52,867 nucleotides of DNA from Alphaproteobacteria bacterium. Lineage in GTDB: Bacteria; Pseudomonadota; Alphaproteobacteria; UBA2966. The stretch is from contig JABIFY010000157.1 in the NCBI GenBank assembly GCA_018650465.1, positions 1-52,867 on the forward strand, written 5' to 3'. The notes under the pieces are model-generated. The model did not search any database and was not told the origin of the DNA. It worked only from the letters and a program-made list of their open reading frames with translations. Both the position numbers and the translations under genes were made by a program. Positions 1 through 52,867 of this stretch are shown in pieces. Each line of letters opens with the position of its first letter. Position 1 is the stretch's first letter.

Positions 1-123
1 CATTGTTCTAGGTCAAATGTTTATCACACAATTTCTCCTGGACCAATATTCGGCCTAACTGCTGGTCGTCCAAAAGCCAGTAGTCTTTATTGTGAAGTTC
101 GTGGTGTGACACACAAAACGATT

Positions 124-145
124 TGTCCGTTTTGGGTCAACAATC
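124..145 (+). repeat. Flanking direct repeat, left copy
   Basis: TGTCCGTTTTGGGTCAACAA and two more bases match the copy at 1637-1658 at 19 of 22 positions. The two copies bracket the DmdA-like gene in the same orientation. Similar 'TGTCCGCTTTTGGGT' words are common intergenic repeats in alphaproteobacteria, so this may be a dispersed repeat rather than a mobile-element end. The rest of 1-380 shows no gene that I can support. Confidence 0.5.
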
Positions 146-380
146 ACCGTTTTTGACCATGTCAGACCACGTCCGTTCCACCCCGCATAACGGACTATCT
201 GGCAAAAAATGTCCGGTTAGCGCTTCATAGCGGAAGTAAATTGGCAGTGGTAGAATGGTCTGAATCTAGCCAGGAACGGTCATTTTTCTGTATTGATGAA
301 GTCCTGAAAGTCGGTTATTGGCCGGGCGGCTTATATTTGTGGAAACGCAATGCCTGCAGATCGCCGGTGCTTCGATCTTG

Positions 381-1520
381 TTACTTGCCAGGCTGGGGCA
401 TTGGTGTGCCTGGCTCGACTAATGGCTCGGGAACAACTTCGCCTTTGAAGGAACGGCCCTCGCCTTTGAACTCCAGCTTGGTTCCAAGATCAGAAAACCT
501 GCTTTCAAGTAGCGCGAGACCGATGTTTGATTGGCGCCGTGGCGAATGACAAACGGCGCGCACGGTTCCGGCAATACTACCATCAACCCGAGCCACCCAT
601 GGGTGCTCATTGAAAGTGACGGGGTCTCCATCAAACACAATTCCAACCAGTTTTCGTTCTGGCCCTTCTTCTGCGATCCGGGTCAATGCCTGCTTGCCAA
701 CAAATTCGTCGTCCCGGTCCAGATCAATCATTCTCCCCAAACCAAATTCGAAAGGCGAACTATCAGGGAGAGTATCTGCGCTAAATGAGAGCAACCCACT
801 TTCCACACGTTCAATATAGTTTGGTGCACCAGGACCAATGTCGAATGGAGTTCCTGCTTCCTTTACCATATCCCAAAGTGCCGCACCGCGCGTCCCGTCG
901 CACAAATACAATTCATACCCTCCTTGTTTCGACCAGCCCGACCTGGCGACAACCAAAGGAATCCCTTCAATCTCTGTCTGCTTGAACCAAAAGTGCTTTA
1001 AGTCGCGAACCCAATCACCAAACAAATCCGCAACCACTTCAACGGCTTTCGGCCCCTGAATGGCCATCGGGCTCACATCCGGCTCATGCACGGCGACCTC
1101 ATATCCTCTTTCATTTGCAATAGCGCGAACCCACAGCAACATATCACTGTCGGCAATTGAGAACCAAAACTTATGCTCTTCCAGGCGCAGTAATACCGGG
1201 TCATTGAGCAAGCGACCTCCATGGTCGCAGATCGGCACATATTTGCCCCGGCCTATTTCAAGACCCTTTAAATCTCGCGGCGTTAAATACCGAACAAAAC
1301 GCTCGGCATCCGGCCCAATAATCTCAACTTGACGCTGGGCAGCGACATCCCACATCGCAACTCCCTCAAGCAGGCGATTATATTCCGCCGCAGTATCACC
1401 ATATGACACCGGCATATACATCTGATTGTAGATCGTCATGTGGGTGACGCCGTCGGCGACGGTTCGATTAAAGTAAGGAGATTTCCGTTCTCGCGGCCCC
1501 ATCGCAATTTGGAAAGTCAT
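381..1520 (-). CDS. dmdA: DmdA-family (GcvT-fold) folate-dependent demethylase, probable DMSP demethylase
   Basis: The 379-residue protein has the GcvT/aminomethyltransferase fold and closely resembles dimethylsulfoniopropionate demethylase DmdA as I remember it. Shared blocks include MWDVAAQRQVEIIGPDA (about 55-71), TPRDL, DHGGRLLNDPV, EPDVSPMAIQGP, VARSGWSKQGGYELY and IERVESGLLS. DmdA moves a methyl group from DMSP to tetrahydrofolate, giving methylmercaptopropionate, in the cytoplasm. Its length is close to the usual 365-380. The ATG at 1520 has AGGGA eight bases upstream. It reads in the same direction as the satellite genes to its right but is 247 bases away from them, and near-identical 22-base motifs lie on both sides of it. 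Substrate specificity cannot be settled from the sequence: a related GcvT-family demethylase or oxidoreductase partner is the alternative. Whether it belongs to the island is unknown. Confidence 0.72.
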   Translation of the reverse strand: MTFQIAMGPRERKSPYFNRTVADGVTHMTIYNQMYMPVSYGDTAAEYNRLLEGVAMWDVAAQRQVEIIGPDAERFVRYLTPRDLKGLEIGRGKYVPICDHGGRLLNDPVLLRLEEHKFWFSIADSDMLLWVRAIANERGYEVAVHEPDVSPMAIQGPKAVEVVADLFGDWVRDLKHFWFKQTEIEGIPLVVARSGWSKQGGYELYLCDGTRGAALWDMVKEAGTPFDIGPGAPNYIERVESGLLSFSADTLPDSSPFEFGLGRMIDLDRDDEFVGKQALTRIAEEGPERKLVGIVFDGDPVTFNEHPWVARVDGSIAGTVRAVCHSPRRQSNIGLALLESRFSDLGTKLEFKGEGRSFKGEVVPEPLVEPGTPMPQPGK

Positions 1521-1636
1521 ATCTGGTCCCTAGCGCTGATTTCGTTCCAAGTTTCGATTTCCATTACGCCTTGCCAAACCTATATGCAACATTAAAATAC
1601 AGGTGAGCAAAAACAATTTCGATGATGCTTTGGAAA

Positions 1637-1658
1637 TGTCCGCTTGGGGTCAACAACC
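1637..1658 (+). repeat. Flanking direct repeat, right copy
   Basis: TGTCCGCTTGGGGTCAACAA and two more bases match the copy at 124-145. It lies in the 247-base gap between the DmdA-like gene and the ADP-ribosyltransferase-like gene. A second 'AATGTCCG' word occurs at about 1719. Nothing else in the gap is recognisable: there is no copy of the tRNA-Arg 3' end and no gene. Confidence 0.5.
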
Positions 1659-1767
1659 GACCTTTTCAGCTTAACCAATCCACGACCGCTTCACCCCCGA
1701 AAGCAGACCTTGTTGTCCAAAATGTCCGTAAAGTGCGGGTGACCTCAACCGGTCATTAAAACACCAT

Positions 1768-2160
1768 TCAAGCCCACAGTGTTATGGGCGGGGGGCATTT
1801 ACTTCTCACTTCGGTCCAGGGCACTTCTTTGAAATCTTTTATGACTTCTCCCAAGGGGTAGATGTCCTCGCAAACACTCACTTCATATTCCCAGTCGCAC
1901 TCTCCTTCTCCATAAAACGGATCACTGTAGGGTGTCAACGCATACATGTTGTCGAGTAGATCCTCGGCCTTTAAACGAATAACAAATGGAGAGGACGTAT
2001 CTGTCCATGCGCTTAAATTAGCAAAATAGAGGGCTGGCTCATATTTTGAACTCAAACAAACTCGCGGCATATTGGCCGTCGTAGTCCGCAGACAATCTTC
2101 TTCCAATATCTGCTTCAGACGAAGTTTCGACGTACCGTGATACAAAATCATTGATTTCAT
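1768..2160 (-). CDS. Putative ADP-ribosyltransferase-fold protein
   Basis: This 130-residue protein begins with ILYHGTSKLRLKQILEE, the pattern of the first strand and helix of ADP-ribosyltransferase (ART) folds, with a nicotinamide-binding HGT. It continues with CLSSKYEPALYFA, matching the second conserved block, and later WEYEVSV, where ARTs keep a Glu. The overall pattern resembles the KptA/DarT/phage-ART superfamily more than a named family. It lies 25 bases downstream of the terminase nuclease gene and is probably co-transcribed. In a satellite this distal position often holds cargo, so an effector against host, helper or rival phage is possible, but that is inference. The start may be the ATG at 2160 or the third-codon-later ATG at 2151, which has a better-spaced GAAAG. 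No antitoxin is visible. Confidence 0.5.
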   Translation of the reverse strand: MKSMILYHGTSKLRLKQILEEDCLRTTTANMPRVCLSSKYEPALYFANLSAWTDTSSPFVIRLKAEDLLDNMYALTPYSDPFYGEGECDWEYEVSVCEDIYPLGEVIKDFKEVPWTEVRSKCPPPITLWA

Positions 2161-2185
2161 TCTTTCAGTAGTTCTTTTACGTGCG

Positions 2186-2740
2186 CTATTGACGCGTCCG
2201 GTCTGGCCCGATTTCTTGGGTTACTGCCAGCGCCACGGCAATCACCAGGTCGTCATGTTCACACACTCCGTTGAACGTGACATTTCCCCTGTCGGTGAAC
2301 TCGGCCTGAAACGCTCCTAACTCAGCTTTCAGTGCCGCGGTATATGGCAACCCCTCGGCAATCTTCAGAAGTCCACTTTCAAGCGCGACGCTGAGGCCGC
2401 GTAACAGCACCCGCTTAGGCACTCGCCAGATACCGTTAACGCACCTGGTCTCCCGGCCTGACGTGATAGAAACGCCGAATGGCTCAACACCCTTGGCAAT
2501 CAGCATGTCCCTTACGGGCCGCCCAACGCCTGTAGCGTCCATAACAAGGCGGCTACCAAGGAGAGACGCCTGCAAACCTGAAAGGCGCTCCACAACGCCC
2601 GTATAACTTTCCCCCAATGGCACCCGTTCGATATGCCGAAGGTTCAGTTCTCGGTTGTGTGTTTGACGCGGGTCAAATTCAATAACTGCTATTGCCGAAT
2701 AATCGACTGCCTGACCCAAATCCACACCAATCACAAACAT
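2186..2740 (-). CDS. Terminase large subunit nuclease-like protein, intact copy
   Basis: The 184-residue protein has an RNase-H-like fold as in the C-terminal nuclease of large terminases. The three acidic positions are in GVDLGQ (D7), VMDATGVG (D68) and EHDDLVIA (D163/D164). The start at 2740 was chosen because it gives a TGATG overlap with the stop of the upstream paralogue and begins right at the first strand. A longer reading from 2785 is possible but adds an unrelated 15-residue head. It is the last of four coupled packaging genes. Presumed role: cutting concatemeric DNA during packaging, together with the separately encoded ATPase. There are no signs of decay. Confidence 0.7.
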   Translation of the reverse strand: MFVIGVDLGQAVDYSAIAVIEFDPRQTHNRELNLRHIERVPLGESYTGVVERLSGLQASLLGSRLVMDATGVGRPVRDMLIAKGVEPFGVSITSGRETRCVNGIWRVPKRVLLRGLSVALESGLLKIAEGLPYTAALKAELGAFQAEFTDRGNVTFNGVCEHDDLVIAVALAVTQEIGPDRTRQ

Positions 2741-3414
2741 CAGGCCATCCAGGAGAGATTCTGATTGGCGACTTTGCGTTTCCAACCATCGTCAAGGCGG
2801 CGAGGACGAGGCACATTTCTTCCCGCCCTCCAGTTGGCTAGACCGACAGCAAATACAAGGTCATCAAATTCGCCCTCTCGCCAGCTTTCAAGATCGCTAC
2901 CGTTAATGACAGGAGCGCGAAGTTTGAACGCCTGTAGCTCCTTCACCAGCGTCGGCACCAGTTCCAGTTCGCTGGCCATATCCAGCCGGTCGGACTGCAA
3001 TGAAACCTGCAATCCTCCGACAAGCTCCGTTTTTGCCAGACGCCATCCGCTCGTATCGTCGCCATCTTCGTCAGTCCCCGCAGTGATGGCGACCTGAATT
3101 GGCTTCAATCCGGATTCCTTGATGAGCTTGCCAACGCTCCGACCCGTCCCGGTCACGTCAACAACAAGGTCCGTTTGACGTGCCTGTTCCTTGTCCTTCA
3201 GGGCGTCGATACGCTCGGCCAGAAGATCAATCATTTGCGGATAACGTACGTCCATCGGCACGCGCTCCAGATGGCGAAGTCGCAGGGCGTGATTGAAGGG
3301 TTTCCAGTTATCCCGCACCCTTGTCTCCTGTTCCAATATTGCGATTGAAGTGGGCTGCATCATTGAACCAACTGAAACGCCGACAATGTAGTGCGTGCAA
3401 ATATTTCTGTTCAT
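2740..3414 (-). CDS. Terminase large subunit nuclease-like protein, first catalytic Asp missing
   Basis: At 224 residues it is a clear paralogue of the next gene. The order of motifs is the same: GVSVGS (13-17), then RHLERVP, VVDVTGTGRSV (D86), QVAITAG, LQVSLQS and FDDLVFAVGLA (D184/D185). The first strand reads VSVG where the sister has VDLG, so the first metal-binding Asp is Ser14. The protein may therefore be a non-cleaving partner or a structural linker to the ATPase. It overlaps the ATPase stop by ATGA (3411-3414), and its own stop overlaps the next start. It is also longer at the C-terminus, with a basic tail (PRPRRLDDGWKRK). It occupies exactly the place where the nuclease domain follows in ordinary one-piece TerL. 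Confidence 0.68.
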   Translation of the reverse strand: MNRNICTHYIVGVSVGSMMQPTSIAILEQETRVRDNWKPFNHALRLRHLERVPMDVRYPQMIDLLAERIDALKDKEQARQTDLVVDVTGTGRSVGKLIKESGLKPIQVAITAGTDEDGDDTSGWRLAKTELVGGLQVSLQSDRLDMASELELVPTLVKELQAFKLRAPVINGSDLESWREGEFDDLVFAVGLANWRAGRNVPRPRRLDDGWKRKVANQNLSWMA

Positions 3415-4208
3415 GAGACTTCCTCGAACTCCAGGGGTTTAACATTCGTCGAACCGAAGAACAGCGGCTTAACTTCGTCCGTAATTGCGCGGTCAATATC
3501 GGAGGTTCGGAACAACTGATTTGCTGCATCCATGAACTTACATTCGTACTCCTGCAAGAAAGTCCATTCGCCATATGTCCGCCGTTCCTTTTGCAGGTGT
3601 TCTTCTGTAATCCGCGGGCAGTCTTCAGCAGTGACTTCGATACGATCCCAGTCATCGCCGCCGTTCTCCCACGCCTCATAGAAATGCCCACGACGACCGT
3701 TCGGTGTGCTCATCAGGATCAACCTGCCCTGAGACACCGCCAGCATGGGACGGATCGCTATATTGAAGCCGTCGTCAACGAACGCCGCTTCATCTTCGAT
3801 AATCAGGCTCGGCGCACTGAAGCCACGCACGGTGTCAGCCGATCCGGGCAGACAGACGACCCGCGAGCCATTGGAAAGTTCAAAGCTGGTCCGGTTGTCC
3901 TCTTGCAGCTTTAGCCCATTGTTCATGCGCTTGCGAAATTCTGTCACCTTGGAAAACAGCAACGAACTCTGTCGCTGCGACGGGCTGCCCAGTAGCACCA
4001 GCGATCCAGGGGAATATGTTGCTGTGTGAAGGGCCTTGATTGCCGTGGTGGTGCTTTTCCCTGATTGACGGCAGCAATTCAGCAGAACCTGATTTGAGGT
4101 ACTGCGAAGCAGGTTTGCCTGCCAAGGATCAGGTTCAAAGTCGAGTTTATCCTGAGCAAACGTAACCGGGTCCAAAGCGGACAGAAGATCAAGAGCCAAA
4201 CTACCCAT
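3411..4208 (-). CDS. terL: Terminase large subunit, ATPase domain only
   Basis: The ATP-driven DNA-packaging motor domain, 265 residues from the ATG at 4208. Walker A is CCRQSGKSTTTA (about 45-56), Walker B is SLIIEDEAA (134-142), and coupling motif III is LMSTPNGRRG (165-174). Near the end, FLQEYECKF and QLFRTSDIDRAI are typical of the hinge before the nuclease domain, but the protein stops about 25 residues later. Ordinary TerL is 400-600 residues with the nuclease attached; here the nuclease follows as separate genes. The 4208 start overlaps the terS stop by eight bases (ATGGGTAG); the ATG at 4238 is the alternative. It acts in the cytoplasm, docking on a portal, which this island does not encode and a helper phage would have to provide. 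Confidence 0.85.
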   Translation of the reverse strand: MGSLALDLLSALDPVTFAQDKLDFEPDPWQANLLRSTSNQVLLNCCRQSGKSTTTAIKALHTATYSPGSLVLLGSPSQRQSSLLFSKVTEFRKRMNNGLKLQEDNRTSFELSNGSRVVCLPGSADTVRGFSAPSLIIEDEAAFVDDGFNIAIRPMLAVSQGRLILMSTPNGRRGHFYEAWENGGDDWDRIEVTAEDCPRITEEHLQKERRTYGEWTFLQEYECKFMDAANQLFRTSDIDRAITDEVKPLFFGSTNVKPLEFEEVS

Positions 4209-4677
4209 TGCGGCTCTCCAGAGTCCGTAGAGAGTCACTGACGGCTTTTAGAGCACTCGGGTAGGGTTTGAGCGCCAACAGCACTGTAGCACGCACCACG
4301 GCCCATTCATGGGATGTTGAGAAGTCTATCGTGCCGGAGTGCTGAACCTTGTCTGTCAGTTTTCCGAGCAGTTTGGCTTGACCCATTATGGCGTTGACTG
4401 CTGCCGAGCATTGCGCTTTTTCCACAGCCAACTTGCTCACAGCCTCCAGATCCGCCACGAGGCTGTCTACCGTAACATTGTGGCGCTTTTGGTGGGTTTT
4501 TTGAAGCTCAGAAATTCTTGCCGAAATCTTGCCGTTGTCGGTAAGTTCCTTCGCCTTTCGGTTTTCTGTCTCCGGTTTCATATTTTCGCACGAATAAGCC
4601 TGTCGATACGCTGCCGTAGCGTTGCCGGTTTCAATGTAGGCCAGGCAAAAAGCTTCTTGCTTGGGTGTGAGGTTCAT
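4201..4677 (-). CDS. terS: Terminase small subunit
   Basis: Its 158 residues begin with LTPKQEAFCLAYIETGNATAAYRQAY, the N-terminal DNA-binding helix-turn-helix signature of the Terminase_2 family. A helical oligomerisation region follows (about 60-110). TerS recognises the packaging site and passes DNA to the large subunit. In gene-transfer satellites of the PICI type a dedicated TerS redirects packaging to the satellite genome. Here it heads a tightly coupled packaging operon: 24 bases after the RHH gene, and overlapping terL by eight bases. The ribosome-binding site (GGGAAAACC) is weak. The DNA site it recognises is not identifiable by eye. Confidence 0.88.
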   Translation of the reverse strand: MNLTPKQEAFCLAYIETGNATAAYRQAYSCENMKPETENRKAKELTDNGKISARISELQKTHQKRHNVTVDSLVADLEAVSKLAVEKAQCSAAVNAIMGQAKLLGKLTDKVQHSGTIDFSTSHEWAVVRATVLLALKPYPSALKAVSDSLRTLESRNG

Positions 4678-4701
4678 TGTTGGTTTTCCCGGTCCGCTTG
4701 G

Positions 4702-4878
4702 CTAGGCAAGAGTATTGTTGTTTTTGGCGTTCATTGAGCGAAGGCGATACCGCAAACTACCTCGGATAAATTCCGACATGGATTGGCCTTCTTTCGAGGC
4801 AGCCTCCTTCACATCAGAAAGCAACAACGCCGATGCTTTAAACCTGGCCAGTTCGCTAAATTCGGTTGCGGTTCTCAT
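4702..4878 (-). CDS. Small ribbon-helix-helix DNA-binding protein
   Basis: A 58-residue gene, easy to miss because of its size. The sequence fits the Arc/MetJ-type RHH: a strand around RFKASALLL (12-20), helix SDVKEAASKEG (21-31), turn, and helix SMSEFIRGSLRYRLR (33-47). The start at 4878 is preceded by AGGAG nine bases upstream. An overlapping ATG at 4882 leads to a short dead frame. It is the first gene after the predicted promoter at 4916-4944, which abuts the palindrome CGTTACCGGTAACG, so it may autoregulate the packaging operon. Function as a regulator is inference from fold and position. Confidence 0.7.
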   Translation of the reverse strand: MRTATEFSELARFKASALLLSDVKEAASKEGQSMSEFIRGSLRYRLRSMNAKNNNTLA

Positions 4879-4915
4879 TCATTCAATCTCCTGAATTGGC
4901 CTTCTGTTAGCCACG

Positions 4916-4956
4916 ATTATACTTTCGGCCAAGACGGTCTGGCGTTACCGGTAACG
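4916..4956 (-). promoter_or_regulatory. Predicted packaging-operon promoter with palindromic operator
   Basis: A perfect TATAAT lies on the minus strand at 4921-4916. At 17 bases spacing the -35 position reads CGCCAG, far from consensus. Directly upstream, overlapping that -35 by two bases, is the perfect 14-base palindrome CGTTACCGGTAACG (4943-4956). A strong -10 with no -35 next to a dyad is the form of an activator-dependent, or RHH-controlled, promoter. The palindrome also overlaps the stop codon of the gene upstream. Confidence 0.5.
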
Positions 4957-5175
4957 GTTTTTTTTCCAATCTTCGATTGCGGCCCTGATTGCATCTGCAA
5001 TTGCCCTTGGGTTTGAGTTGTCAAAATACAGTCCCGCGTTCGCCAAGGCCTCAAGGTCACCGGCGTCAACCTCAAGCTTCACGCAACAACGGTTTGAGTT
5101 TATCCGTTGTCGATAGGCCTTCTGATTAAGGGCTTTGCGTGTGGGAGTGCGCGACGACATGACCAATAGCCTCAA
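4945..5175 (-). CDS. Small hypothetical island protein
   Basis: I do not recognise the family. From ATG 5160 it is 71 residues; from TTG 5175 it is 76. The sequence is basic at the N-terminus (RTPTRKALNQKAYRQR), followed by CCVKLEVDAGDLEALANAGLYFDNSNPRAIADAIRAAIEDW, which reads like a strand plus two helices, perhaps a small DNA-binding or RHH-like protein. The TTG start would overlap a preceding 42-codon ORF by TTGA, arguing for coupled translation. It sits between the putative origin and the packaging promoter. Confidence 0.6.
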   Translation of the reverse strand: MRLLVMSSRTPTRKALNQKAYRQRINSNRCCVKLEVDAGDLEALANAGLYFDNSNPRAIADAIRAAIEDWKKNRYR

Positions 5176-5300
5176 GCCGAAGCCAGTTTGCGGGCAACGG
5201 CAGGAAGCAGCTGTTCATTCAAACTATCTTCCGGCAACGGCCCGATTTCGAATGTCGTCTTTTTGCCTTCCCAGGCTTTCAGCGTTTTCAGTGCTTTCAA
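5172..5300 (-). CDS. Possible 42-residue ORF
   Basis: Weak candidate. A TTG start at 5300, preceded by GAGAG four bases upstream, opens a 42-residue frame with protein-like composition (KALKTLKAWEGKK, then TFEIGPLPEDSLNEQLLPAVA). Its TGA overlaps the TTG start of the next gene. There is no ATG or GTG start and no recognised family. The run of purines and the tight overlap favour a real gene; the rare start and size argue against it. Confidence 0.3.
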   Translation of the reverse strand: MKALKTLKAWEGKKTTFEIGPLPEDSLNEQLLPAVARKLASA

Positions 5301-5322
5301 AACTCTCTCTTTCAGTTTCTAA

Positions 5323-5381
5323 CCCCTACGTAAAAACGGGGGGTGGCCCCCGAAGGGCCAACCCCCTTACGTAGTAAGGGG
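5323..5381. repeat. Long cruciform-forming inverted repeat
   Basis: Nested inverted repeats: CCCCTACGTAA (5323-5333) pairs with TTACGTAG-taa-GGGG (5367-5381). Inside it GGGGGGTGGCCC (5338-5349) pairs with GGGCCAACCCCC (5355-5366) with one mismatch, leaving a five-base loop. No T-run follows on either strand, so a terminator is unlikely. Together with the TCCGCCA cluster next to it, this looks like part of a replication origin; a packaging site is another option. Confidence 0.6.
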
Positions 5382-5388
5382 GATACAT

Positions 5389-5561
5389 CTCCGCCAGAAC
5401 TTCCGCCAAACCTCCGCCCTTTTTCTGTTTGTTTTCAAAGGCTGATTGTTTCGTCTTCTAACCTCCGCCAACTTCCGCCAGACTTCTCCGCCATGACCTC
5501 CGCCAAATTGTTCTTTAATATCAATGGTCGAATCTGAGCCATTCCGAACCTCCGCCAACTT
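5389..5561 (+). repeat. Eight TCCGCCA direct repeats, candidate iterons/origin
   Basis: Copies of TCCGCCA (one ends in C) start at 5390, 5402, 5413, 5464, 5474, 5487, 5499 and 5551, mostly within (A)CYTCCGCCAAM. Spacings are 10-13 bases inside the groups, and about 51-52 bases separate the groups. One gap is T-rich and could melt easily. The cluster is intergenic, just after the stop of the primase-helicase gene. PICI and P4-like satellites place iteron origins beside their replication gene, so this is the likely origin of the island. Binding by the primase-helicase is inference. Confidence 0.6.
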
Positions 5562-5571
5562 GTGAGGGGTT

Positions 5572-7674
5572 CTAAGAGGGGAAGTTGATCACTTTAAGCC
5601 CTCGCATTTTTGACTTTTTGTTTACCGTCGCTTCCTCCAGGATTCCGTTTTTCATCCAGTCACGCAGATACCCTTTTGCGACCTTTTCAGTCACATCGAA
5701 ATTATCGACTATGACCGGTATGATGTATCTGATTCCACTTTGCGGAGCCGAAGAGTAAGGCGTATTTTTGTCCCATTGATCCCGGACAAGGGAAAGGATT
5801 TCACGAACCTGGTATGTAGACAGGTCCAGTGAAGCCTCGTGCAATGCGATGTCTTTCGGTACAAATGCACCTTCCACCCACTGCATGTAAATCTTCGCTC
5901 CTTTTTGCGCGTAATTTGCCTTCATGCGGGTGAGCAGGCGCATATCTTCGTTGGTGATCCCACCCTCCTCATCGGGAAGATTTGTCAGATACAGGCGTGA
6001 CCTGACGGAGTTATTCCATGCAGTATTTCCGGAAATACCGCTTCCGGATGCCATTCCGGCTACTGAAGGGTGAGCCAACAGCAAGACTGTACTATCTGTT
6101 TCCAAGGTAAGGCGGGCGCATCCTGATTTCAGAAACTGAGTGACATCACTCTTGCTGTTTTCGTTGCCGCCAAACAAGTCCGCTGCGACATCAAGGAGAA
6201 TGAACCCGATGCTATGTTCAAGAGCGTACTCCCTGATTTCTTCATAGAACGGTGTAATTTGACCAGCACTCTTCCCGTCAAATGTCATCATCAGATTGTC
6301 ATGTCCAACCCGTGACCACAGGTGCAGTTTGTCCAAGGCATCGCCAAAACCTTGTTGAAGCGAAATGTCGTTCTGCCGACGATGAACTTCGTCAATGTCA
6401 TCTTCACACAGCACACAGAGAGCGTTGTTTCTTTTGACAGGGACGCCCATGAAATCTTGACCTGCCGCTACATGAGCTGCGAGCTGGTGGGCAAAAATTG
6501 TTTTACCGATTCCACCGTTACCATACAGGATACTGACAGTATTTTCCGGTATCCACTGCTCCATGAGCCATTGCCGGGGTGGTGGAGTGCCTTTGAACGA
6601 AGATGCGAGGATTGGGCCAGGTTCTGCCTTGTGGTCTTGATACTGCTCCGTAAGCGCGTGGTTCGGTTTTTGGATGTTCCATTTCCGCCGACCATCAAGT
6701 ATCGCTCGTTCAATCTCTTGTTTGGTCTGGTCGACGGTATAGCCAGGCATCGTGATTTCCGACGACAGCCGGACAATCTCCTCGTCAGACCAACCGCGAG
6801 ACAGATAATGTCCGACCAACCGGACCGTATTGTTATGCCAAAGCACACCGTCTTTGATGTCTTTCAACAACGTTTCTGGATTGGTTATACCGGTAACGAG
6901 AGAAGTATCATTTACGGTCTTTGCAGCAGGCTCGGCAGCAGTCGCCAAGAGGTTTATCTCCTTACTTCCACGCTCTGAAAAAACCCGGTCAATGTGTTCA
7001 ATCATTAATGACCTAGGTCGGTTGTCCGGAAACCTGTCAATCAGTTGTGTCATTTCCGCAATCCGACCAGGTTTGTGTGGCCAAGCGATAGTGCCAGGCA
7101 ATCGGAGGACGCGGGAAGGGTTTACGACCGTTGGATCACCATTGAAGGTCACACAAATTGCTGAATTAATCCGTCGCATTTCAGCAGGATCATAGACCGG
7201 CTCATCCAGTCGCCAGTGCAGTTGCGCTCTGGTATGTGGGTAATTTCCTGTAACAACAATCGCTGTGGGCTTAATACCAACCTCAGCATAAATGAGGCGG
7301 GCGGCCTCTGTGGCTCCGGCATCATCCAAGTCACAATAAACTGCTGTGAGCGCAAGTATATCTGCGTCTGATCCGCGCTTACTCTTTTCTACAGTGTCAT
7401 GACGCAAAGCCTGGCCGTAATAAACATTCACTCCTTCCACAGAGTTCAATTCGGCTGCTTTTTCAGCCATTTCCTCCAGACAACTGACTTCGTACATCCG
7501 AGCGTGTTTTAACGGGCCGTAGGCATCCGTCCACGCCAGTTCGACGCATCCATTCATCTGATCATTGTACAATCCCTCCAGATGTCTGAGAGCCGTGTCA
7601 GGATCCGGTACCAATAATCGCGATGCAGGGGGACCGACATTTGCTCCATCAATTTCTGAGTGCTGCATCTTCAT
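5572..7674 (-). CDS. Primase-helicase fusion (RepB-type AEP primase plus RecA-like ATPase)
   Basis: A 700-residue replication protein. The N-terminal half is an archaeo-eukaryotic-type primase: YCDLDDAG (113-120) with metal-binding acids, VVTGNYPHTRAQLHWRL (140-156), and NPSRVLRLPGTIAWPHK (185-201). A helical linker (275-335) resembles PriCT regions. The C-terminal half is a RecA/AAA_25 ATPase of RepA helicase type: Walker A GNGGIGKT (385-392), CEDD (423-426), Walker B FILLDVAADL (491-500), then LLLAHPS. The last 80 residues look like a winged helix. It would prime and unwind the island's DNA at the adjacent repeat cluster. The start (ATGA overlap with the upstream small gene) implies translational coupling. 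The protein appears intact, so autonomous induced replication is plausible. Confidence 0.85.
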   Translation of the reverse strand: MKMQHSEIDGANVGPPASRLLVPDPDTALRHLEGLYNDQMNGCVELAWTDAYGPLKHARMYEVSCLEEMAEKAAELNSVEGVNVYYGQALRHDTVEKSKRGSDADILALTAVYCDLDDAGATEAARLIYAEVGIKPTAIVVTGNYPHTRAQLHWRLDEPVYDPAEMRRINSAICVTFNGDPTVVNPSRVLRLPGTIAWPHKPGRIAEMTQLIDRFPDNRPRSLMIEHIDRVFSERGSKEINLLATAAEPAAKTVNDTSLVTGITNPETLLKDIKDGVLWHNNTVRLVGHYLSRGWSDEEIVRLSSEITMPGYTVDQTKQEIERAILDGRRKWNIQKPNHALTEQYQDHKAEPGPILASSFKGTPPPRQWLMEQWIPENTVSILYGNGGIGKTIFAHQLAAHVAAGQDFMGVPVKRNNALCVLCEDDIDEVHRRQNDISLQQGFGDALDKLHLWSRVGHDNLMMTFDGKSAGQITPFYEEIREYALEHSIGFILLDVAADLFGGNENSKSDVTQFLKSGCARLTLETDSTVLLLAHPSVAGMASGSGISGNTAWNNSVRSRLYLTNLPDEEGGITNEDMRLLTRMKANYAQKGAKIYMQWVEGAFVPKDIALHEASLDLSTYQVREILSLVRDQWDKNTPYSSAPQSGIRYIIPVIVDNFDVTEKVAKGYLRDWMKNGILEEATVNKKSKMRGLKVINFPS

Positions 7675-7874
7675 TGGCTGGCCTCCCGGTCACTGGAGTT
7701 GTCACTCACGTCAGCCACAGAAGGCAGTTGTTCAATGAGCAAAGGATAATTGGGTAACTCCAAAACAGGTCTGCGCCAGAAATGCCTTGCGAGAATCGGG
7801 TACTTCGCTGGGTCTAGAGCCACCGGATCTTCAACGGAGTATTTGAAATCAATTTGTGAAGGTGATACAATCAT
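7671..7874 (-). CDS. Small protein coupled to the primase-helicase
   Basis: Unrecognised. It is 67 residues from the ATG at 7874, beginning MIVSPSQIDFKYS and containing YPILARHFWRRPVLELPNYPLLIEQLPS. A GTG at 7910 would give 79 residues. Its TGA overlaps the primase ATG (ATGA, 7671-7674), so it acts at least as the translational gate for the primase. Acidic and Ser-rich at the end. Its start codon lies next to the predicted start of an antisense RNA, so it may be the regulated step in replication control. Confidence 0.6.
   Translation of the reverse strand: MIVSPSQIDFKYSVEDPVALDPAKYPILARHFWRRPVLELPNYPLLIEQLPSVADVSDNSSDREASQ
7843..7871 (+). promoter_or_regulatory. Strong sigma-70-like promoter for an antisense RNA
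   Basis: TTGAAA (7843-7848), 17 bases, then TACAAT (7866-7871), each 5 of 6 to consensus. It points right, against the leftward genes, and no rightward gene follows. An intrinsic terminator lies about 75 bases downstream. Confidence 0.55.
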
Positions 7875-7974
7875 TGTGTGCTTTCTTGATTTTGAATGTT
7901 GGGGAAACACAAAGCGCCGCGATAAGGGATTGCAGTCCCTGCGGCGCTTTTTTTGTGGGTTTTACATATGTCAT
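7849..7974 (-). CDS. Possible 41-residue leader ORF
   Basis: Starts at the ATG at 7974, which overlaps the preceding stop as TGATG, and ends 26 bases inside the next gene. The product is basic (MTYVKPTKKAPQG, then FKIKKAHND). A strong hairpin, read as an intrinsic terminator on the other strand, falls within it, which is unusual for a coding region. It may be a translated leader whose translation matters more than its product, like the Tap leader of plasmid R1. It could also be no gene. Confidence 0.35.
   Translation of the reverse strand: MTYVKPTKKAPQGLQSLIAALCVSPTFKIKKAHNDCITFTN
7878..7954 (+). ncRNA. Candidate antisense RNA opposite the primase-operon leader
   Basis: Bounded by the promoter above (expected start near 7878) and a textbook terminator ending in seven Ts, giving about 77 nucleotides. 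It is antisense to the leader ORF and to the region just upstream of the small gene that is coupled to the primase-helicase. This layout matches plasmid counter-transcribed RNAs (CopA, RNAI type) that limit replication-protein synthesis. The function is inferred from position alone. Confidence 0.5.
7911..7954 (+). terminator. Intrinsic terminator of the antisense RNA
   Basis: Stem AAAGCGCCGC (7911-7920) with GCGGCGCTTT (7941-7950), extended by AGGGA/TCCCT (7925-7929 with 7936-7940) around a six-base loop with a four-base bulge. Seven Ts at 7948-7954. On the opposite strand there is no comparable T-run downstream of the hairpin. Confidence 0.7.
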
Positions 7975-8093
7975 CAAGATGCCGCCTTACCGTCGTTCGT
8001 CCGAAGTTGGCGTCCGCAAACAGGCGACAAGCCACATCTTGAGGTCACCTCGACGGCATCTGGGGCATCTAGTAAAAACGTGTATTGAGTCAT
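7974..8093 (-). CDS. Possible 39-residue ORF coupled to the AlpA-like gene
   Basis: The ATG at 8093 overlaps the AlpA-like stop as ATGA, and the TGA overlaps the next ATG as TGATG. The product (MTQYTFLLDAPDAVEV, then CGLSPVCGRQLRTNDGKAAS) has two Cys four residues either side of a turn, but there is no known family. The two exact overlaps make chance less likely. Confidence 0.4.
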   Translation of the reverse strand: MTQYTFLLDAPDAVEVTSRCGLSPVCGRQLRTNDGKAAS

Positions 8094-8347
8094 TCACCTG
8101 GCACTCCTTGCACGAAACAGTCCAATGTCTTTTGGAAATAGAATCTTCTTCCTCCGACTTTTAGTGATTTTGGACCTCGGCCTTCCAACGCCCACATTGC
8201 CAGGGTTTTCTCGGCTACACCGAGATATTTGGCAGCGTCACGCCTGGTCAATCTGCCATCAGGCAATACTCGCACCCTTACAATTTCTAAACTGTCAGCA
8301 GCCGACCTCATGCCGGCTTGACGTTGACCATGTTCAATAGACATCAT
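8090..8347 (-). CDS. AlpA/excisionase-like MerR-fold DNA-binding protein
   Basis: An 85-residue protein with the helix-turn-helix LTRRDAAKYLGVAEKTLAMWALEG (about 34-57), then the basic wing GPKSLKVGGRRFYFQKTLDCFV. This is the pattern of excisionase/AlpA-type HTH_17 proteins. Such proteins steer excision or switch on replication genes in P4-like elements and PICIs. The ATG at 8347 is preceded by GAGGTG. It is transcribed divergently from the regulator-integrase pair, so the shared 118 bases between them form the likely switch region. It is the first gene of the leftward replication operon. Confidence 0.72.
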   Translation of the reverse strand: MMSIEHGQRQAGMRSAADSLEIVRVRVLPDGRLTRRDAAKYLGVAEKTLAMWALEGRGPKSLKVGGRRFYFQKTLDCFVQGVPGE

Positions 8348-8465
8348 TCACACCTCTTTTTATTGTTGCTGTATACCACAACAGTAAATACAGGACTATT
8401 CCAGCATTGACAAGTCTTTTTTGTCGCGTCATACTCCGACAATAATTCACAGAAAAGGAAATACA
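8348..8465. promoter_or_regulatory. Divergent control region of the island
   Basis: Rightward: TTGACA (8407-8412), 17 bases, CATACT (8430-8435), giving a good promoter for the regulator-integrase pair. The same TTGTCA dyad read leftward has TATTTA at 17 bases, a weak -10, possibly for the AlpA-like gene. An inverted repeat TGTTG-N10-CAACA covers about 8362-8381, a candidate operator. GTG 8466 follows AAAAGGAA. Confidence 0.5.
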
Positions 8466-9143
8466 GTGCCAGAAGAAAAGGCTGTGAAAAAGAAACGGGG
8501 ACGCCCTTCGCTCCCTAAAGGCGAGCGAAAACTAGCTTCATTGGGCTTCAGACCAACCCCTGAGCTGCGTGCGCAGCTAGATAAAGCCGCATCTGCTAAC
8601 GACCGGTCCGTAGCCCAAGAAGTTCAATCCCGCCTTGAAAGGTCTTTCCAGAAAGAAAGTGACTTTGGCGGGGCCGAACTCTTTAGCCTATTCAAAATGC
8701 TGGCAGGTGCAGCCGAGTTGATTGAAGCCAGAACGAAAAAATCGTGGAGTAAGGATTTTGATACTTTCCTAGCCTTTGAAACTGCATGGAAGAAAATTAT
8801 CCAATTCACGCGACCACAAATGCCAACCAAAATGAAACACGATTTCGATGCCTCGGCGAAAGAGAGCACAGAAAGAGCGAAACGCCTTCTCTCTCCTCCA
8901 CCGTCACCGCCTCGCCCGCAAGCCCCACAGTCAAAAGGACTGCTCAACCTACCAGACGTGGACGATGCAGCGTGGGATAGTTACACCCATGAACTAGAAG
9001 TGTGGAAAGCTACGAATCAAGCTGAATTGGCAAATTTCAACACATATTCGGAGGCAATGCGCGAGCACGGAGAGCGGTTTAAAATATTGGAAGAGATTGG
9101 GTCCGATGCAGCCGCTTCAATTTTTCCTCCTCACAAGGAATAA
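8466..9143 (+). CDS. RHH-type regulator with basic N-terminal motif
   Basis: 225 residues from the GTG at 8466, chosen for its good AAAAGGAA site; a TTG at 8421 is less likely. An AT-hook-like KKKRGRPSLPKG (about 8-19) precedes an RHH-like stretch LASLGFRPTPELRAQLDKAASANDRSVAQEVQSRLERSF. A Pro-rich linker (SPPPSPPRPQAPQ, about 140-152) and an acidic, helical C-terminus follow. It probably controls the divergent promoters, as a repressor or activator; this is inference. The integrase starts directly after it, so the two are co-expressed. Confidence 0.6.
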   Translation: MPEEKAVKKKRGRPSLPKGERKLASLGFRPTPELRAQLDKAASANDRSVAQEVQSRLERSFQKESDFGGAELFSLFKMLAGAAELIEARTKKSWSKDFDTFLAFETAWKKIIQFTRPQMPTKMKHDFDASAKESTERAKRLLSPPPSPPRPQAPQSKGLLNLPDVDDAAWDSYTHELEVWKATNQAELANFNTYSEAMREHGERFKILEEIGSDAAASIFPPHKE

Positions 9144-9149
9144 TTGCTC

Positions 9150-10322
9150 ATGGCCCGTCATTTCAACAAATTGACAAGAAAAGCAATTCGAGCACTTCTT
9201 GTTGGCGAACGGATTGCCGAGCACGGCATTATCGCTGAACGACTGGGAGCAGGCGACGTCCGATATTCCGTCAACATCATGGTTGATGGACAGCGGATAC
9301 ACCGCGTTGTTGGCCGAGAAAGCGAGGGAACAACCAGAACCCAGTGCGAAGACTTTGTTGCAGGTGCCAGAAGAGTGGCGAAAGAGCACCGCCTGGGAGA
9401 AATATTGCCGAAGAGGCGGAAAATCCCAATCACTTTTTCATCTGCTTCCGAAGAATATCTTCGGATGCTTCGCGAGAGCAATGGCAAGGATTATCAGAAC
9501 AACCAACAGCATTTACGGCTTCATCTCGTCCCGTATTTTGGGACAATGCAGCCTGTTATGATTACCAAATTCACAATTGAAAAGTATAAGCGTTGGTGCG
9601 GAGAAAAAGGCCTTTCAGAAGGAACAATCAACCGAACTCTGGCCACATTTCGCAGAATGGGTCGACGGCTTTATGAGGAGACAATAATTACCGATCCGTT
9701 TGTACCGGTAAAAATTCCGAGAGAAAAAACTCGCCGGACTTTCGTTCTCTCCCCAGAAGAAGAAGTTCGGCTTATTGAAGCTTCCCTCGGAGACAGCAAT
9801 CCATACATCTGGCTTTTCATCAAAATGGCCTTGGCCACATCTCTACGTCATAGCGAAATTCTTGGAGCAAGCTTTTTAGGCTTCGATCCACAACGGCGGC
9901 GTCTACGTGTCTTAGTGAAAGGAGGTAAATGGAGGGATCAACCTTTACCTCGAAGCATTACAGAAATTCTGATTAGAGAACGCGAGATGACCGCCGATCC
10001 TGATGGCTGGATATTTCCGAACCCACGAACGAAGACGGGGCACTACGATAGAATGGTAAAGGCTTTTAGACGCTGCGTTGTAAAAGCAGATCTAGACCCT
10101 AAAATTGTGACGCCTCACACATTCAGGCATACGGCAATAACACGGCTTGTTGCGGCTGGAGCAGATGTAAAAACGGTTCAGGAGTTTTCCGGACACGAAA
10201 GCATAGAGATGGTCATGAGGTATACGCACAGTCAGGACAGAGCTGTTGACCTTGCACTAGACAAGCTCGAACAGAGAACAGTAGTAGAACTTGCAATCGT
10301 CCAGAAACAGCAAAATCGCTGA
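9150..10322 (+). CDS. int: Tyrosine-family site-specific integrase
   Basis: 390 residues from the ATG at 9150 (a TTG at 9144 is also possible, directly after the upstream stop). The N-terminal half carries an Arm/SAM-like core-binding domain (about 95-185). The catalytic residues are all present: R233 (SLRHSEIL), K260 (VKGGK), H323-x-x-R326 (HTFRH), H349 (SGHES) and nucleophile Y358 (MRYTH). The gene runs towards, and ends 48 bases short of, the tRNA-Arg 3' end. This is the usual placement for an integrase that recombines at a tRNA 3' end, and the enzyme looks functional. Confidence 0.93.
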   Translation: MARHFNKLTRKAIRALLVGERIAEHGIIAERLGAGDVRYSVNIMVDGQRIHRVVGRESEGTTRTQCEDFVAGARRVAKEHRLGEILPKRRKIPITFSSASEEYLRMLRESNGKDYQNNQQHLRLHLVPYFGTMQPVMITKFTIEKYKRWCGEKGLSEGTINRTLATFRRMGRRLYEETIITDPFVPVKIPREKTRRTFVLSPEEEVRLIEASLGDSNPYIWLFIKMALATSLRHSEILGASFLGFDPQRRRLRVLVKGGKWRDQPLPRSITEILIREREMTADPDGWIFPNPRTKTGHYDRMVKAFRRCVVKADLDPKIVTPHTFRHTAITRLVAAGADVKTVQEFSGHESIEMVMRYTHSQDRAVDLALDKLEQRTVVELAIVQKQQNR

Positions 10323-10349
10323 CACGACTTCACAGGAATTACACATATC

Positions 10350-10381
10350 CGGAAACTTAGAGAGGAGAAATGGCGCGCCCG
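10350..10381. other. Inferred attachment site at the tRNA-Arg 3' end
   Basis: The tRNA acceptor and CCA end (10371-10381) with the bases just outside would form the chromosome-proximal att. The complete tRNA is retained, as expected when the element carries the matching 3' sequence. No second copy of this sequence is found between 1 and 9100, so the core length cannot be determined here. Confidence 0.45.
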
Positions 10382-10447
10382 GGAAGATTCGAACTCCCGA
10401 CCCCCAGATTCGTAGTCTGGTGCTCTATCCAGCTGAGCTACGGGCGC
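10371..10447 (-). tRNA. tRNA-Arg(ACG)
   Basis: On the minus strand the acceptor stem GCGCCCG (10447-10441) pairs with CGGGCGC (10381-10375), followed by discriminator G and an encoded CCA (10373-10371). The anticodon stem CCAGA/TCTGG holds loop CTACGAA, anticodon ACG, which after deamination reads CGU/CGC/CGA. The T loop is TTCGAAT. A complete cloverleaf, with the integrase just beyond its 3' end. Confidence 0.97.
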
Positions 10448-11030
10448 GCAGTCAGATAACCGGAAAAACCGGTCATCCGAGGCTGCGGAAACTAATCATA
10501 TCCTGTGGTCAATGCAAGAGGCAGAGCTCATTTCTGTCCAATATATTTGGGTTTTATTCTGTATTAAGGCTGTTTTATATGGCAGACATTGACAAATTCC
10601 TGAAATCTTCTGGTCTAAACGCTGGAAATAGCTTACTAAAAGCGGGTTGTCGCGCCTTTCTCCTTTGGCTAGGATAGCCTCTGAGGAAGCTGGCCTGCCG
10701 GGGAGATGCAAGCCGGTTAGTTTCGAAACAGCCGAAAGCCCACTTTAATCTGAGTGGGATGAAGCGGAAAACGGGATTGACCAAAGCTGGCAACAAGCGA
10801 CGGGAACAAACGAGGGGAGGCCTTAAGCCCCTGTGATACAAGTTAATTGCAGCCTGTTAAAGGCCGCATCCACGGCGGGTATATAGCACCCGATTCGGGA
10901 AATTTGTATCGGGCTTGAGGAAACGAGAATTGCGCGCAGCGCCGATACGATGGGCGAAAATCCAAAGCTGGATAAAAACCCGGAAGTGTTGGCGTCGTAT
11001 ACAGGAATATTTATTAACGGTGTTTGCAGA
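10448..11030. other. 583-base intergenic stretch with a series of hairpins
   Basis: No credible gene. A run of hairpins lies on the plus strand: GGCTA/TAGCC (10667-10679), GGTTAGTTT/AAACAGCC (10715-10733) and CCCACT/AGTGGG (10739-10758). A GGGG...CCCC stem lies near 10816-10835. A TTGACA at about 10588 could be a -35 for rightward transcription, but no good -10 follows. The look is that of a structured RNA, but it matches no family I can name. Confidence 0.3.
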
Positions 11031-12230
11031 ATGGCATTGAGAAAATCATACGGCGCTATCTTTGGCGCGGCTGTTCTTTTGTCCAGTTGCTCCTTTGCCA
11101 CGGATACTCTGTGGCCATCCTTGACGGGAGACGATCCGGCGGGGACAGAAGAGAACCAGGGCGGCCAAGTGCAAATCGCCAAATCAAGTGGCGAAAGAAT
11201 GGCATCGCCAACCTTGAGTGCGGCGGCGCCAAAAGCCATCGCGCCTCGCCCGCTTTTGTTGGGCACAACAAACTTTGCCCAGGCACCTGTCACCCAGGCG
11301 CCTCAAACCGGTACATTTGTCGGTCAAAAAGTCTCACAATTACGTGGCGAACTTGGAAACCTGCGCGGCCAAATTGGTGCCCGAAACACGGTGCTGCAAC
11401 AAATTCGCGCGGGCACAACCCAGAACGCACAGCGTTATCACGGTGTTGTCGCCGCCATCAATTCACGCCTGCAAATTGGCACCACGCCGGGCAATCCGGT
11501 TCTGGTCAGCCAGTGGAATGCGGCCCAGGCCGAGCTTGACCGACTGGGAGCTGACATCGCTTCCATGAACAGCCTGGCAAATGATGTGGCCGCTTCTTCT
11601 GCCATGGCAGCCTTCCTGCTGGAAAGCTCACGCGCTACGTACGGTCTGCAGGGTGCGATCGATGAAGATCATCGCCAGATCGCCATTCTGGAAGACGAAA
11701 CAAATCGTACTGTTGTACTGATTGATCGTTTGTTGAATGAATTATCGGAAGACATCAGCCGCCAGACCGCCTATGTGGGCAACGAGCGTCACAATCTGAC
11801 GACCTTGTCACTGGCAATCAAGAACGGTGAATTTTATGGCCAGAGCCTGACTAACCGGGCTTATTTGTCGGCCACACCGCTCGCTGGCAATGCGCCGGTC
11901 GCTTCCGGCACCAGTTACGCCTCGCAAAACCGTCGTCCACTGGTCGTCATTCGCTTTGACCGCCCGGACGTGCCTTATCAGCAAGCCTTGTATAATGCGG
12001 TATCAAAAGCCATTGAGCGGCGCCCCAACGCGGCCTTCGCCCTTGTCGCTGTGGCCCCGGCACGTGGCACACCAGCTGAGGTTTCTCTGAATACGTCCAA
12101 GGCCAAAAAGAATGCCGATCAGGTGCTGCGCACCTTGACGGAAATGGGCTTGCCAGCCGGTCGGGTTAATCTCTCGGCGACGACAAGTTCAGAAGCATCA
12201 ACCAACGAAGTGCATATCTATATTCGCTGA
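11031..12230 (+). CDS. Lipoprotein with coiled coil and OmpA-like C-terminal domain
   Basis: 399 residues from the ATG at 11031; a longer frame upstream adds an unlikely head before the signal peptide. The signal sequence ends in the lipobox LLSSC (Cys about 18). A coiled-coil segment follows (about 95-150, LRGELGNLRGQIGARNTVLQQI), then a second helical region to about 270. The last 100 residues (VVIRFDRPDVPYQQALYNAVSKAIE, then KNADQVLRTLTEMGLPAGRVNLS) have the OmpA/peptidoglycan-binding topology. Presumed to anchor the envelope to peptidoglycan. A terminator follows. No gene symbol is justified. Confidence 0.75.
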   Translation: MALRKSYGAIFGAAVLLSSCSFATDTLWPSLTGDDPAGTEENQGGQVQIAKSSGERMASPTLSAAAPKAIAPRPLLLGTTNFAQAPVTQAPQTGTFVGQKVSQLRGELGNLRGQIGARNTVLQQIRAGTTQNAQRYHGVVAAINSRLQIGTTPGNPVLVSQWNAAQAELDRLGADIASMNSLANDVAASSAMAAFLLESSRATYGLQGAIDEDHRQIAILEDETNRTVVLIDRLLNELSEDISRQTAYVGNERHNLTTLSLAIKNGEFYGQSLTNRAYLSATPLAGNAPVASGTSYASQNRRPLVVIRFDRPDVPYQQALYNAVSKAIERRPNAAFALVAVAPARGTPAEVSLNTSKAKKNADQVLRTLTEMGLPAGRVNLSATTSSEASTNEVHIYIR

Positions 12231-12280
12231 TCTTTATGCGCTGAACTATATTCGCTGATTAATTTTAGGTACTCACATCA

Positions 12281-12308
12281 AGGGCAGGTCGCAGGACCTG
12301 CCCTTTTT
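12281..12308 (+). terminator. Intrinsic terminator after the lipoprotein gene
   Basis: Perfect ten-base stem AGGGCAGGTC (12281-12290) with GACCTGCCCT (12295-12304), four-base loop, then five Ts. It is 50 bases past the stop. A short direct repeat of CTATATTCGCTGAT lies between the stop and the stem. The rest of 12231-12535 shows only the second terminator. Confidence 0.9.
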
Positions 12309-12461
12309 GTATGGCCGCATGCCCTGTGATTACGGGCAGGCCTTTTCTGACCCATTGCAGGCCACGCCGGATTGTTCAGCGCCCCAAAGCACAGACAGGC
12401 CGAAGACAACCACAGGTCGGAGACAACGACAGGCACAGCCCACCACCACCCGTCGGGCAAA

Positions 12462-12493
12462 GAAAAACCCCGCTGGCGCGAACCAGCGGGGTT
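12462..12493 (-). terminator. Intrinsic terminator after the peptide-binding protein gene
   Basis: On the minus strand AACCCCGCTGG and CCAGCGGGGTT form an eleven-base stem (12483-12493 with 12466-12476) with a short loop, followed by TTTTTC. It ends the leftward transcript of the peptidase and substrate-binding protein genes. Confidence 0.9.
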
Positions 12494-12535
12494 AGTTTTG
12501 TGAGCTGACGTCTTCGTCAGATCAAGTCATCTATC

Positions 12536-14023
12536 TTACTTCCAGGACATGGCAGCAAGGTCGTTGACGAACATCGGTGAGTTGGCCCACACGCCTTGCA
12601 GGCCTTTCCGCATTACAGTGATCTTGGAACCCTGGAACAGGAAACCATTTACAGCATCTGCAGAAATCTTTCGCTGGGCCGCCTGAAGGGCGGCTTTACG
12701 TTCTGCCGGATCCAGAGTGGTATCAGCAATCTTGATGATATCCTGGAATTCTTTGCTGTCGTACTGGAAGTAATATTTCGGATCAGCATATTTACCAATG
12801 TCGTTTGGCTCAACATGCATAACGATCGACAGGTCATAGTTTCTTTTCTTGTAGACCTGATCCAACCACTGAGCCCACTCAACGGGTTCAATTGTTGCCG
12901 TAATACCAACCTTGGCCAGCTGAGCGGCAATAATTTCACCGCCGCGACGGGCATAAGCAGGTGGTGGCAACTTCAGTGAAACAGTCACACCGTTGCCGTG
13001 ACCCGCTTCTTTTAGCAAAGCCTTCGCTTTGGCAGGATTATAGGCAAAATCAGCTGTCAAATCGACATAGGCTGGATTGTGTGGTGCCATGTGGCTGCCA
13101 ATCGGGGTGCCAAAGCCAAACATTGCACCGTCAACAATCGCCTGACGGTCGATCGCGTATGCAACAGCTTGACGAACACGAACATCCGACATGATCTTTG
13201 ACTTGTTGTTCGTCGACAGGATGACTTCACCTTCGGTCGTTCCTACGATCACTTCAAAATCCTTGTCGGCTTTGAACTGATCAACGCTTTCCGGAGATCC
13301 AAAATATGGGAAGAAGTCGATATCTCCGGCACGCAAAGCTGCCATTTGGGCAGACGGGTCACTCATGAACTTGAATGTTACTTTGCTGAGCTTGATAGAA
13401 GCAGGGTCGCGATAGTGCGACTGCTTTTCCAGGGTCACGGAATCACCGCGGACCCACTTGCTTACTTTATAAGGTCCTGTGCCAACCGGATTGGTTTCGT
13501 TTCCTGCAGCTGATTCAGGCCCAACAATAACGGCCGTAGATTCGCCCATTTCGAAGGCCAGATTTGGATTGGCATTCTTGAGGGTGATTTTCACCGTCGT
13601 CGCATCCGGGGCTTCAACCGATGCCATATTGATAAAGCGCTTTTTCCGCTTGTTTGTGCTCTTTTCACCAGCATTACGCTCGTAAGTGAATTTCACGTCC
13701 GCCGAATCAAACGTTGTACCATCCGAAAACTTAACGCCTGAGAGCAATTTGAAGGTGTACACCTTACGGGCTGCGTCCGCAGTCCAACTGGTCGCAAGGC
13801 CAGGGCCAACGGCACCAGCTTCCGAAATCCGGGTCAAGCCTTCAAAAATGTTATAAAGTGCGATCTGACTGATCGCAGCTTCTGCCTTGGTCGTCGGATC
13901 AAGGCCACGTGGTTCAAGTGTCATTCCCAGTGTCAAAGTATCCTTGGCGCTGGCAGCTGCAGGTAACATCCCGACAACCGCCCCCATTCCAATAGCAATA
14001 ATGCCGTACACGCTTTTGCGCAT
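12536..14023 (-). CDS. Peptide-type ABC transporter substrate-binding protein (SBP_bac_5)
   Basis: 495 residues, with a Sec signal peptide ending AAASA (about 26). The body matches DppA/OppA-type binding proteins: TLTLGMTLEPRGLDPTT, NIFEGLTRI, YTFKLLSGVKFSDGTTFDSADVKFTYER, VGTGPYKVSKW, VRQAVAYAIDRQAIVDG. It binds peptides or similar small solutes in the periplasm. No permease or ATPase genes are adjacent, so it must work with transporters encoded elsewhere. It is 24 bases after the P1-family peptidase gene, with GGGAGG as ribosome-binding site. That pairing suggests uptake of a peptide or beta-amino compound that the peptidase then processes. Confidence 0.88.
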   Translation of the reverse strand: MRKSVYGIIAIGMGAVVGMLPAAASAKDTLTLGMTLEPRGLDPTTKAEAAISQIALYNIFEGLTRISEAGAVGPGLATSWTADAARKVYTFKLLSGVKFSDGTTFDSADVKFTYERNAGEKSTNKRKKRFINMASVEAPDATTVKITLKNANPNLAFEMGESTAVIVGPESAAGNETNPVGTGPYKVSKWVRGDSVTLEKQSHYRDPASIKLSKVTFKFMSDPSAQMAALRAGDIDFFPYFGSPESVDQFKADKDFEVIVGTTEGEVILSTNNKSKIMSDVRVRQAVAYAIDRQAIVDGAMFGFGTPIGSHMAPHNPAYVDLTADFAYNPAKAKALLKEAGHGNGVTVSLKLPPPAYARRGGEIIAAQLAKVGITATIEPVEWAQWLDQVYKKRNYDLSIVMHVEPNDIGKYADPKYYFQYDSKEFQDIIKIADTTLDPAERKAALQAAQRKISADAVNGFLFQGSKITVMRKGLQGVWANSPMFVNDLAAMSWK

Positions 14024-14047
14024 GGCAGCCTCCCTTATTATATGGCC

Positions 14048-15061
14048 TTATATCTGGCCGTTGTGCTGCTCCCTGTAACCCGGGAAATCCCCAAGGTGTT
14101 CAGCAGCGAAGACACCGCGGGCGATTGCCCGGGCAACGCAGTCTGCAGCCATCATACCGATTTGTCCGACGGCAGCCACCGATGGCTCAGCAGGTTCCCG
14201 CTGCGCCGTAGAAAGTACAAATATGGTATCCCCATCGACGGGGGTATGAACAGGGCGAATCGCACGGGCGATGCCATCCTGGGCCATTATTGCCACCCTT
14301 TTGGCCTGGGCCTTGTCGAGGGCGACATTGGTAGCAACCACGCCAATAGTGGTATTTCCAACACCATGATCAATCATGACCTGAAATGGATTTATGTCAT
14401 CTGCCGTTGGCGCGTCTTTTTGCGGCTGAACCCCGCCAAATTCCCCGTTTACTTCCCAGGGCCAGGCCCAAAAGGCATTCGTCCCCGGCATCACGACACT
14501 GCCAAAGGGATTAACACCCATGATCGCACCAACCTGAATTCCGTCGTCTGTCACGGCGGAAACACTGCCAAGCCCACCTTTAAGTGAACCAGCTGTGGCC
14601 CCGTATCCAGCACCGACATTACCGAGGTCAAAATCCTTTGATGCCGCTTCGCAAGCCTCGACGGCCAAATCACGGTAGGGCGGCAACAGGCCCCAATCGC
14701 GTTTCCCCCCAATGGGAAAATCAAACAAGATGGCACTTGGCACCACCGGAATGACAGAACCGCCAAAGGCAACACCCTTGCCTTTTTGAGCCAACCAGGA
14801 TGCCGCGCCCGAGGCCGCATCAAAGCCATAAACCGATCCACCGGACAGGGCGATGGCCTGCACGCCTTCGACAACGCAGCTGGGGTCCAGACTGTCCACA
14901 TCGCGTGTACCAGGTGCGCCGCCACGGACGTCGACCGCGGCCACCGCTTGTTCGTCAGGTATGATAATTGTTGAACCACTACGCGCTGTGGCATCATGGG
15001 CATTGCCAACGTTAATGCCATCGACATCTGTAATCAGATTTCGCGGTCCAGATTTGATCAT
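14048..15061 (-). CDS. P1-family (S58, DmpA-type) aminopeptidase
   Basis: 337 residues of the DmpA/BapA family: an N-terminal nucleophile hydrolase that cleaves itself before a Ser in a GLGS-type sequence (here SLKGGLGSVSAV, about 175-186). Supporting motifs are NLITDVDGINVGNA (8-21), IALSGGSVYGFDAASG, and GNVGAGYGATAG. These enzymes release N-terminal D- or beta-amino acids. No signal peptide is seen, so it is probably cytoplasmic. It forms a likely two-gene operon with the binding protein downstream. Confidence 0.85.
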   Translation of the reverse strand: MIKSGPRNLITDVDGINVGNAHDATARSGSTIIIPDEQAVAAVDVRGGAPGTRDVDSLDPSCVVEGVQAIALSGGSVYGFDAASGAASWLAQKGKGVAFGGSVIPVVPSAILFDFPIGGKRDWGLLPPYRDLAVEACEAASKDFDLGNVGAGYGATAGSLKGGLGSVSAVTDDGIQVGAIMGVNPFGSVVMPGTNAFWAWPWEVNGEFGGVQPQKDAPTADDINPFQVMIDHGVGNTTIGVVATNVALDKAQAKRVAIMAQDGIARAIRPVHTPVDGDTIFVLSTAQREPAEPSVAAVGQIGMMAADCVARAIARGVFAAEHLGDFPGYREQHNGQI

Positions 15062-15168
15062 AGGGGGCCGGTTCTAACCATCGTGGTGGGGATCGCCTGC
15101 GTGATTATCGTTACCAAAATGGTATCGGCTGTCAGATAGCAGGTCAACGCGCAGTGAAACAAATCACC

Positions 15169-15210
15169 GTGTTCCGATGGCTGTGTTCTGATGGCTGTGT
15201 TCTGATGGCT
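15169..15210. repeat. Three 14-base tandem repeats
   Basis: GTGTTCYGATGGCT repeated three times (15169-15182, 15183-15196, 15197-15210), with one mismatch in the first. It lies in the 168-base gap between hemN and the peptidase gene. Likely a small slippage array. Confidence 0.8.
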
Positions 15211-15229
15211 GGGTTCAAATCGACGAGAA

Positions 15230-16582
15230 TTAAATCGCCCGGCTGTGGCGCCCTTTACCCTTGCCCAGATAATCATCAAAGGCAGCGCATACGGCCCGTA
15301 CGGCGAGGCGGGCCCCTTCGGGAACCGTGACTTGATACCCATCGACCTCGACAAGACCATCAACTTTTAACGGCACCAGGTCTGCCAGATTTTGATCAAA
15401 GATACCGGGCTTCGCACCAAACGACTTTGCCTCTGCCGCAAGATCAACCCGCAGATCACACATCAGGCGTTCGATCACCCGGCGGCGCAGCAGGTCATCA
15501 TTTGATACGGCAATGCCTTTGACAATGGGCAAGGCACCGGCTTCTACTGATTTCCGATAGTCCGGCACCAGCGGCGCATTTTGCACATAGCCCTGTGGCA
15601 GGGAGCCAATGGCTGACGCACCAAAGCCGATCAGAACTTCGGCTTCATCCGTTGTGTAACCCTGGAAATTTCTTTGCAGATTACCGTTGTAGGCCGCCTG
15701 GCCCATGGGATCGCTGAGCTTGGCGAAGTGATCGATGCCGATGGCGATATAGCCGTGTTCCGCCAGACGCCCAGCGGCGGCACGATACAGGGCGAGGCGG
15801 GCCTTGCCATCGGGCAGCTTGTCTTCATCGATTAATTGTTGGTGGGCGCGCATCCACGGCACGTGGGCATACCCAAACAGGGAAATCCGGTCCGGATCCA
15901 GACCGACGGCCTTGTCGATGGTCGTCAAAACCGTTTCCACCGTCTGGTAGGGCAAGCCATAGAGCAAATCAAAACTGATGCCGCCGACGCCAAATTCACG
16001 CAGGGCTTCGACCACCATTTTGGTTTCGTCATAGGGTTGAACCCGGTTGACGGCCTCCTGCACCTGGAGGTCAAAATCCTGAATACCGATACTGGCGCGA
16101 TTAACGCCAGTTTCCGTCAGGGCACGGGCGTGTTCACGGGTGAAGCCGCGCGGGTCAATTTCGACGGCGATTTCGGCACTATCGAGAAAGTCAAAACGTT
16201 GTGCCAGGCGCGACATGACGGCGCGAAAATCATCAGATTCAACAATCGTTGGCGATCCACCGCCCCAATGAATATGGGCGACCGGGCGACGATCCCCCAA
16301 CACATCCGCAACCTGGTCAATTTCCTGATTAAGAATTTCAAGATAAGAAGCAACCGGCTGATACCGGTTTACAACTTTTGTCTGGCAGCCACAAAACCAG
16401 CACATGGTGTCGCAAAAAGGTACGTGCAGATAAAGCGAGAGCGCTTGCGCCGAAGGGATTTGCTGCAACCAATCAGCATAAACCGCCCCGTCCACAGCCG
16501 CATTAAAATGCGGCGCGGTCGGATAGCTGGTATAGCGCGGCACCATGCCGTCGTGCCTGAGAAGAATTTCGTCGTTGATCAT
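15230..16582 (-). CDS. hemN: Oxygen-independent coproporphyrinogen III oxidase
   Basis: 450 residues from ATG 16582; the open frame extends 28 codons further, but MINDEILLRHDGMVPRYTSYPTAPHF is the conserved family N-terminus. The radical-SAM cluster is CDTMCWFCGC with C57, C61 and C64 (CxxxCxxC), preceded by LYLHVPF. Other motifs are HIHWGGGSPT and GISFDLLYGLPYQT. The enzyme converts coproporphyrinogen III to protoporphyrinogen IX in anaerobic or microaerobic haem synthesis. I found no convincing FNR box upstream. A looser dyad (CTTGCG-N9-CGCAAG) lies about 70 bases upstream of the start. Confidence 0.93.
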   Translation of the reverse strand: MINDEILLRHDGMVPRYTSYPTAPHFNAAVDGAVYADWLQQIPSAQALSLYLHVPFCDTMCWFCGCQTKVVNRYQPVASYLEILNQEIDQVADVLGDRRPVAHIHWGGGSPTIVESDDFRAVMSRLAQRFDFLDSAEIAVEIDPRGFTREHARALTETGVNRASIGIQDFDLQVQEAVNRVQPYDETKMVVEALREFGVGGISFDLLYGLPYQTVETVLTTIDKAVGLDPDRISLFGYAHVPWMRAHQQLIDEDKLPDGKARLALYRAAAGRLAEHGYIAIGIDHFAKLSDPMGQAAYNGNLQRNFQGYTTDEAEVLIGFGASAIGSLPQGYVQNAPLVPDYRKSVEAGALPIVKGIAVSNDDLLRRRVIERLMCDLRVDLAAEAKSFGAKPGIFDQNLADLVPLKVDGLVEVDGYQVTVPEGARLAVRAVCAAFDDYLGKGKGRHSRAI

Positions 16583-16755
16583 AATGCCGCAACATACCGT
16601 CAGAGACCGCCAAAGCAAAGAACCCGTTCCACCTTGCGCCGATTTGTCGCAAGACCAGTGGTTCAAACGTTAAATAGTGCCTGGCACTAATTAACTCTAA
16701 TTAACTCTTATTAGTGCAAAGACATCGTCATTGCCGGACTTGGCGCAAACCTGCC

Positions 16756-17523
16756 TCAGGTTTGGGCGATTATGAAAATGCGCCGGAACGGGAACAGGGT
16801 TTTGCCGTTGGCCATAACAGGATAGGCCTCGGCGATGCGGTCGCTGTAGGCTTGCAGGAAGCCGGCGCGCTCGTCTTCGTCTTCCAGGGCTTCCAACAAT
16901 GGCTGCAGGGCTGTTGTGCTGGTCCATTCAACAACGGGGTTTTCCCCATCGAGGATTTGCAGATATTCGGCTTCCCAGATATCGACCTTCCAGCTGCAGG
17001 TGGACAATATTTGATAGTATTTTTCTGGCGTGGCGACAGGGCCAGGGCGCAAAACCAGTTCCAGTTTTTCATACCAGGGACCATCTTTGGCGGCTTCGAT
17101 CATGCAAACATGTGAGGGCGCTGAATGGTTGCGTGGCATTTGCACGGCCAACACACCCTGGGGTCCAAGTTGCCCGATCAGATCGGGTAACAGGGTTTGA
17201 TGGCTATCACACCAGTGCAGAGCGGCGTTCGAGAAGATCAGATCAGGTGCTATTTCAGGCTGCCAGGTATTGATATCGGCTTCGACCCAGGTGACGTCGA
17301 GCCCCTCGGCAAAAGCCCTGGTCAACATTTCCGGGGAATTATCAACGCCTGTGATGCTTGATCGGGGCCAATATTCGCTGAGAAGTCGGGTAACGTTCCC
17401 CGCCCCGCAGCCAAGGTCGACGATATGACCGGGTGCACTGAGCGGAATCCGGCTCATTAAATCAAGCGCCGGACGGACGCGTTGTCCACCAAAGTGCAAA
17501 TATCGATCAGGATCCCAAGTCAC
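16756..17523 (-). CDS. tam: Trans-aconitate 2-methyltransferase-like SAM methyltransferase
   Basis: 255 residues, the usual length. It begins MTWDPDRYLHFGGQRVRPALDLM, typical of Tam. The SAM-binding motif I is HIVDLGCGAGN (34-44) followed by ITGVDNSPEML. The ALHWCDSHQTLLPDL block and QMPRNHSAPSH fit trans-aconitate methyltransferase, which detoxifies trans-aconitate by forming its methyl ester. The tandem AATTAACTCT just beyond the gene (about 16688-16708) is a small repeat. Substrate is inferred from family resemblance. Confidence 0.82.
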   Translation of the reverse strand: MTWDPDRYLHFGGQRVRPALDLMSRIPLSAPGHIVDLGCGAGNVTRLLSEYWPRSSITGVDNSPEMLTRAFAEGLDVTWVEADINTWQPEIAPDLIFSNAALHWCDSHQTLLPDLIGQLGPQGVLAVQMPRNHSAPSHVCMIEAAKDGPWYEKLELVLRPGPVATPEKYYQILSTCSWKVDIWEAEYLQILDGENPVVEWTSTTALQPLLEALEDEDERAGFLQAYSDRIAEAYPVMANGKTLFPFRRIFIIAQT

Positions 17524-17547
17524 GTGCCAGTTGTCCCCAAACCAGAG

Positions 17548-17660
17548 CGTTTCCGAATCTACCGGAAACGCAGCGTTACCTCAAACTCAAGGTATGTGCT
17601 CAAAATCGAAGCTGAAGCGATTCCGGCAAGACCGGAACCCCCATAGTTTCGTGTATTCTA
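17548..17660. repeat. Dispersed ~110-base repeat, copy 1
   Basis: Begins with the hairpin GCGTTTCCG-aatcta-CCGGAAACGC and continues AGCGTTAC..., AAAATCGAAGCTGAAGCGAT, ACCGGAAC. The same order of blocks recurs at 18333-18440. The hairpin core is a familiar kind of intergenic repeat in alphaproteobacteria. Nothing suggests it is coding. Confidence 0.7.
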
Positions 17661-17681
17661 CAGAGTATTAACCACCTGCGG

Positions 17682-18233
17682 TCAACTTTTCAAAGGTGGT
17701 TGCGTGCCTTTTATTGGCCCCAGGGGCATTTTGACATCCTCATCTTCATCCACAGGCGCCTTTTCTGCCTTCAGGGGTGGTGAAATTCCGGTCTTCATTT
17801 CCGGTTTAGTCATTTTTCCTGCCGTATCCGAAACTTCCAACGGCGTTGAGCGACGCACAATGGTTGGTCGGGTATCCGCCGGCTTACGCTTTGAATTCAG
17901 CAATTCATTATTGCCCGAAATCCCCGTGAAGCGGGGTGACGAGACCTGCAGTTTTTCATCCGGGGACCGACCTTCAATTTTTGCAAAGGGGTCTTTGGCA
18001 CGATAACAATCAATAACACCCAGCGTGCGATAACAATGCAAAGGCTCTTCTACGATGGTGACGTCCGGTTCCGGGTCCTCGCAGGGGGCTTCACCCCGGA
18101 AGATTTTGGCCACTGAACAGGTGTCGCCGTTCATGCTGGTCATGGCATTGTCGACCACGGCCACAGCGGCCGCACTGCAGCCGCCAAGGGCAAACAACAT
18201 CCCGATCATCAATATGTGCAGCGGCGCTTTCAA
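17682..18233 (-). CDS. Small lipoprotein of unknown function
   Basis: 183 residues. Signal peptide with lipobox FALGGC (Cys about 19). After it comes a short region with four Cys (DTCSVAKIFRGEAPCEDPEPD, then LHCYRTLGVIDCYRAKDPF), which could form two disulfides in the periplasm. The remaining 100 residues are hydrophilic, rich in Pro, Lys and Glu, and look disordered. The gene is flanked by two copies of the same repeat, so it may be a movable or lineage-specific gene. I do not recognise the family. Confidence 0.65.
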   Translation of the reverse strand: MKAPLHILMIGMLFALGGCSAAAVAVVDNAMTSMNGDTCSVAKIFRGEAPCEDPEPDVTIVEEPLHCYRTLGVIDCYRAKDPFAKIEGRSPDEKLQVSSPRFTGISGNNELLNSKRKPADTRPTIVRRSTPLEVSDTAGKMTKPEMKTGISPPLKAEKAPVDEDEDVKMPLGPIKGTQPPLKS

Positions 18234-18332
18234 TTTAGTGCTCCAAAGTCCAGAACCCGCAATTCGTCAGTCTGACGAATGCATTTACCACCTATAAATC
18301 ATTGAATCTATTGAAAAACCGTAAACGACAAA

Positions 18333-18440
18333 GCGTTTCCGAACTTAACGGAAACGCCGCGTTACATTAAACACGAGGGTTGCGCCAAAAAGCGAAGCAG
18401 AAGCGATACTATTTAAACCGGAATCGCCCCCGGTATTCTG
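18333..18440. repeat. Dispersed ~110-base repeat, copy 2
   Basis: Hairpin GCGTTTCCGAACTTAACGGAAACGC, then CGCGTTACATTAAACAC, GCGAAGCAGAAGCGAT and ACCGGAATCGCCCCCGGT, parallel to copy 1. It lies just after the stop of the sensor kinase gene. Confidence 0.7.
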
Positions 18441-18441
18441 A

Positions 18442-19971
18442 TCAGGCTTTTGGCAAATGCAGCCGGAAATGCGTGCCCTCGTTTCCTGTGCTCACCAGGT
18501 CCAGCGCACCTCCGTGCGACTGGGCAATGTCATTGGCGATTGCCAGGCCCAAGCCACTGCCGCCCGCCTTGACGCTGCCGGCAAAGGCCTTGAACAATTT
18601 GGCTTTTGCTTCATCGGGAATGCCGGACCCATTATCGATAAAATCGATTGCCACTCCATTATTATCCCGGCTGGCTGAAATACTGACTTTGCCAGGTGAA
18701 CCTTTGCCAGGTGAACCTTTGTCAGGTGAACCTTTGTCAGGTGAACCTTTGTCAGGTGGCCCTCCGACAAGTGAATCTTTGTCAAATGAACCGGCTTTAA
18801 CATCGCTGGTGACTAATTTCAGCTGGACGGCCTGCACCGCGTTACGGGACAAATTGAGAATGGCGCGAAACAATTCGTCGCGGTCGGCGTTTATTTCAAA
18901 TCCTGGCGCAATGTCGTTTGACCAGGCAATTGTGTCGTTCAGGGGCAAACCCAATGAGCCGCCAAGATCATCGGCCAGCTCACTGAGATCAAAATCCATC
19001 AAGCGCAAGGGTGCATCCTTGGCACGTACAAACCGCAAAGTGTGGCTACATAAATCCACGGCTCTGTCGATAGCGCTGATTAATGTTGGTGTGACCTTGC
19101 GTACGGCGGGGTCAGAACTTTGCGCGATGCTGTCCGAGATCAATTGCGCTGTTGCCAGAATGTTGCGCAAGTCGTGACTCATTTTACTGACGGCTGTCCC
19201 CAGTTGCGCCAGACGTTCCTGCTGTTTCAGGGAATCCTGAATTTCGTTCTGCATTTGCGCCAACTCACGCCGGGCAATGCCAATTTCATCTCGCCTTGAA
19301 GTCACGGCAATAATATTATCCGTGTCCTGCGGGTTTTCCCGAAAAGCCACCATGCCCGCCGTCAGTCGGCGCATGGGCCGGACCATCATCCAATGCAGGC
19401 TGAGAAACACCAATGCCCCCGTGATCAGGGAAATGACCACAGACAGTGTCAGGATACGCACGGAATAGTCCGACATGGCCGCGACCATGGGGCCCTCGTC
19501 TATGACCACTTCAATCGTCGAGTCAGGTCGCGCCATAGACCCGCCGACCACTCTGATCAGTCGTGGTTCATCTGATGACCTGTCACTAAAGAGGGCGCCA
19601 AAAGCGTTCGTTATCAGATGTAAGGGAGACGTATCGCGCACATCAAAGCTGGCACGAATTTCACTGGGCATGTAATCGCCCAACAACAATTTCCGGGTCT
19701 CCAGTCCCTTGCGAACAACCAGTTTGGCACCGGCATGACCCAACAAATCACGGGCCAGTTCTTCGCTGACCATATTGTCGGGTGTGGCTTCCAGGGCTAG
19801 CGAGGCCAGTTCCCCCGCCGACAGCTTTTCCTGCATATAGACCTGGCGAAACCGCGAAATGGACGGCACATAGATCAGGATTTCTGCCACCATGATGAAG
19901 CAGATCGTCAGCAACAACAGCCGTGCAGACAAGCTGCTACGCTTTCTCAGGCGAAAAATCTGGTTACTCAT
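18442..19971 (-). CDS. HAMP-containing sensor histidine kinase
   Basis: 509 residues. Membrane segments at about 15-33 and 177-198 enclose a periplasmic sensor region. A HAMP domain follows, then the H-box SKMSHDLRNILATAQ (phosphorylated His about 265), N-box NLSRNAVQAV, G1 DNGSGIPDEAK and G2 GGSGLGLAIAND. The ligand is unknown. No response regulator gene adjoins it. The ATP-binding domain contains an insertion of tandem KGSPD-like pentapeptides (about 393-427), encoded by 15-base repeats, placed between the N-box and the next strand. All catalytic motifs remain intact, so it probably still works. Confidence 0.88.
   Translation of the reverse strand: MSNQIFRLRKRSSLSARLLLLTICFIMVAEILIYVPSISRFRQVYMQEKLSAGELASLALEATPDNMVSEELARDLLGHAGAKLVVRKGLETRKLLLGDYMPSEIRASFDVRDTSPLHLITNAFGALFSDRSSDEPRLIRVVGGSMARPDSTIEVVIDEGPMVAAMSDYSVRILTLSVVISLITGALVFLSLHWMMVRPMRRLTAGMVAFRENPQDTDNIIAVTSRRDEIGIARRELAQMQNEIQDSLKQQERLAQLGTAVSKMSHDLRNILATAQLISDSIAQSSDPAVRKVTPTLISAIDRAVDLCSHTLRFVRAKDAPLRLMDFDLSELADDLGGSLGLPLNDTIAWSNDIAPGFEINADRDELFRAILNLSRNAVQAVQLKLVTSDVKAGSFDKDSLVGGPPDKGSPDKGSPDKGSPGKGSPGKVSISASRDNNGVAIDFIDNGSGIPDEAKAKLFKAFAGSVKAGGSGLGLAIANDIAQSHGGALDLVSTGNEGTHFRLHLPKA
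18691..18795. repeat. In-frame 15-base minisatellite within the kinase gene
   Basis: Units of 15 bases (G[CT]CAGGTGAACCTTT) start at 18691, 18706, 18721 and 18736, nearly identical. Three decayed units start at 18751, 18766 and 18781. They encode pentapeptides such as DKGSP and GKGSP. Copy-number change keeps the frame. Confidence 0.9.
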
Positions 19972-20036
19972 ATCTGATTACTCATGGGGGCTATTCTAAA
20001 GCCCTTTGAAAAAATAGTGAAACCGGCAAGCCCTGC

Positions 20037-20528
20037 TCAATTCGCGACGACCAGGCGGTAGTCCGGAGTTGGGTTCAAAGGGCAGGAATAAACATATTCT
20101 CCCGGTTTCAAGGTGACTTCGTAATCCTGGGTTTTGCCCGTCACCAGTCCGCCACCAGAGACACTGGTTTTGGTCGCCAGATGCATCGGGTTCTTCCAGT
20201 TATAGCCCTTTTCGCGGACCCAGAAGCCCAGCTCATAGGGCACATTCTTGTTTGTCACCCGGAAGATATATTTGCCAGGCGCTACCCTGATCACCTTCGA
20301 GGCCGCCAGGCGTTTTGCGCCGGTTGATTTGTTGATGCCCTCGCAATCACTGAAGGCAGTCGTTTTGAACATGTGGTCCGTACCATTTTCAGATTCAAGA
20401 AACTGGCAACCTGTTTGGGTCAGTTCGATGACAGTGGCGGCGTTAGCAGCCGTAGCTGCCGATAAAATAATTGCCAGGCTGAGGCTGGCTAAAAGATTGT
20501 GTCGCCCAAACGGAATAAATTTCGTCAT
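20037..20528 (-). CDS. Periplasmic cupredoxin-like protein
   Basis: 163 residues from ATG 20528, chosen because GAGGA stands seven bases upstream and a signal peptide starts there; the longer frame is spurious. Signal peptide ends at about ATAANA. The mature part has the Greek-key pattern GKYIFRVTNKNVPYELGFWVREKG and the ending LKPGEYVYSCPLNPTPDYRLVVAN, like cupredoxin-type beta barrels. Three Cys are present (TGCQF, SDCEG, SCPLNP). The usual type-1 copper His and Met ligands are not obvious, so metal binding is doubtful. It lies next to the disulfide oxidoreductase gene. Confidence 0.6.
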   Translation of the reverse strand: MTKFIPFGRHNLLASLSLAIILSAATAANAATVIELTQTGCQFLESENGTDHMFKTTAFSDCEGINKSTGAKRLAASKVIRVAPGKYIFRVTNKNVPYELGFWVREKGYNWKNPMHLATKTSVSGGGLVTGKTQDYEVTLKPGEYVYSCPLNPTPDYRLVVAN

Positions 20529-20625
20529 ATAAATCCTCATAAAATGATGGCTTATGTTTGCTGAAACCTGCCTCGTCAGTCGGCATCCGTCCAGTAAAAA
20601 TGGCTCACGCTTCGGTGAAGTTTGC

Positions 20626-22047
20626 CTAACCAAATATTTTCAGAAAACGCACGATCTTGCGGGTGCGTTCACTGAACAGGCTTTTGGTATAATAACTACC
20701 CGCGGCGCGTTTGCTGGCTTCGCCCCTTGTCGGGTAAGGCGCAATGACGCCCGCCATGGCGCCGATTTTCATCTTGTTTTGAATGGCCAATGTCCAGGGC
20801 TGGATCAGATCGCCGGCATTTTTGCCAACAATACCTGCGCCCAGAATGCGGCCTTTTTTCGTGGTGATGACCTTGACCAGGCCGTCTTCATCGCGTTCGG
20901 CGCGGGCCCGGTCATTTTCTGAAAAGGGCCAGCGCAAGATGAGGATTTCACCGTGAATGGCGCGGGCCTCGGCTTCTTTCAGACCAACATTGGCCAGTTC
21001 CGGTTCCGTATAGGTTACCCAGGGAGCGGCATCGGTCACCCCTTTCGCGGGCAAGCGGAACAGGGCACTGCGCAAGACAATCCCGGCTTCGAACCCTGCC
21101 ATATGGGTAAATTGCAGACCGCCCGTGACATCGCCAATAGCATAAATCTTTCGATTGGCGGTGCGCAGGCGCTGGTCGACTTCGATGCCCTTCGGGCCTG
21201 ACTTCACACCTGCAGCCTCCAGTCCGAGGCCGTCAATGTTTGCTTTGCGCCCGGCGGCCAGCAACAAGTGACTGCCTTCTATACGTAGCTGTTCACCATT
21301 GCATTCGGCCAGCACGGCAACGCCGTCGCCTGCGGCCTCAACCCCTGTTACGCGTGTGTTTTGATGTAGATCGATACCATCTCGCCGCAGGCAATCTGTG
21401 ACGACGTGCGCCAGTTCCGGATCATCTGCCCCCAAGGCCGTAAACATTTCGATCACCGATACGCGCGCGCCCAGATTGCGATGAGCCTGGGCCAGTTCCA
21501 TGCCAATGGGACCGCCGCCGATTATGATCAGATGATCCGGCAGGGCGGTGTTGTCGAATATGGTTTCATTGGTGAACCAGGAAATCTGATCCAATCCGGG
21601 CACAGGCGGCACCAGAGGCGATGAACCCGTAGCAATCACAAACCGGCGGGCCTTGATGTGAACATCACCGGCGATGACTTCTGTGGCTGAAATAAATTTC
21701 GCAGCGGCCTGGATAACCTTGACCCCCAGGCCTTCGAAGCGCACCACAGAATCATGTGGGGCAATGCCGGCAATGACGTCCTTTACATGCGCCTGGACCC
21801 GGGCAAAATCCACGTCCACTCTAGCCTGGACCCCAAAACGGTCTGCCGCACGGGCCTCAGCTGCGGCCCGACCCGCCGCAATCAAGGCCTTGGAAGGTAC
21901 ACAGCCATAATTCAGACAGTCTCCGCCCATCAGGCCTTTTTCGATCAGGACGGTGTCAGATCCCATTTGACTGGCACCTGCTGCCACCACAAGCCCGGCG
22001 CTGCCGCCACCGATAACGCAGATATCAGTCTCAATATGTTCGGTCAT
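20626..22047 (-). CDS. FAD-dependent pyridine nucleotide-disulfide oxidoreductase (MerA/Lpd-like)
   Basis: 473 residues. FAD motif ICVIGGGSAGLVVAAGA (10-26), redox-active disulfide GGDCLNYGCVPSK (about 41-53), NAD(P) motif IIIGGGPIGMELAQ, second FAD motif YAIGDVTGG, and a C-terminal dimerisation domain. It belongs with mercuric reductase/dihydrolipoyl dehydrogenase relatives. There is no N-terminal metal-binding HMA domain and no C-terminal Cys pair as in MerA, so mercury reduction is unlikely. The C-terminal extension YYTKSLFSERTRKIVRFLKIFG is basic and may touch the membrane. The substrate is unknown. Confidence 0.82.
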   Translation of the reverse strand: MTEHIETDICVIGGGSAGLVVAAGASQMGSDTVLIEKGLMGGDCLNYGCVPSKALIAAGRAAAEARAADRFGVQARVDVDFARVQAHVKDVIAGIAPHDSVVRFEGLGVKVIQAAAKFISATEVIAGDVHIKARRFVIATGSSPLVPPVPGLDQISWFTNETIFDNTALPDHLIIIGGGPIGMELAQAHRNLGARVSVIEMFTALGADDPELAHVVTDCLRRDGIDLHQNTRVTGVEAAGDGVAVLAECNGEQLRIEGSHLLLAAGRKANIDGLGLEAAGVKSGPKGIEVDQRLRTANRKIYAIGDVTGGLQFTHMAGFEAGIVLRSALFRLPAKGVTDAAPWVTYTEPELANVGLKEAEARAIHGEILILRWPFSENDRARAERDEDGLVKVITTKKGRILGAGIVGKNAGDLIQPWTLAIQNKMKIGAMAGVIAPYPTRGEASKRAAGSYYTKSLFSERTRKIVRFLKIFG

Positions 22048-22150
22048 AGTCGGAAAATACCTGCAAAATCATTCTTGATATATAAAGTAACCTAAAGTCT
22101 TTGGAGTCACGGACAAGTGCCCATAATGTGTGTTTTGAGGCGATACATAC

Positions 22151-22173
22151 GCCATATAAGCCATGTATATGGC
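22151..22173. promoter_or_regulatory. Inverted repeat upstream of rpmH
   Basis: GCCATATA-N7-TATATGGC, perfect eight-base arms, in the 338-base gap between the oxidoreductase gene and rpmH. No T-run follows. A possible regulator site; nothing shows which gene it serves. Confidence 0.45.
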
Positions 22174-22278
22174 ATATTGACGATGTACAAGGCGAATAAC
22201 CAAAGCGTGAGCCGGACAGGGCTGTTTCGTGAGCAAGGGTGATTTGCTGCCTGCAAGGCTATTTCCGTCATGATTACG

Positions 22279-22307
22279 TTGACTTGGGCTATTTCAAGCC
22301 GTATACA
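22279..22307 (+). promoter_or_regulatory. Predicted rpmH promoter
   Basis: TTGACT (22279-22284), 17 bases, TATACA (22302-22307), about 75 bases before the rpmH start. A good sigma-70-type match for a strongly expressed ribosomal gene. Confidence 0.6.
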
Positions 22308-22385
22308 CCCAGCTGGATTTCCAGACAGAACAACGCCTGCGCGCTCCATTGGAGGAGCGCTGGTAATTGTTGCGGAGTAGAGCAA

Positions 22386-22520
22386 ATGAAACGTACCTTT
22401 CAACCCAGTAACCTGGTTCGCGCACGGCGCCACGGATTTCGCAGTCGCATGGCGACTGTCGGTGGCCGCAAAGTGATTGCACGTCGTCGTGCCCGTGGGC
22501 GCAAGCGTCTTTCGGCCTAA
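22386..22520 (+). CDS. rpmH: Ribosomal protein L34
   Basis: 44 residues, [18 protein letters not shown], then [23 protein letters not shown]: the standard bL34 sequence, very basic. It is part of the 50S subunit. GGAG stands ten bases upstream of the ATG. It is followed after seven bases by rnpA, as in most bacteria. Confidence 0.98.
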
Positions 22521-22527
22521 GCTTACG

Positions 22528-22947
22528 ATGCCGACCCGGGTCGGACGTCTCAGGCAGCGGTCGCAGTTTTTGCGGGTTGCTGCTGCCAGAAACAAATGGG
22601 TTACTCCGGGCCTGATCCTTCAGGCACGGACGCAGGCGCTGAACGGCGCCGATTTACGTTTAGCGCCCGATGACGCAGACTTGAGAGTCGGCTTCACGAC
22701 CAGTAAAAAAGTTGGCAACGCCGTTGCCCGCAATCGTGCCCGGCGGCGGCTGAGGGCAGCTGTTCACGATCTTTTCGACCGCCATGCCAGATCCGGTATG
22801 GATTACGTCCTCATTGGTCGACGCAGCACGCTGGACCGTCCGTGGAACCGGCTGTTGCAGGATTTGCAACAGGCCATGGTCAAGCTGGATACCTGGTGTG
22901 ACGAGACGCAGACAACGGTTCGGGCAAAAACAGGACAGGTCGGATGA
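22528..22947 (+). CDS. rnpA: Ribonuclease P protein component
   Basis: 139 residues from ATG 22528, beginning [14 protein letters not shown]; the upstream part of the open frame overlaps rpmH and is not used. The signature is [27 protein letters not shown] (RNR motif). It binds the RNase P RNA for tRNA 5' processing. Its stop overlaps the yidD start by four bases (ATGA). Confidence 0.95.
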
Positions 22948-23264
22948 CCGGTAACCTCAAAACAACTGAATTTTCACGCGCCTCTAAACTGGCACTCATG
23001 GCGGCCTTGCCCGCCAAGGGACTTGTGCACGTCTATCGCCTGCTGATTTCACCGGTTCTACCTGCCTCCTGCCGTTATGCACCGACCTGTTCAGAATATG
23101 CCCTCGAAGCCCTGACGCATCACGGCATCCTGTCCGGCGGCTGGTACACGCTGAAACGGCTGGCACGCTGTCATCCCTGGGGCGGGTCCGGTTATGACCC
23201 TGTACCTGGTACAGATACAAAACACGATCACGACCACAAACACGATCTATCCTGTCAACATTAG
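22944..23264 (+). CDS. yidD: Membrane protein insertion efficiency factor
   Basis: 106 residues. Conserved core [28 protein letters not shown], then [17 protein letters not shown], with the Cys triad of the family. An amphipathic peripheral protein that helps YidC-dependent insertion. The His/Asp-rich tail (KHDHDHKHD) is variable in this family. The gene sits between rnpA and yidC, its usual place. Confidence 0.95.
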
Positions 23265-23305
23265 ACATTCATCATTTTCTTTTCCTGAGAGCGACGACAA
23301 AACCC

Positions 23306-25108
23306 ATGTTGGAACAACGTAATCTAATTCTTGCGATCGCCTTATCCGTCGCGATCATTGTGGGTTTTGAAATGCTTAGCCCGGCACCACCGCCCGTCCC
23401 TGAACAGGTAGTGCAACAAACGACGGGCGCCCCTGCGACCGGTGGTGACGCCAGCAGTGTGCCGGTTGTCGGCAGCACAGGGCCTGGCAGCGTACCGATC
23501 GCAAACAATATTCCCACGCCAGGCGGCGCCCCTTCTGCCGGTGCCGTGGCCAACGCCGTTCGTGCCGACGTCATCGCCAAAGGCCCGCGCATCACCTTCG
23601 ACAACAGCCGCATTCACGGTAGTATCTCATTGGTTGGTGGCCGTATTGATGATCTGACTCTGACGGATTATCGCGAAACTGTTGACCCCACCAGCCCGCA
23701 AATCGTTTTGCTGTCGCCCGCCGGTACCGCCAAACCTTATTACGCTGATTTCGGCTGGACGACCGGGCCTGGTGTAAAGATAAACACACCAACCCCCCAG
23801 ACCCTGTGGAAAAGCAACAAGCGTACGCTGGAAGCTGGCTCAACGGCGACATTAAGCTGGAACAACGGCGAGGGCCTGACTTTCAAACGCCTGATTGCCC
23901 TGGACGAAGACTTCATCTTTACAGTGACGGACATCGTGGAAAACCAGACGGGCGAAGCCATATCGCTTTACCCTTACAGCCTGGTCTCGCGTACGGGCCT
24001 GCCGGAAACCACAGGCTTTTATATTCTGCATGAAGGTGCCTTGGGTGTTTTCGACGAGACTTTGAAAGAAGTTGATTACGAGGACATGCAGGAAGAACAG
24101 AAAATTCCTGTTGCCAGTACCGGCGGCTGGATTGGCATTACCGACAAATACTGGCTAGCGGCCCTGATCCCCGATCAAAAAGCAAAGATTAACGCCAACT
24201 TCGGCCATTCGATTTCCAATGGCCAGGAAAAATTCCAGATCGATTACCTGCACGGTGTGCATACTGTTGAGGCCAAATCTTCGACCCAGGTCATCAATCA
24301 CCTGTTCGCCGGAGCCAAGGAAGTTCACGTCCTGGATTCCTATGAAGTAAAATACGGCGTTAAACGCTTTGATCTGGCGGTCGACTTCGGCTGGTTCTAT
24401 TTCCTGACAAAACCCTTTTTCTATGCCATCGACTGGTTTTACAAATTGCTGGGCAACTTTGGCCTCGCCATTTTGGCCCTGACGGTTTGCGTGCGTATCG
24501 TCTTCTATCCGCTGGCCAACAAATCCTTCAAGGCCATGGGTGCCATGAAGCGGCTACAGCCGGAAATGACCAAACTGCGTGAACGTCATGGCGATGACCG
24601 GGCCAAGTTGAACCAGGAAATGATGGCCCTGTACAAAAAAGAAAAAGCCAATCCTATGGCAGGCTGTTTGCCTATTGCCTTGCAGATTCCGGTGTTTTTC
24701 TCGCTGTATAAAGTGCTGTTTGTTTCTATCGAAATGCGCCACGCCCCTTTCTATGGCTGGATCAGCGATCTGTCGGCCGCGGATCCGACAAGCCTTGTGA
24801 ACCTCTTTGGCCTGATCCCCTGGACCCCGCCTGAATTTATTCCGGCATTGGGTGTCTGGCCGATCATCATGGGTATCACGATGTTCTTGCAGCAAAAACT
24901 GAACCCGCAACCAGCGGATCCAATGCAAGCAAAAATCTTTATGTTCCTGCCCTTTGTCTTCACCTTCATGCTGTCAACCTTCCCGGCTGGTCTGGTGATT
25001 TACTGGTCTTGGAACAACGCCCTGAGCATGGCCCAGCAGTGGATCATCATGAAGCGCGCTGGCGTCAAACCCGGTGGCAAAGCTGGTGGCAACGCCGTCA
25101 GCAAATAG
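23306..25108 (+). CDS. yidC: Membrane protein insertase YidC
   Basis: 600 residues, the size of Gram-negative YidC. N-terminal membrane anchor (about 7-25, LILAIALSVAIIVGFEML), a Pro/Gly-rich linker, the large periplasmic P1 domain (about 95-340), then the conserved membrane part with GNFGLAILALTVCVRIVFYPLANKS, MAGCLPIALQIPVFFSLYKVL and FTFMLSTFPAGLVIYWSWNN. It inserts inner-membrane proteins with or without Sec. Confidence 0.97.
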   Translation: MLEQRNLILAIALSVAIIVGFEMLSPAPPPVPEQVVQQTTGAPATGGDASSVPVVGSTGPGSVPIANNIPTPGGAPSAGAVANAVRADVIAKGPRITFDNSRIHGSISLVGGRIDDLTLTDYRETVDPTSPQIVLLSPAGTAKPYYADFGWTTGPGVKINTPTPQTLWKSNKRTLEAGSTATLSWNNGEGLTFKRLIALDEDFIFTVTDIVENQTGEAISLYPYSLVSRTGLPETTGFYILHEGALGVFDETLKEVDYEDMQEEQKIPVASTGGWIGITDKYWLAALIPDQKAKINANFGHSISNGQEKFQIDYLHGVHTVEAKSSTQVINHLFAGAKEVHVLDSYEVKYGVKRFDLAVDFGWFYFLTKPFFYAIDWFYKLLGNFGLAILALTVCVRIVFYPLANKSFKAMGAMKRLQPEMTKLRERHGDDRAKLNQEMMALYKKEKANPMAGCLPIALQIPVFFSLYKVLFVSIEMRHAPFYGWISDLSAADPTSLVNLFGLIPWTPPEFIPALGVWPIIMGITMFLQQKLNPQPADPMQAKIFMFLPFVFTFMLSTFPAGLVIYWSWNNALSMAQQWIIMKRAGVKPGGKAGGNAVSK

Positions 25109-25133
25109 ACTGCTGATCGAACAGGGTAAACCC

Positions 25134-25817
25134 ATGTCAGATGACACAAGCCTGCCGCCGATAGATCCGGATTCGCCCTCACTTGATGCCGCAACCATCG
25201 AGCGCGGTCGGTTAATGTTTGCGGGCCCCTGCGATTTTATTCACGGGACCAACAAACTGGGTGATTTGCCCGACATGGCCCTGCCGGAAATTGCCTTCGC
25301 CGGCAGATCAAACGTGGGCAAGTCCAGCCTGGTCAACGCACTAACCGGTCGCAAAACCCTGGCCCGGACATCACAAACACCGGGCCGTACCCAACAGATC
25401 AATTTCTTTAATCTCTCGAAGGCTCTCTATCTGGTGGACCTGCCGGGTTATGGCTATGCCAAAGCATCAAAGACCTCCATCAAAAGTTGGACCCACCTGG
25501 TCGATACTTATCTGAAGGGCCGCGCCAGTCTGGCCCGGGTTTTTGTCTTGATTGATTCCCGACACGGCCTGAAAGACAAAGACCGTGAGGTCATGACCAT
25601 GCTGGACGTCAACGCTGTGCCCTATCAGGTCGTACTGACCAAGATCGACAAGACACCGGGTGCGGAACTTAAAAAACGGCTGGCCGAGACCTATGTCGAA
25701 TTGCGCAAACACGTGGCGGCCCATCCGGAAATCATTGCCACCAGTTCGGATAAAGCCATCGGCATCGAAGCCTTGCGCGCCCATATATCAACCCTGGCCG
25801 ACACCACGCATTTTTAG
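25134..25817 (+). CDS. engB: Ribosome biogenesis GTPase EngB/YihA
   Basis: 227 residues from ATG 25134, 25 bases after yidC; an earlier in-frame ATG lies inside yidC. GTPase motifs: G1 GRSNVGKSS, G2 around TPGRTQQINFF, G3 DLPGYG, G4 TKID, G5 TSS. Needed for 50S subunit assembly. The family's core is about 200 residues; the N-terminal 30 are extra and acidic. Confidence 0.95.
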   Translation: MSDDTSLPPIDPDSPSLDAATIERGRLMFAGPCDFIHGTNKLGDLPDMALPEIAFAGRSNVGKSSLVNALTGRKTLARTSQTPGRTQQINFFNLSKALYLVDLPGYGYAKASKTSIKSWTHLVDTYLKGRASLARVFVLIDSRHGLKDKDREVMTMLDVNAVPYQVVLTKIDKTPGAELKKRLAETYVELRKHVAAHPEIIATSSDKAIGIEALRAHISTLADTTHF

Positions 25818-25892
25818 GCCCGGCTCTGACTTGATCCGGCCTTCGCGAAATGCGCTCTGGCCCTGGCCTTTTTAATCCAGTACAAATTCAGC

Positions 25893-26813
25893 ATGATGTC
25901 ACAAGCAAACGATCAAAAGACTCCCGAGCAATGGTTGCACACGGCCCAGACCCTGTCCGAGGCCCTGCCCTATATGCGTCAATTTGCCGGGCAAACCTTT
26001 GTCATTAAATATGGCGGCCATGCCATGGGTGATGCAGAACTGGCGGAACGCTTTGCCAGTGATATCGTCTTAATCAAACATGTCGGCATTAATCCGGTGA
26101 TCGTTCATGGCGGTGGGCCACAAATCGGCAAGATGCTGGATCGCCTTGCGATCAAAAGCGAATTTATCGACGGCCTGCGGGTCACAGATCAGACCACCGT
26201 CGAAATTGTCGAGATGGTGCTGTCGGGATCGATTAACAAACAGATCGTCACGGCCATCAACGGGGCCGGCGGCACAGCCATGGGCCTGTCGGGCAAAGAC
26301 GGTCGCCTGATCGAGGCGGAAAAGCTGCATCGAACCAAAAAGGATCCGGACTCGAACATTGAAAAAGTTCTGGATCTCGGTTTTGTGGGTGAACCGAAAA
26401 AGATTAATCCGCATGTTCTGAATGTATTGGAACAATCTGATGTCATTCCGGTTATCGCCCCCATTGGCGTGGGCGAAAACGGCGAAACCTATAACATTAA
26501 TGCCGACACTGCCGCCGGTGCCGTAGCCGCGGCCATCGGGGCCAGCAAGCTGATCATGATGACCGACATCGCCGGAATTTTGGACAGTGATGACCAACTA
26601 ATGCCGGAAATCACGGCGGACACGGCCCGTGACATGATTGCCGACGGCACTATTCACGGCGGCATGATCCCCAAGATCGAAACCTGCCTGAACGCCATCG
26701 ACCATGGCACGCGCTCCGCCACCATTCTGGACGGCCGCATCCCCCACGTTCTGCTGCTGGAAATTTTCACAGCCCACGGCGTCGGCACGATGATCGCGGG
26801 GCCGGAGGTTTAA
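25893..26813 (+). CDS. argB: Acetylglutamate kinase
   Basis: 306 residues. Motifs: [11 protein letters not shown] (phosphate binding), [52 protein letters not shown], and [10 protein letters not shown]. It phosphorylates N-acetylglutamate in the second step of arginine (ornithine) synthesis. The start is MMSQ at 25893 or the next codon. The long N-terminal helix fits arginine-sensitive hexameric forms; this is family knowledge, not shown here. Confidence 0.96.
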
Positions 26814-26852
26814 GTTTTTGAATTGGAGGAGGGCATCAGCCATACGCTCTCA

Positions 26853-26950
26853 GTCATCCCGCACTTGATGCGGGATCCCTGCGGCTGTCAAATTGAAATG
26901 CATTGAAATATGCGACAAAAGCGTAGACCTCGCATCAAGTGCGGGGTGAC
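26853..26950. repeat. Intergenic inverted-repeat element
   Basis: GTCATCCCGCACTTGATGCG at 26853-26872 (continuing GGATCCC) pairs with CTCGCATCAAGTGCGGGGTG at 26929-26948, arms about 22 bases, 50 bases apart. A common kind of alphaproteobacterial intergenic repeat. Between two convergent genes, so it may also stop transcription. Confidence 0.8.
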
Positions 26951-27028
26951 GGAGTGTGGTGGGAGATAGTCGTTCCGAAATGGAAATGGCGTCAATTCAA
27001 CAACTATTGTTGCGATGCAGCCCAGTCC

Positions 27029-28282
27029 TCAGTCCGCAAAGAAATCCAGATACCAGGACATTTCGTCTTCGGTGAGGGGGTAATCAACACCGTCCCGGGC
27101 GTTGATATGTTCCGAGGGTGGGACTTTGGCGACGATTTTTTGCACGTCCATGGCGGTACGCATGGATAAACCCGAGGCCCAAACCAGGGCTGTAATCGTC
27201 TTACCGCTTTTTGATTCGATAATTTTGTGGCCGATGTGCGGCGGGACCTCGGCCTTGATGGCCATGGCCCGCACGAGCAATTCATATTCCCGTTTCTTGA
27301 TCAGTTTGGCGACTTCTGCATCCGTCAGACCACCAGCCTCAACAAGCTCCTTTGCCTTGTCCTGTAGAATTTCTTCATCATCCGTTACATCGTGTTTTTC
27401 AATGCCATCCTTGACGGCGGCGCGGACTTCTTTTTCGGTTTCTTTGTCCAGATCATGTGTTTCAGCAAGAATGTCCAACAAGGACAGACTGACAAAACCG
27501 GCAATATGGCGCATGGCGCCTTGTGACAGCAAAGGCCGGTTTACCAGCGGTAAATGCCAGCCTTTTTTGTCGGCGGCCTGATCGACAATCTGGTCCAGGG
27601 TTTCCTCACGGATTTGGGCGTTTTTGTTGGCCAGAAGCTGTTCAACAGCAGGGATATCCCTCGCTGCGACAATCGCATCCGAGACATCCGGACTGATGAC
27701 AGCGCGTTTTGAAATGGCACTTATGGCCCCGGAAGTTGACCCTGTCTGTATGATTTCCATCAGGTCATCATCACTGAGCAAGGGCGAATATTCCAGAATG
27801 GGGGCGGCAACAATCAGTTCCACATCCTTCGCCAACTGGTCGATAATATTTTGCGGTATATTATCAGCTCGTTTGATTTCTTCGGCGACGATCTGGCGCA
27901 CCCTTGTGAGATTGTCATTGGCCAGGGTTTCCAGAACCTGAAAGGTCAATTCCTGAAGTTTTTCAGATTCGGTCTCGGATATGTTCGGGACCAGACGACC
28001 AATTTTTAATGCCAGATCACAACGCACTTCGTCGTTATCATCCGTTGACAAGATAACGTCGGCCTGGCGCGGTGTATTTTTGTTGGTGGCAACCTTGCGC
28101 CGCACAGTGGGCGACTCGTCTTCCGCCAGAAAATAAAGAACTTCCGGTTTTACGTCCTTGCGTTTCGCCAGTTCCTTGCGCTCCGCATGGCTGGTACTGG
28201 TCGCCAGGCCCTTTGATTCTTCGTAAGTGACCTCCTTTTTATTGGCGACCTTTTTGCCTTTTCCAAATAAATTACCGAACAT
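27029..28282 (-). CDS. DUF2336 HEAT-repeat-like protein
   Basis: 417 residues, helical, with repeats of the kind KPEVLYFLAEDESPTVRRKVATN and DVILSTDDNDEVRCDLALKIG, i.e. HEAT/DUF2336 units. No membrane segment or signal peptide. DUF2336 proteins are found in alphaproteobacteria, often near signalling genes, with unknown function. Its start overlaps the stop of the diguanylate cyclase gene as TAATG, so the two are made together, suggesting a role in c-di-GMP signalling. Confidence 0.8.
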   Translation of the reverse strand: MFGNLFGKGKKVANKKEVTYEESKGLATSTSHAERKELAKRKDVKPEVLYFLAEDESPTVRRKVATNKNTPRQADVILSTDDNDEVRCDLALKIGRLVPNISETESEKLQELTFQVLETLANDNLTRVRQIVAEEIKRADNIPQNIIDQLAKDVELIVAAPILEYSPLLSDDDLMEIIQTGSTSGAISAISKRAVISPDVSDAIVAARDIPAVEQLLANKNAQIREETLDQIVDQAADKKGWHLPLVNRPLLSQGAMRHIAGFVSLSLLDILAETHDLDKETEKEVRAAVKDGIEKHDVTDDEEILQDKAKELVEAGGLTDAEVAKLIKKREYELLVRAMAIKAEVPPHIGHKIIESKSGKTITALVWASGLSMRTAMDVQKIVAKVPPSEHINARDGVDYPLTEDEMSWYLDFFAD

Positions 28283-30090
28283 TACGTACCCCTCACAATA
28301 TTTCCGCCGGGCAACATTACAGCATACCCGCCTTTGCCTGAATGTTTAACATCATACATCGCCCCGTCCGCCCGGGCGATTAATTCGGTCATGGTTTCTT
28401 CTGACCTGGGGTCACTCACCGCGATCCCGACCGAAATTCCCAGCGGATTTTCATCGTCTGCGGACCAGGACTTGAGCTGTTCGGCATCCGCCATCAACAG
28501 GCGGGCTTTGGTCATGGCCCCGTCTTCATCTGTGTCTTCTGTCCACAAGGCAAATTCATCACCACCCAGGCGCGCCGAGAGATCGCCGATGCGACTGCCG
28601 CCTTTCAGAATATCAGACAACAAGATCAAGACTTCGTCTCCGGCTGAATGCCCCTTAACGTCATTGACCATTTTGAAGTTGTCCAGATCAACATAAACAA
28701 GCGCACCAGACCGGCCAGTTCTGCGATGGTGCGCCAATCTGTCACCCATGTCGTCATAAAAGGCACGGCGATTAAACAGACCGGTCAGTTCATCGATGCG
28801 GGACAAGCGTTCCAGTTTTTCATGAATTGAAATTTGTTCAACAGCAATGCCAACGCGCGCTGCAACACCAGCCAACAAAGCCATAGCATCTTCGCTCCAG
28901 TCTTCCTGGTCAACACCCCTGGCAATGGCGATGGCACCATTGACCTCGCCCCGATAGCGACAGGCAGCCGTCAATATCTGGTGCATGCCCACCTGGCGTT
29001 CAACAACCCCACGCGGGTCACCATGCAACATGACCTCGGAAACAGAATCAGATGCTTCTTTTGGAATGGGTGAAGACGTACCGCCATGTTCTGCCGCATT
29101 CGTAAAGCCATTTTGCGTATCCCCACGCATCACCCAGCAATGGCGGGCCTCTACGGCGGCAGCGATGGCCTCGGCAGCGGTAGCCAGCATGCGGCCAGGC
29201 TCAACTTCATTTCGGATGGCGTCGACAATGGTGTTCAACAATTCGTTGCGATTACGCTCTCGCTGTAAATCCTGATCGCGCTGACGGGTATCAGTCATAT
29301 CCCTGGCAACCCCACGGGCCCCCAACCATTCACCCGTTTCAGAATGAACCGGCACTGATGAAATCAGCAAACAAGCCGCCGAACCATCGGCTGCCCTGAG
29401 CCAGACTTCGGCATCGACCAGCGGCACTTCGCTATCGAAAGGGAAAGGCAGACTTTTGTCATGCTTGTGATGCATCAAATTTCGCGGCGGGTTACCGTTC
29501 AGCTTGTGAGCCGAAAAGCCAAGCACACCCCGTTCAGAGACAAATTTAAAGTTGCCGTTTTTGTCCGTCTCCCAAGCGAAGTCAGCAGAACAGGTCACGA
29601 GGTCCTTGAACAACTGACGTGAGGTCAAAAGAGCGTTGATGAAGTTTCGCTCCATCGTGGTTTCACGAGACAGCACCACAACAAAGGATGTTCCGGCATC
29701 ATTTTTCATGGGCAGGAAAACGACTTCGATGGAGCCACCACCGCTGATTTCCGGCAAATCCAGTTTTTCCGAGACGGCCTTGTTACCACCAATAACATCG
29801 GCCAGCAAACCGCGTATTTCTGGCGCGCCACCAGCGGAGAAAAGAGCCGCCAGGAGTTGGCCTTTTTGATTTTGCGCCGCCAGCTTGCCTCGCCGGTCCA
29901 GCATTACCGCAGGGCCTTCAAACCCAAGTAACAGACTTTCCGGTGACAGCGACAGCATGTCGGGCCACTCGACACCTTCATTCAAAGAGGCAGCAGGCGC
30001 GTTCGTAACGTCAGCAGAACCGGCCTCTGAACCTTCTTCAGTTATCCCTTTCAGGACCATGGGTGTATCCTGACCCGCCATCATCGCCAC
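28282..30090 (-). CDS. Diguanylate cyclase with PAS and GAF domains
   Basis: 602 residues. Order: an N-terminal PAS-like domain (about 45-150), a second PAS (about 160-280, FAWETDKNGNFKFVSERGVLGFS), a coiled segment, GAF (about 290-430) and GGDEF (about 440-600). The catalytic RLGGDEFALW is intact, and the inhibitory site RxxD (RIGD) lies exactly five residues before it, so product control is likely. Supporting motifs are SRIDELTGLFNRRAFYDDM and YVDLDNFKMVND. A cytoplasmic enzyme making c-di-GMP. It is the middle gene of three signalling genes. Confidence 0.9.
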   Translation of the reverse strand: MAMMAGQDTPMVLKGITEEGSEAGSADVTNAPAASLNEGVEWPDMLSLSPESLLLGFEGPAVMLDRRGKLAAQNQKGQLLAALFSAGGAPEIRGLLADVIGGNKAVSEKLDLPEISGGGSIEVVFLPMKNDAGTSFVVVLSRETTMERNFINALLTSRQLFKDLVTCSADFAWETDKNGNFKFVSERGVLGFSAHKLNGNPPRNLMHHKHDKSLPFPFDSEVPLVDAEVWLRAADGSAACLLISSVPVHSETGEWLGARGVARDMTDTRQRDQDLQRERNRNELLNTIVDAIRNEVEPGRMLATAAEAIAAAVEARHCWVMRGDTQNGFTNAAEHGGTSSPIPKEASDSVSEVMLHGDPRGVVERQVGMHQILTAACRYRGEVNGAIAIARGVDQEDWSEDAMALLAGVAARVGIAVEQISIHEKLERLSRIDELTGLFNRRAFYDDMGDRLAHHRRTGRSGALVYVDLDNFKMVNDVKGHSAGDEVLILLSDILKGGSRIGDLSARLGGDEFALWTEDTDEDGAMTKARLLMADAEQLKSWSADDENPLGISVGIAVSDPRSEETMTELIARADGAMYDVKHSGKGGYAVMLPGGNIVRGT

Positions 30091-30115
30091 CCTGTATTAC
30101 GCCAGGAAAGCATGG

Positions 30116-31762
30116 TCAGGATGCCTCCCTGTGTTGAGTAGCTGTGGTGCTGACACCAGGTTTGCCAAACAGATAGCCCTGGCCGTACCGCACGCCGATT
30201 TCCTGCAGGAAGCTTGCTGTTTCTTCATCTTCAATGAATTCAGCAACGGTGCTGATATTGATGTCCGTGCATAATGTGGCCATGGATTTCAAAAATGCCT
30301 TGCCGTTTTTTGTGGTCAATGCTTCCTGAACATAAATGCCGTCGATCTTGACGTAATCGACTTCCAGTGCCCGCAAATACTGATAGGCCGCAGCACCTGA
30401 GCCAAAATCATCCAGACAAACATGGTGACCAAGTTCACGTATTCCCTGAATGATATTGTTCGTTGTTTCCAGATCTTCAATCTTTGATGATTCGGTCAAC
30501 TCGAAAATCAACTCCTCGCGTATGCTTGGGCAGTGTTTCAAATAGTCATGTAATTCATCGACAAACATCGGGCTTTCGATGGAACGACCCGAAATATTAA
30601 CCGCGACACTGAGAATTTGACCCTCTTGTCGGGCCTTCATGATTTTCGTCGCAACCTTGCGGGTCATGGCAATATCAAAATCGCCGATCACACCGACTTC
30701 TTCGGCAAAGGTAATAAAGGCAAAGGGCGATGCTTCCGGGCCACTGACCCTTAGTCGGGCAAGACCCTCATAGTGGTGCACAAATCGCGTCGACAGCTCG
30801 ACAATGGGCTGGAACAGCGCATCAAAATCACCGGCATTAATCGTTTTTTTGAAGGCAATGATTTTTTCCTGGGTTTCATCCATCATGGTTTTATAACCTG
30901 CGGTCAGGTCACCGATGGTGAAATCGCCTTTGCTTTCCGAAAACTTGTTGAGGGTATAAATCAGCGCCTTGGCATTTTCTTCTTCGGACATGGTGGCGTC
31001 CAGATCGACCGTCGCCGCCCCCACTTCCATGCCTTCGCCATCCGGGTCAGCTTCTTTTGTCTTGTCCTCAATGCTTTTTTCCAGGGCCGCAACATCCAGA
31101 CCTGGTTCGTGCACAATACCAAACTTGCCGTCGTCAATGCGCCCCGCAGAGGCGCCGTTTACAGAGTTTGCCTGTAAATGCGCTGAAATATCGTGCAGCA
31201 AATCGTCGCCCGCTTCGCCCAGTTTCTCCTTGAGCTTCTCGATGCCCTCCATATCGATCAGGGTCATGTTGTAGTTCATGCCCGCTGCCTTGCCCGCTTT
31301 CAGGGCTTCGTTGGCGACGTCGGAAAAAGCATCCTTGTTCAACAATCCGGTTTCAGGGTCCAGGGCAGACTCGTCCGGCGCTTGCGCCATCGAAACCAGG
31401 CGTTGAGCAGCCATGGCCAGAAAAGTATGACCCTTGTGTGTCGGCAAGGAGGTGCCAAAAACCGCCACCCGCAGAGGTTCGGCATTTTGCTTCAACACCC
31501 GCATGTTGACCGGCCCAAAGCGGCCTTGGCGCTTGGCCGTCGCCAGGGATGCCTCAACCAGCAAGCGGTCTTCCTGCACAATCATCGATAGAAAGGAAAG
31601 GTCGATCAGTTTTTCAGGGCCAACGCCCGCCAGCCATTGGGTTGCACCAACGGCGTAGACAACCTTGTTATCTTGATCGAGTTCCAGAAAGGCATCCGCC
31701 GCCGAAAAGGCAAATGCGACAAACCGGTCTCGATCTGAACGCAGGTTATCTTCAACACCCAT
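30116..31762 (-). CDS. EAL phosphodiesterase with degenerate GGDEF
   Basis: 548 residues. N-terminal PAS-like domain (about 15-120), then a GGDEF domain in which the signature reads GRIDDGKFG, so it cannot make c-di-GMP and may bind GTP or be regulatory. The C-terminal EAL domain has EGLARLR, VNISGRS, FELTESS, CLDDFGSG, YVKIDG, AEFIED and GQGYLFG, which keeps the metal and catalytic residues, so c-di-GMP hydrolysis is expected. It ends 25 bases upstream of the diguanylate cyclase gene, giving a synthesis and breakdown pair. Confidence 0.88.
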   Translation of the reverse strand: MGVEDNLRSDRDRFVAFAFSAADAFLELDQDNKVVYAVGATQWLAGVGPEKLIDLSFLSMIVQEDRLLVEASLATAKRQGRFGPVNMRVLKQNAEPLRVAVFGTSLPTHKGHTFLAMAAQRLVSMAQAPDESALDPETGLLNKDAFSDVANEALKAGKAAGMNYNMTLIDMEGIEKLKEKLGEAGDDLLHDISAHLQANSVNGASAGRIDDGKFGIVHEPGLDVAALEKSIEDKTKEADPDGEGMEVGAATVDLDATMSEEENAKALIYTLNKFSESKGDFTIGDLTAGYKTMMDETQEKIIAFKKTINAGDFDALFQPIVELSTRFVHHYEGLARLRVSGPEASPFAFITFAEEVGVIGDFDIAMTRKVATKIMKARQEGQILSVAVNISGRSIESPMFVDELHDYLKHCPSIREELIFELTESSKIEDLETTNNIIQGIRELGHHVCLDDFGSGAAAYQYLRALEVDYVKIDGIYVQEALTTKNGKAFLKSMATLCTDINISTVAEFIEDEETASFLQEIGVRYGQGYLFGKPGVSTTATQHREAS

Positions 31763-32043
31763 TTATGCGGGTCTCCATTTGTAGTCCGGGCCCCAACGGA
31801 CCGTTCATGACCAGAATAGCAGAAGACACTGCCGCCGAAACACCTTAGGCGCATGAGGGGTACTCATTTTACATTCTTCCATGTTCGCTGTGTCAGCGAT
31901 ACCGAACTTATCGAAATCGCCTCGATTCATATCTTCTATGCATTGCAACTGGTTGCAGGCATCAGGTGTTTCAATCAAGATTGAAAAACGCTGGTTTTTC
32001 TCGTTATCTTGCCCTGACACTCATCTGGACCACATACATTCCT

Positions 32044-32763
32044 ATGGAAAATCAAAAAAAGTCACAATCCCCTCCAGTTTCAAGCACTGAAAGCCTGGAA
32101 CTGGACCATATTAACGTATGGCTGTTTGATCTTGATAACACCTTGTATCCGGCCCACTGCAATTTATTTGCCCAGATTGACCGGCGTATTAATGAATATG
32201 TGGCACAATTTCTGGACCTCAACCTGGAAAACGCCCGGGTTCAGCAAAAACTTTATTTTAAAGAACATGGCACAACCTTGCGCGGGCTGATGCTGGAGCA
32301 CAATGTCGATCCGCATCATTACATGGATTACGTGCATGACATCGATCTGGCCCCGGTGGATCCGTCACCCGATCTGAGTGCGGTTTTGCATCAATTGCCG
32401 GGGCGCAAGCTAATTTTCACCAATGGATCGACCAAACATGCGGAAAATGTCACAGGGAAGCTGGGTATCGAGCATCATTTCGAGGCTATATTCGACATCG
32501 CCGCCAGTGACTTTTTGCCCAAACCGGACACCCTTCCCTATCAAAAACTGATGCTGGAACACGATTTTGACGCAGTTGAAACCATCTTTTTTGATGACAT
32601 GGACCGAAATCTTGAGCCTGCTGCCGCCTTGGGCATGACAACGGTTTGGGTGCCGGGCCATGCCGACTGGTCGGGCGACGGCGAAGGAGATCATGTGCAT
32701 CACATCGCCGAGGATGTCACAGCCTTCCTTCAGGCCGCTGTGGCGGGCCTCAAAACAGCCTGA
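32044..32763 (+). CDS. HAD-family pyrimidine 5'-nucleotidase-like hydrolase
   Basis: 239 residues from ATG 32044. HAD motif I VWLFDLDNTLYP (nucleophile D29, acid D31), motif II IFTNGSTKHAENV, motif III KP...PYQKL, motif IV FFDDMDRNLEPA. It matches the family of pyrimidine 5'-nucleotidase/SDT1-type hydrolases. Likely role: dephosphorylation of pyrimidine monophosphates. The 281 bases upstream, between this gene and the divergent EAL gene, show no recognisable element. Confidence 0.83.
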   Translation: MENQKKSQSPPVSSTESLELDHINVWLFDLDNTLYPAHCNLFAQIDRRINEYVAQFLDLNLENARVQQKLYFKEHGTTLRGLMLEHNVDPHHYMDYVHDIDLAPVDPSPDLSAVLHQLPGRKLIFTNGSTKHAENVTGKLGIEHHFEAIFDIAASDFLPKPDTLPYQKLMLEHDFDAVETIFFDDMDRNLEPAAALGMTTVWVPGHADWSGDGEGDHVHHIAEDVTAFLQAAVAGLKTA

Positions 32764-32896
32764 CAAATCGGGGTAAATACCTTCATTTCCAATTGTGACC
32801 ATGCTAGACAAGCGCCAACAAACACATTTGAACTATTCTCATTTCTCACTTCTTAACTCTCCGCGCTCCGGGCGCGATCACTCGCAAGGAAACAAA

Positions 32897-33742
32897 ATGC
32901 AAGCCGCTGAACTGCAAACCACCATCGACGCCGCCTGGGAAGACCGCGACAACGTCAATCTGCAAACAACTGGCGCTGTGCGCGATGCCGTTCAGGCCGC
33001 CCTGAATGCCCTCGACAATGGCAGCATGCGCGTTGCCGAGAAAAATGGTAGCGACTGGGTCGTTAATCAGTGGCTGAAAAAAGCAGTGCTGTTGTCTTTC
33101 CGTCTCAACGACATGGAAACTATTCCCGGTGGCCCTGGCAGCAATGCCCCCTGGTTTGACAAGGTGCCATCCAAGTTTGAAGGCTGGGATGATGCCCGCT
33201 TCCGCGAAGCCGGTTTCCGCGCCGTCCCCAATTGCATCGTGCGCCACTCTGCCTATGTCGCACCGGGCGCTATTTTGATGCCGTCCTTTGTTAATCTGGG
33301 TGCCTATGTGGACAGTGGCACCATGGTTGATACCTGGGTCACCATTGGCTCATGCGCACAAATTGGCAAAAACTGTCATATTTCCGGCGGCGTCGGTATT
33401 GGTGGCGTGCTCGAGCCTTTGCAGGCTGGTCCCGTCATCATTGAAGATAACTGCTTCATCGGTGCCCGTTCCGAAGTTGCCGAAGGTGTCGTGGTTGAAA
33501 CCGGTGCTGTTCTGTCCATGGGCGTCTTTATCGGTGCTTCCACCAAGATCATTGACCGTGCCACCGGCGAGATTTTCATCGGCCGTGTGCCGGCCTATTC
33601 GGTCGTCGTGCCCGGCAGCCTGCCCGGCAAGAACCTGCCCGACGGCAGCCCTGGTCCCAGCCTTTATTGCGCTGTCATCGTCAAGCGCGTGGACGAGCAG
33701 ACCCGTTCCAAGACATCTGTCAACGAACTGCTGCGCGACTAA
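32897..33742 (+). CDS. dapD: 2,3,4,5-tetrahydropyridine-2,6-dicarboxylate N-succinyltransferase
   Basis: 281 residues from ATG 32897, with AAGGA seven bases upstream; the open frame upstream is not used. Left-handed beta-helix hexapeptide repeats run through the middle ([22 protein letters not shown], then [28 protein letters not shown]). It performs the succinylation step of the lysine/diaminopimelate pathway. It is followed after 13 bases by dapE, the later step in the same route. Confidence 0.97.
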
Positions 33743-33755
33743 AGATTGATCTGAT

Positions 33756-34904
33756 ATGTCCGTGATTGATGCCATCGCCCTTTCCCGTGATCTGATCCGC
33801 TGCCCCAGCGTCACCCCCCTGGACGCCGGCGCGCTGGATGTCTTGCGTAGCGCCCTGGAAAGTGTTGGCTTTGTCTGTCATGACATGACCTTCTCTGACG
33901 ACGATACACCGGACGTGCGCAATTTGTATGCGCGTCTCGGCACGGCAAGCCCGAACTTCTGTTTTGCCGGCCACACCGATGTGGTGCCGGTGGGCGATGA
34001 AGCCGCCTGGACAGTTGATCCGTTTGGTGCGGAAATTATCGACGGCGTCCTGTTTGGTCGCGGTTCCAGCGACATGAAATGCGCTGTGGCAGCCTTTGCC
34101 TCGGCAGCGTCAAGGGTGACCGCAAACGGTGATTTCGGTGGATCGATCAGTCTTCTGATTACCGGCGACGAAGAAGGCCCGGCCATCAACGGTACCAAAA
34201 AGGTGCTGAGCTGGATGGCGGAACAAGGCGAGAGCATCGATGTCTGCCTGGTGGGCGAGCCCACAAACCCTGCCAAACTGGGTGAGATGATCAAGATCGG
34301 GCGACGGGGGTCTTTGTCCGGCTGGCTAACGGTCAACGGCGCGCAAGGCCACACCGCCTATCCACACCTGGCCGACAACCCGATCCCGCGTCTGATCCAG
34401 ATGCTGCGTCATCTGACCGAAAATGAACTGGACCAGGGCAACGATCATTTCCAGGCCTCGACCATTGCCATGACCACCATCGATGTGGGCAATCCGGCAA
34501 CCAACATTATCCCGGCCCAGGCCAAAGCCACGTTCAATATTCGTTTCAACGACACCCACACCTGCGCCACTCTGGAAAAATGGTTGCGCGCCGGCTTTGA
34601 TGCGGTGAGCGAAAATTATGATTTGAAGTTGCATTGTTCGGGCGAATCTTTTTTGACGCCGCCCGGCCAGTTGTCTGACCTGATTACCGAAGCCGTGCAA
34701 AACCACATGGGCCTGACACCAGAGCTCAGCACCACAGGCGGCACATCAGATGCCCGTTTCATCAAGAATTTTTGCCCGGTGGCCGAATTTGGCCTGGTGG
34801 GCCAGACCATGCACAAGGTTGATGAACGGGTTCGTGTTGAAGATGTTGAGACGCTAACCAATATCTATGCCAGCGTCCTGGAAAACTACTTCTCTCAAGC
34901 CTGA
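33756..34904 (+). CDS. dapE: Succinyl-diaminopimelate desuccinylase
   Basis: 382 residues of the M20 family. Zinc ligands lie in [26 protein letters not shown] and GDEEGPA, with the last conserved His in [10 protein letters not shown]. The lid/dimerisation domain covers about 180-290. It removes succinate to give LL-diaminopimelate for lysine and cell wall. Operon with dapD. Confidence 0.96.
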
Positions 34905-34919
34905 CAATAGAAAGAGCGT

Positions 34920-35477
34920 ATGCCCGCCTGGACCGAAATCAGCTCTTCTCTTTATGGCGTCTGGCGGTTGGCACGTCGTGACCCCGGCGGCATGAACTAT
35001 CTGAACCTGTCGGTGGACGGGTTCTGGCGTTCCTTTTTTGCGGCCGTTCTGGCGGCCCCCACTTATCTCCTGATCTTGTTGGTGCAGCGCGCCAGTTCAG
35101 AAAAAGAGATGACCTGGCTGCCGGAATTATTCAGCTATGCCCTGGGCTGGATTATCTGGCCCCTTGTGGCATTGGGGGTCCTGCGTCTGATGGGTCTCGG
35201 CAACAACTTCATTCCCTATATCATTGCCTACAACTGGGCCAATGTGCTGCACATCAATTTTTTGCTGCCCATCGCCATCGTCGCCCATGGCGGTGTCATG
35301 CCCGATGGCATCGCCGTCCTGCTCAGCCTGATCGCGACCCTGGCCGTGTTGATATATATGTGGTGGGTGGCAAAGGTGGCCTTGGGTGCCACAACCGCCA
35401 TTGCCATCGGCATTGTAGTGCTTGACGTCTTGATGGGCTTTATGCTGTCGCGCGGAACCGAAGCCTTATTCGCTTAA
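34920..35477 (+). CDS. Integral membrane protein of unknown function
   Basis: 185 residues with about five hydrophobic segments (for example FFAAVLAAPTYLLILLV, LGWIIWPLVALGVLRLM, INFLLPIAIVAH, IAVLLSLIATLAVLIYMWW, TAIAIGIVVLDVLMGF). It begins 15 bases after dapE and overlaps the end of truA by 12 bases in convergent orientation. It has the look of Yip1-like or other small polytopic proteins; no function can be assigned. Confidence 0.75.
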   Translation: MPAWTEISSSLYGVWRLARRDPGGMNYLNLSVDGFWRSFFAAVLAAPTYLLILLVQRASSEKEMTWLPELFSYALGWIIWPLVALGVLRLMGLGNNFIPYIIAYNWANVLHINFLLPIAIVAHGGVMPDGIAVLLSLIATLAVLIYMWWVAKVALGATTAIAIGIVVLDVLMGFMLSRGTEALFA

Positions 35478-36218
35478 AGCTTCGTAAGAAACACTTTCCA
35501 GATAAAGCCCGCGCGAGGGTGCCGTTGGCCCACAGGCCTGGCGATCAGCAGCAAGCAGCGCCTCGGCGATGCGTATCTCCGGCCACTTGCCGGTGCCAAC
35601 CATCTTCAGACTGCCGACCATCGCTCGCACCTGATTGTGCAAAAAAGATCGCGCGCTCACATGTATCCGAATATTCACACCATCGCGAAGTACCGAAATA
35701 CTGCTCAATGACTTGACCGGGGATCTGGCCTGGCAGGCTGTGGCGCGAAAGGTCGTAAAATCGTGCTTGCCGACAAACTGTTGCGCCGCCCGGTGCATAG
35801 CGTCCGTATCCAGATCCGGCCGCACGTGCCAGGCCATCCCGGCTTCAAATGTCAGCGGGATATAGCGATTGATGATGCGATAAACATAGCTGCGCCCCGT
35901 GGCCGAAAAGCGGGCATCGAATTCCTCGTCGACCTCTTCAGCCTCCAGGATCACAATAGGGCTTTTTTTCAGATGATAATTCAGGGCGTCGCGCACGGTG
36001 CTGGCGTCGGTATCTTTTTGCAAATCCACATGGCCGACCTGGCCCAGGGCATGCACCCCGGTATCGGTCCGTCCGGCCCCAAAGACGCGCGGCGTTTCGC
36101 CACAAAATGCGGTGACGGCTTTTTCAATTGTTTGCTGAATGGACGGTCCATTGTCTTGCTTTTGCCAGCCCACATAGGGCGAGCCGTCATATTCAATGGT
36201 GAGTTTGAAGCGTGCCAT
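35466..36218 (-). CDS. truA: tRNA pseudouridine synthase A
   Basis: 250 residues. Catalytic Asp in FGAGRTDTGVHA, preceded by YDGSPYVGWQ. Modifies positions 38-40 of the tRNA anticodon arm. Last of def-fmt-truA, with 21 bases from fmt. Confidence 0.96.
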   Translation of the reverse strand: MARFKLTIEYDGSPYVGWQKQDNGPSIQQTIEKAVTAFCGETPRVFGAGRTDTGVHALGQVGHVDLQKDTDASTVRDALNYHLKKSPIVILEAEEVDEEFDARFSATGRSYVYRIINRYIPLTFEAGMAWHVRPDLDTDAMHRAAQQFVGKHDFTTFRATACQARSPVKSLSSISVLRDGVNIRIHVSARSFLHNQVRAMVGSLKMVGTGKWPEIRIAEALLAADRQACGPTAPSRGLYLESVSYEALSE

Positions 36219-36239
36219 GTGACGAAGTATTCAACTGGC

Positions 36240-37157
36240 TCAACGCGCCAGTTCAGCCCCGACGGGAATGGAAAATCCGCGCAGCAAGTCTTCCGCCGAC
36301 ATGGTCTTGCGACCGCCACGTTGCACCAGATCAAGCCGCAAAGCGCCATCGCCACAGGCAATGGTCAGGGGATGGCCGAGTACCTTGCCCACTGTTCCGC
36401 TTTGATCAGCAGGTGTGCAGCCCAAAACCTTGATGCGTTCCCCGGCGTAAGAAAACCAGGCCCCCGGAAAAGGGGCCAGGCCGCGAATATGGCAATCCAG
36501 TTCCGCGGCGGTGCGCGACCAGTTTATTTCTGCTTCGGCTTTGTCGATCTTGCTGGCATAGGTCACGCCTTCTTCCGGCTGCGGCGTTACGGTCATCGAT
36601 CCGTCCTGCACCTGAGCCAGGGCCGTCACCATGAGACTGGCACCCACGACCGCCAGGTCATCATGCAAACTGCCAGCGGTCGACTGCGGCGTGATCGCCA
36701 GGCTGTCGGATAATATAACATCACCGGTATCCAGGCCCACATCCATCTGCATGATGCAAACGCCGGTCTCAGAATCACCCGCCATGATGGCGCGTTGAAT
36801 GGGTGCGGCCCCGCGCCAGCGTGGCAACAAGGAAGCATGCACGTTGAAGCAGCCATGATCCGGCGCATCCAAAACGGCTTTTGGCAGGATCAAACCATAG
36901 GCCACGACAACTGCTGCATCTGCGCCAATATCCGCAAAGCGCTGTTGTTCGGCGTTATCCTTCAAGGAAACGGGATGACGAACCTCGATGCCTTTTTCCG
37001 TCGCATAGACTTGCACAGGGGATGGGCGGTCGGCCTTGCCACGCCCGGCAGGCCGTGGTGGCTGACAATAGACACAAGCAACCTCATGCCCGGCATCCAG
37101 CAAAGCATTGAGAGTAGATACCGAAAAATCCGGCGTGCCCATAAAGACAAGTTTCAT
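36240..37157 (-). CDS. fmt: Methionyl-tRNA formyltransferase
   Basis: 305 residues. N-terminal [16 protein letters not shown], formyl-folate site [21 protein letters not shown] with conserved HxSLLP, and the C-terminal OB-like domain after about 205. It formylates initiator tRNA. Placed between def and truA with gaps of 20 and 21 bases, an operon for translation start and protein N-terminus maturation. Confidence 0.97.
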
Positions 37158-37177
37158 GTGATTATGAACCTCATGGC

Positions 37178-37711
37178 TTATCGTACCGGTTCGGCCTGGC
37201 GCTTGAGTTTCTTCAGCTTGCGCAGGATCATGTTGCGTCGCATGGAAGAAATGTGATCAACAAACAGAATGCCATCCAGGTGATCCAGTTCGTGCTGAAC
37301 GCAGGTCGACAGAATACCCGCCGCATGAAGTTCTTGTTCCACCCCGTCGCGATCCAGATAGGTCACGCGAACCTCATCCGGGCGCACAACCTCGGCATAA
37401 TGTTCCGGCAAGGACAAACAGCCTTCTTCATGCACGCGATCATCATTTGACGTCCAGGTAATCTCCGGATTGATCAAAAAAACCGGATTGCCCTGTTCGC
37501 CCTTGTCGTCGACCACGTCAATCACAACGATGCGCTTGTTGATGCCAACCTGAATGGCGGCCAGACCAATGCCCACGGCGTCATACATGGACGCCAGCAT
37601 ATCGTCGAGCAAAGACCGGATGCTGTCATCGACAACAGCAACTGGTTCTGAAATCACCTTCAGACGGGGGTCCGGGGCAACAATGATCGGCAAAACAGCC
37701 ATAGGAAACAC
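37178..37711 (-). CDS. def: Peptide deformylase
   Basis: 177 residues. Motif 1 [10 protein letters not shown], motif 2 EEGCLSLPE (Cys ligand), motif 3 QHELDHLDG (two His ligands and the catalytic Glu). Iron/zinc enzyme removing N-formyl groups. First gene of the operon. A TTG-like start further up is not needed; [17 protein letters not shown] is normal. Confidence 0.96.
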
Positions 37712-37873
37712 GCACTCACGAGTTGGAAAGTCAGAATTAAGGGAATATCCGTTTAGGTAAGGTGGTTCGACCTCAAGGTCAAGCCAGGAGTGACCTTAAC
37801 GGCGGCTTGCGCGCAGGTTATAGTCCGGTGCACGACGGCCAGGCAGGTCATTTTTCGGGGAAACACAGAAATC

Positions 37874-39334
37874 ATGGATATCAGCTTGATCGTCATCGCA
37901 GCCATTGCCGCGATTTCAACTATTGGACTGATCGTTCTGCAGCTGCGGGCTGCGCGGATTGCCACTGAACTGAACAGCAAAACATCTGAAATAACAGACC
38001 TGGTAGCCCAACATGCCGCTGAAGTTGTCGATATTCGCGAATCTGTCGTCCAGGCCAAGACCCGTCTTGAAGGCACACAACAAATCATTCAGGCCCTGAA
38101 TGCGACCATCACAGGTCTGGAATCAGAAAAAACCGAGCTGGAACAAACCAAAACCCAGGCTGAAAAACGCGAAGCCCTCGCCTTGCAAAAGGTCGAGGAG
38201 ACCGAAAGCCGCATGGCAGACTGGGAGGCCGCAAAGCAGCAAAACATAGAGGCTGCCAAGGCCGCCACCCTGGAATCTGCCAATATCCTGTCGTCCAAAT
38301 TGCTTGCCGACCACAAGCGCGAGGCAGAAGAAGTCAAAAAAACCAGCGAGGAGGAAGTCGAAAAAACGTCGGAGAAACTGCAAAAAGAATTTACCGAAGT
38401 CGTCAAGTCGGTGGCCAGCCTGAACGATCAGGTCAGCAAAAACCAGGATACACTTGGCACGGTCTGGAATGCCCTGACCAATCCGGCAGGTGTTGGTTAT
38501 TATTCTGAAATCAGCCTGGAAAATACGTTGAAATCTTTCGGTCTACAGCCGGACCTTGATTTCCACATGCGCCGTAAAATGGCTGAAAGCGAAACTGGCG
38601 GCAAACTGATCCCCGATGCCGTGGTCTTTTTGCCCGGCGACAGTTTGCTGGTGATCGACAGCAAGGCATCAAAATTTTTTCTGGAACTGGCCGATGCGGT
38701 TGATGCGGAAGGTGAAGAACAAGCCTATCAAAATCTCGCGAACAGCATGCGCCAACATCTGCGTGGCCTGGCCGGCAAGGATTATCAGACGGCCATCAAA
38801 CGGGATTACAAACAAAGTGGTCGTGGCGATGAAGTTGCCCGCATCCTCAGCATCATGTATTTGCCCAACGAAGCAGCCCTGGAAAAGCTGAGCCATGCCG
38901 ACGCCGATTTTTCACAAAAGGCCGCCGACGCCAACATTATACCAGCTGGCCCGGTCAGCCTGTCTGCCATCATCGGCTTTGCCTCAGCCGAAATTGATCT
39001 GGGTCGCCAGGCGGCAAACCAGGAAAAAATTGTTTCCGCTGTCCAGTCCCTGCTGGAGGCGTTTGAAGTAGCCATGCGGGCGGCCGAAAAAACCGGCAAC
39101 AGCATTAAGGCCGCGGCAGAGAATTACAAAAAAATGGCAGGCTCCATCAACAGCCGCCTGCTGCCCCGGGCACAATCTTTGGTCAAACTGGGTGTTAAAC
39201 CATCCAGCAACAAGGACCTGCCACGCGCCCTGAAAAGCTGGCAAGTGGTGGCTTCAGATGCACCGGACGTCATTGAAGGTGAAGCCAAAGACATCAGCGA
39301 TGCCGACCGCATTGAGGATCAAAGCGAAGATTGA
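37874..39334 (+). CDS. rmuC: DNA recombination protein RmuC family
   Basis: 486 residues from ATG 37874; the extra 28 codons upstream are not conserved-looking. An N-terminal membrane anchor (about 3-22, ISLIVIAAIAAISTIGLIVL), a long Lys/Glu-rich coiled coil (about 35-185), and the RmuC domain with LENTLKSFGLQPDLDFHM, LIPDAVVFLPGDSLLVIDSKAS. RmuC limits inversions at short repeats in E. coli; the biochemical activity is not settled. Confidence 0.9.
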   Translation: MDISLIVIAAIAAISTIGLIVLQLRAARIATELNSKTSEITDLVAQHAAEVVDIRESVVQAKTRLEGTQQIIQALNATITGLESEKTELEQTKTQAEKREALALQKVEETESRMADWEAAKQQNIEAAKAATLESANILSSKLLADHKREAEEVKKTSEEEVEKTSEKLQKEFTEVVKSVASLNDQVSKNQDTLGTVWNALTNPAGVGYYSEISLENTLKSFGLQPDLDFHMRRKMAESETGGKLIPDAVVFLPGDSLLVIDSKASKFFLELADAVDAEGEEQAYQNLANSMRQHLRGLAGKDYQTAIKRDYKQSGRGDEVARILSIMYLPNEAALEKLSHADADFSQKAADANIIPAGPVSLSAIIGFASAEIDLGRQAANQEKIVSAVQSLLEAFEVAMRAAEKTGNSIKAAAENYKKMAGSINSRLLPRAQSLVKLGVKPSSNKDLPRALKSWQVVASDAPDVIEGEAKDISDADRIEDQSED

Positions 39335-39360
39335 ATTTGTCGCAACGATATCCATAATAC

Positions 39361-39475
39361 CGTCATGCGCGGGCTCGACCCGCGTACCCATGTCTTGATC
39401 ACCAGCGTCTCAAGCAGACTTGGATACCTGTCAGCCCGAAGGGAGGGTGTCGAGCACGGGCATGACGAGGTTTGA
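39361..39475. repeat. Intergenic inverted-repeat element
   Basis: CCGTCATGCGCGGGCTCGAC (39360-39379) faces GTGTCGAGCACGGGCATGAC (39449-39468). It belongs to the same general kind as the element at 26853 but with a different sequence. It lies between the convergent rmuC and mutL genes, and could serve as a terminator for both. Confidence 0.75.
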
Positions 39476-39548
39476 AGCAATAGCGTCAGACACCCCGGAC
39501 GTTAATAAGGGTGATGCGAATGAACCTGAATGTCGAAAATCATCGATC

Positions 39549-41393
39549 TCAGCGCCGACCAAATAACCGTTCGATATCTGACAGTTTCAATTCCACGTAA
39601 GTCGGGCGACCGTGGTTGCACTGGCCGGAATTGGGTGTGGCCTCCATCTGACGCAGCAGGCTGTTCATTTCCGGGCCGGTGAGACGCCGCCCGGCACGCA
39701 CGCTGCCATGGCAGGCCATGGTTGAGCACACCTCGGCCAGCTGATCTTCCAGAATGGCGGCCTGATCCAGCTCCTTCAGATCATCGACCAGGTCGCGCAA
39801 TAATCCTTTGCTGTCAACTTCGCCCAGCAAGGCAGGTGTTTCCCGTACAACAACGGCACCGGGGCCAAATGCTTCGACCGCCAGACCCAATTCGCTCAAT
39901 TCTGCCGACCGGGACAACAGCAAAGCCACTTCGTCTTCCGGCAGTTCCACAACATCGGGCAACAACAGACGCTGGGTGGCCACGCCATCGGTCAGCAAGG
40001 CCTCCTTCATGCGCTCATAGACCAGGCGTTCATGGGCCGCATGTTGATCGACAATTACAATCCCATCAGCGGTTTGGCTGACGATGTAGGTGCTGTGCAC
40101 CTGACCCCGTGCGGCCCCCAAAGGATAAGCGTCATCATCCAGGGGCTGTTCTTCGACTGACCCGGCTTCCGTGCGGCCAGATGGGGCATTAAATGCATCC
40201 CGTTCGAACGGTGCCTGGGCGTTGTAGGACGCCTCGGCCAGCTGGCCCTGAACCGGGCGCGGCGCATAGCCATAAGCCCCACCTCCGCGATGTAGACCGC
40301 TGGTTGGGACACCTGTGCCATCACCCGGTCGGGCGGCACCAAGGGCGGCAAATCCACCGGTGGATGAAGCCCGGTGACCGGCTTCGGCCAGAGCATGTTT
40401 AATCCCGGAGACGATCAGGCCCCGTATCAAACCACTGTCACGAAAACGCACTTCGGCCTTGGCGGGGTGCACATTGATATCAACCGCACTGGCGTCAATT
40501 TCAAGAAAAAGGGCGACCAGGGGGTGGCGATCACGGGCCAATAAGTCCTGGTAGGCACCGCGTACAGCCCCGATGATCAACCGATCCCGCACCGGTCGGC
40601 CATTGACGAACAGGAACTGCATTTGAGCATTGCCACGATTATAGGTTGGCAGGCCGGCATAACCGGTCAGTGTTACACCTTCCCGTACCGCATTGATGGC
40701 CACGGCATTATCGGAAAAGTCCTTGCCCATGACCTGCCCCAGACGCACAAGGCGGGCTTCGAACAAATCGCCCTGGGTGGCGGCGGCATAATTCAGAATC
40801 GTGCGGTCGCCATCGCCAAAACTGAAGGCCACGCCAGGATGGGCCATGGCGAGGCGTTTGATGGTGTCGCCTGCGTGCGACAGTTCCGTGCGATCCGTCT
40901 TCAGAAATTTCAGGCGGGCTGGTGTGGCATAAAACAGATCCCGAATTTCGATGCGGGTGCCGCCAGCCAGAGCGGCGGGTTTGACGTCGCTGACAGCACC
41001 GCCGGTGACACTGATCTGCCAGGCATCATCTGCCCATGTGCTATCTGGCATGGCCGCCCGACTGGTGACCTGCATACGACTGACTGAACCAATTGACGGC
41101 AGCGCTTCGCCGCGAAACCCCAGGGTCTTGATATGCACAAGATCGTCATCGGCCAGTTTAGAGGTCGCATGGCGTTCGATGGCCAGTTGCAATTCTTCCG
41201 GTGTCATGCCGGAACCATCGTCACTGACCCGGATCAGCTGCCGCCCGCCTTCCGCCAGCACAATATCGATACGGCTGGACCCGGCATCAATGGAGTTTTC
41301 GACCAGCTCCTTGACGGCTGAGGCTGGTCGCTCAATAACTTCACCGGCGGCGATCTGGTTGACAAGGGCTTCTGGCAGAAGGCGAATGGTCAA
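39549..41393 (-). CDS. mutL: DNA mismatch repair protein MutL
   Basis: 614 residues. GHKL ATPase motifs: [30 protein letters not shown], and a later [17 protein letters not shown]-terminal dimerisation domain from about 425. A Gly/Pro-rich linker separates them. The endonuclease motif [13 protein letters not shown] is present, as in most bacteria lacking MutH. It ends 12 bases beyond pgi. Confidence 0.95.
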
Positions 41394-41405
41394 AACAAAC
41401 CCCGA

Positions 41406-42725
41406 TTAATCCTGCAACAGCTGGCGGGCCAGGATTTTGCCTTCTTCAACGGCAGGCTGGTCAACCGCATTCACCCCCAGCAAGCGCGCCGCGATATGGG
41501 TTTCCAGCATGAAATGCATGAACAAGGCACCTATGGTTTCTTCGTTCAGCGTCTCAACTTCGATCAACCGAATGGGCCGTCCATTCCGCGCCAGGGTTTC
41601 GCCGGTCGCTTGATACAAGGCCCCTGAGACATCGCCCATGGCTTTGCCGCCGAGAAAATCAAAGCCCGCCAGGGTCGCCAGTTCCGGCGTCACTTTGGGC
41701 CCTGATCCGGTGGTGTTCATGCCGATCAGGGTAAACATCTTGTCTGCCGGACCATCCAGAAACAGTTGCAGCTGACTGTGCTGATCCACGGGTCCATTGG
41801 CCTGAACCGGCGTCGTGCCCTGACCATTTTTCCCCAGGCTTTCGGCCCAGAGCTGGCAATACCAGGCGGCAAAGGATTTCAGCTGATTGCCATAGGGCAT
41901 CATCACACTGGTGGAGATATTATTATGCCTGGAAAGCCCCACAGCGATGGCAGCCCCGATAACGGGTGCGGCTGTCGCCGGGCGGCCCAGGGTTTCTTCC
42001 AGCACACGGGCAGCCCCTTTGCGTACCAGGCTTGCGTCCTGCCCGGCTGCCATGGCCGGGATCAGTCCCACAAGAGAGAGCACAGAAAAGCGCCCGCCCA
42101 CGTCCACAGGGTGATCCAGCACCCGAATATTAAATTGCGCGGCAATGCGGCGCAGGGGATTGTCGCCAGGCTCGGTGATCAGGATAAAATGATATTGCAG
42201 GTTCTTTTCGCCCATGGTTTCGCGCACGGCTTGAAGAGCCGTCAGAAACTGCGTCAATGTCTCAACCGTACTGCCCGATTTTGAGACCACCAAAAAAGCC
42301 GTCCGACCGCGATTGGACTGGGTCAACAAACGATTGAAGCTGTAGCCGTCCAGGTTATCCATATAATCCAGGGTCAGCCCATCAGGCGTACGATACCACT
42401 CACCATCGACCAGTGTCGTCAGGGCCTGCCCGCCCAATGACGACCCACCGGTGCCCAACACAACAAGCCGGTCAAAATTTTCCCGGAGATGTTCTGCCAC
42501 ATCTTCCATCTCCGCCAGATCGTCATCGGTATTGGCATCGGTATTGGCATCGGGATCAGACAGGGCCAGGGCCAGCGGTGCCAGGCCACCGGCTGCCAGC
42601 TCGGATTTCAGGTCGCTGGCTATAGCGCTCGCTTGGGCAAGCAATGGATCAAAAGCACTTTTTTCCAAGCCGCTTTCACCAATGGCGGCAGAAAAACAGT
42701 TTTCGATTTTATGGTTGTAGAGCAT
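41406..42725 (-). CDS. pgi: Glucose-6-phosphate isomerase
   Basis: 439 residues from ATG 42725; an earlier ATG at 42755 adds ten residues. The family motifs are LVVLGTGGSSLGGQAL and LVVSKSGSTVETLTQF, then MMPYGNQLKSFAAWYCQLWAESLGK and PVQANGPVDQHSQLQLFLDGP. It interconverts glucose-6-P and fructose-6-P. It is shorter than the 549 residues of E. coli, as in the short alphaproteobacterial forms. A 12-base tandem duplication at about 42530-42553 gives DANTDANTD in a surface loop. Confidence 0.93.
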   Translation of the reverse strand: MLYNHKIENCFSAAIGESGLEKSAFDPLLAQASAIASDLKSELAAGGLAPLALALSDPDANTDANTDDDLAEMEDVAEHLRENFDRLVVLGTGGSSLGGQALTTLVDGEWYRTPDGLTLDYMDNLDGYSFNRLLTQSNRGRTAFLVVSKSGSTVETLTQFLTALQAVRETMGEKNLQYHFILITEPGDNPLRRIAAQFNIRVLDHPVDVGGRFSVLSLVGLIPAMAAGQDASLVRKGAARVLEETLGRPATAAPVIGAAIAVGLSRHNNISTSVMMPYGNQLKSFAAWYCQLWAESLGKNGQGTTPVQANGPVDQHSQLQLFLDGPADKMFTLIGMNTTGSGPKVTPELATLAGFDFLGGKAMGDVSGALYQATGETLARNGRPIRLIEVETLNEETIGALFMHFMLETHIAARLLGVNAVDQPAVEEGKILARQLLQD

Positions 42726-42823
42726 GCTGACGCCTAATCCCGTTCCCCAAGACACTGGGCCAGATACTACCAGATTTCCTTTGACGGAACCAACCTTAAC
42801 CCGGCTGATAAGACAATGGTTTT

Positions 42824-44140
42824 TTAGCCATCAATCCCGGCAGGATCACCCACAATGACCCAGGTCATGGCTCCAGACCTAAGCAGCCGTCTGGCCACCC
42901 GACGCACATCCTCAACGGTTACAGCATTGATAAATCCCGGTCGCTGATCGATATAGCCCATGCCCAGATCGCTGATCCGGATGGCCACCAACATGCGGGC
43001 AATCTTGGCGTTGGAATCCAGGCGCAAGGGGAAGGAGCCGTTCAGAAACACCTTGGCCTTGACCAATTCTTCATCCGTTATGCCCTGTTCCGCCAGTTTG
43101 CTGATTTCGGCTTTAACCACATCAAGGGATTCGACCACACGTTCATTGGCTGTGCCCAGCCCGCCCAGATAAATGGCGGAATGTTCGTAAGGATATAGAT
43201 AACTATAAACCGAATAGGCCAGGCCACGTTTTTCCCGCACCTCCTGATAAAGCCGGGAGGTAAAACCACCCCCGCCGAGCACGTAGTTCATCACATAGGC
43301 GGCATAATAATCCGGATCATCCCGCATAATGCCAGGCATGCCAAACATCACCACGCTTTGTGGATTTGGTTTACGGATAACAATTGTCGATCCCGCCGAA
43401 GATGGCATGATTTTGCTGACTTCCGGGGTGACCTGAGCCTTTGGCAGGGCAGCAAGAGCAATATCCAGCAAGCGGCCAATTTCTGCTTGATCCACGTCGC
43501 CCACAGCCCCGATGAGGATGCCGTCCAGGCGGAAGTTCGCATCCACCCAGGCCTTCAGGTCGGCGGGTGTGATGCGGGCAATGCTTTGCTTGGTGCCAAG
43601 GGAGGGCCGACCATAGGGATGATCGCCGTAGGTTTTTTTGAACCAGGCCTTGGCGGCGATGGCATTGGCATCTTCCGCCTGGCCGATCAGTCGGGTCTGT
43701 ATTTGTCGCCGGATGCGCTCTACCGCCTTTTGATCAAAGCGTGGCGACTGCAGGGCCAGACCCAATAGGCGAAAGGCTTCGTCGCGGTTTTTGCTCAGGG
43801 TTTTCAGGCTGACCCGGAAGGTGTCCTTGCTGGAACCGAAAGACATGGATATGGCCAGTTCTTCCAACCGGGTCTGAAAGGCCAGTGCGTTCAAATCGCC
43901 CGCGCCCTCGTCCAGTGTCGATGAAACCATATTGGCCAGACCGCCCAAGCCGTCTGGTTCATGCACTGAGCCGCGCGGGAAGGATATTTCCACCGACAGA
44001 ATCGGAATTGATTTTTCCTGGACATACCAGACATCGAGACCGGCGGGGGTCCTCATCTCCGAAATGTCGGTCGCAAAAGCTGGGCCCGAGAAAAAAGCCA
44101 GGGCAACAAACAGCGATGATACAAGTTGAATTTTTTTCAT
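42824..44140 (-). CDS. M16-family peptidase-like protein, non-catalytic partner
   Basis: 438 residues from ATG 44140; signal peptide ends at about FSGPAFA, so it is periplasmic. It has both M16 domains (SVHEPDGLGGLANMVSSTLDEG; later RDDPDYYAAYVMNYVLGGGGFTSRLYQEVREKRGLAYSVYSY). The inverted zinc motif HxxEH is absent from the first domain (LANMV in its place), while the C-terminal substrate-binding region is conserved. Such partners combine with an active M16 subunit, here the gene just upstream, four bases away. Confidence 0.88.
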   Translation of the reverse strand: MKKIQLVSSLFVALAFFSGPAFATDISEMRTPAGLDVWYVQEKSIPILSVEISFPRGSVHEPDGLGGLANMVSSTLDEGAGDLNALAFQTRLEELAISMSFGSSKDTFRVSLKTLSKNRDEAFRLLGLALQSPRFDQKAVERIRRQIQTRLIGQAEDANAIAAKAWFKKTYGDHPYGRPSLGTKQSIARITPADLKAWVDANFRLDGILIGAVGDVDQAEIGRLLDIALAALPKAQVTPEVSKIMPSSAGSTIVIRKPNPQSVVMFGMPGIMRDDPDYYAAYVMNYVLGGGGFTSRLYQEVREKRGLAYSVYSYLYPYEHSAIYLGGLGTANERVVESLDVVKAEISKLAEQGITDEELVKAKVFLNGSFPLRLDSNAKIARMLVAIRISDLGMGYIDQRPGFINAVTVEDVRRVARRLLRSGAMTWVIVGDPAGIDG

Positions 44141-44144
44141 ACGC

Positions 44145-45494
44145 TTAGCTTTTCTTTTCGGGCAATAACAATCCGGTGACAGAGCGCCGGAGATCAAGGA
44201 CCTCTTTCGCCGCATCCTGAACCTGTTGACGGGTCACAGCTTCTACCCGTTGCGGCCAGGTCTCGACCCCCTCAACGGTTTGGCCAATGACCAGGGCGCG
44301 GCCAAAAATGCGAGCCTTGCGGGTGACGCTGTCGCGAGCATAAGTGGCCAGGGCCAGCATGCCCGCCTTAGCCCGGTTTAGCTCAGCTTCCGACACACCG
44401 CCCGAAATGATTTTTTCGATCTCGGCGTCCATGGATTTTTCTACTGTCGCCAGGTCACCACCTGCCACAGGTCGGGCATAAAGGCCAAACCGGGCAGGTC
44501 CAACGGAATCGCCACTAAACCAGGAACCGGCAGAGGTGGCAATTTTTTGTTCGACAACCAGCGCCTGATACATGCGGCTGGTGGTGCCACCGCCGAGGAT
44601 TTGCGCCAACAGATCAAGCGGTTCGGCGAGGTGCTTTTTTGCATCGAACGATCCAGGTGCCAGATAGCTGCGACGCCACGAGGGCTGTTGCACCCGCTGA
44701 TCGCGCAGTTCCACCCGGCGCGGGCTGAGCTGTGGCGGCTCCTGTGGCCAATTGCGCAAGGTGACGTCGCCGCGCGGAATGACCCCGTAATATTTATTCG
44801 CCAGTTTTTTAACATCCGCCGTCAAAACATCCCCGGCAATGACAAGGATGGCATTGTTTGGGGCATAATATTGCCGGTAAAAAGCAAAGGCATCTTCGCG
44901 GTTCAACTGCTGGATTTCATGGGCCCAGCCGACCACGGGAATACGATAGGGTGTGGTCAGAAACTGTGCTGCCGCAGTTTGTTCACCGAGCAAGGCTGAT
45001 GGTTTGTTTTCCGTGCGCGAGCGACGCTCCTCCATCACCACATTGCGCTCAGCCACAATGTCTTTTTCTGACAGGGTCAGGTTGGTCATGCGGTCTGCTT
45101 CCAGCTTCATGACCTGTTCAAGGTTGGCCGCCGCCAGGGTCTGGTAATAACCGGTAAAGTCATGTGAGGTAAATGCATTTTCACGCCCGCCACTGGCGGC
45201 CACCGTTTGTGAAAATGTATTGCCGGGGGCATTCGTCGTGCCCTTGAACATCAGGTGTTCGAGGAAATGTGCAATGCCGGATTTTCCAACAGGCTCGTCC
45301 GCCGCGCCGACCTTATACCAGACCATTTGGGTTACAACCGGTGCCCGATGATCCTCCAGGACCACGACCTGAAGACCGTTTTCCAGTTCAAACACTTCAG
45401 GATTAAACAATCCCGCCTGAACCGGGCTCGACGTCAAAACAGCAAATGACAGGACGGCAATTGTCTGGCCGATGCCGAAACAGACGGACTTCAT
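44145..45494 (-). CDS. M16-family zinc peptidase, catalytic
   Basis: 449 residues from ATG 45494, with a signal peptide ending around SSPVQA. The inverted zinc motif is HFLEHLMFKG with the distal Glu in the following helix (AERNVVMEERR), as in the active subunit of the processing-peptidase family. It and its partner are a common periplasmic pair of unknown substrate in alphaproteobacteria, usually near the lspA gene as here. The first 23 codons of the open frame upstream are unlikely to be used. Confidence 0.9.
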   Translation of the reverse strand: MKSVCFGIGQTIAVLSFAVLTSSPVQAGLFNPEVFELENGLQVVVLEDHRAPVVTQMVWYKVGAADEPVGKSGIAHFLEHLMFKGTTNAPGNTFSQTVAASGGRENAFTSHDFTGYYQTLAAANLEQVMKLEADRMTNLTLSEKDIVAERNVVMEERRSRTENKPSALLGEQTAAAQFLTTPYRIPVVGWAHEIQQLNREDAFAFYRQYYAPNNAILVIAGDVLTADVKKLANKYYGVIPRGDVTLRNWPQEPPQLSPRRVELRDQRVQQPSWRRSYLAPGSFDAKKHLAEPLDLLAQILGGGTTSRMYQALVVEQKIATSAGSWFSGDSVGPARFGLYARPVAGGDLATVEKSMDAEIEKIISGGVSEAELNRAKAGMLALATYARDSVTRKARIFGRALVIGQTVEGVETWPQRVEAVTRQQVQDAAKEVLDLRRSVTGLLLPEKKS

Positions 45495-45636
45495 AACAGA
45501 TACCCCTGGGTATAAATGCATGTACAGAAAGATGAATTTATGAGCGGATTGCGGCGCATTCAAGGCACAAACAGGTCAAATCGCAGGAATGGGAACAGCT
45601 GTGATGGAAACCCCACTCACAAAAGCAGTTGTGCAA

Positions 45637-46281
45637 TTAGAACAAATCGCCCAGCAGGGTTTGTTTTTTGCGACGAATGACCGGGGCCTGGGTGGTGCTT
45701 GCGGGCTTGCCTTCAGCCGTCGCCTTTTTAAGGCGGGCCGATTCCTTGCCTGCATTCAACGTCACATCGCCAACGGCCTTGTCGTCAGTGCCCCGCCAGA
45801 ACATCAACCGGTCTGAAAAGCTTTTGCCCTTGTCAGCCACGGAAGTTGTTTCATGTCGGATCAAGCTGCGTACATTGGCCTGACTGGGATCAGCCCCTGC
45901 ATTATCCAGCAAGGCCAGCTCACCCGTACTTTTAGGCACGGAGGGGCGCTTGTTGCCCAGCAGAATATTCTGGCCCGCAGCAGCAGCACCGGCAGCTGTC
46001 TGGTTCGCATTTTTGCCAAAAACAGCACTGCGGGCTTCATCAACCGGCATTACGGCTGTTGGCCGCTGCGCACCGGGACGTGGCGGGCGTAATTTATAAT
46101 CGGGCGGCAGAATCAGGGGTGCCTTTTTGACAACGGAAAATTCGTCCGGCGCATTTTTACCCAATCCCAGGGTATTTTTGACGCTTGAACAACCGCCAAC
46201 GACAAGCGCCAGGCCCAGTCCGATGACGCAGGCCTGCAGGGTCTTGTCCGACAACAAATATCGCGTGTTTTTCAGCATCAT
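45637..46281 (-). CDS. DUF3035 lipoprotein
   Basis: 214 residues. Signal peptide with lipobox VVGGC (Cys about 31), then NAPDEFSVVKKAPLILPPDYKLRPPRPGAQRP, the signature of DUF3035, a conserved alphaproteobacterial outer-membrane-type lipoprotein. Low-complexity, disordered middle. It is two bases from lspA, which is appropriate since lspA cleaves lipoprotein signals. Function unknown. Confidence 0.82.
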   Translation of the reverse strand: MMLKNTRYLLSDKTLQACVIGLGLALVVGGCSSVKNTLGLGKNAPDEFSVVKKAPLILPPDYKLRPPRPGAQRPTAVMPVDEARSAVFGKNANQTAAGAAAAGQNILLGNKRPSVPKSTGELALLDNAGADPSQANVRSLIRHETTSVADKGKSFSDRLMFWRGTDDKAVGDVTLNAGKESARLKKATAEGKPASTTQAPVIRRKKQTLLGDLF

Positions 46282-46283
46282 TC

Positions 46284-46757
46284 TTATGTATCTCGTCCGC
46301 GCGAAGCAAACAAGCCATCCAGCACCAGAATCACGGCACCAACTACAATCGCCGCATCGGCTATATTAAAGGCTGGCCAGTGCCAGGCGTCAATGTGGAC
46401 GTCAAAAAAATCGGCAACTTTGCCCCAGACCATGCGATCAATGACATTGCCAACGGCCCCGCCAATGACCAACCCAAGGCCGCCGGCGATAAACCGGGTT
46501 TCCGCCTTGACCAGCCAGCGCACCAGCACAACCACAATGCCCAGTGCCAGAGCTGACAGGATCCAGGGGGCCCAGACCGAGCCCGACTGGAACATGCCAA
46601 AACTAACGCCCGGGTTCCAGACCATCACCAAATTGAACACCGGCAACAGCTCAATCGGGCCACCGGCCTTTTCCAGCACACTCATCAGCCACCACTTGGA
46701 TGCCTGATCAAGGGCCGTCGCAATGGCCGCAATCACAAGTCCGTAGCGCAGCATCAA
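46284..46757 (-). CDS. lspA: Lipoprotein signal peptidase
   Basis: 157 residues, four membrane segments. Aspartyl protease motifs: GAVGNVIDRMVWG and FNIADAAIVVG, each with the catalytic Asp. It cuts prolipoproteins after lipid attachment. Its start overlaps the ileS stop by ATGA (46754-46757), so the two are co-translated, a very common arrangement. Confidence 0.97.
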   Translation of the reverse strand: MMLRYGLVIAAIATALDQASKWWLMSVLEKAGGPIELLPVFNLVMVWNPGVSFGMFQSGSVWAPWILSALALGIVVVLVRWLVKAETRFIAGGLGLVIGGAVGNVIDRMVWGKVADFFDVHIDAWHWPAFNIADAAIVVGAVILVLDGLFASRGRDT

Positions 46758-49636
46758 GCGGCACCTGTCTCGTCATTCACCGCCAAAGGCGCAGCACCGG
46801 CATCACGGGAAACCACATCCTCACAACGATGGCACAAATCTTCATGGGCGCGATCTTCACCTGAACCCACTTCCGGCAAGATCATCCAGCAACGCTGACA
46901 TTTTTCACCTGTCGCTGTATCCGGCACTACGGAAACACCAGCAACGTCTTCCAGCCGGAATGCCTCAGCCGGGCCCTCGCCGGTTGTTAATTTTACACCC
47001 GAGGTAATGGCAATTTCCGCCAGATCAACGCCGTCCAGCGCCGCCTGCTGGTCGGCTGTGACAAAAACTTCAGGCAAGGCCTGAAGACTGGAGCCAATGC
47101 GTTTTTCCCGGCGTTCAATTTCCAGGGCCCCGGTGATCACCCGGCGGACATCACGGATGGTTTTCCATTTGGCGGCCAGGGCATCATCACGCCAGTTGCC
47201 AGGCACTTCCGGGAACAGGGTCAGATGGACGCTGCCGGTTTCCTCCGGATAACGGTTCAGCCAGACTTCTTCCATGGAGAATGACAGGATCGGCGACAAC
47301 CAGGCCGTCATGCAGCGGAAAACTTCGTCCAGTACGGTGCGGGCCGAGCGACGGCGCACACTGTCGATGCCATCGCAATAAAGCACGTCTTTACGGATAT
47401 CGAAGTAGAAAGCCGACAGTTCAACCGTGCAGAAATTATGCAGCGAGACATAAAGTGCATGGAATTCATAATCGTTGCAGCCCTTGCGCACGATTTCATC
47501 CAGCTCGCTCAATCGATGCAGAACCCAGCGATCCAGTTCCGGCATTTCGCTGACCTCAATGCGCTCGGCATCGTCAAAATGATTGAGGTTACCCAGCATA
47601 AAACGGAAGGTATTGCGCAGACGGCGATAAGCATCAACCTGGCCCTTGATGATTTCATCACCAATGCGCAGGTCTTCGGAATAATCGGACGCCACTACCC
47701 ACAAACGCAGGATATCGGCACCAAATTGTTTGATGACCTTTTCAGGTTCGACAGTGTTGCCCATGGATTTGGACATCTTGTAGCCCTTGCCATCCATCAG
47801 GAAGCCGTGGGTCAGCACCGCATCATAAGGTGCGCGACCACGGGTACCGCTTGATTCCAGCAGGGATGAATGGAACCAACCGCGATGCTGGTCCGACCCT
47901 TCCAGATAAAGCGAGGCCGGCCATTGCAGGTCGTCACGTTGTTCCAGCAAAAAGGCATGAGTGGAGCCTGAATCAAACCAGACATCGAGGATATCCTCAA
48001 CCATGTCATAGTCATCAGCGTTATAGTCTTCACCAAGGAACGCTTGCGCCGGTGTTGAGAACCAGGCATCAGCACCCCCGGCCGCAACCGCATCGGCAAC
48101 GCGTGTGTTCACAGCGTCATCCCGCAACGGCTCGCCGGTTTCCTTGTTCACAAAGACCGTGATCGGCACACCCCAGGCGCGTTGACGGGACACCAGCCAA
48201 TCGGGCCGGCTGGCAATCATACCGCGCAAGCGCTTTTCGCCCGATGCCGGGACAAAGCGCGTCGCATCAATGGCGGCCAGGGCCTTGTCGCGCAGGCCCG
48301 TCGTGGTCATGGAAATGAACCACTGTGGCGCGTTGCGGAAGATCAGCGGTGCTTTTGAACGCCAGGAATGCGGATAGGAATGCACGATCTTGCCACGGGC
48401 CAACAGGGCGTTGGCGTCGATCAGGGCTTCGCAGACCGGATCGTGCGCCTTGTAGACATGTTGTCCGGCAAACTTCGGCACATGATCATAATAAGTCCCG
48501 TCTTCTGAAACGGTTTGCGGTACTTCGATTCCAAATTCCATGCCAAGGTCAAAATCCTCAGCGCCATGGCCAGGGGCGATATGGACGATGCCCGTACCGG
48601 CCTCGGTGGTGACATAATCAGCTGGCAACATGCGCACGTCAAAATCATAGCCGTCTCCCCGCCAGGGATGGGCCAGGATGGTGTCGTCAAAGGCGGAGGT
48701 ATCCACATCGGCAATGGCCACCAGTTCGCTGATCCCGGCATCGGTTGCCACCTGGTCAGCAAGGTCTGCGGCGAGCACGAGTTTGTCACCGACCAACGCC
48801 AGGCTATCTTCGGCAACGGCCTTTACTTCATAGACCTTGTAGACAAAATCACGACCAAAGGCCGTGGCGCGGTTGCCCGGCATGGTCCACGGTGTTGTGG
48901 TCCAGATGACGACACTGGCGCCTTCCAGTTCAGGCGCACCGGCCTTCACGACCGGGAACTTCACCCAGATCGTGTGTGAGGTGTGATCGTGATATTCGAT
49001 TTCAGCTTCCGCCAGGGAGGTCTTTTCCACAACCGACCACATCACGGCTTTGGAGCCTTTGTAGAGGCTGCCATCCATCAGGAATTTTTGCAGCTCGCGC
49101 ACAATTTGGGCTTCCGCCGGAAAAGCCATTGTGGTGTAGGGCTTCTTCCAGTCGCCGATAACGCCCAGACGCTTGAATTCCTCGCGCTGGATATCGATCC
49201 AGTGATCGGCAAAATCGCGGCATTCCTTGCGGAATTCAGCGATAGGCACCTCGTCCTTGTTTTTACCGGCGTCGCGATATTTCTTTTCGATCTGCCATTC
49301 AATGGGCAGACCATGACAATCCCAGCCCGGCACATAGTTGGCGTCGCGCCCCATCATTTGCTGGGAACGATTGATCACATCTTTCAGAATCTTGTTCAGG
49401 GCGTGGCCCATATGCAAGTGACCGTTGGCGTAGGGCGGGCCATCATGCAGGATGAACTTTTCACGGCCCTTGGCGTCTTCACGCTGCCTTTGATAAAGAT
49501 CCATATCCTCCCAGCGGGCGAGGATTTCCGGTTCTTTCCTGGGTAAGCCTGCCTTCATGGGGAAAGAGGTTTTGGGCAAGAAGATCGTCGATTTGTAGTC
49601 GACTTTGTTTTCGTCGGATGGATTAGACGCGGACAT
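46754..49636 (-). CDS. ileS: Isoleucyl-tRNA synthetase
   Basis: 960 residues, a normal bacterial class-I length. HIGH motif PPYANGHLHMGHALNK (about 66-81), the editing (CP1) domain with TTPWTMPGNRA, KMSKS motif GYKMSKSMGN, and a C-terminal zinc finger (CQRCWMI...LCHRC). It attaches Ile to tRNA-Ile. The terminator of ribF lies between ribF and this gene, so it has its own promoter in the 49,637-49,840 stretch, which I cannot place. Confidence 0.97.
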   Translation of the reverse strand: MSASNPSDENKVDYKSTIFLPKTSFPMKAGLPRKEPEILARWEDMDLYQRQREDAKGREKFILHDGPPYANGHLHMGHALNKILKDVINRSQQMMGRDANYVPGWDCHGLPIEWQIEKKYRDAGKNKDEVPIAEFRKECRDFADHWIDIQREEFKRLGVIGDWKKPYTTMAFPAEAQIVRELQKFLMDGSLYKGSKAVMWSVVEKTSLAEAEIEYHDHTSHTIWVKFPVVKAGAPELEGASVVIWTTTPWTMPGNRATAFGRDFVYKVYEVKAVAEDSLALVGDKLVLAADLADQVATDAGISELVAIADVDTSAFDDTILAHPWRGDGYDFDVRMLPADYVTTEAGTGIVHIAPGHGAEDFDLGMEFGIEVPQTVSEDGTYYDHVPKFAGQHVYKAHDPVCEALIDANALLARGKIVHSYPHSWRSKAPLIFRNAPQWFISMTTTGLRDKALAAIDATRFVPASGEKRLRGMIASRPDWLVSRQRAWGVPITVFVNKETGEPLRDDAVNTRVADAVAAGGADAWFSTPAQAFLGEDYNADDYDMVEDILDVWFDSGSTHAFLLEQRDDLQWPASLYLEGSDQHRGWFHSSLLESSGTRGRAPYDAVLTHGFLMDGKGYKMSKSMGNTVEPEKVIKQFGADILRLWVVASDYSEDLRIGDEIIKGQVDAYRRLRNTFRFMLGNLNHFDDAERIEVSEMPELDRWVLHRLSELDEIVRKGCNDYEFHALYVSLHNFCTVELSAFYFDIRKDVLYCDGIDSVRRRSARTVLDEVFRCMTAWLSPILSFSMEEVWLNRYPEETGSVHLTLFPEVPGNWRDDALAAKWKTIRDVRRVITGALEIERREKRIGSSLQALPEVFVTADQQAALDGVDLAEIAITSGVKLTTGEGPAEAFRLEDVAGVSVVPDTATGEKCQRCWMILPEVGSGEDRAHEDLCHRCEDVVSRDAGAAPLAVNDETGAA

Positions 49637-49998
49637 GATGGTTACAGCCTGTTTGTTTTAGAGTTCCGGCGCGGACAACCCTCATGGATTATGCAGCGAC
49701 GGAAAATAGGTTTTTAGCGGAACGGGACGAAATAATTAGCGGAGCGGAACAGTGGGGGGAAAATCAGTGTTCCCAGCCCTTTGGGTAAATCCGCAAAGGC
49801 CTGTCTGTCCCTGGTGATTGTCGCTGCCATGTCAGGCGCAACAACCAAAAATCCCGACCCCTTTACAGGGCCGGGCCGATAATTCGAAACGGCAAGTCTT
49901 TTAATGCATACATGGCGGGGGTTGTAACAAGCCTGAGCCCTGCTGTCGAGTTTCTTTCGGGACTCTGTCCTGCGCTGTATATGGGTTTTGTGATCCAG
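49637..49998. other. Gap between ileS and ribF
   Basis: 362 bases without a credible gene. It holds the intrinsic terminator of ribF at 49847-49875. The rest is unremarkable; there is no T-box-like leader, which alphaproteobacteria lack anyway. Confidence 0.7.
49847..49875 (-). terminator. Intrinsic terminator after ribF
   Basis: On the minus strand CCCGGCCC (49875-49868) pairs with GGGTCGGG (49860-49853), eight pairs including one G-U, followed by five Ts (49851-49847). It separates ribF from ileS. Confidence 0.8.
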
Positions 49999-51027
49999 TC
50001 AGTCCTGAAACAGGTCAGCAGCACGATCATCAGCCGACAAAATTTCCCGGGCCCTGAGGCTGTCTTTGGCGATTTGTGCGGTCAAAGCCTCCAGGCCATC
50101 AAATTTTTGCTCTGGTCGAATGAAGTCAACGATGGAAACGCGAAGATGAGCCCCGTATAAATCTCCTTCAAAATCAAGCAGATGGACTTCCAGAAGCTCC
50201 TGTTCGCCATCCCGGATCGTTGGTCGTCGACCCAGATTGGCCACGCCGTCGCGCCACTCAAGGGTTTGCTTGCCTTGGCCGTGGTCTTCTGCGCCATCTG
50301 CCAGAACGGCGACCCGAACAGCATAAACACCAAAAGCCGGGCGAATATATTCGTCCAGCGCCAAATTGGCCGTGGGAAAGCCGATTTGGCGGCCACGTTT
50401 GTCGCCGTGCTGGACCCTGGCGTCAATTTCCCACCAGTGGCCTAATTGCTGCGCCGCTTCAACCGGGCGGCCTTCCTGCAAATGTTTGCGGATTGTGGAC
50501 GAGGAATAAATATCACCTTTGGCGTCTTCGGGCTGACGCAAGGCTGGCTCAGGCTGGCGCAAGGCCGGCACTTGAGTAAAGCCGAAACCGGCTTCGCCTG
50601 CTGTGCGTCGCAGTAGCCCGGCATCCCCGCCCCGTCCTTTGCCAAACACAAAATCATAACCAGTGATGACATGTTTTGCCTTCAGGCCATCCAACAAAAC
50701 ATCCTGAATGAATTCTTCAGCAGTCTTGGCAGCAAATTCCTTGTCAAAATGCAGGGCCAGAAACAAATCGACATTCAGGTTCGCCAACTGAATAGCCTTG
50801 GCGCGAAAGGGCGTCAGACGAAAAGGGGGCTGATCGGGCTGAAACAGAACCCGGGGATGGGGCTCGAAACTGAGCACGGCCAATGGCACACCGCCAGCCC
50901 GGGCAAATTGTCCAGCTTCGCCGATCACAGCACGGTGCCCGCGATGGACCCCATCGAAGTTCCCGATGGCAACAACCCCGCCTTGTAGCTCAAGGGGGAT
51001 ATCCTGATAGTGGCGAAAAACCCGCAT
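49999..51027 (-). CDS. ribF: Bifunctional riboflavin kinase/FAD synthetase
   Basis: 342 residues from ATG 51027; the frame could start four codons earlier. N-terminal nucleotidyl transferase GNFDGVHRGHRAVI (about 23-36), SSTIRKHLQEG, then the riboflavin-kinase domain with GRQIGFPTANLAL and a Gly-rich site. It makes FMN and FAD. A small duplication, PALRQPEPALRQPE-like, sits in the linker region. It begins about 20 bases after the MaoC gene. Confidence 0.95.
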   Translation of the reverse strand: MRVFRHYQDIPLELQGGVVAIGNFDGVHRGHRAVIGEAGQFARAGGVPLAVLSFEPHPRVLFQPDQPPFRLTPFRAKAIQLANLNVDLFLALHFDKEFAAKTAEEFIQDVLLDGLKAKHVITGYDFVFGKGRGGDAGLLRRTAGEAGFGFTQVPALRQPEPALRQPEDAKGDIYSSSTIRKHLQEGRPVEAAQQLGHWWEIDARVQHGDKRGRQIGFPTANLALDEYIRPAFGVYAVRVAVLADGAEDHGQGKQTLEWRDGVANLGRRPTIRDGEQELLEVHLLDFEGDLYGAHLRVSIVDFIRPEQKFDGLEALTAQIAKDSLRAREILSADDRAADLFQD

Positions 51028-51047
51028 CATCTGATCCAAATCCGTCT

Positions 51048-51491
51048 CTAACCGCGGGTTGGGACCATAATCTGCGCCTCACCATCTATAACGACAGTAT
51101 CGCCGACAAAACATTGCGTCTTGAACAGGGCTCGCTTTTTCTCCGGAATTAATTCAGTGATTTCCGCTTTGGCGATTACCGTGTCGCCGACCTTGACCGG
51201 TGCCTTGAAACGCAGATTTTGGGACATATAGATGCAACCAGGCCCTGGCAATTTTGTGCCAAAGATTGTCGAAATAAAACCGGCGGACAACATGCCATGG
51301 GCAATACATTCGCCAAAGGGCGTCTCGGCCGCAAATTCACGATTGAGATGCAAGGGGTTTGTATCGCCGGAAACGCCCGCATAGAGCAAAATATCGGCTT
51401 CCGTCACTGTTTTGCCGTATGAAGATGTCATGCCGACTGACAGGTCTTCAAAAAAATATCCTGCAAGATCGTTTTCAGCCAGTTTGTTCAT
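51048..51491 (-). CDS. MaoC/PhaJ-type (R)-specific enoyl-CoA hydratase-like protein
   Basis: 147 residues, a single hot-dog domain. Hydratase motif SGDTNPLHLNREFAAETPFGECIAHGML, with catalytic Asp and His in DTNPLH. GYFFEDLSVGM at the front is typical. It hydrates trans-2-enoyl-CoA to (R)-3-hydroxyacyl-CoA, or acts in a related way; substrate unknown. AAGGA stands nine bases before the ATG. Confidence 0.85.
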   Translation of the reverse strand: MNKLAENDLAGYFFEDLSVGMTSSYGKTVTEADILLYAGVSGDTNPLHLNREFAAETPFGECIAHGMLSAGFISTIFGTKLPGPGCIYMSQNLRFKAPVKVGDTVIAKAEITELIPEKKRALFKTQCFVGDTVVIDGEAQIMVPTRG

Positions 51492-51828
51492 TTGTTTTTT
51501 CCTTGTCGACTTGTCGGATACGCGGTTGTTTCGCGATCATTTGATATAATACCGGTGATGTAATACCGGAAATGCCCCGGCTATTGAATAACGTTGCGCC
51601 GGAGTCCACAATACGCGCCTACAATATGTTTGCGTTATTTCATAATTCTGTCAGGTCGTTCTATTGCTCTGGGGCGGCGCAATATAACCAACTGCCAAAC
51701 AGGCAGCAACAGTTGGAATAAAAGCTTTGCTGGTGTGAGAAGTAAAGACGCGCTAACAAGGGCTACTTTTTTTGAATCTGACGCGGTTACCCAGTTTTGT
51801 ATGAAGATTATTAGCCAGGATATTATTT
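51492..51828. other. Gap upstream of the cheZ-like gene
   Basis: 337 bases, no credible gene. A direct repeat TAATACCGG occurs at 51547-51555 and 51561-51569, overlapping a TATAAT (51545-51550), and could be a regulator site or promoter for either gene. Short frames here have no features. Confidence 0.45.
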
Positions 51829-52867
51829 GTGCCAGCGCCGTTAAAAAACATTGAATCCCTTTCAACCAAGATAGCCGATCTGGTTGATATGTTGCGATCA
51901 GACAGACACAGCCGCCTTGGAATTACCGAAGTTGCCGCTGTCACTGAAGTGTTGGTTTCAACTGCCGGGCGATATTTTTCATCGTTGGATACGGCGCTTT
52001 ATCAGGAATTCAATAACCTGTCCCAACATCTGGCGGACATGCACGATGAAATCGCCAAGGTTCAGGTCGACAAGATCAAGGGCGAAAAACTGCCCAGCGC
52101 CGGTGAGGAACTGGACGCCATTGTGAAGTCCACGGAAGAAGCCACCAATACGATTATGGAGGCTGCCGAAGCCATCATGGACGGCGACCCGTCAGACCCT
52201 GATGCCTACAAGGCCCTGGCTGATGATGCCTGCATGAAGATTTTTGAGGCCTGTTCCTTTCAGGACATCACGGGTCAGCGCATTACAAAGGTTGTGACCA
52301 CCCTTAGCTATATTGAGGAACGCATCAGTCAATTCGTCAATATTGCCGGTGACGTTGACCCAACACCTGACGATGAAGAAGCGCCAACCGGTGATGCGGC
52401 CTTGCTGGCTGGTCCGCAACTGGCCGGACAAGGTGTCAGCCAGTCTGATGTTGATGCCATGATGAACGGTGAAGCAGCGGCCCCCGAACCAGCGCCAGCT
52501 GCACCAGAACCCGCGCCTGTACCGGAAGCAGCACCTACGCCTGAACCTGAAGCGGCACCTGCTCCCGTACCAGAAGCTGCGCCTGCGCCAGTCGCGGCAG
52601 CACCTGCGCCAGACCCCACACCAGCTCCCACCCCAGAGCCCGCCCCAGTGGCAGTAGCTGCCGCAGTGGCAGTGGCAGTGGCAGCGCCTGAACCTGCACC
52701 CGCCGCCGCAGCCCCCGAGCCTGCATCGGCACCAGCTGCGGCAAGCGAGCCCCAGAGCCAGGACGATATTGATTCCATGTTTGATGCGCCGCCTGCTGCG
52801 GCACCTGAACCCGCTCCTGCCCCGGCACCCGAGCCAGCACCTCCGCCTCCACCGCCAGCTGCGGCAC
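51829..52867 (+). CDS. cheZ: CheZ-like protein phosphatase, 3' end beyond the window
   Basis: Open from GTG 51829 to the right edge (346 codons, incomplete); CAGGAT stands upstream. The helical part (about 1-170) holds EACSFQDITGQRITKV, the CheZ signature with D146 and the catalytic Gln150, which dephosphorylates CheY-P. From about 215 onward the sequence is almost only Ala, Pro and Glu, over 100 residues long. Two copies of a QSDVDAMM/QDDIDSMF-like peptide (about 204-212 and 310-318) resemble the CheY-binding tail of CheZ and the N-terminal peptide of FliM. They are separated by the Pro/Ala-rich linker. Chemotaxis signal termination is the expected role. Confidence 0.8.
   Translation, partial: MPAPLKNIESLSTKIADLVDMLRSDRHSRLGITEVAAVTEVLVSTAGRYFSSLDTALYQEFNNLSQHLADMHDEIAKVQVDKIKGEKLPSAGEELDAIVKSTEEATNTIMEAAEAIMDGDPSDPDAYKALADDACMKIFEACSFQDITGQRITKVVTTLSYIEERISQFVNIAGDVDPTPDDEEAPTGDAALLAGPQLAGQGVSQSDVDAMMNGEAAAPEPAPAAPEPAPVPEAAPTPEPEAAPAPVPEAAPAPVAAAPAPDPTPAPTPEPAPVAVAAAVAVAVAAPEPAPAAAAPEPASAPAAASEPQSQDDIDSMFDAPPAAAPEPAPAPAPEPAPPPPPPAAA

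Follow-up and report, generated by a model that had tools for sequence, protein, structure and literature searches.

In the broad sense, a phage satellite is a mobile element whose genes or sites direct its packaging into particles that a phage makes, in whole or in part, and which cannot form particles by its own genes alone. P4-like satellites are marked by psu, delta, sid and alpha and have no terminase. The VEIMEs and tycheposons are integrative elements of marine origin with varied gene sets, known from virions or from tRNA sites. PICIs rely on the TerL of their helper, whereas capsid-forming PICIs (cfPICIs) encode capsid, protease, portal and connectors besides the motor, with tails as their sole requirement (PMC10690885). 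P4 is packaged by the terminase of its helper at cos sites, in capsids resized by Sid (PMC10690885). PICMIs have no identifiable packaging genes and are located beside fis (PMC10803314), and MulchRoom and MiniFlayer, which are missing primases, encode capsids (PMC10690885, PMC10803314).

Here we describe an element at a tRNA-Arg gene in alphaproteobacterial DNA (the window, that is, the whole stretch of 52,867 nucleotides that was analysed). We consider it probable that this element is a tRNA-integrated phage satellite that has its own complete packaging motor and would borrow its shell from a helper. Its features are as follows.

381-1520, minus strand: DmdA-like aminomethyltransferase (NF009133, 2.8e-118, 395 bits against a cut-off of 410)
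1768-2160, minus strand: orphan ORF, 130 aa, function unsupported
2186-2785, minus strand: TerL-type nuclease 2, 199 aa, catalytic Asp residues present (phrog_27743, 3e-32)
2740-3414, minus strand: TerL-type nuclease paralogue 1, 224 aa (phrog_27743, 2.8e-20)
3411-4238, minus strand: TerL large subunit, ATPase half alone, 275 aa (Terminase_6N, 4.5e-14; phrog_7579, 8.5e-62; T4 gp17 structure, 1.8e-11)
4201-4677, minus strand: TerS, 158 aa (Terminase_2, 3.5e-13 over residues 3-85; C-terminal tail of the split-TerL group)
4702-4878, minus strand: ribbon-helix-helix protein, 58 aa (RHH_1, 0.0048, below the curated cut-off)
5326-5561, no strand: probable replication origin (hairpin and iterons)
5572-7674, minus strand: primase-helicase, 700 aa (AAA_25, 5.8e-36; RepB_primase, 0.0018; phrog_906, 9e-29)
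8090-8347, minus strand: AlpA/excisionase-like HTH protein, 85 aa (HTH_17, 1.2e-5, narrowly missing the curated cut-off; phrog_66 excisionase, 1.2e-4)
8421-9143, plus strand: 240-aa protein with an Arc-like DNA-binding domain, probable regulator (Arc, 2.1e-5; phrog_795, 8.8e-8)
9144-10322, plus strand: tyrosine integrase, 392 aa (Phage_integrase, 3.3e-28; phrog_1, 4.8e-59)
10371-10447, minus strand: tRNA-Arg (ACG) (ARAGORN; 49-bp second copy on another contig; empty site in a congener)

Read from right to left, the core order is tRNA-Arg, integrase, Arc-domain protein, AlpA/Xis-like HTH protein, primase-helicase, iterons, ribbon-helix-helix protein, TerS, TerL ATPase and two nucleases. The primase-helicase combines a RepB-primase-like part with an AAA_25 helicase. 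Beside its gene we found a strong hairpin at 5326-5376 (DNA fold z of -5.3) and direct TCCGCC(A) iterons at 5386-5557; seven copies of TCCGCCA fall in 5390-5557, compared with 18 on the plus strand of the full 52.9 kb, and this region would be the origin. The first-pass annotation, made from the letters alone, had named the integrase adjoining tRNA-Arg, the AlpA-like protein, the primase-helicase, the repeat cluster, TerS and the TerL ATPase, and our analysis bears out all of these.

At its right end, the insertion has the 3' part of tRNA-Arg, about 10371-10417, as its att core. No second att copy was found inside the window; instead, 49 bp of this 3' part recur on contig C65 (C65:11563-11611), 90 bp before the contig end. 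The congener G003 has the empty site: there, the C65 genes (CoA ligase, Lrp and radical SAM) directly adjoin tRNA-Arg and the counterpart of the window's right-flank gene at 10950-12230, with no island. (The search for this site by kinase-region DNA was swamped by paralogues, and that by the right flank succeeded.) Since both flanks are contiguous in G003, C65 and the window contig flank one insertion, which has the att repeats of site-specific integration. It comprises window positions 1-10370, the final 90 bp of C65 and, beyond position 1, a stretch that is missing from the assembly. Hence, from the second att copy on C65 and the empty site, the left island boundary that had been drawn at 1768 is wrong; positions 1-1767, including the DmdA-like gene, are inserted DNA as well, and the left end lies within the assembly gap. 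Looking for contigs that overlap the gap edges, we found that the start of the window matches only a 75% repeat on contig C115 and the C65 tail matches nothing. Among 7 genomes of the family, TerL is present in the source genome only.

The DmdA-like gene is absent from G003, G001 and G002, and it either travels as cargo of the satellite or belongs to a second insertion. The intergenic repeats on its two sides resemble each other, and for one of them the genome holds a further match of 75%. The neighbouring orphan ORF, first described as an ART-like gene, loses that name: searches of Pfam, PHROG, NCBIfam, phage and PDB libraries gave no match for it, and its single-sequence model is unusable (pLDDT 32).

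The ATPase half of TerL carries Walker A (CRQSGKST), Walker B (LIIEDE) and an STP motif. Because the Pfam matches to both nucleases are weak, we tested the nucleases separately by profile and fold. A 38-row profile of the nuclease family matched the crystallised G20c/P74-26 TerL nuclease structures (4.6e-14), and the AlphaFold model of the nuclease at 2186-2785 (mean pLDDT 90.8) had only TerL nucleases as its best PDB neighbours. The copy at 2740-3414 has Ser at the first catalytic Asp position, which is Asp in the other 37 of the 38 family rows, and is therefore probably inactive. Hence, of the two terminase-nuclease genes originally proposed, both share the phrog_27743 match, and the one at 2186-2785 is backed by profile and fold, whereas the other probably does not cut. 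We also considered the duplicated nuclease as a hallmark of such elements and rejected it: duplicates also occur in pSR31, L034 and L038, with Asp in both copies there.

The C-terminal tail of TerS recurs in the ORFs that precede TerL, in phages as well as satellites. Its N-terminal half is of the Terminase_2 type, and the TerS of L219, among other related ones, starts differently (by eye). This layout fits a protein that swapped its end for putative DNA recognition and kept its putative motor-side end.

Portal, capsid, tail and lysis families, which would mark a prophage, were not found by Pfam, PHROG and NCBIfam among the scanned island proteins of the sequenced part (a 79-aa ORF at 7671-7910 lay outside the scan). 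Hence, the window from 1 to 10447 has the terminase and lacks the shell genes, as claimed at first for the island, with the left end in the assembly gap. For comparison, we took the 28 distinct phage contigs that have separate ATPase and nuclease genes and found that the portal starts at most 2.2 kb after the nuclease in 26 of them (median 0.63 kb). The 2.2 kb after the last nuclease of the window holds the orphan ORF and the DmdA-like gene only, and no structural gene. Capsid, portal or tail genes further left and joined to the operon, which the first-pass annotation had named as what would refute it, are thus absent over this distance, but beyond it lies the assembly gap, where structural genes joined to the operon may sit. 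Phage_portal, the one portal family tested, had no match in the source genome, compared with matches in 4 of 14 control genomes.

Searching other genomes with the nuclease and ATPase profiles, we found relatives of the element. Two of them, L216 and L019, are complete elements, each in a single contig, integrated at a tRNA gene and bounded by 51-bp att repeats. L216 (10.4 kb, at tRNA-Val) encodes two integrases, an antirepressor, a primase, TerS, TerL, a nuclease and an excisionase, with no structural genes by PHROGs. L019 (15.2 kb, at tRNA-Gly) encodes an integrase, a resolvase, a replication-size protein, a terminase and an M78 peptidase, with no structural genes among the ten proteins scanned; it also has a patatin and SMODS cyclase pair, which is CBASS-like and resembles the defence cargo that known satellites carry. 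Five further Pseudomonadota loci have the same gene set. In L217, L218, L219 and L221, the primase, TerL, nuclease and integrase lie beside a tRNA gene, without portal or capsid; no exact tRNA att repeats were found for these four, so their ends are provisional. In L220, the core lies on a short contig.

Outside the Pseudomonadota, three Methanomicrobiales loci (L013-L015) combine TerS, a nuclease and a TerL of about 60% identity with a large replication protein, and L013 additionally has a head maturation protease (2.6e-25). The Salinibacter plasmids pSR11 and pSR14 are circular and carry a primase, a split terminase, ParA and a tape-measure-like protein, with no portal or capsid match, and a circular contig of a virus catalogue (L102) is similar to them. 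Scans of viral contigs with the primase and integrase of the window element gave no close relative. The arrangement of a motor without a shell is real and recurrent, in keeping with the initial expectation that it would be met in other genomes.

The split of ATPase and nuclease is not specific to satellites, as it is common to many phage contigs that have portal and capsid. In maximum-likelihood TerL trees (a quick method, with many weak forks), the capsid-less rows need at least 4 changes on well-supported branches alone. Hence, these trees indicate that capsid-less elements arose more than once from the split-TerL phage group, and a single origin is unsupported by them. The Salinibacter and the Methanoculleus TerL clades are each coherent (99%), which argues for maintenance rather than chance remnants. 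The window TerL falls inside no firmly supported clade.

Compared with the described systems, the element resembles PICIs of the SaPI type in being integrated, with integrase and Xis, its own primase and origin, and a TerS as in some of them; unlike these, it owns a TerL ATPase and nuclease. It shares its own TerS and TerL, integrase and replication genes with the cfPICIs, but its sequenced part has no capsid, protease, portal or connector gene. PICMIs are likewise small marine satellites without capsid genes that have integrase and replication genes, whereas the element sits at tRNA-Arg and has a terminase. With P4-like elements it has in common an integrase, an AlpA-like regulator and a primase-helicase; however, it carries a terminase, and no Psu, Delta or Sid is among its Pfam and PHROG matches. 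The VEIMEs and tycheposons are similar in being marine and integrative and in using a tRNA site. Split-TerL tailed phages (e.g. L030, L036 and L086) also have one gene for the same TerL ATPase and another for the nuclease and share the TerS tail, but portal and capsid lie downstream in those phages. The Salinibacter ruber plasmids pSR11, pSR14 and pSR31 also have a primase, a TerL ATPase and a separate nuclease, with no portal or capsid found; unlike the element, they are episomal and have ParA and an extra tape-measure-like gene. The sections of the Salinibacter genome paper on small plasmids with terminases do not propose satellites (PMC6060240). Hence, the sequenced element fits none of PICI, cfPICI, PICMI and MulchRoom/MiniFlayer, and collections of VEIMEs and tycheposons may already include such a set.

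The complete motor, the replication module with its iterons, the att copies with the empty site, the sequenced part free of structural genes, and the recurrence all speak for a satellite; the gap at the left end, the nuclease without its first catalytic Asp, the failure of the primase and integrase scans to turn up a close relative in the viral collection and the position of the window TerL outside firm clades speak against it. Some of the latter points suit a prophage or its remnant, that is, an integrated phage of the split-TerL kind that has lost its structural genes or has them in the assembly gap, with the terminase as a leftover or a normal phage part. Such an origin would agree with a gap whose size is not fixed, with the Asp lost from one nuclease copy, with the same split terminase in so many portal and capsid phage contigs and with the scatter of capsid-less elements among phages in the TerL tree; the locus L200 may be such a remnant. 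We nevertheless regard it as unlikely, given the missing portal where 26 of 28 related phage contigs have one, core genes that are all intact and overlapping between intact att sites, a genome without a Phage_portal match, and complete capsid-less elements of like make-up in unrelated hosts.

The terminase genes could also serve a purpose other than packaging, such as concatemer resolution, interference with phage packaging or plasmid upkeep. Plasmid forms with ParA would be in line with the last of these, and the probably dead nuclease could compete with a phage nuclease. However, across hosts TerS, ATPase and nuclease remain neighbours in a conserved gene order, and such other roles do not obviously call for an ATPase that translocates DNA and for a TerS that ends in the C-terminal tail typical of the group, so we hold this explanation to be very improbable.

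For the satellite with its own motor, the best reading is a place between the TerS-only PICIs and the capsid-forming PICIs, with the motor docking on the portal of a helper. The first-pass annotation had likewise proposed an intermediate type with a full terminase and no container; that type recurs complete elsewhere and no container gene is in the sequenced part, but packaging into helper procapsids is a step that we infer. A helper phage would trigger excision through the integrase and the AlpA/Xis-like protein, and the primase-helicase would start at the iteron origin and copy the circle into concatemers. The N-terminal domain of TerS would then bind the element's own packaging site, while its C-terminal tail would recruit the TerL ATPase. 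The ATPase and nuclease, made from separate genes, would cut the DNA, dock on the helper portal and fill the helper procapsid. Portal, capsid, tail and lysis would all come from the helper, which is probably a split-TerL phage or one whose portal is compatible with that group.

On whether these elements form one cross-domain class of satellites, we are evenly divided. Such a class would be widespread, with a complete split motor (TerS, TerL ATPase and TerL nuclease) and a replication module, yet without a shell. It would descend, several times over, from a single group of split-terminase phages, and its members, both islands and plasmids, would depend on the procapsids of helpers in Pseudomonadota, Salinibacter and methanogens.

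In known satellites, the motor of the helper is redirected, or head and motor are brought together. If the reading of a satellite with its own motor is true, a foreign terminase docks on a helper portal in nature, and the specificity between motor and portal becomes directly testable. A motor-only satellite would also bridge the TerS-only and the capsid-forming satellites, and such elements would extend to archaea and to small plasmids that are now classed as ordinary plasmids.

The inserted DNA in the window includes a gene of the DMSP demethylase family (DmdA-like, 381-1520), which is missing in the congener and in two further genomes of the family. We found this gene is bracketed by two similar intergenic repeats in the same orientation (124-290 and 1637-1745; sequence TGTCCGNTTNGGGTCAA...), and another contig of the same genome, C115, has a 75% match to one of the two repeats.

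Within the island, the nuclease paralogue at 2740-3414 has its first catalytic Asp replaced by Ser, and an intact copy adjoins it. Nuclease copies also lie in tandem on the Salinibacter ruber plasmid pSR31 and at two other loci (L034 and L038). Separately, genome G366 has a solitary terminase-nuclease gene amid chromosomal genes (L200, 9234-9809), with one TGA inside the profile match; this gene is likely a remnant.

Related elements carry further genes. In the complete capsid-less 15.2-kb element L019, an SMODS/DncV-like cyclase adjoins a patatin phospholipase (14636-16851), and this pair is putative CBASS-like defence cargo; the same element has a second ribosomal protein L7/L12-like gene (8582-9109). 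The related tRNA-Asn element L218 has a phosphoadenosine phosphosulfate reductase-like gene (7072-8052; phrog_424, 1.2e-61), and the methanogen element L013 has a head maturation protease gene (11700-12578) without portal or capsid. The Rhodobacteraceae plasmid pSC52_1 (L170) encodes an integrase, a DUF4055 protein, TerL and nuclease at 4739-13406. DUF4055 is a portal-like family, and pSC52_1 is perhaps an element having a portal without a capsid.

Four small circular plasmids combine a terminase with a tape-measure-like protein, called from weak to moderate PHROG matches or from annotation:

L165 (pSR11), 7132-9018, tape-measure-like protein
L166 (pSR14), 9641-11467, tape-measure-like protein
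L102 (virus-catalogue contig), 12441-13832, tape-measure-like protein
L168 (pDJL3), 8976-13295, tape-measure-like protein

No capsid or portal match was found on these four plasmids. Possibly, they are satellites that set tail length.
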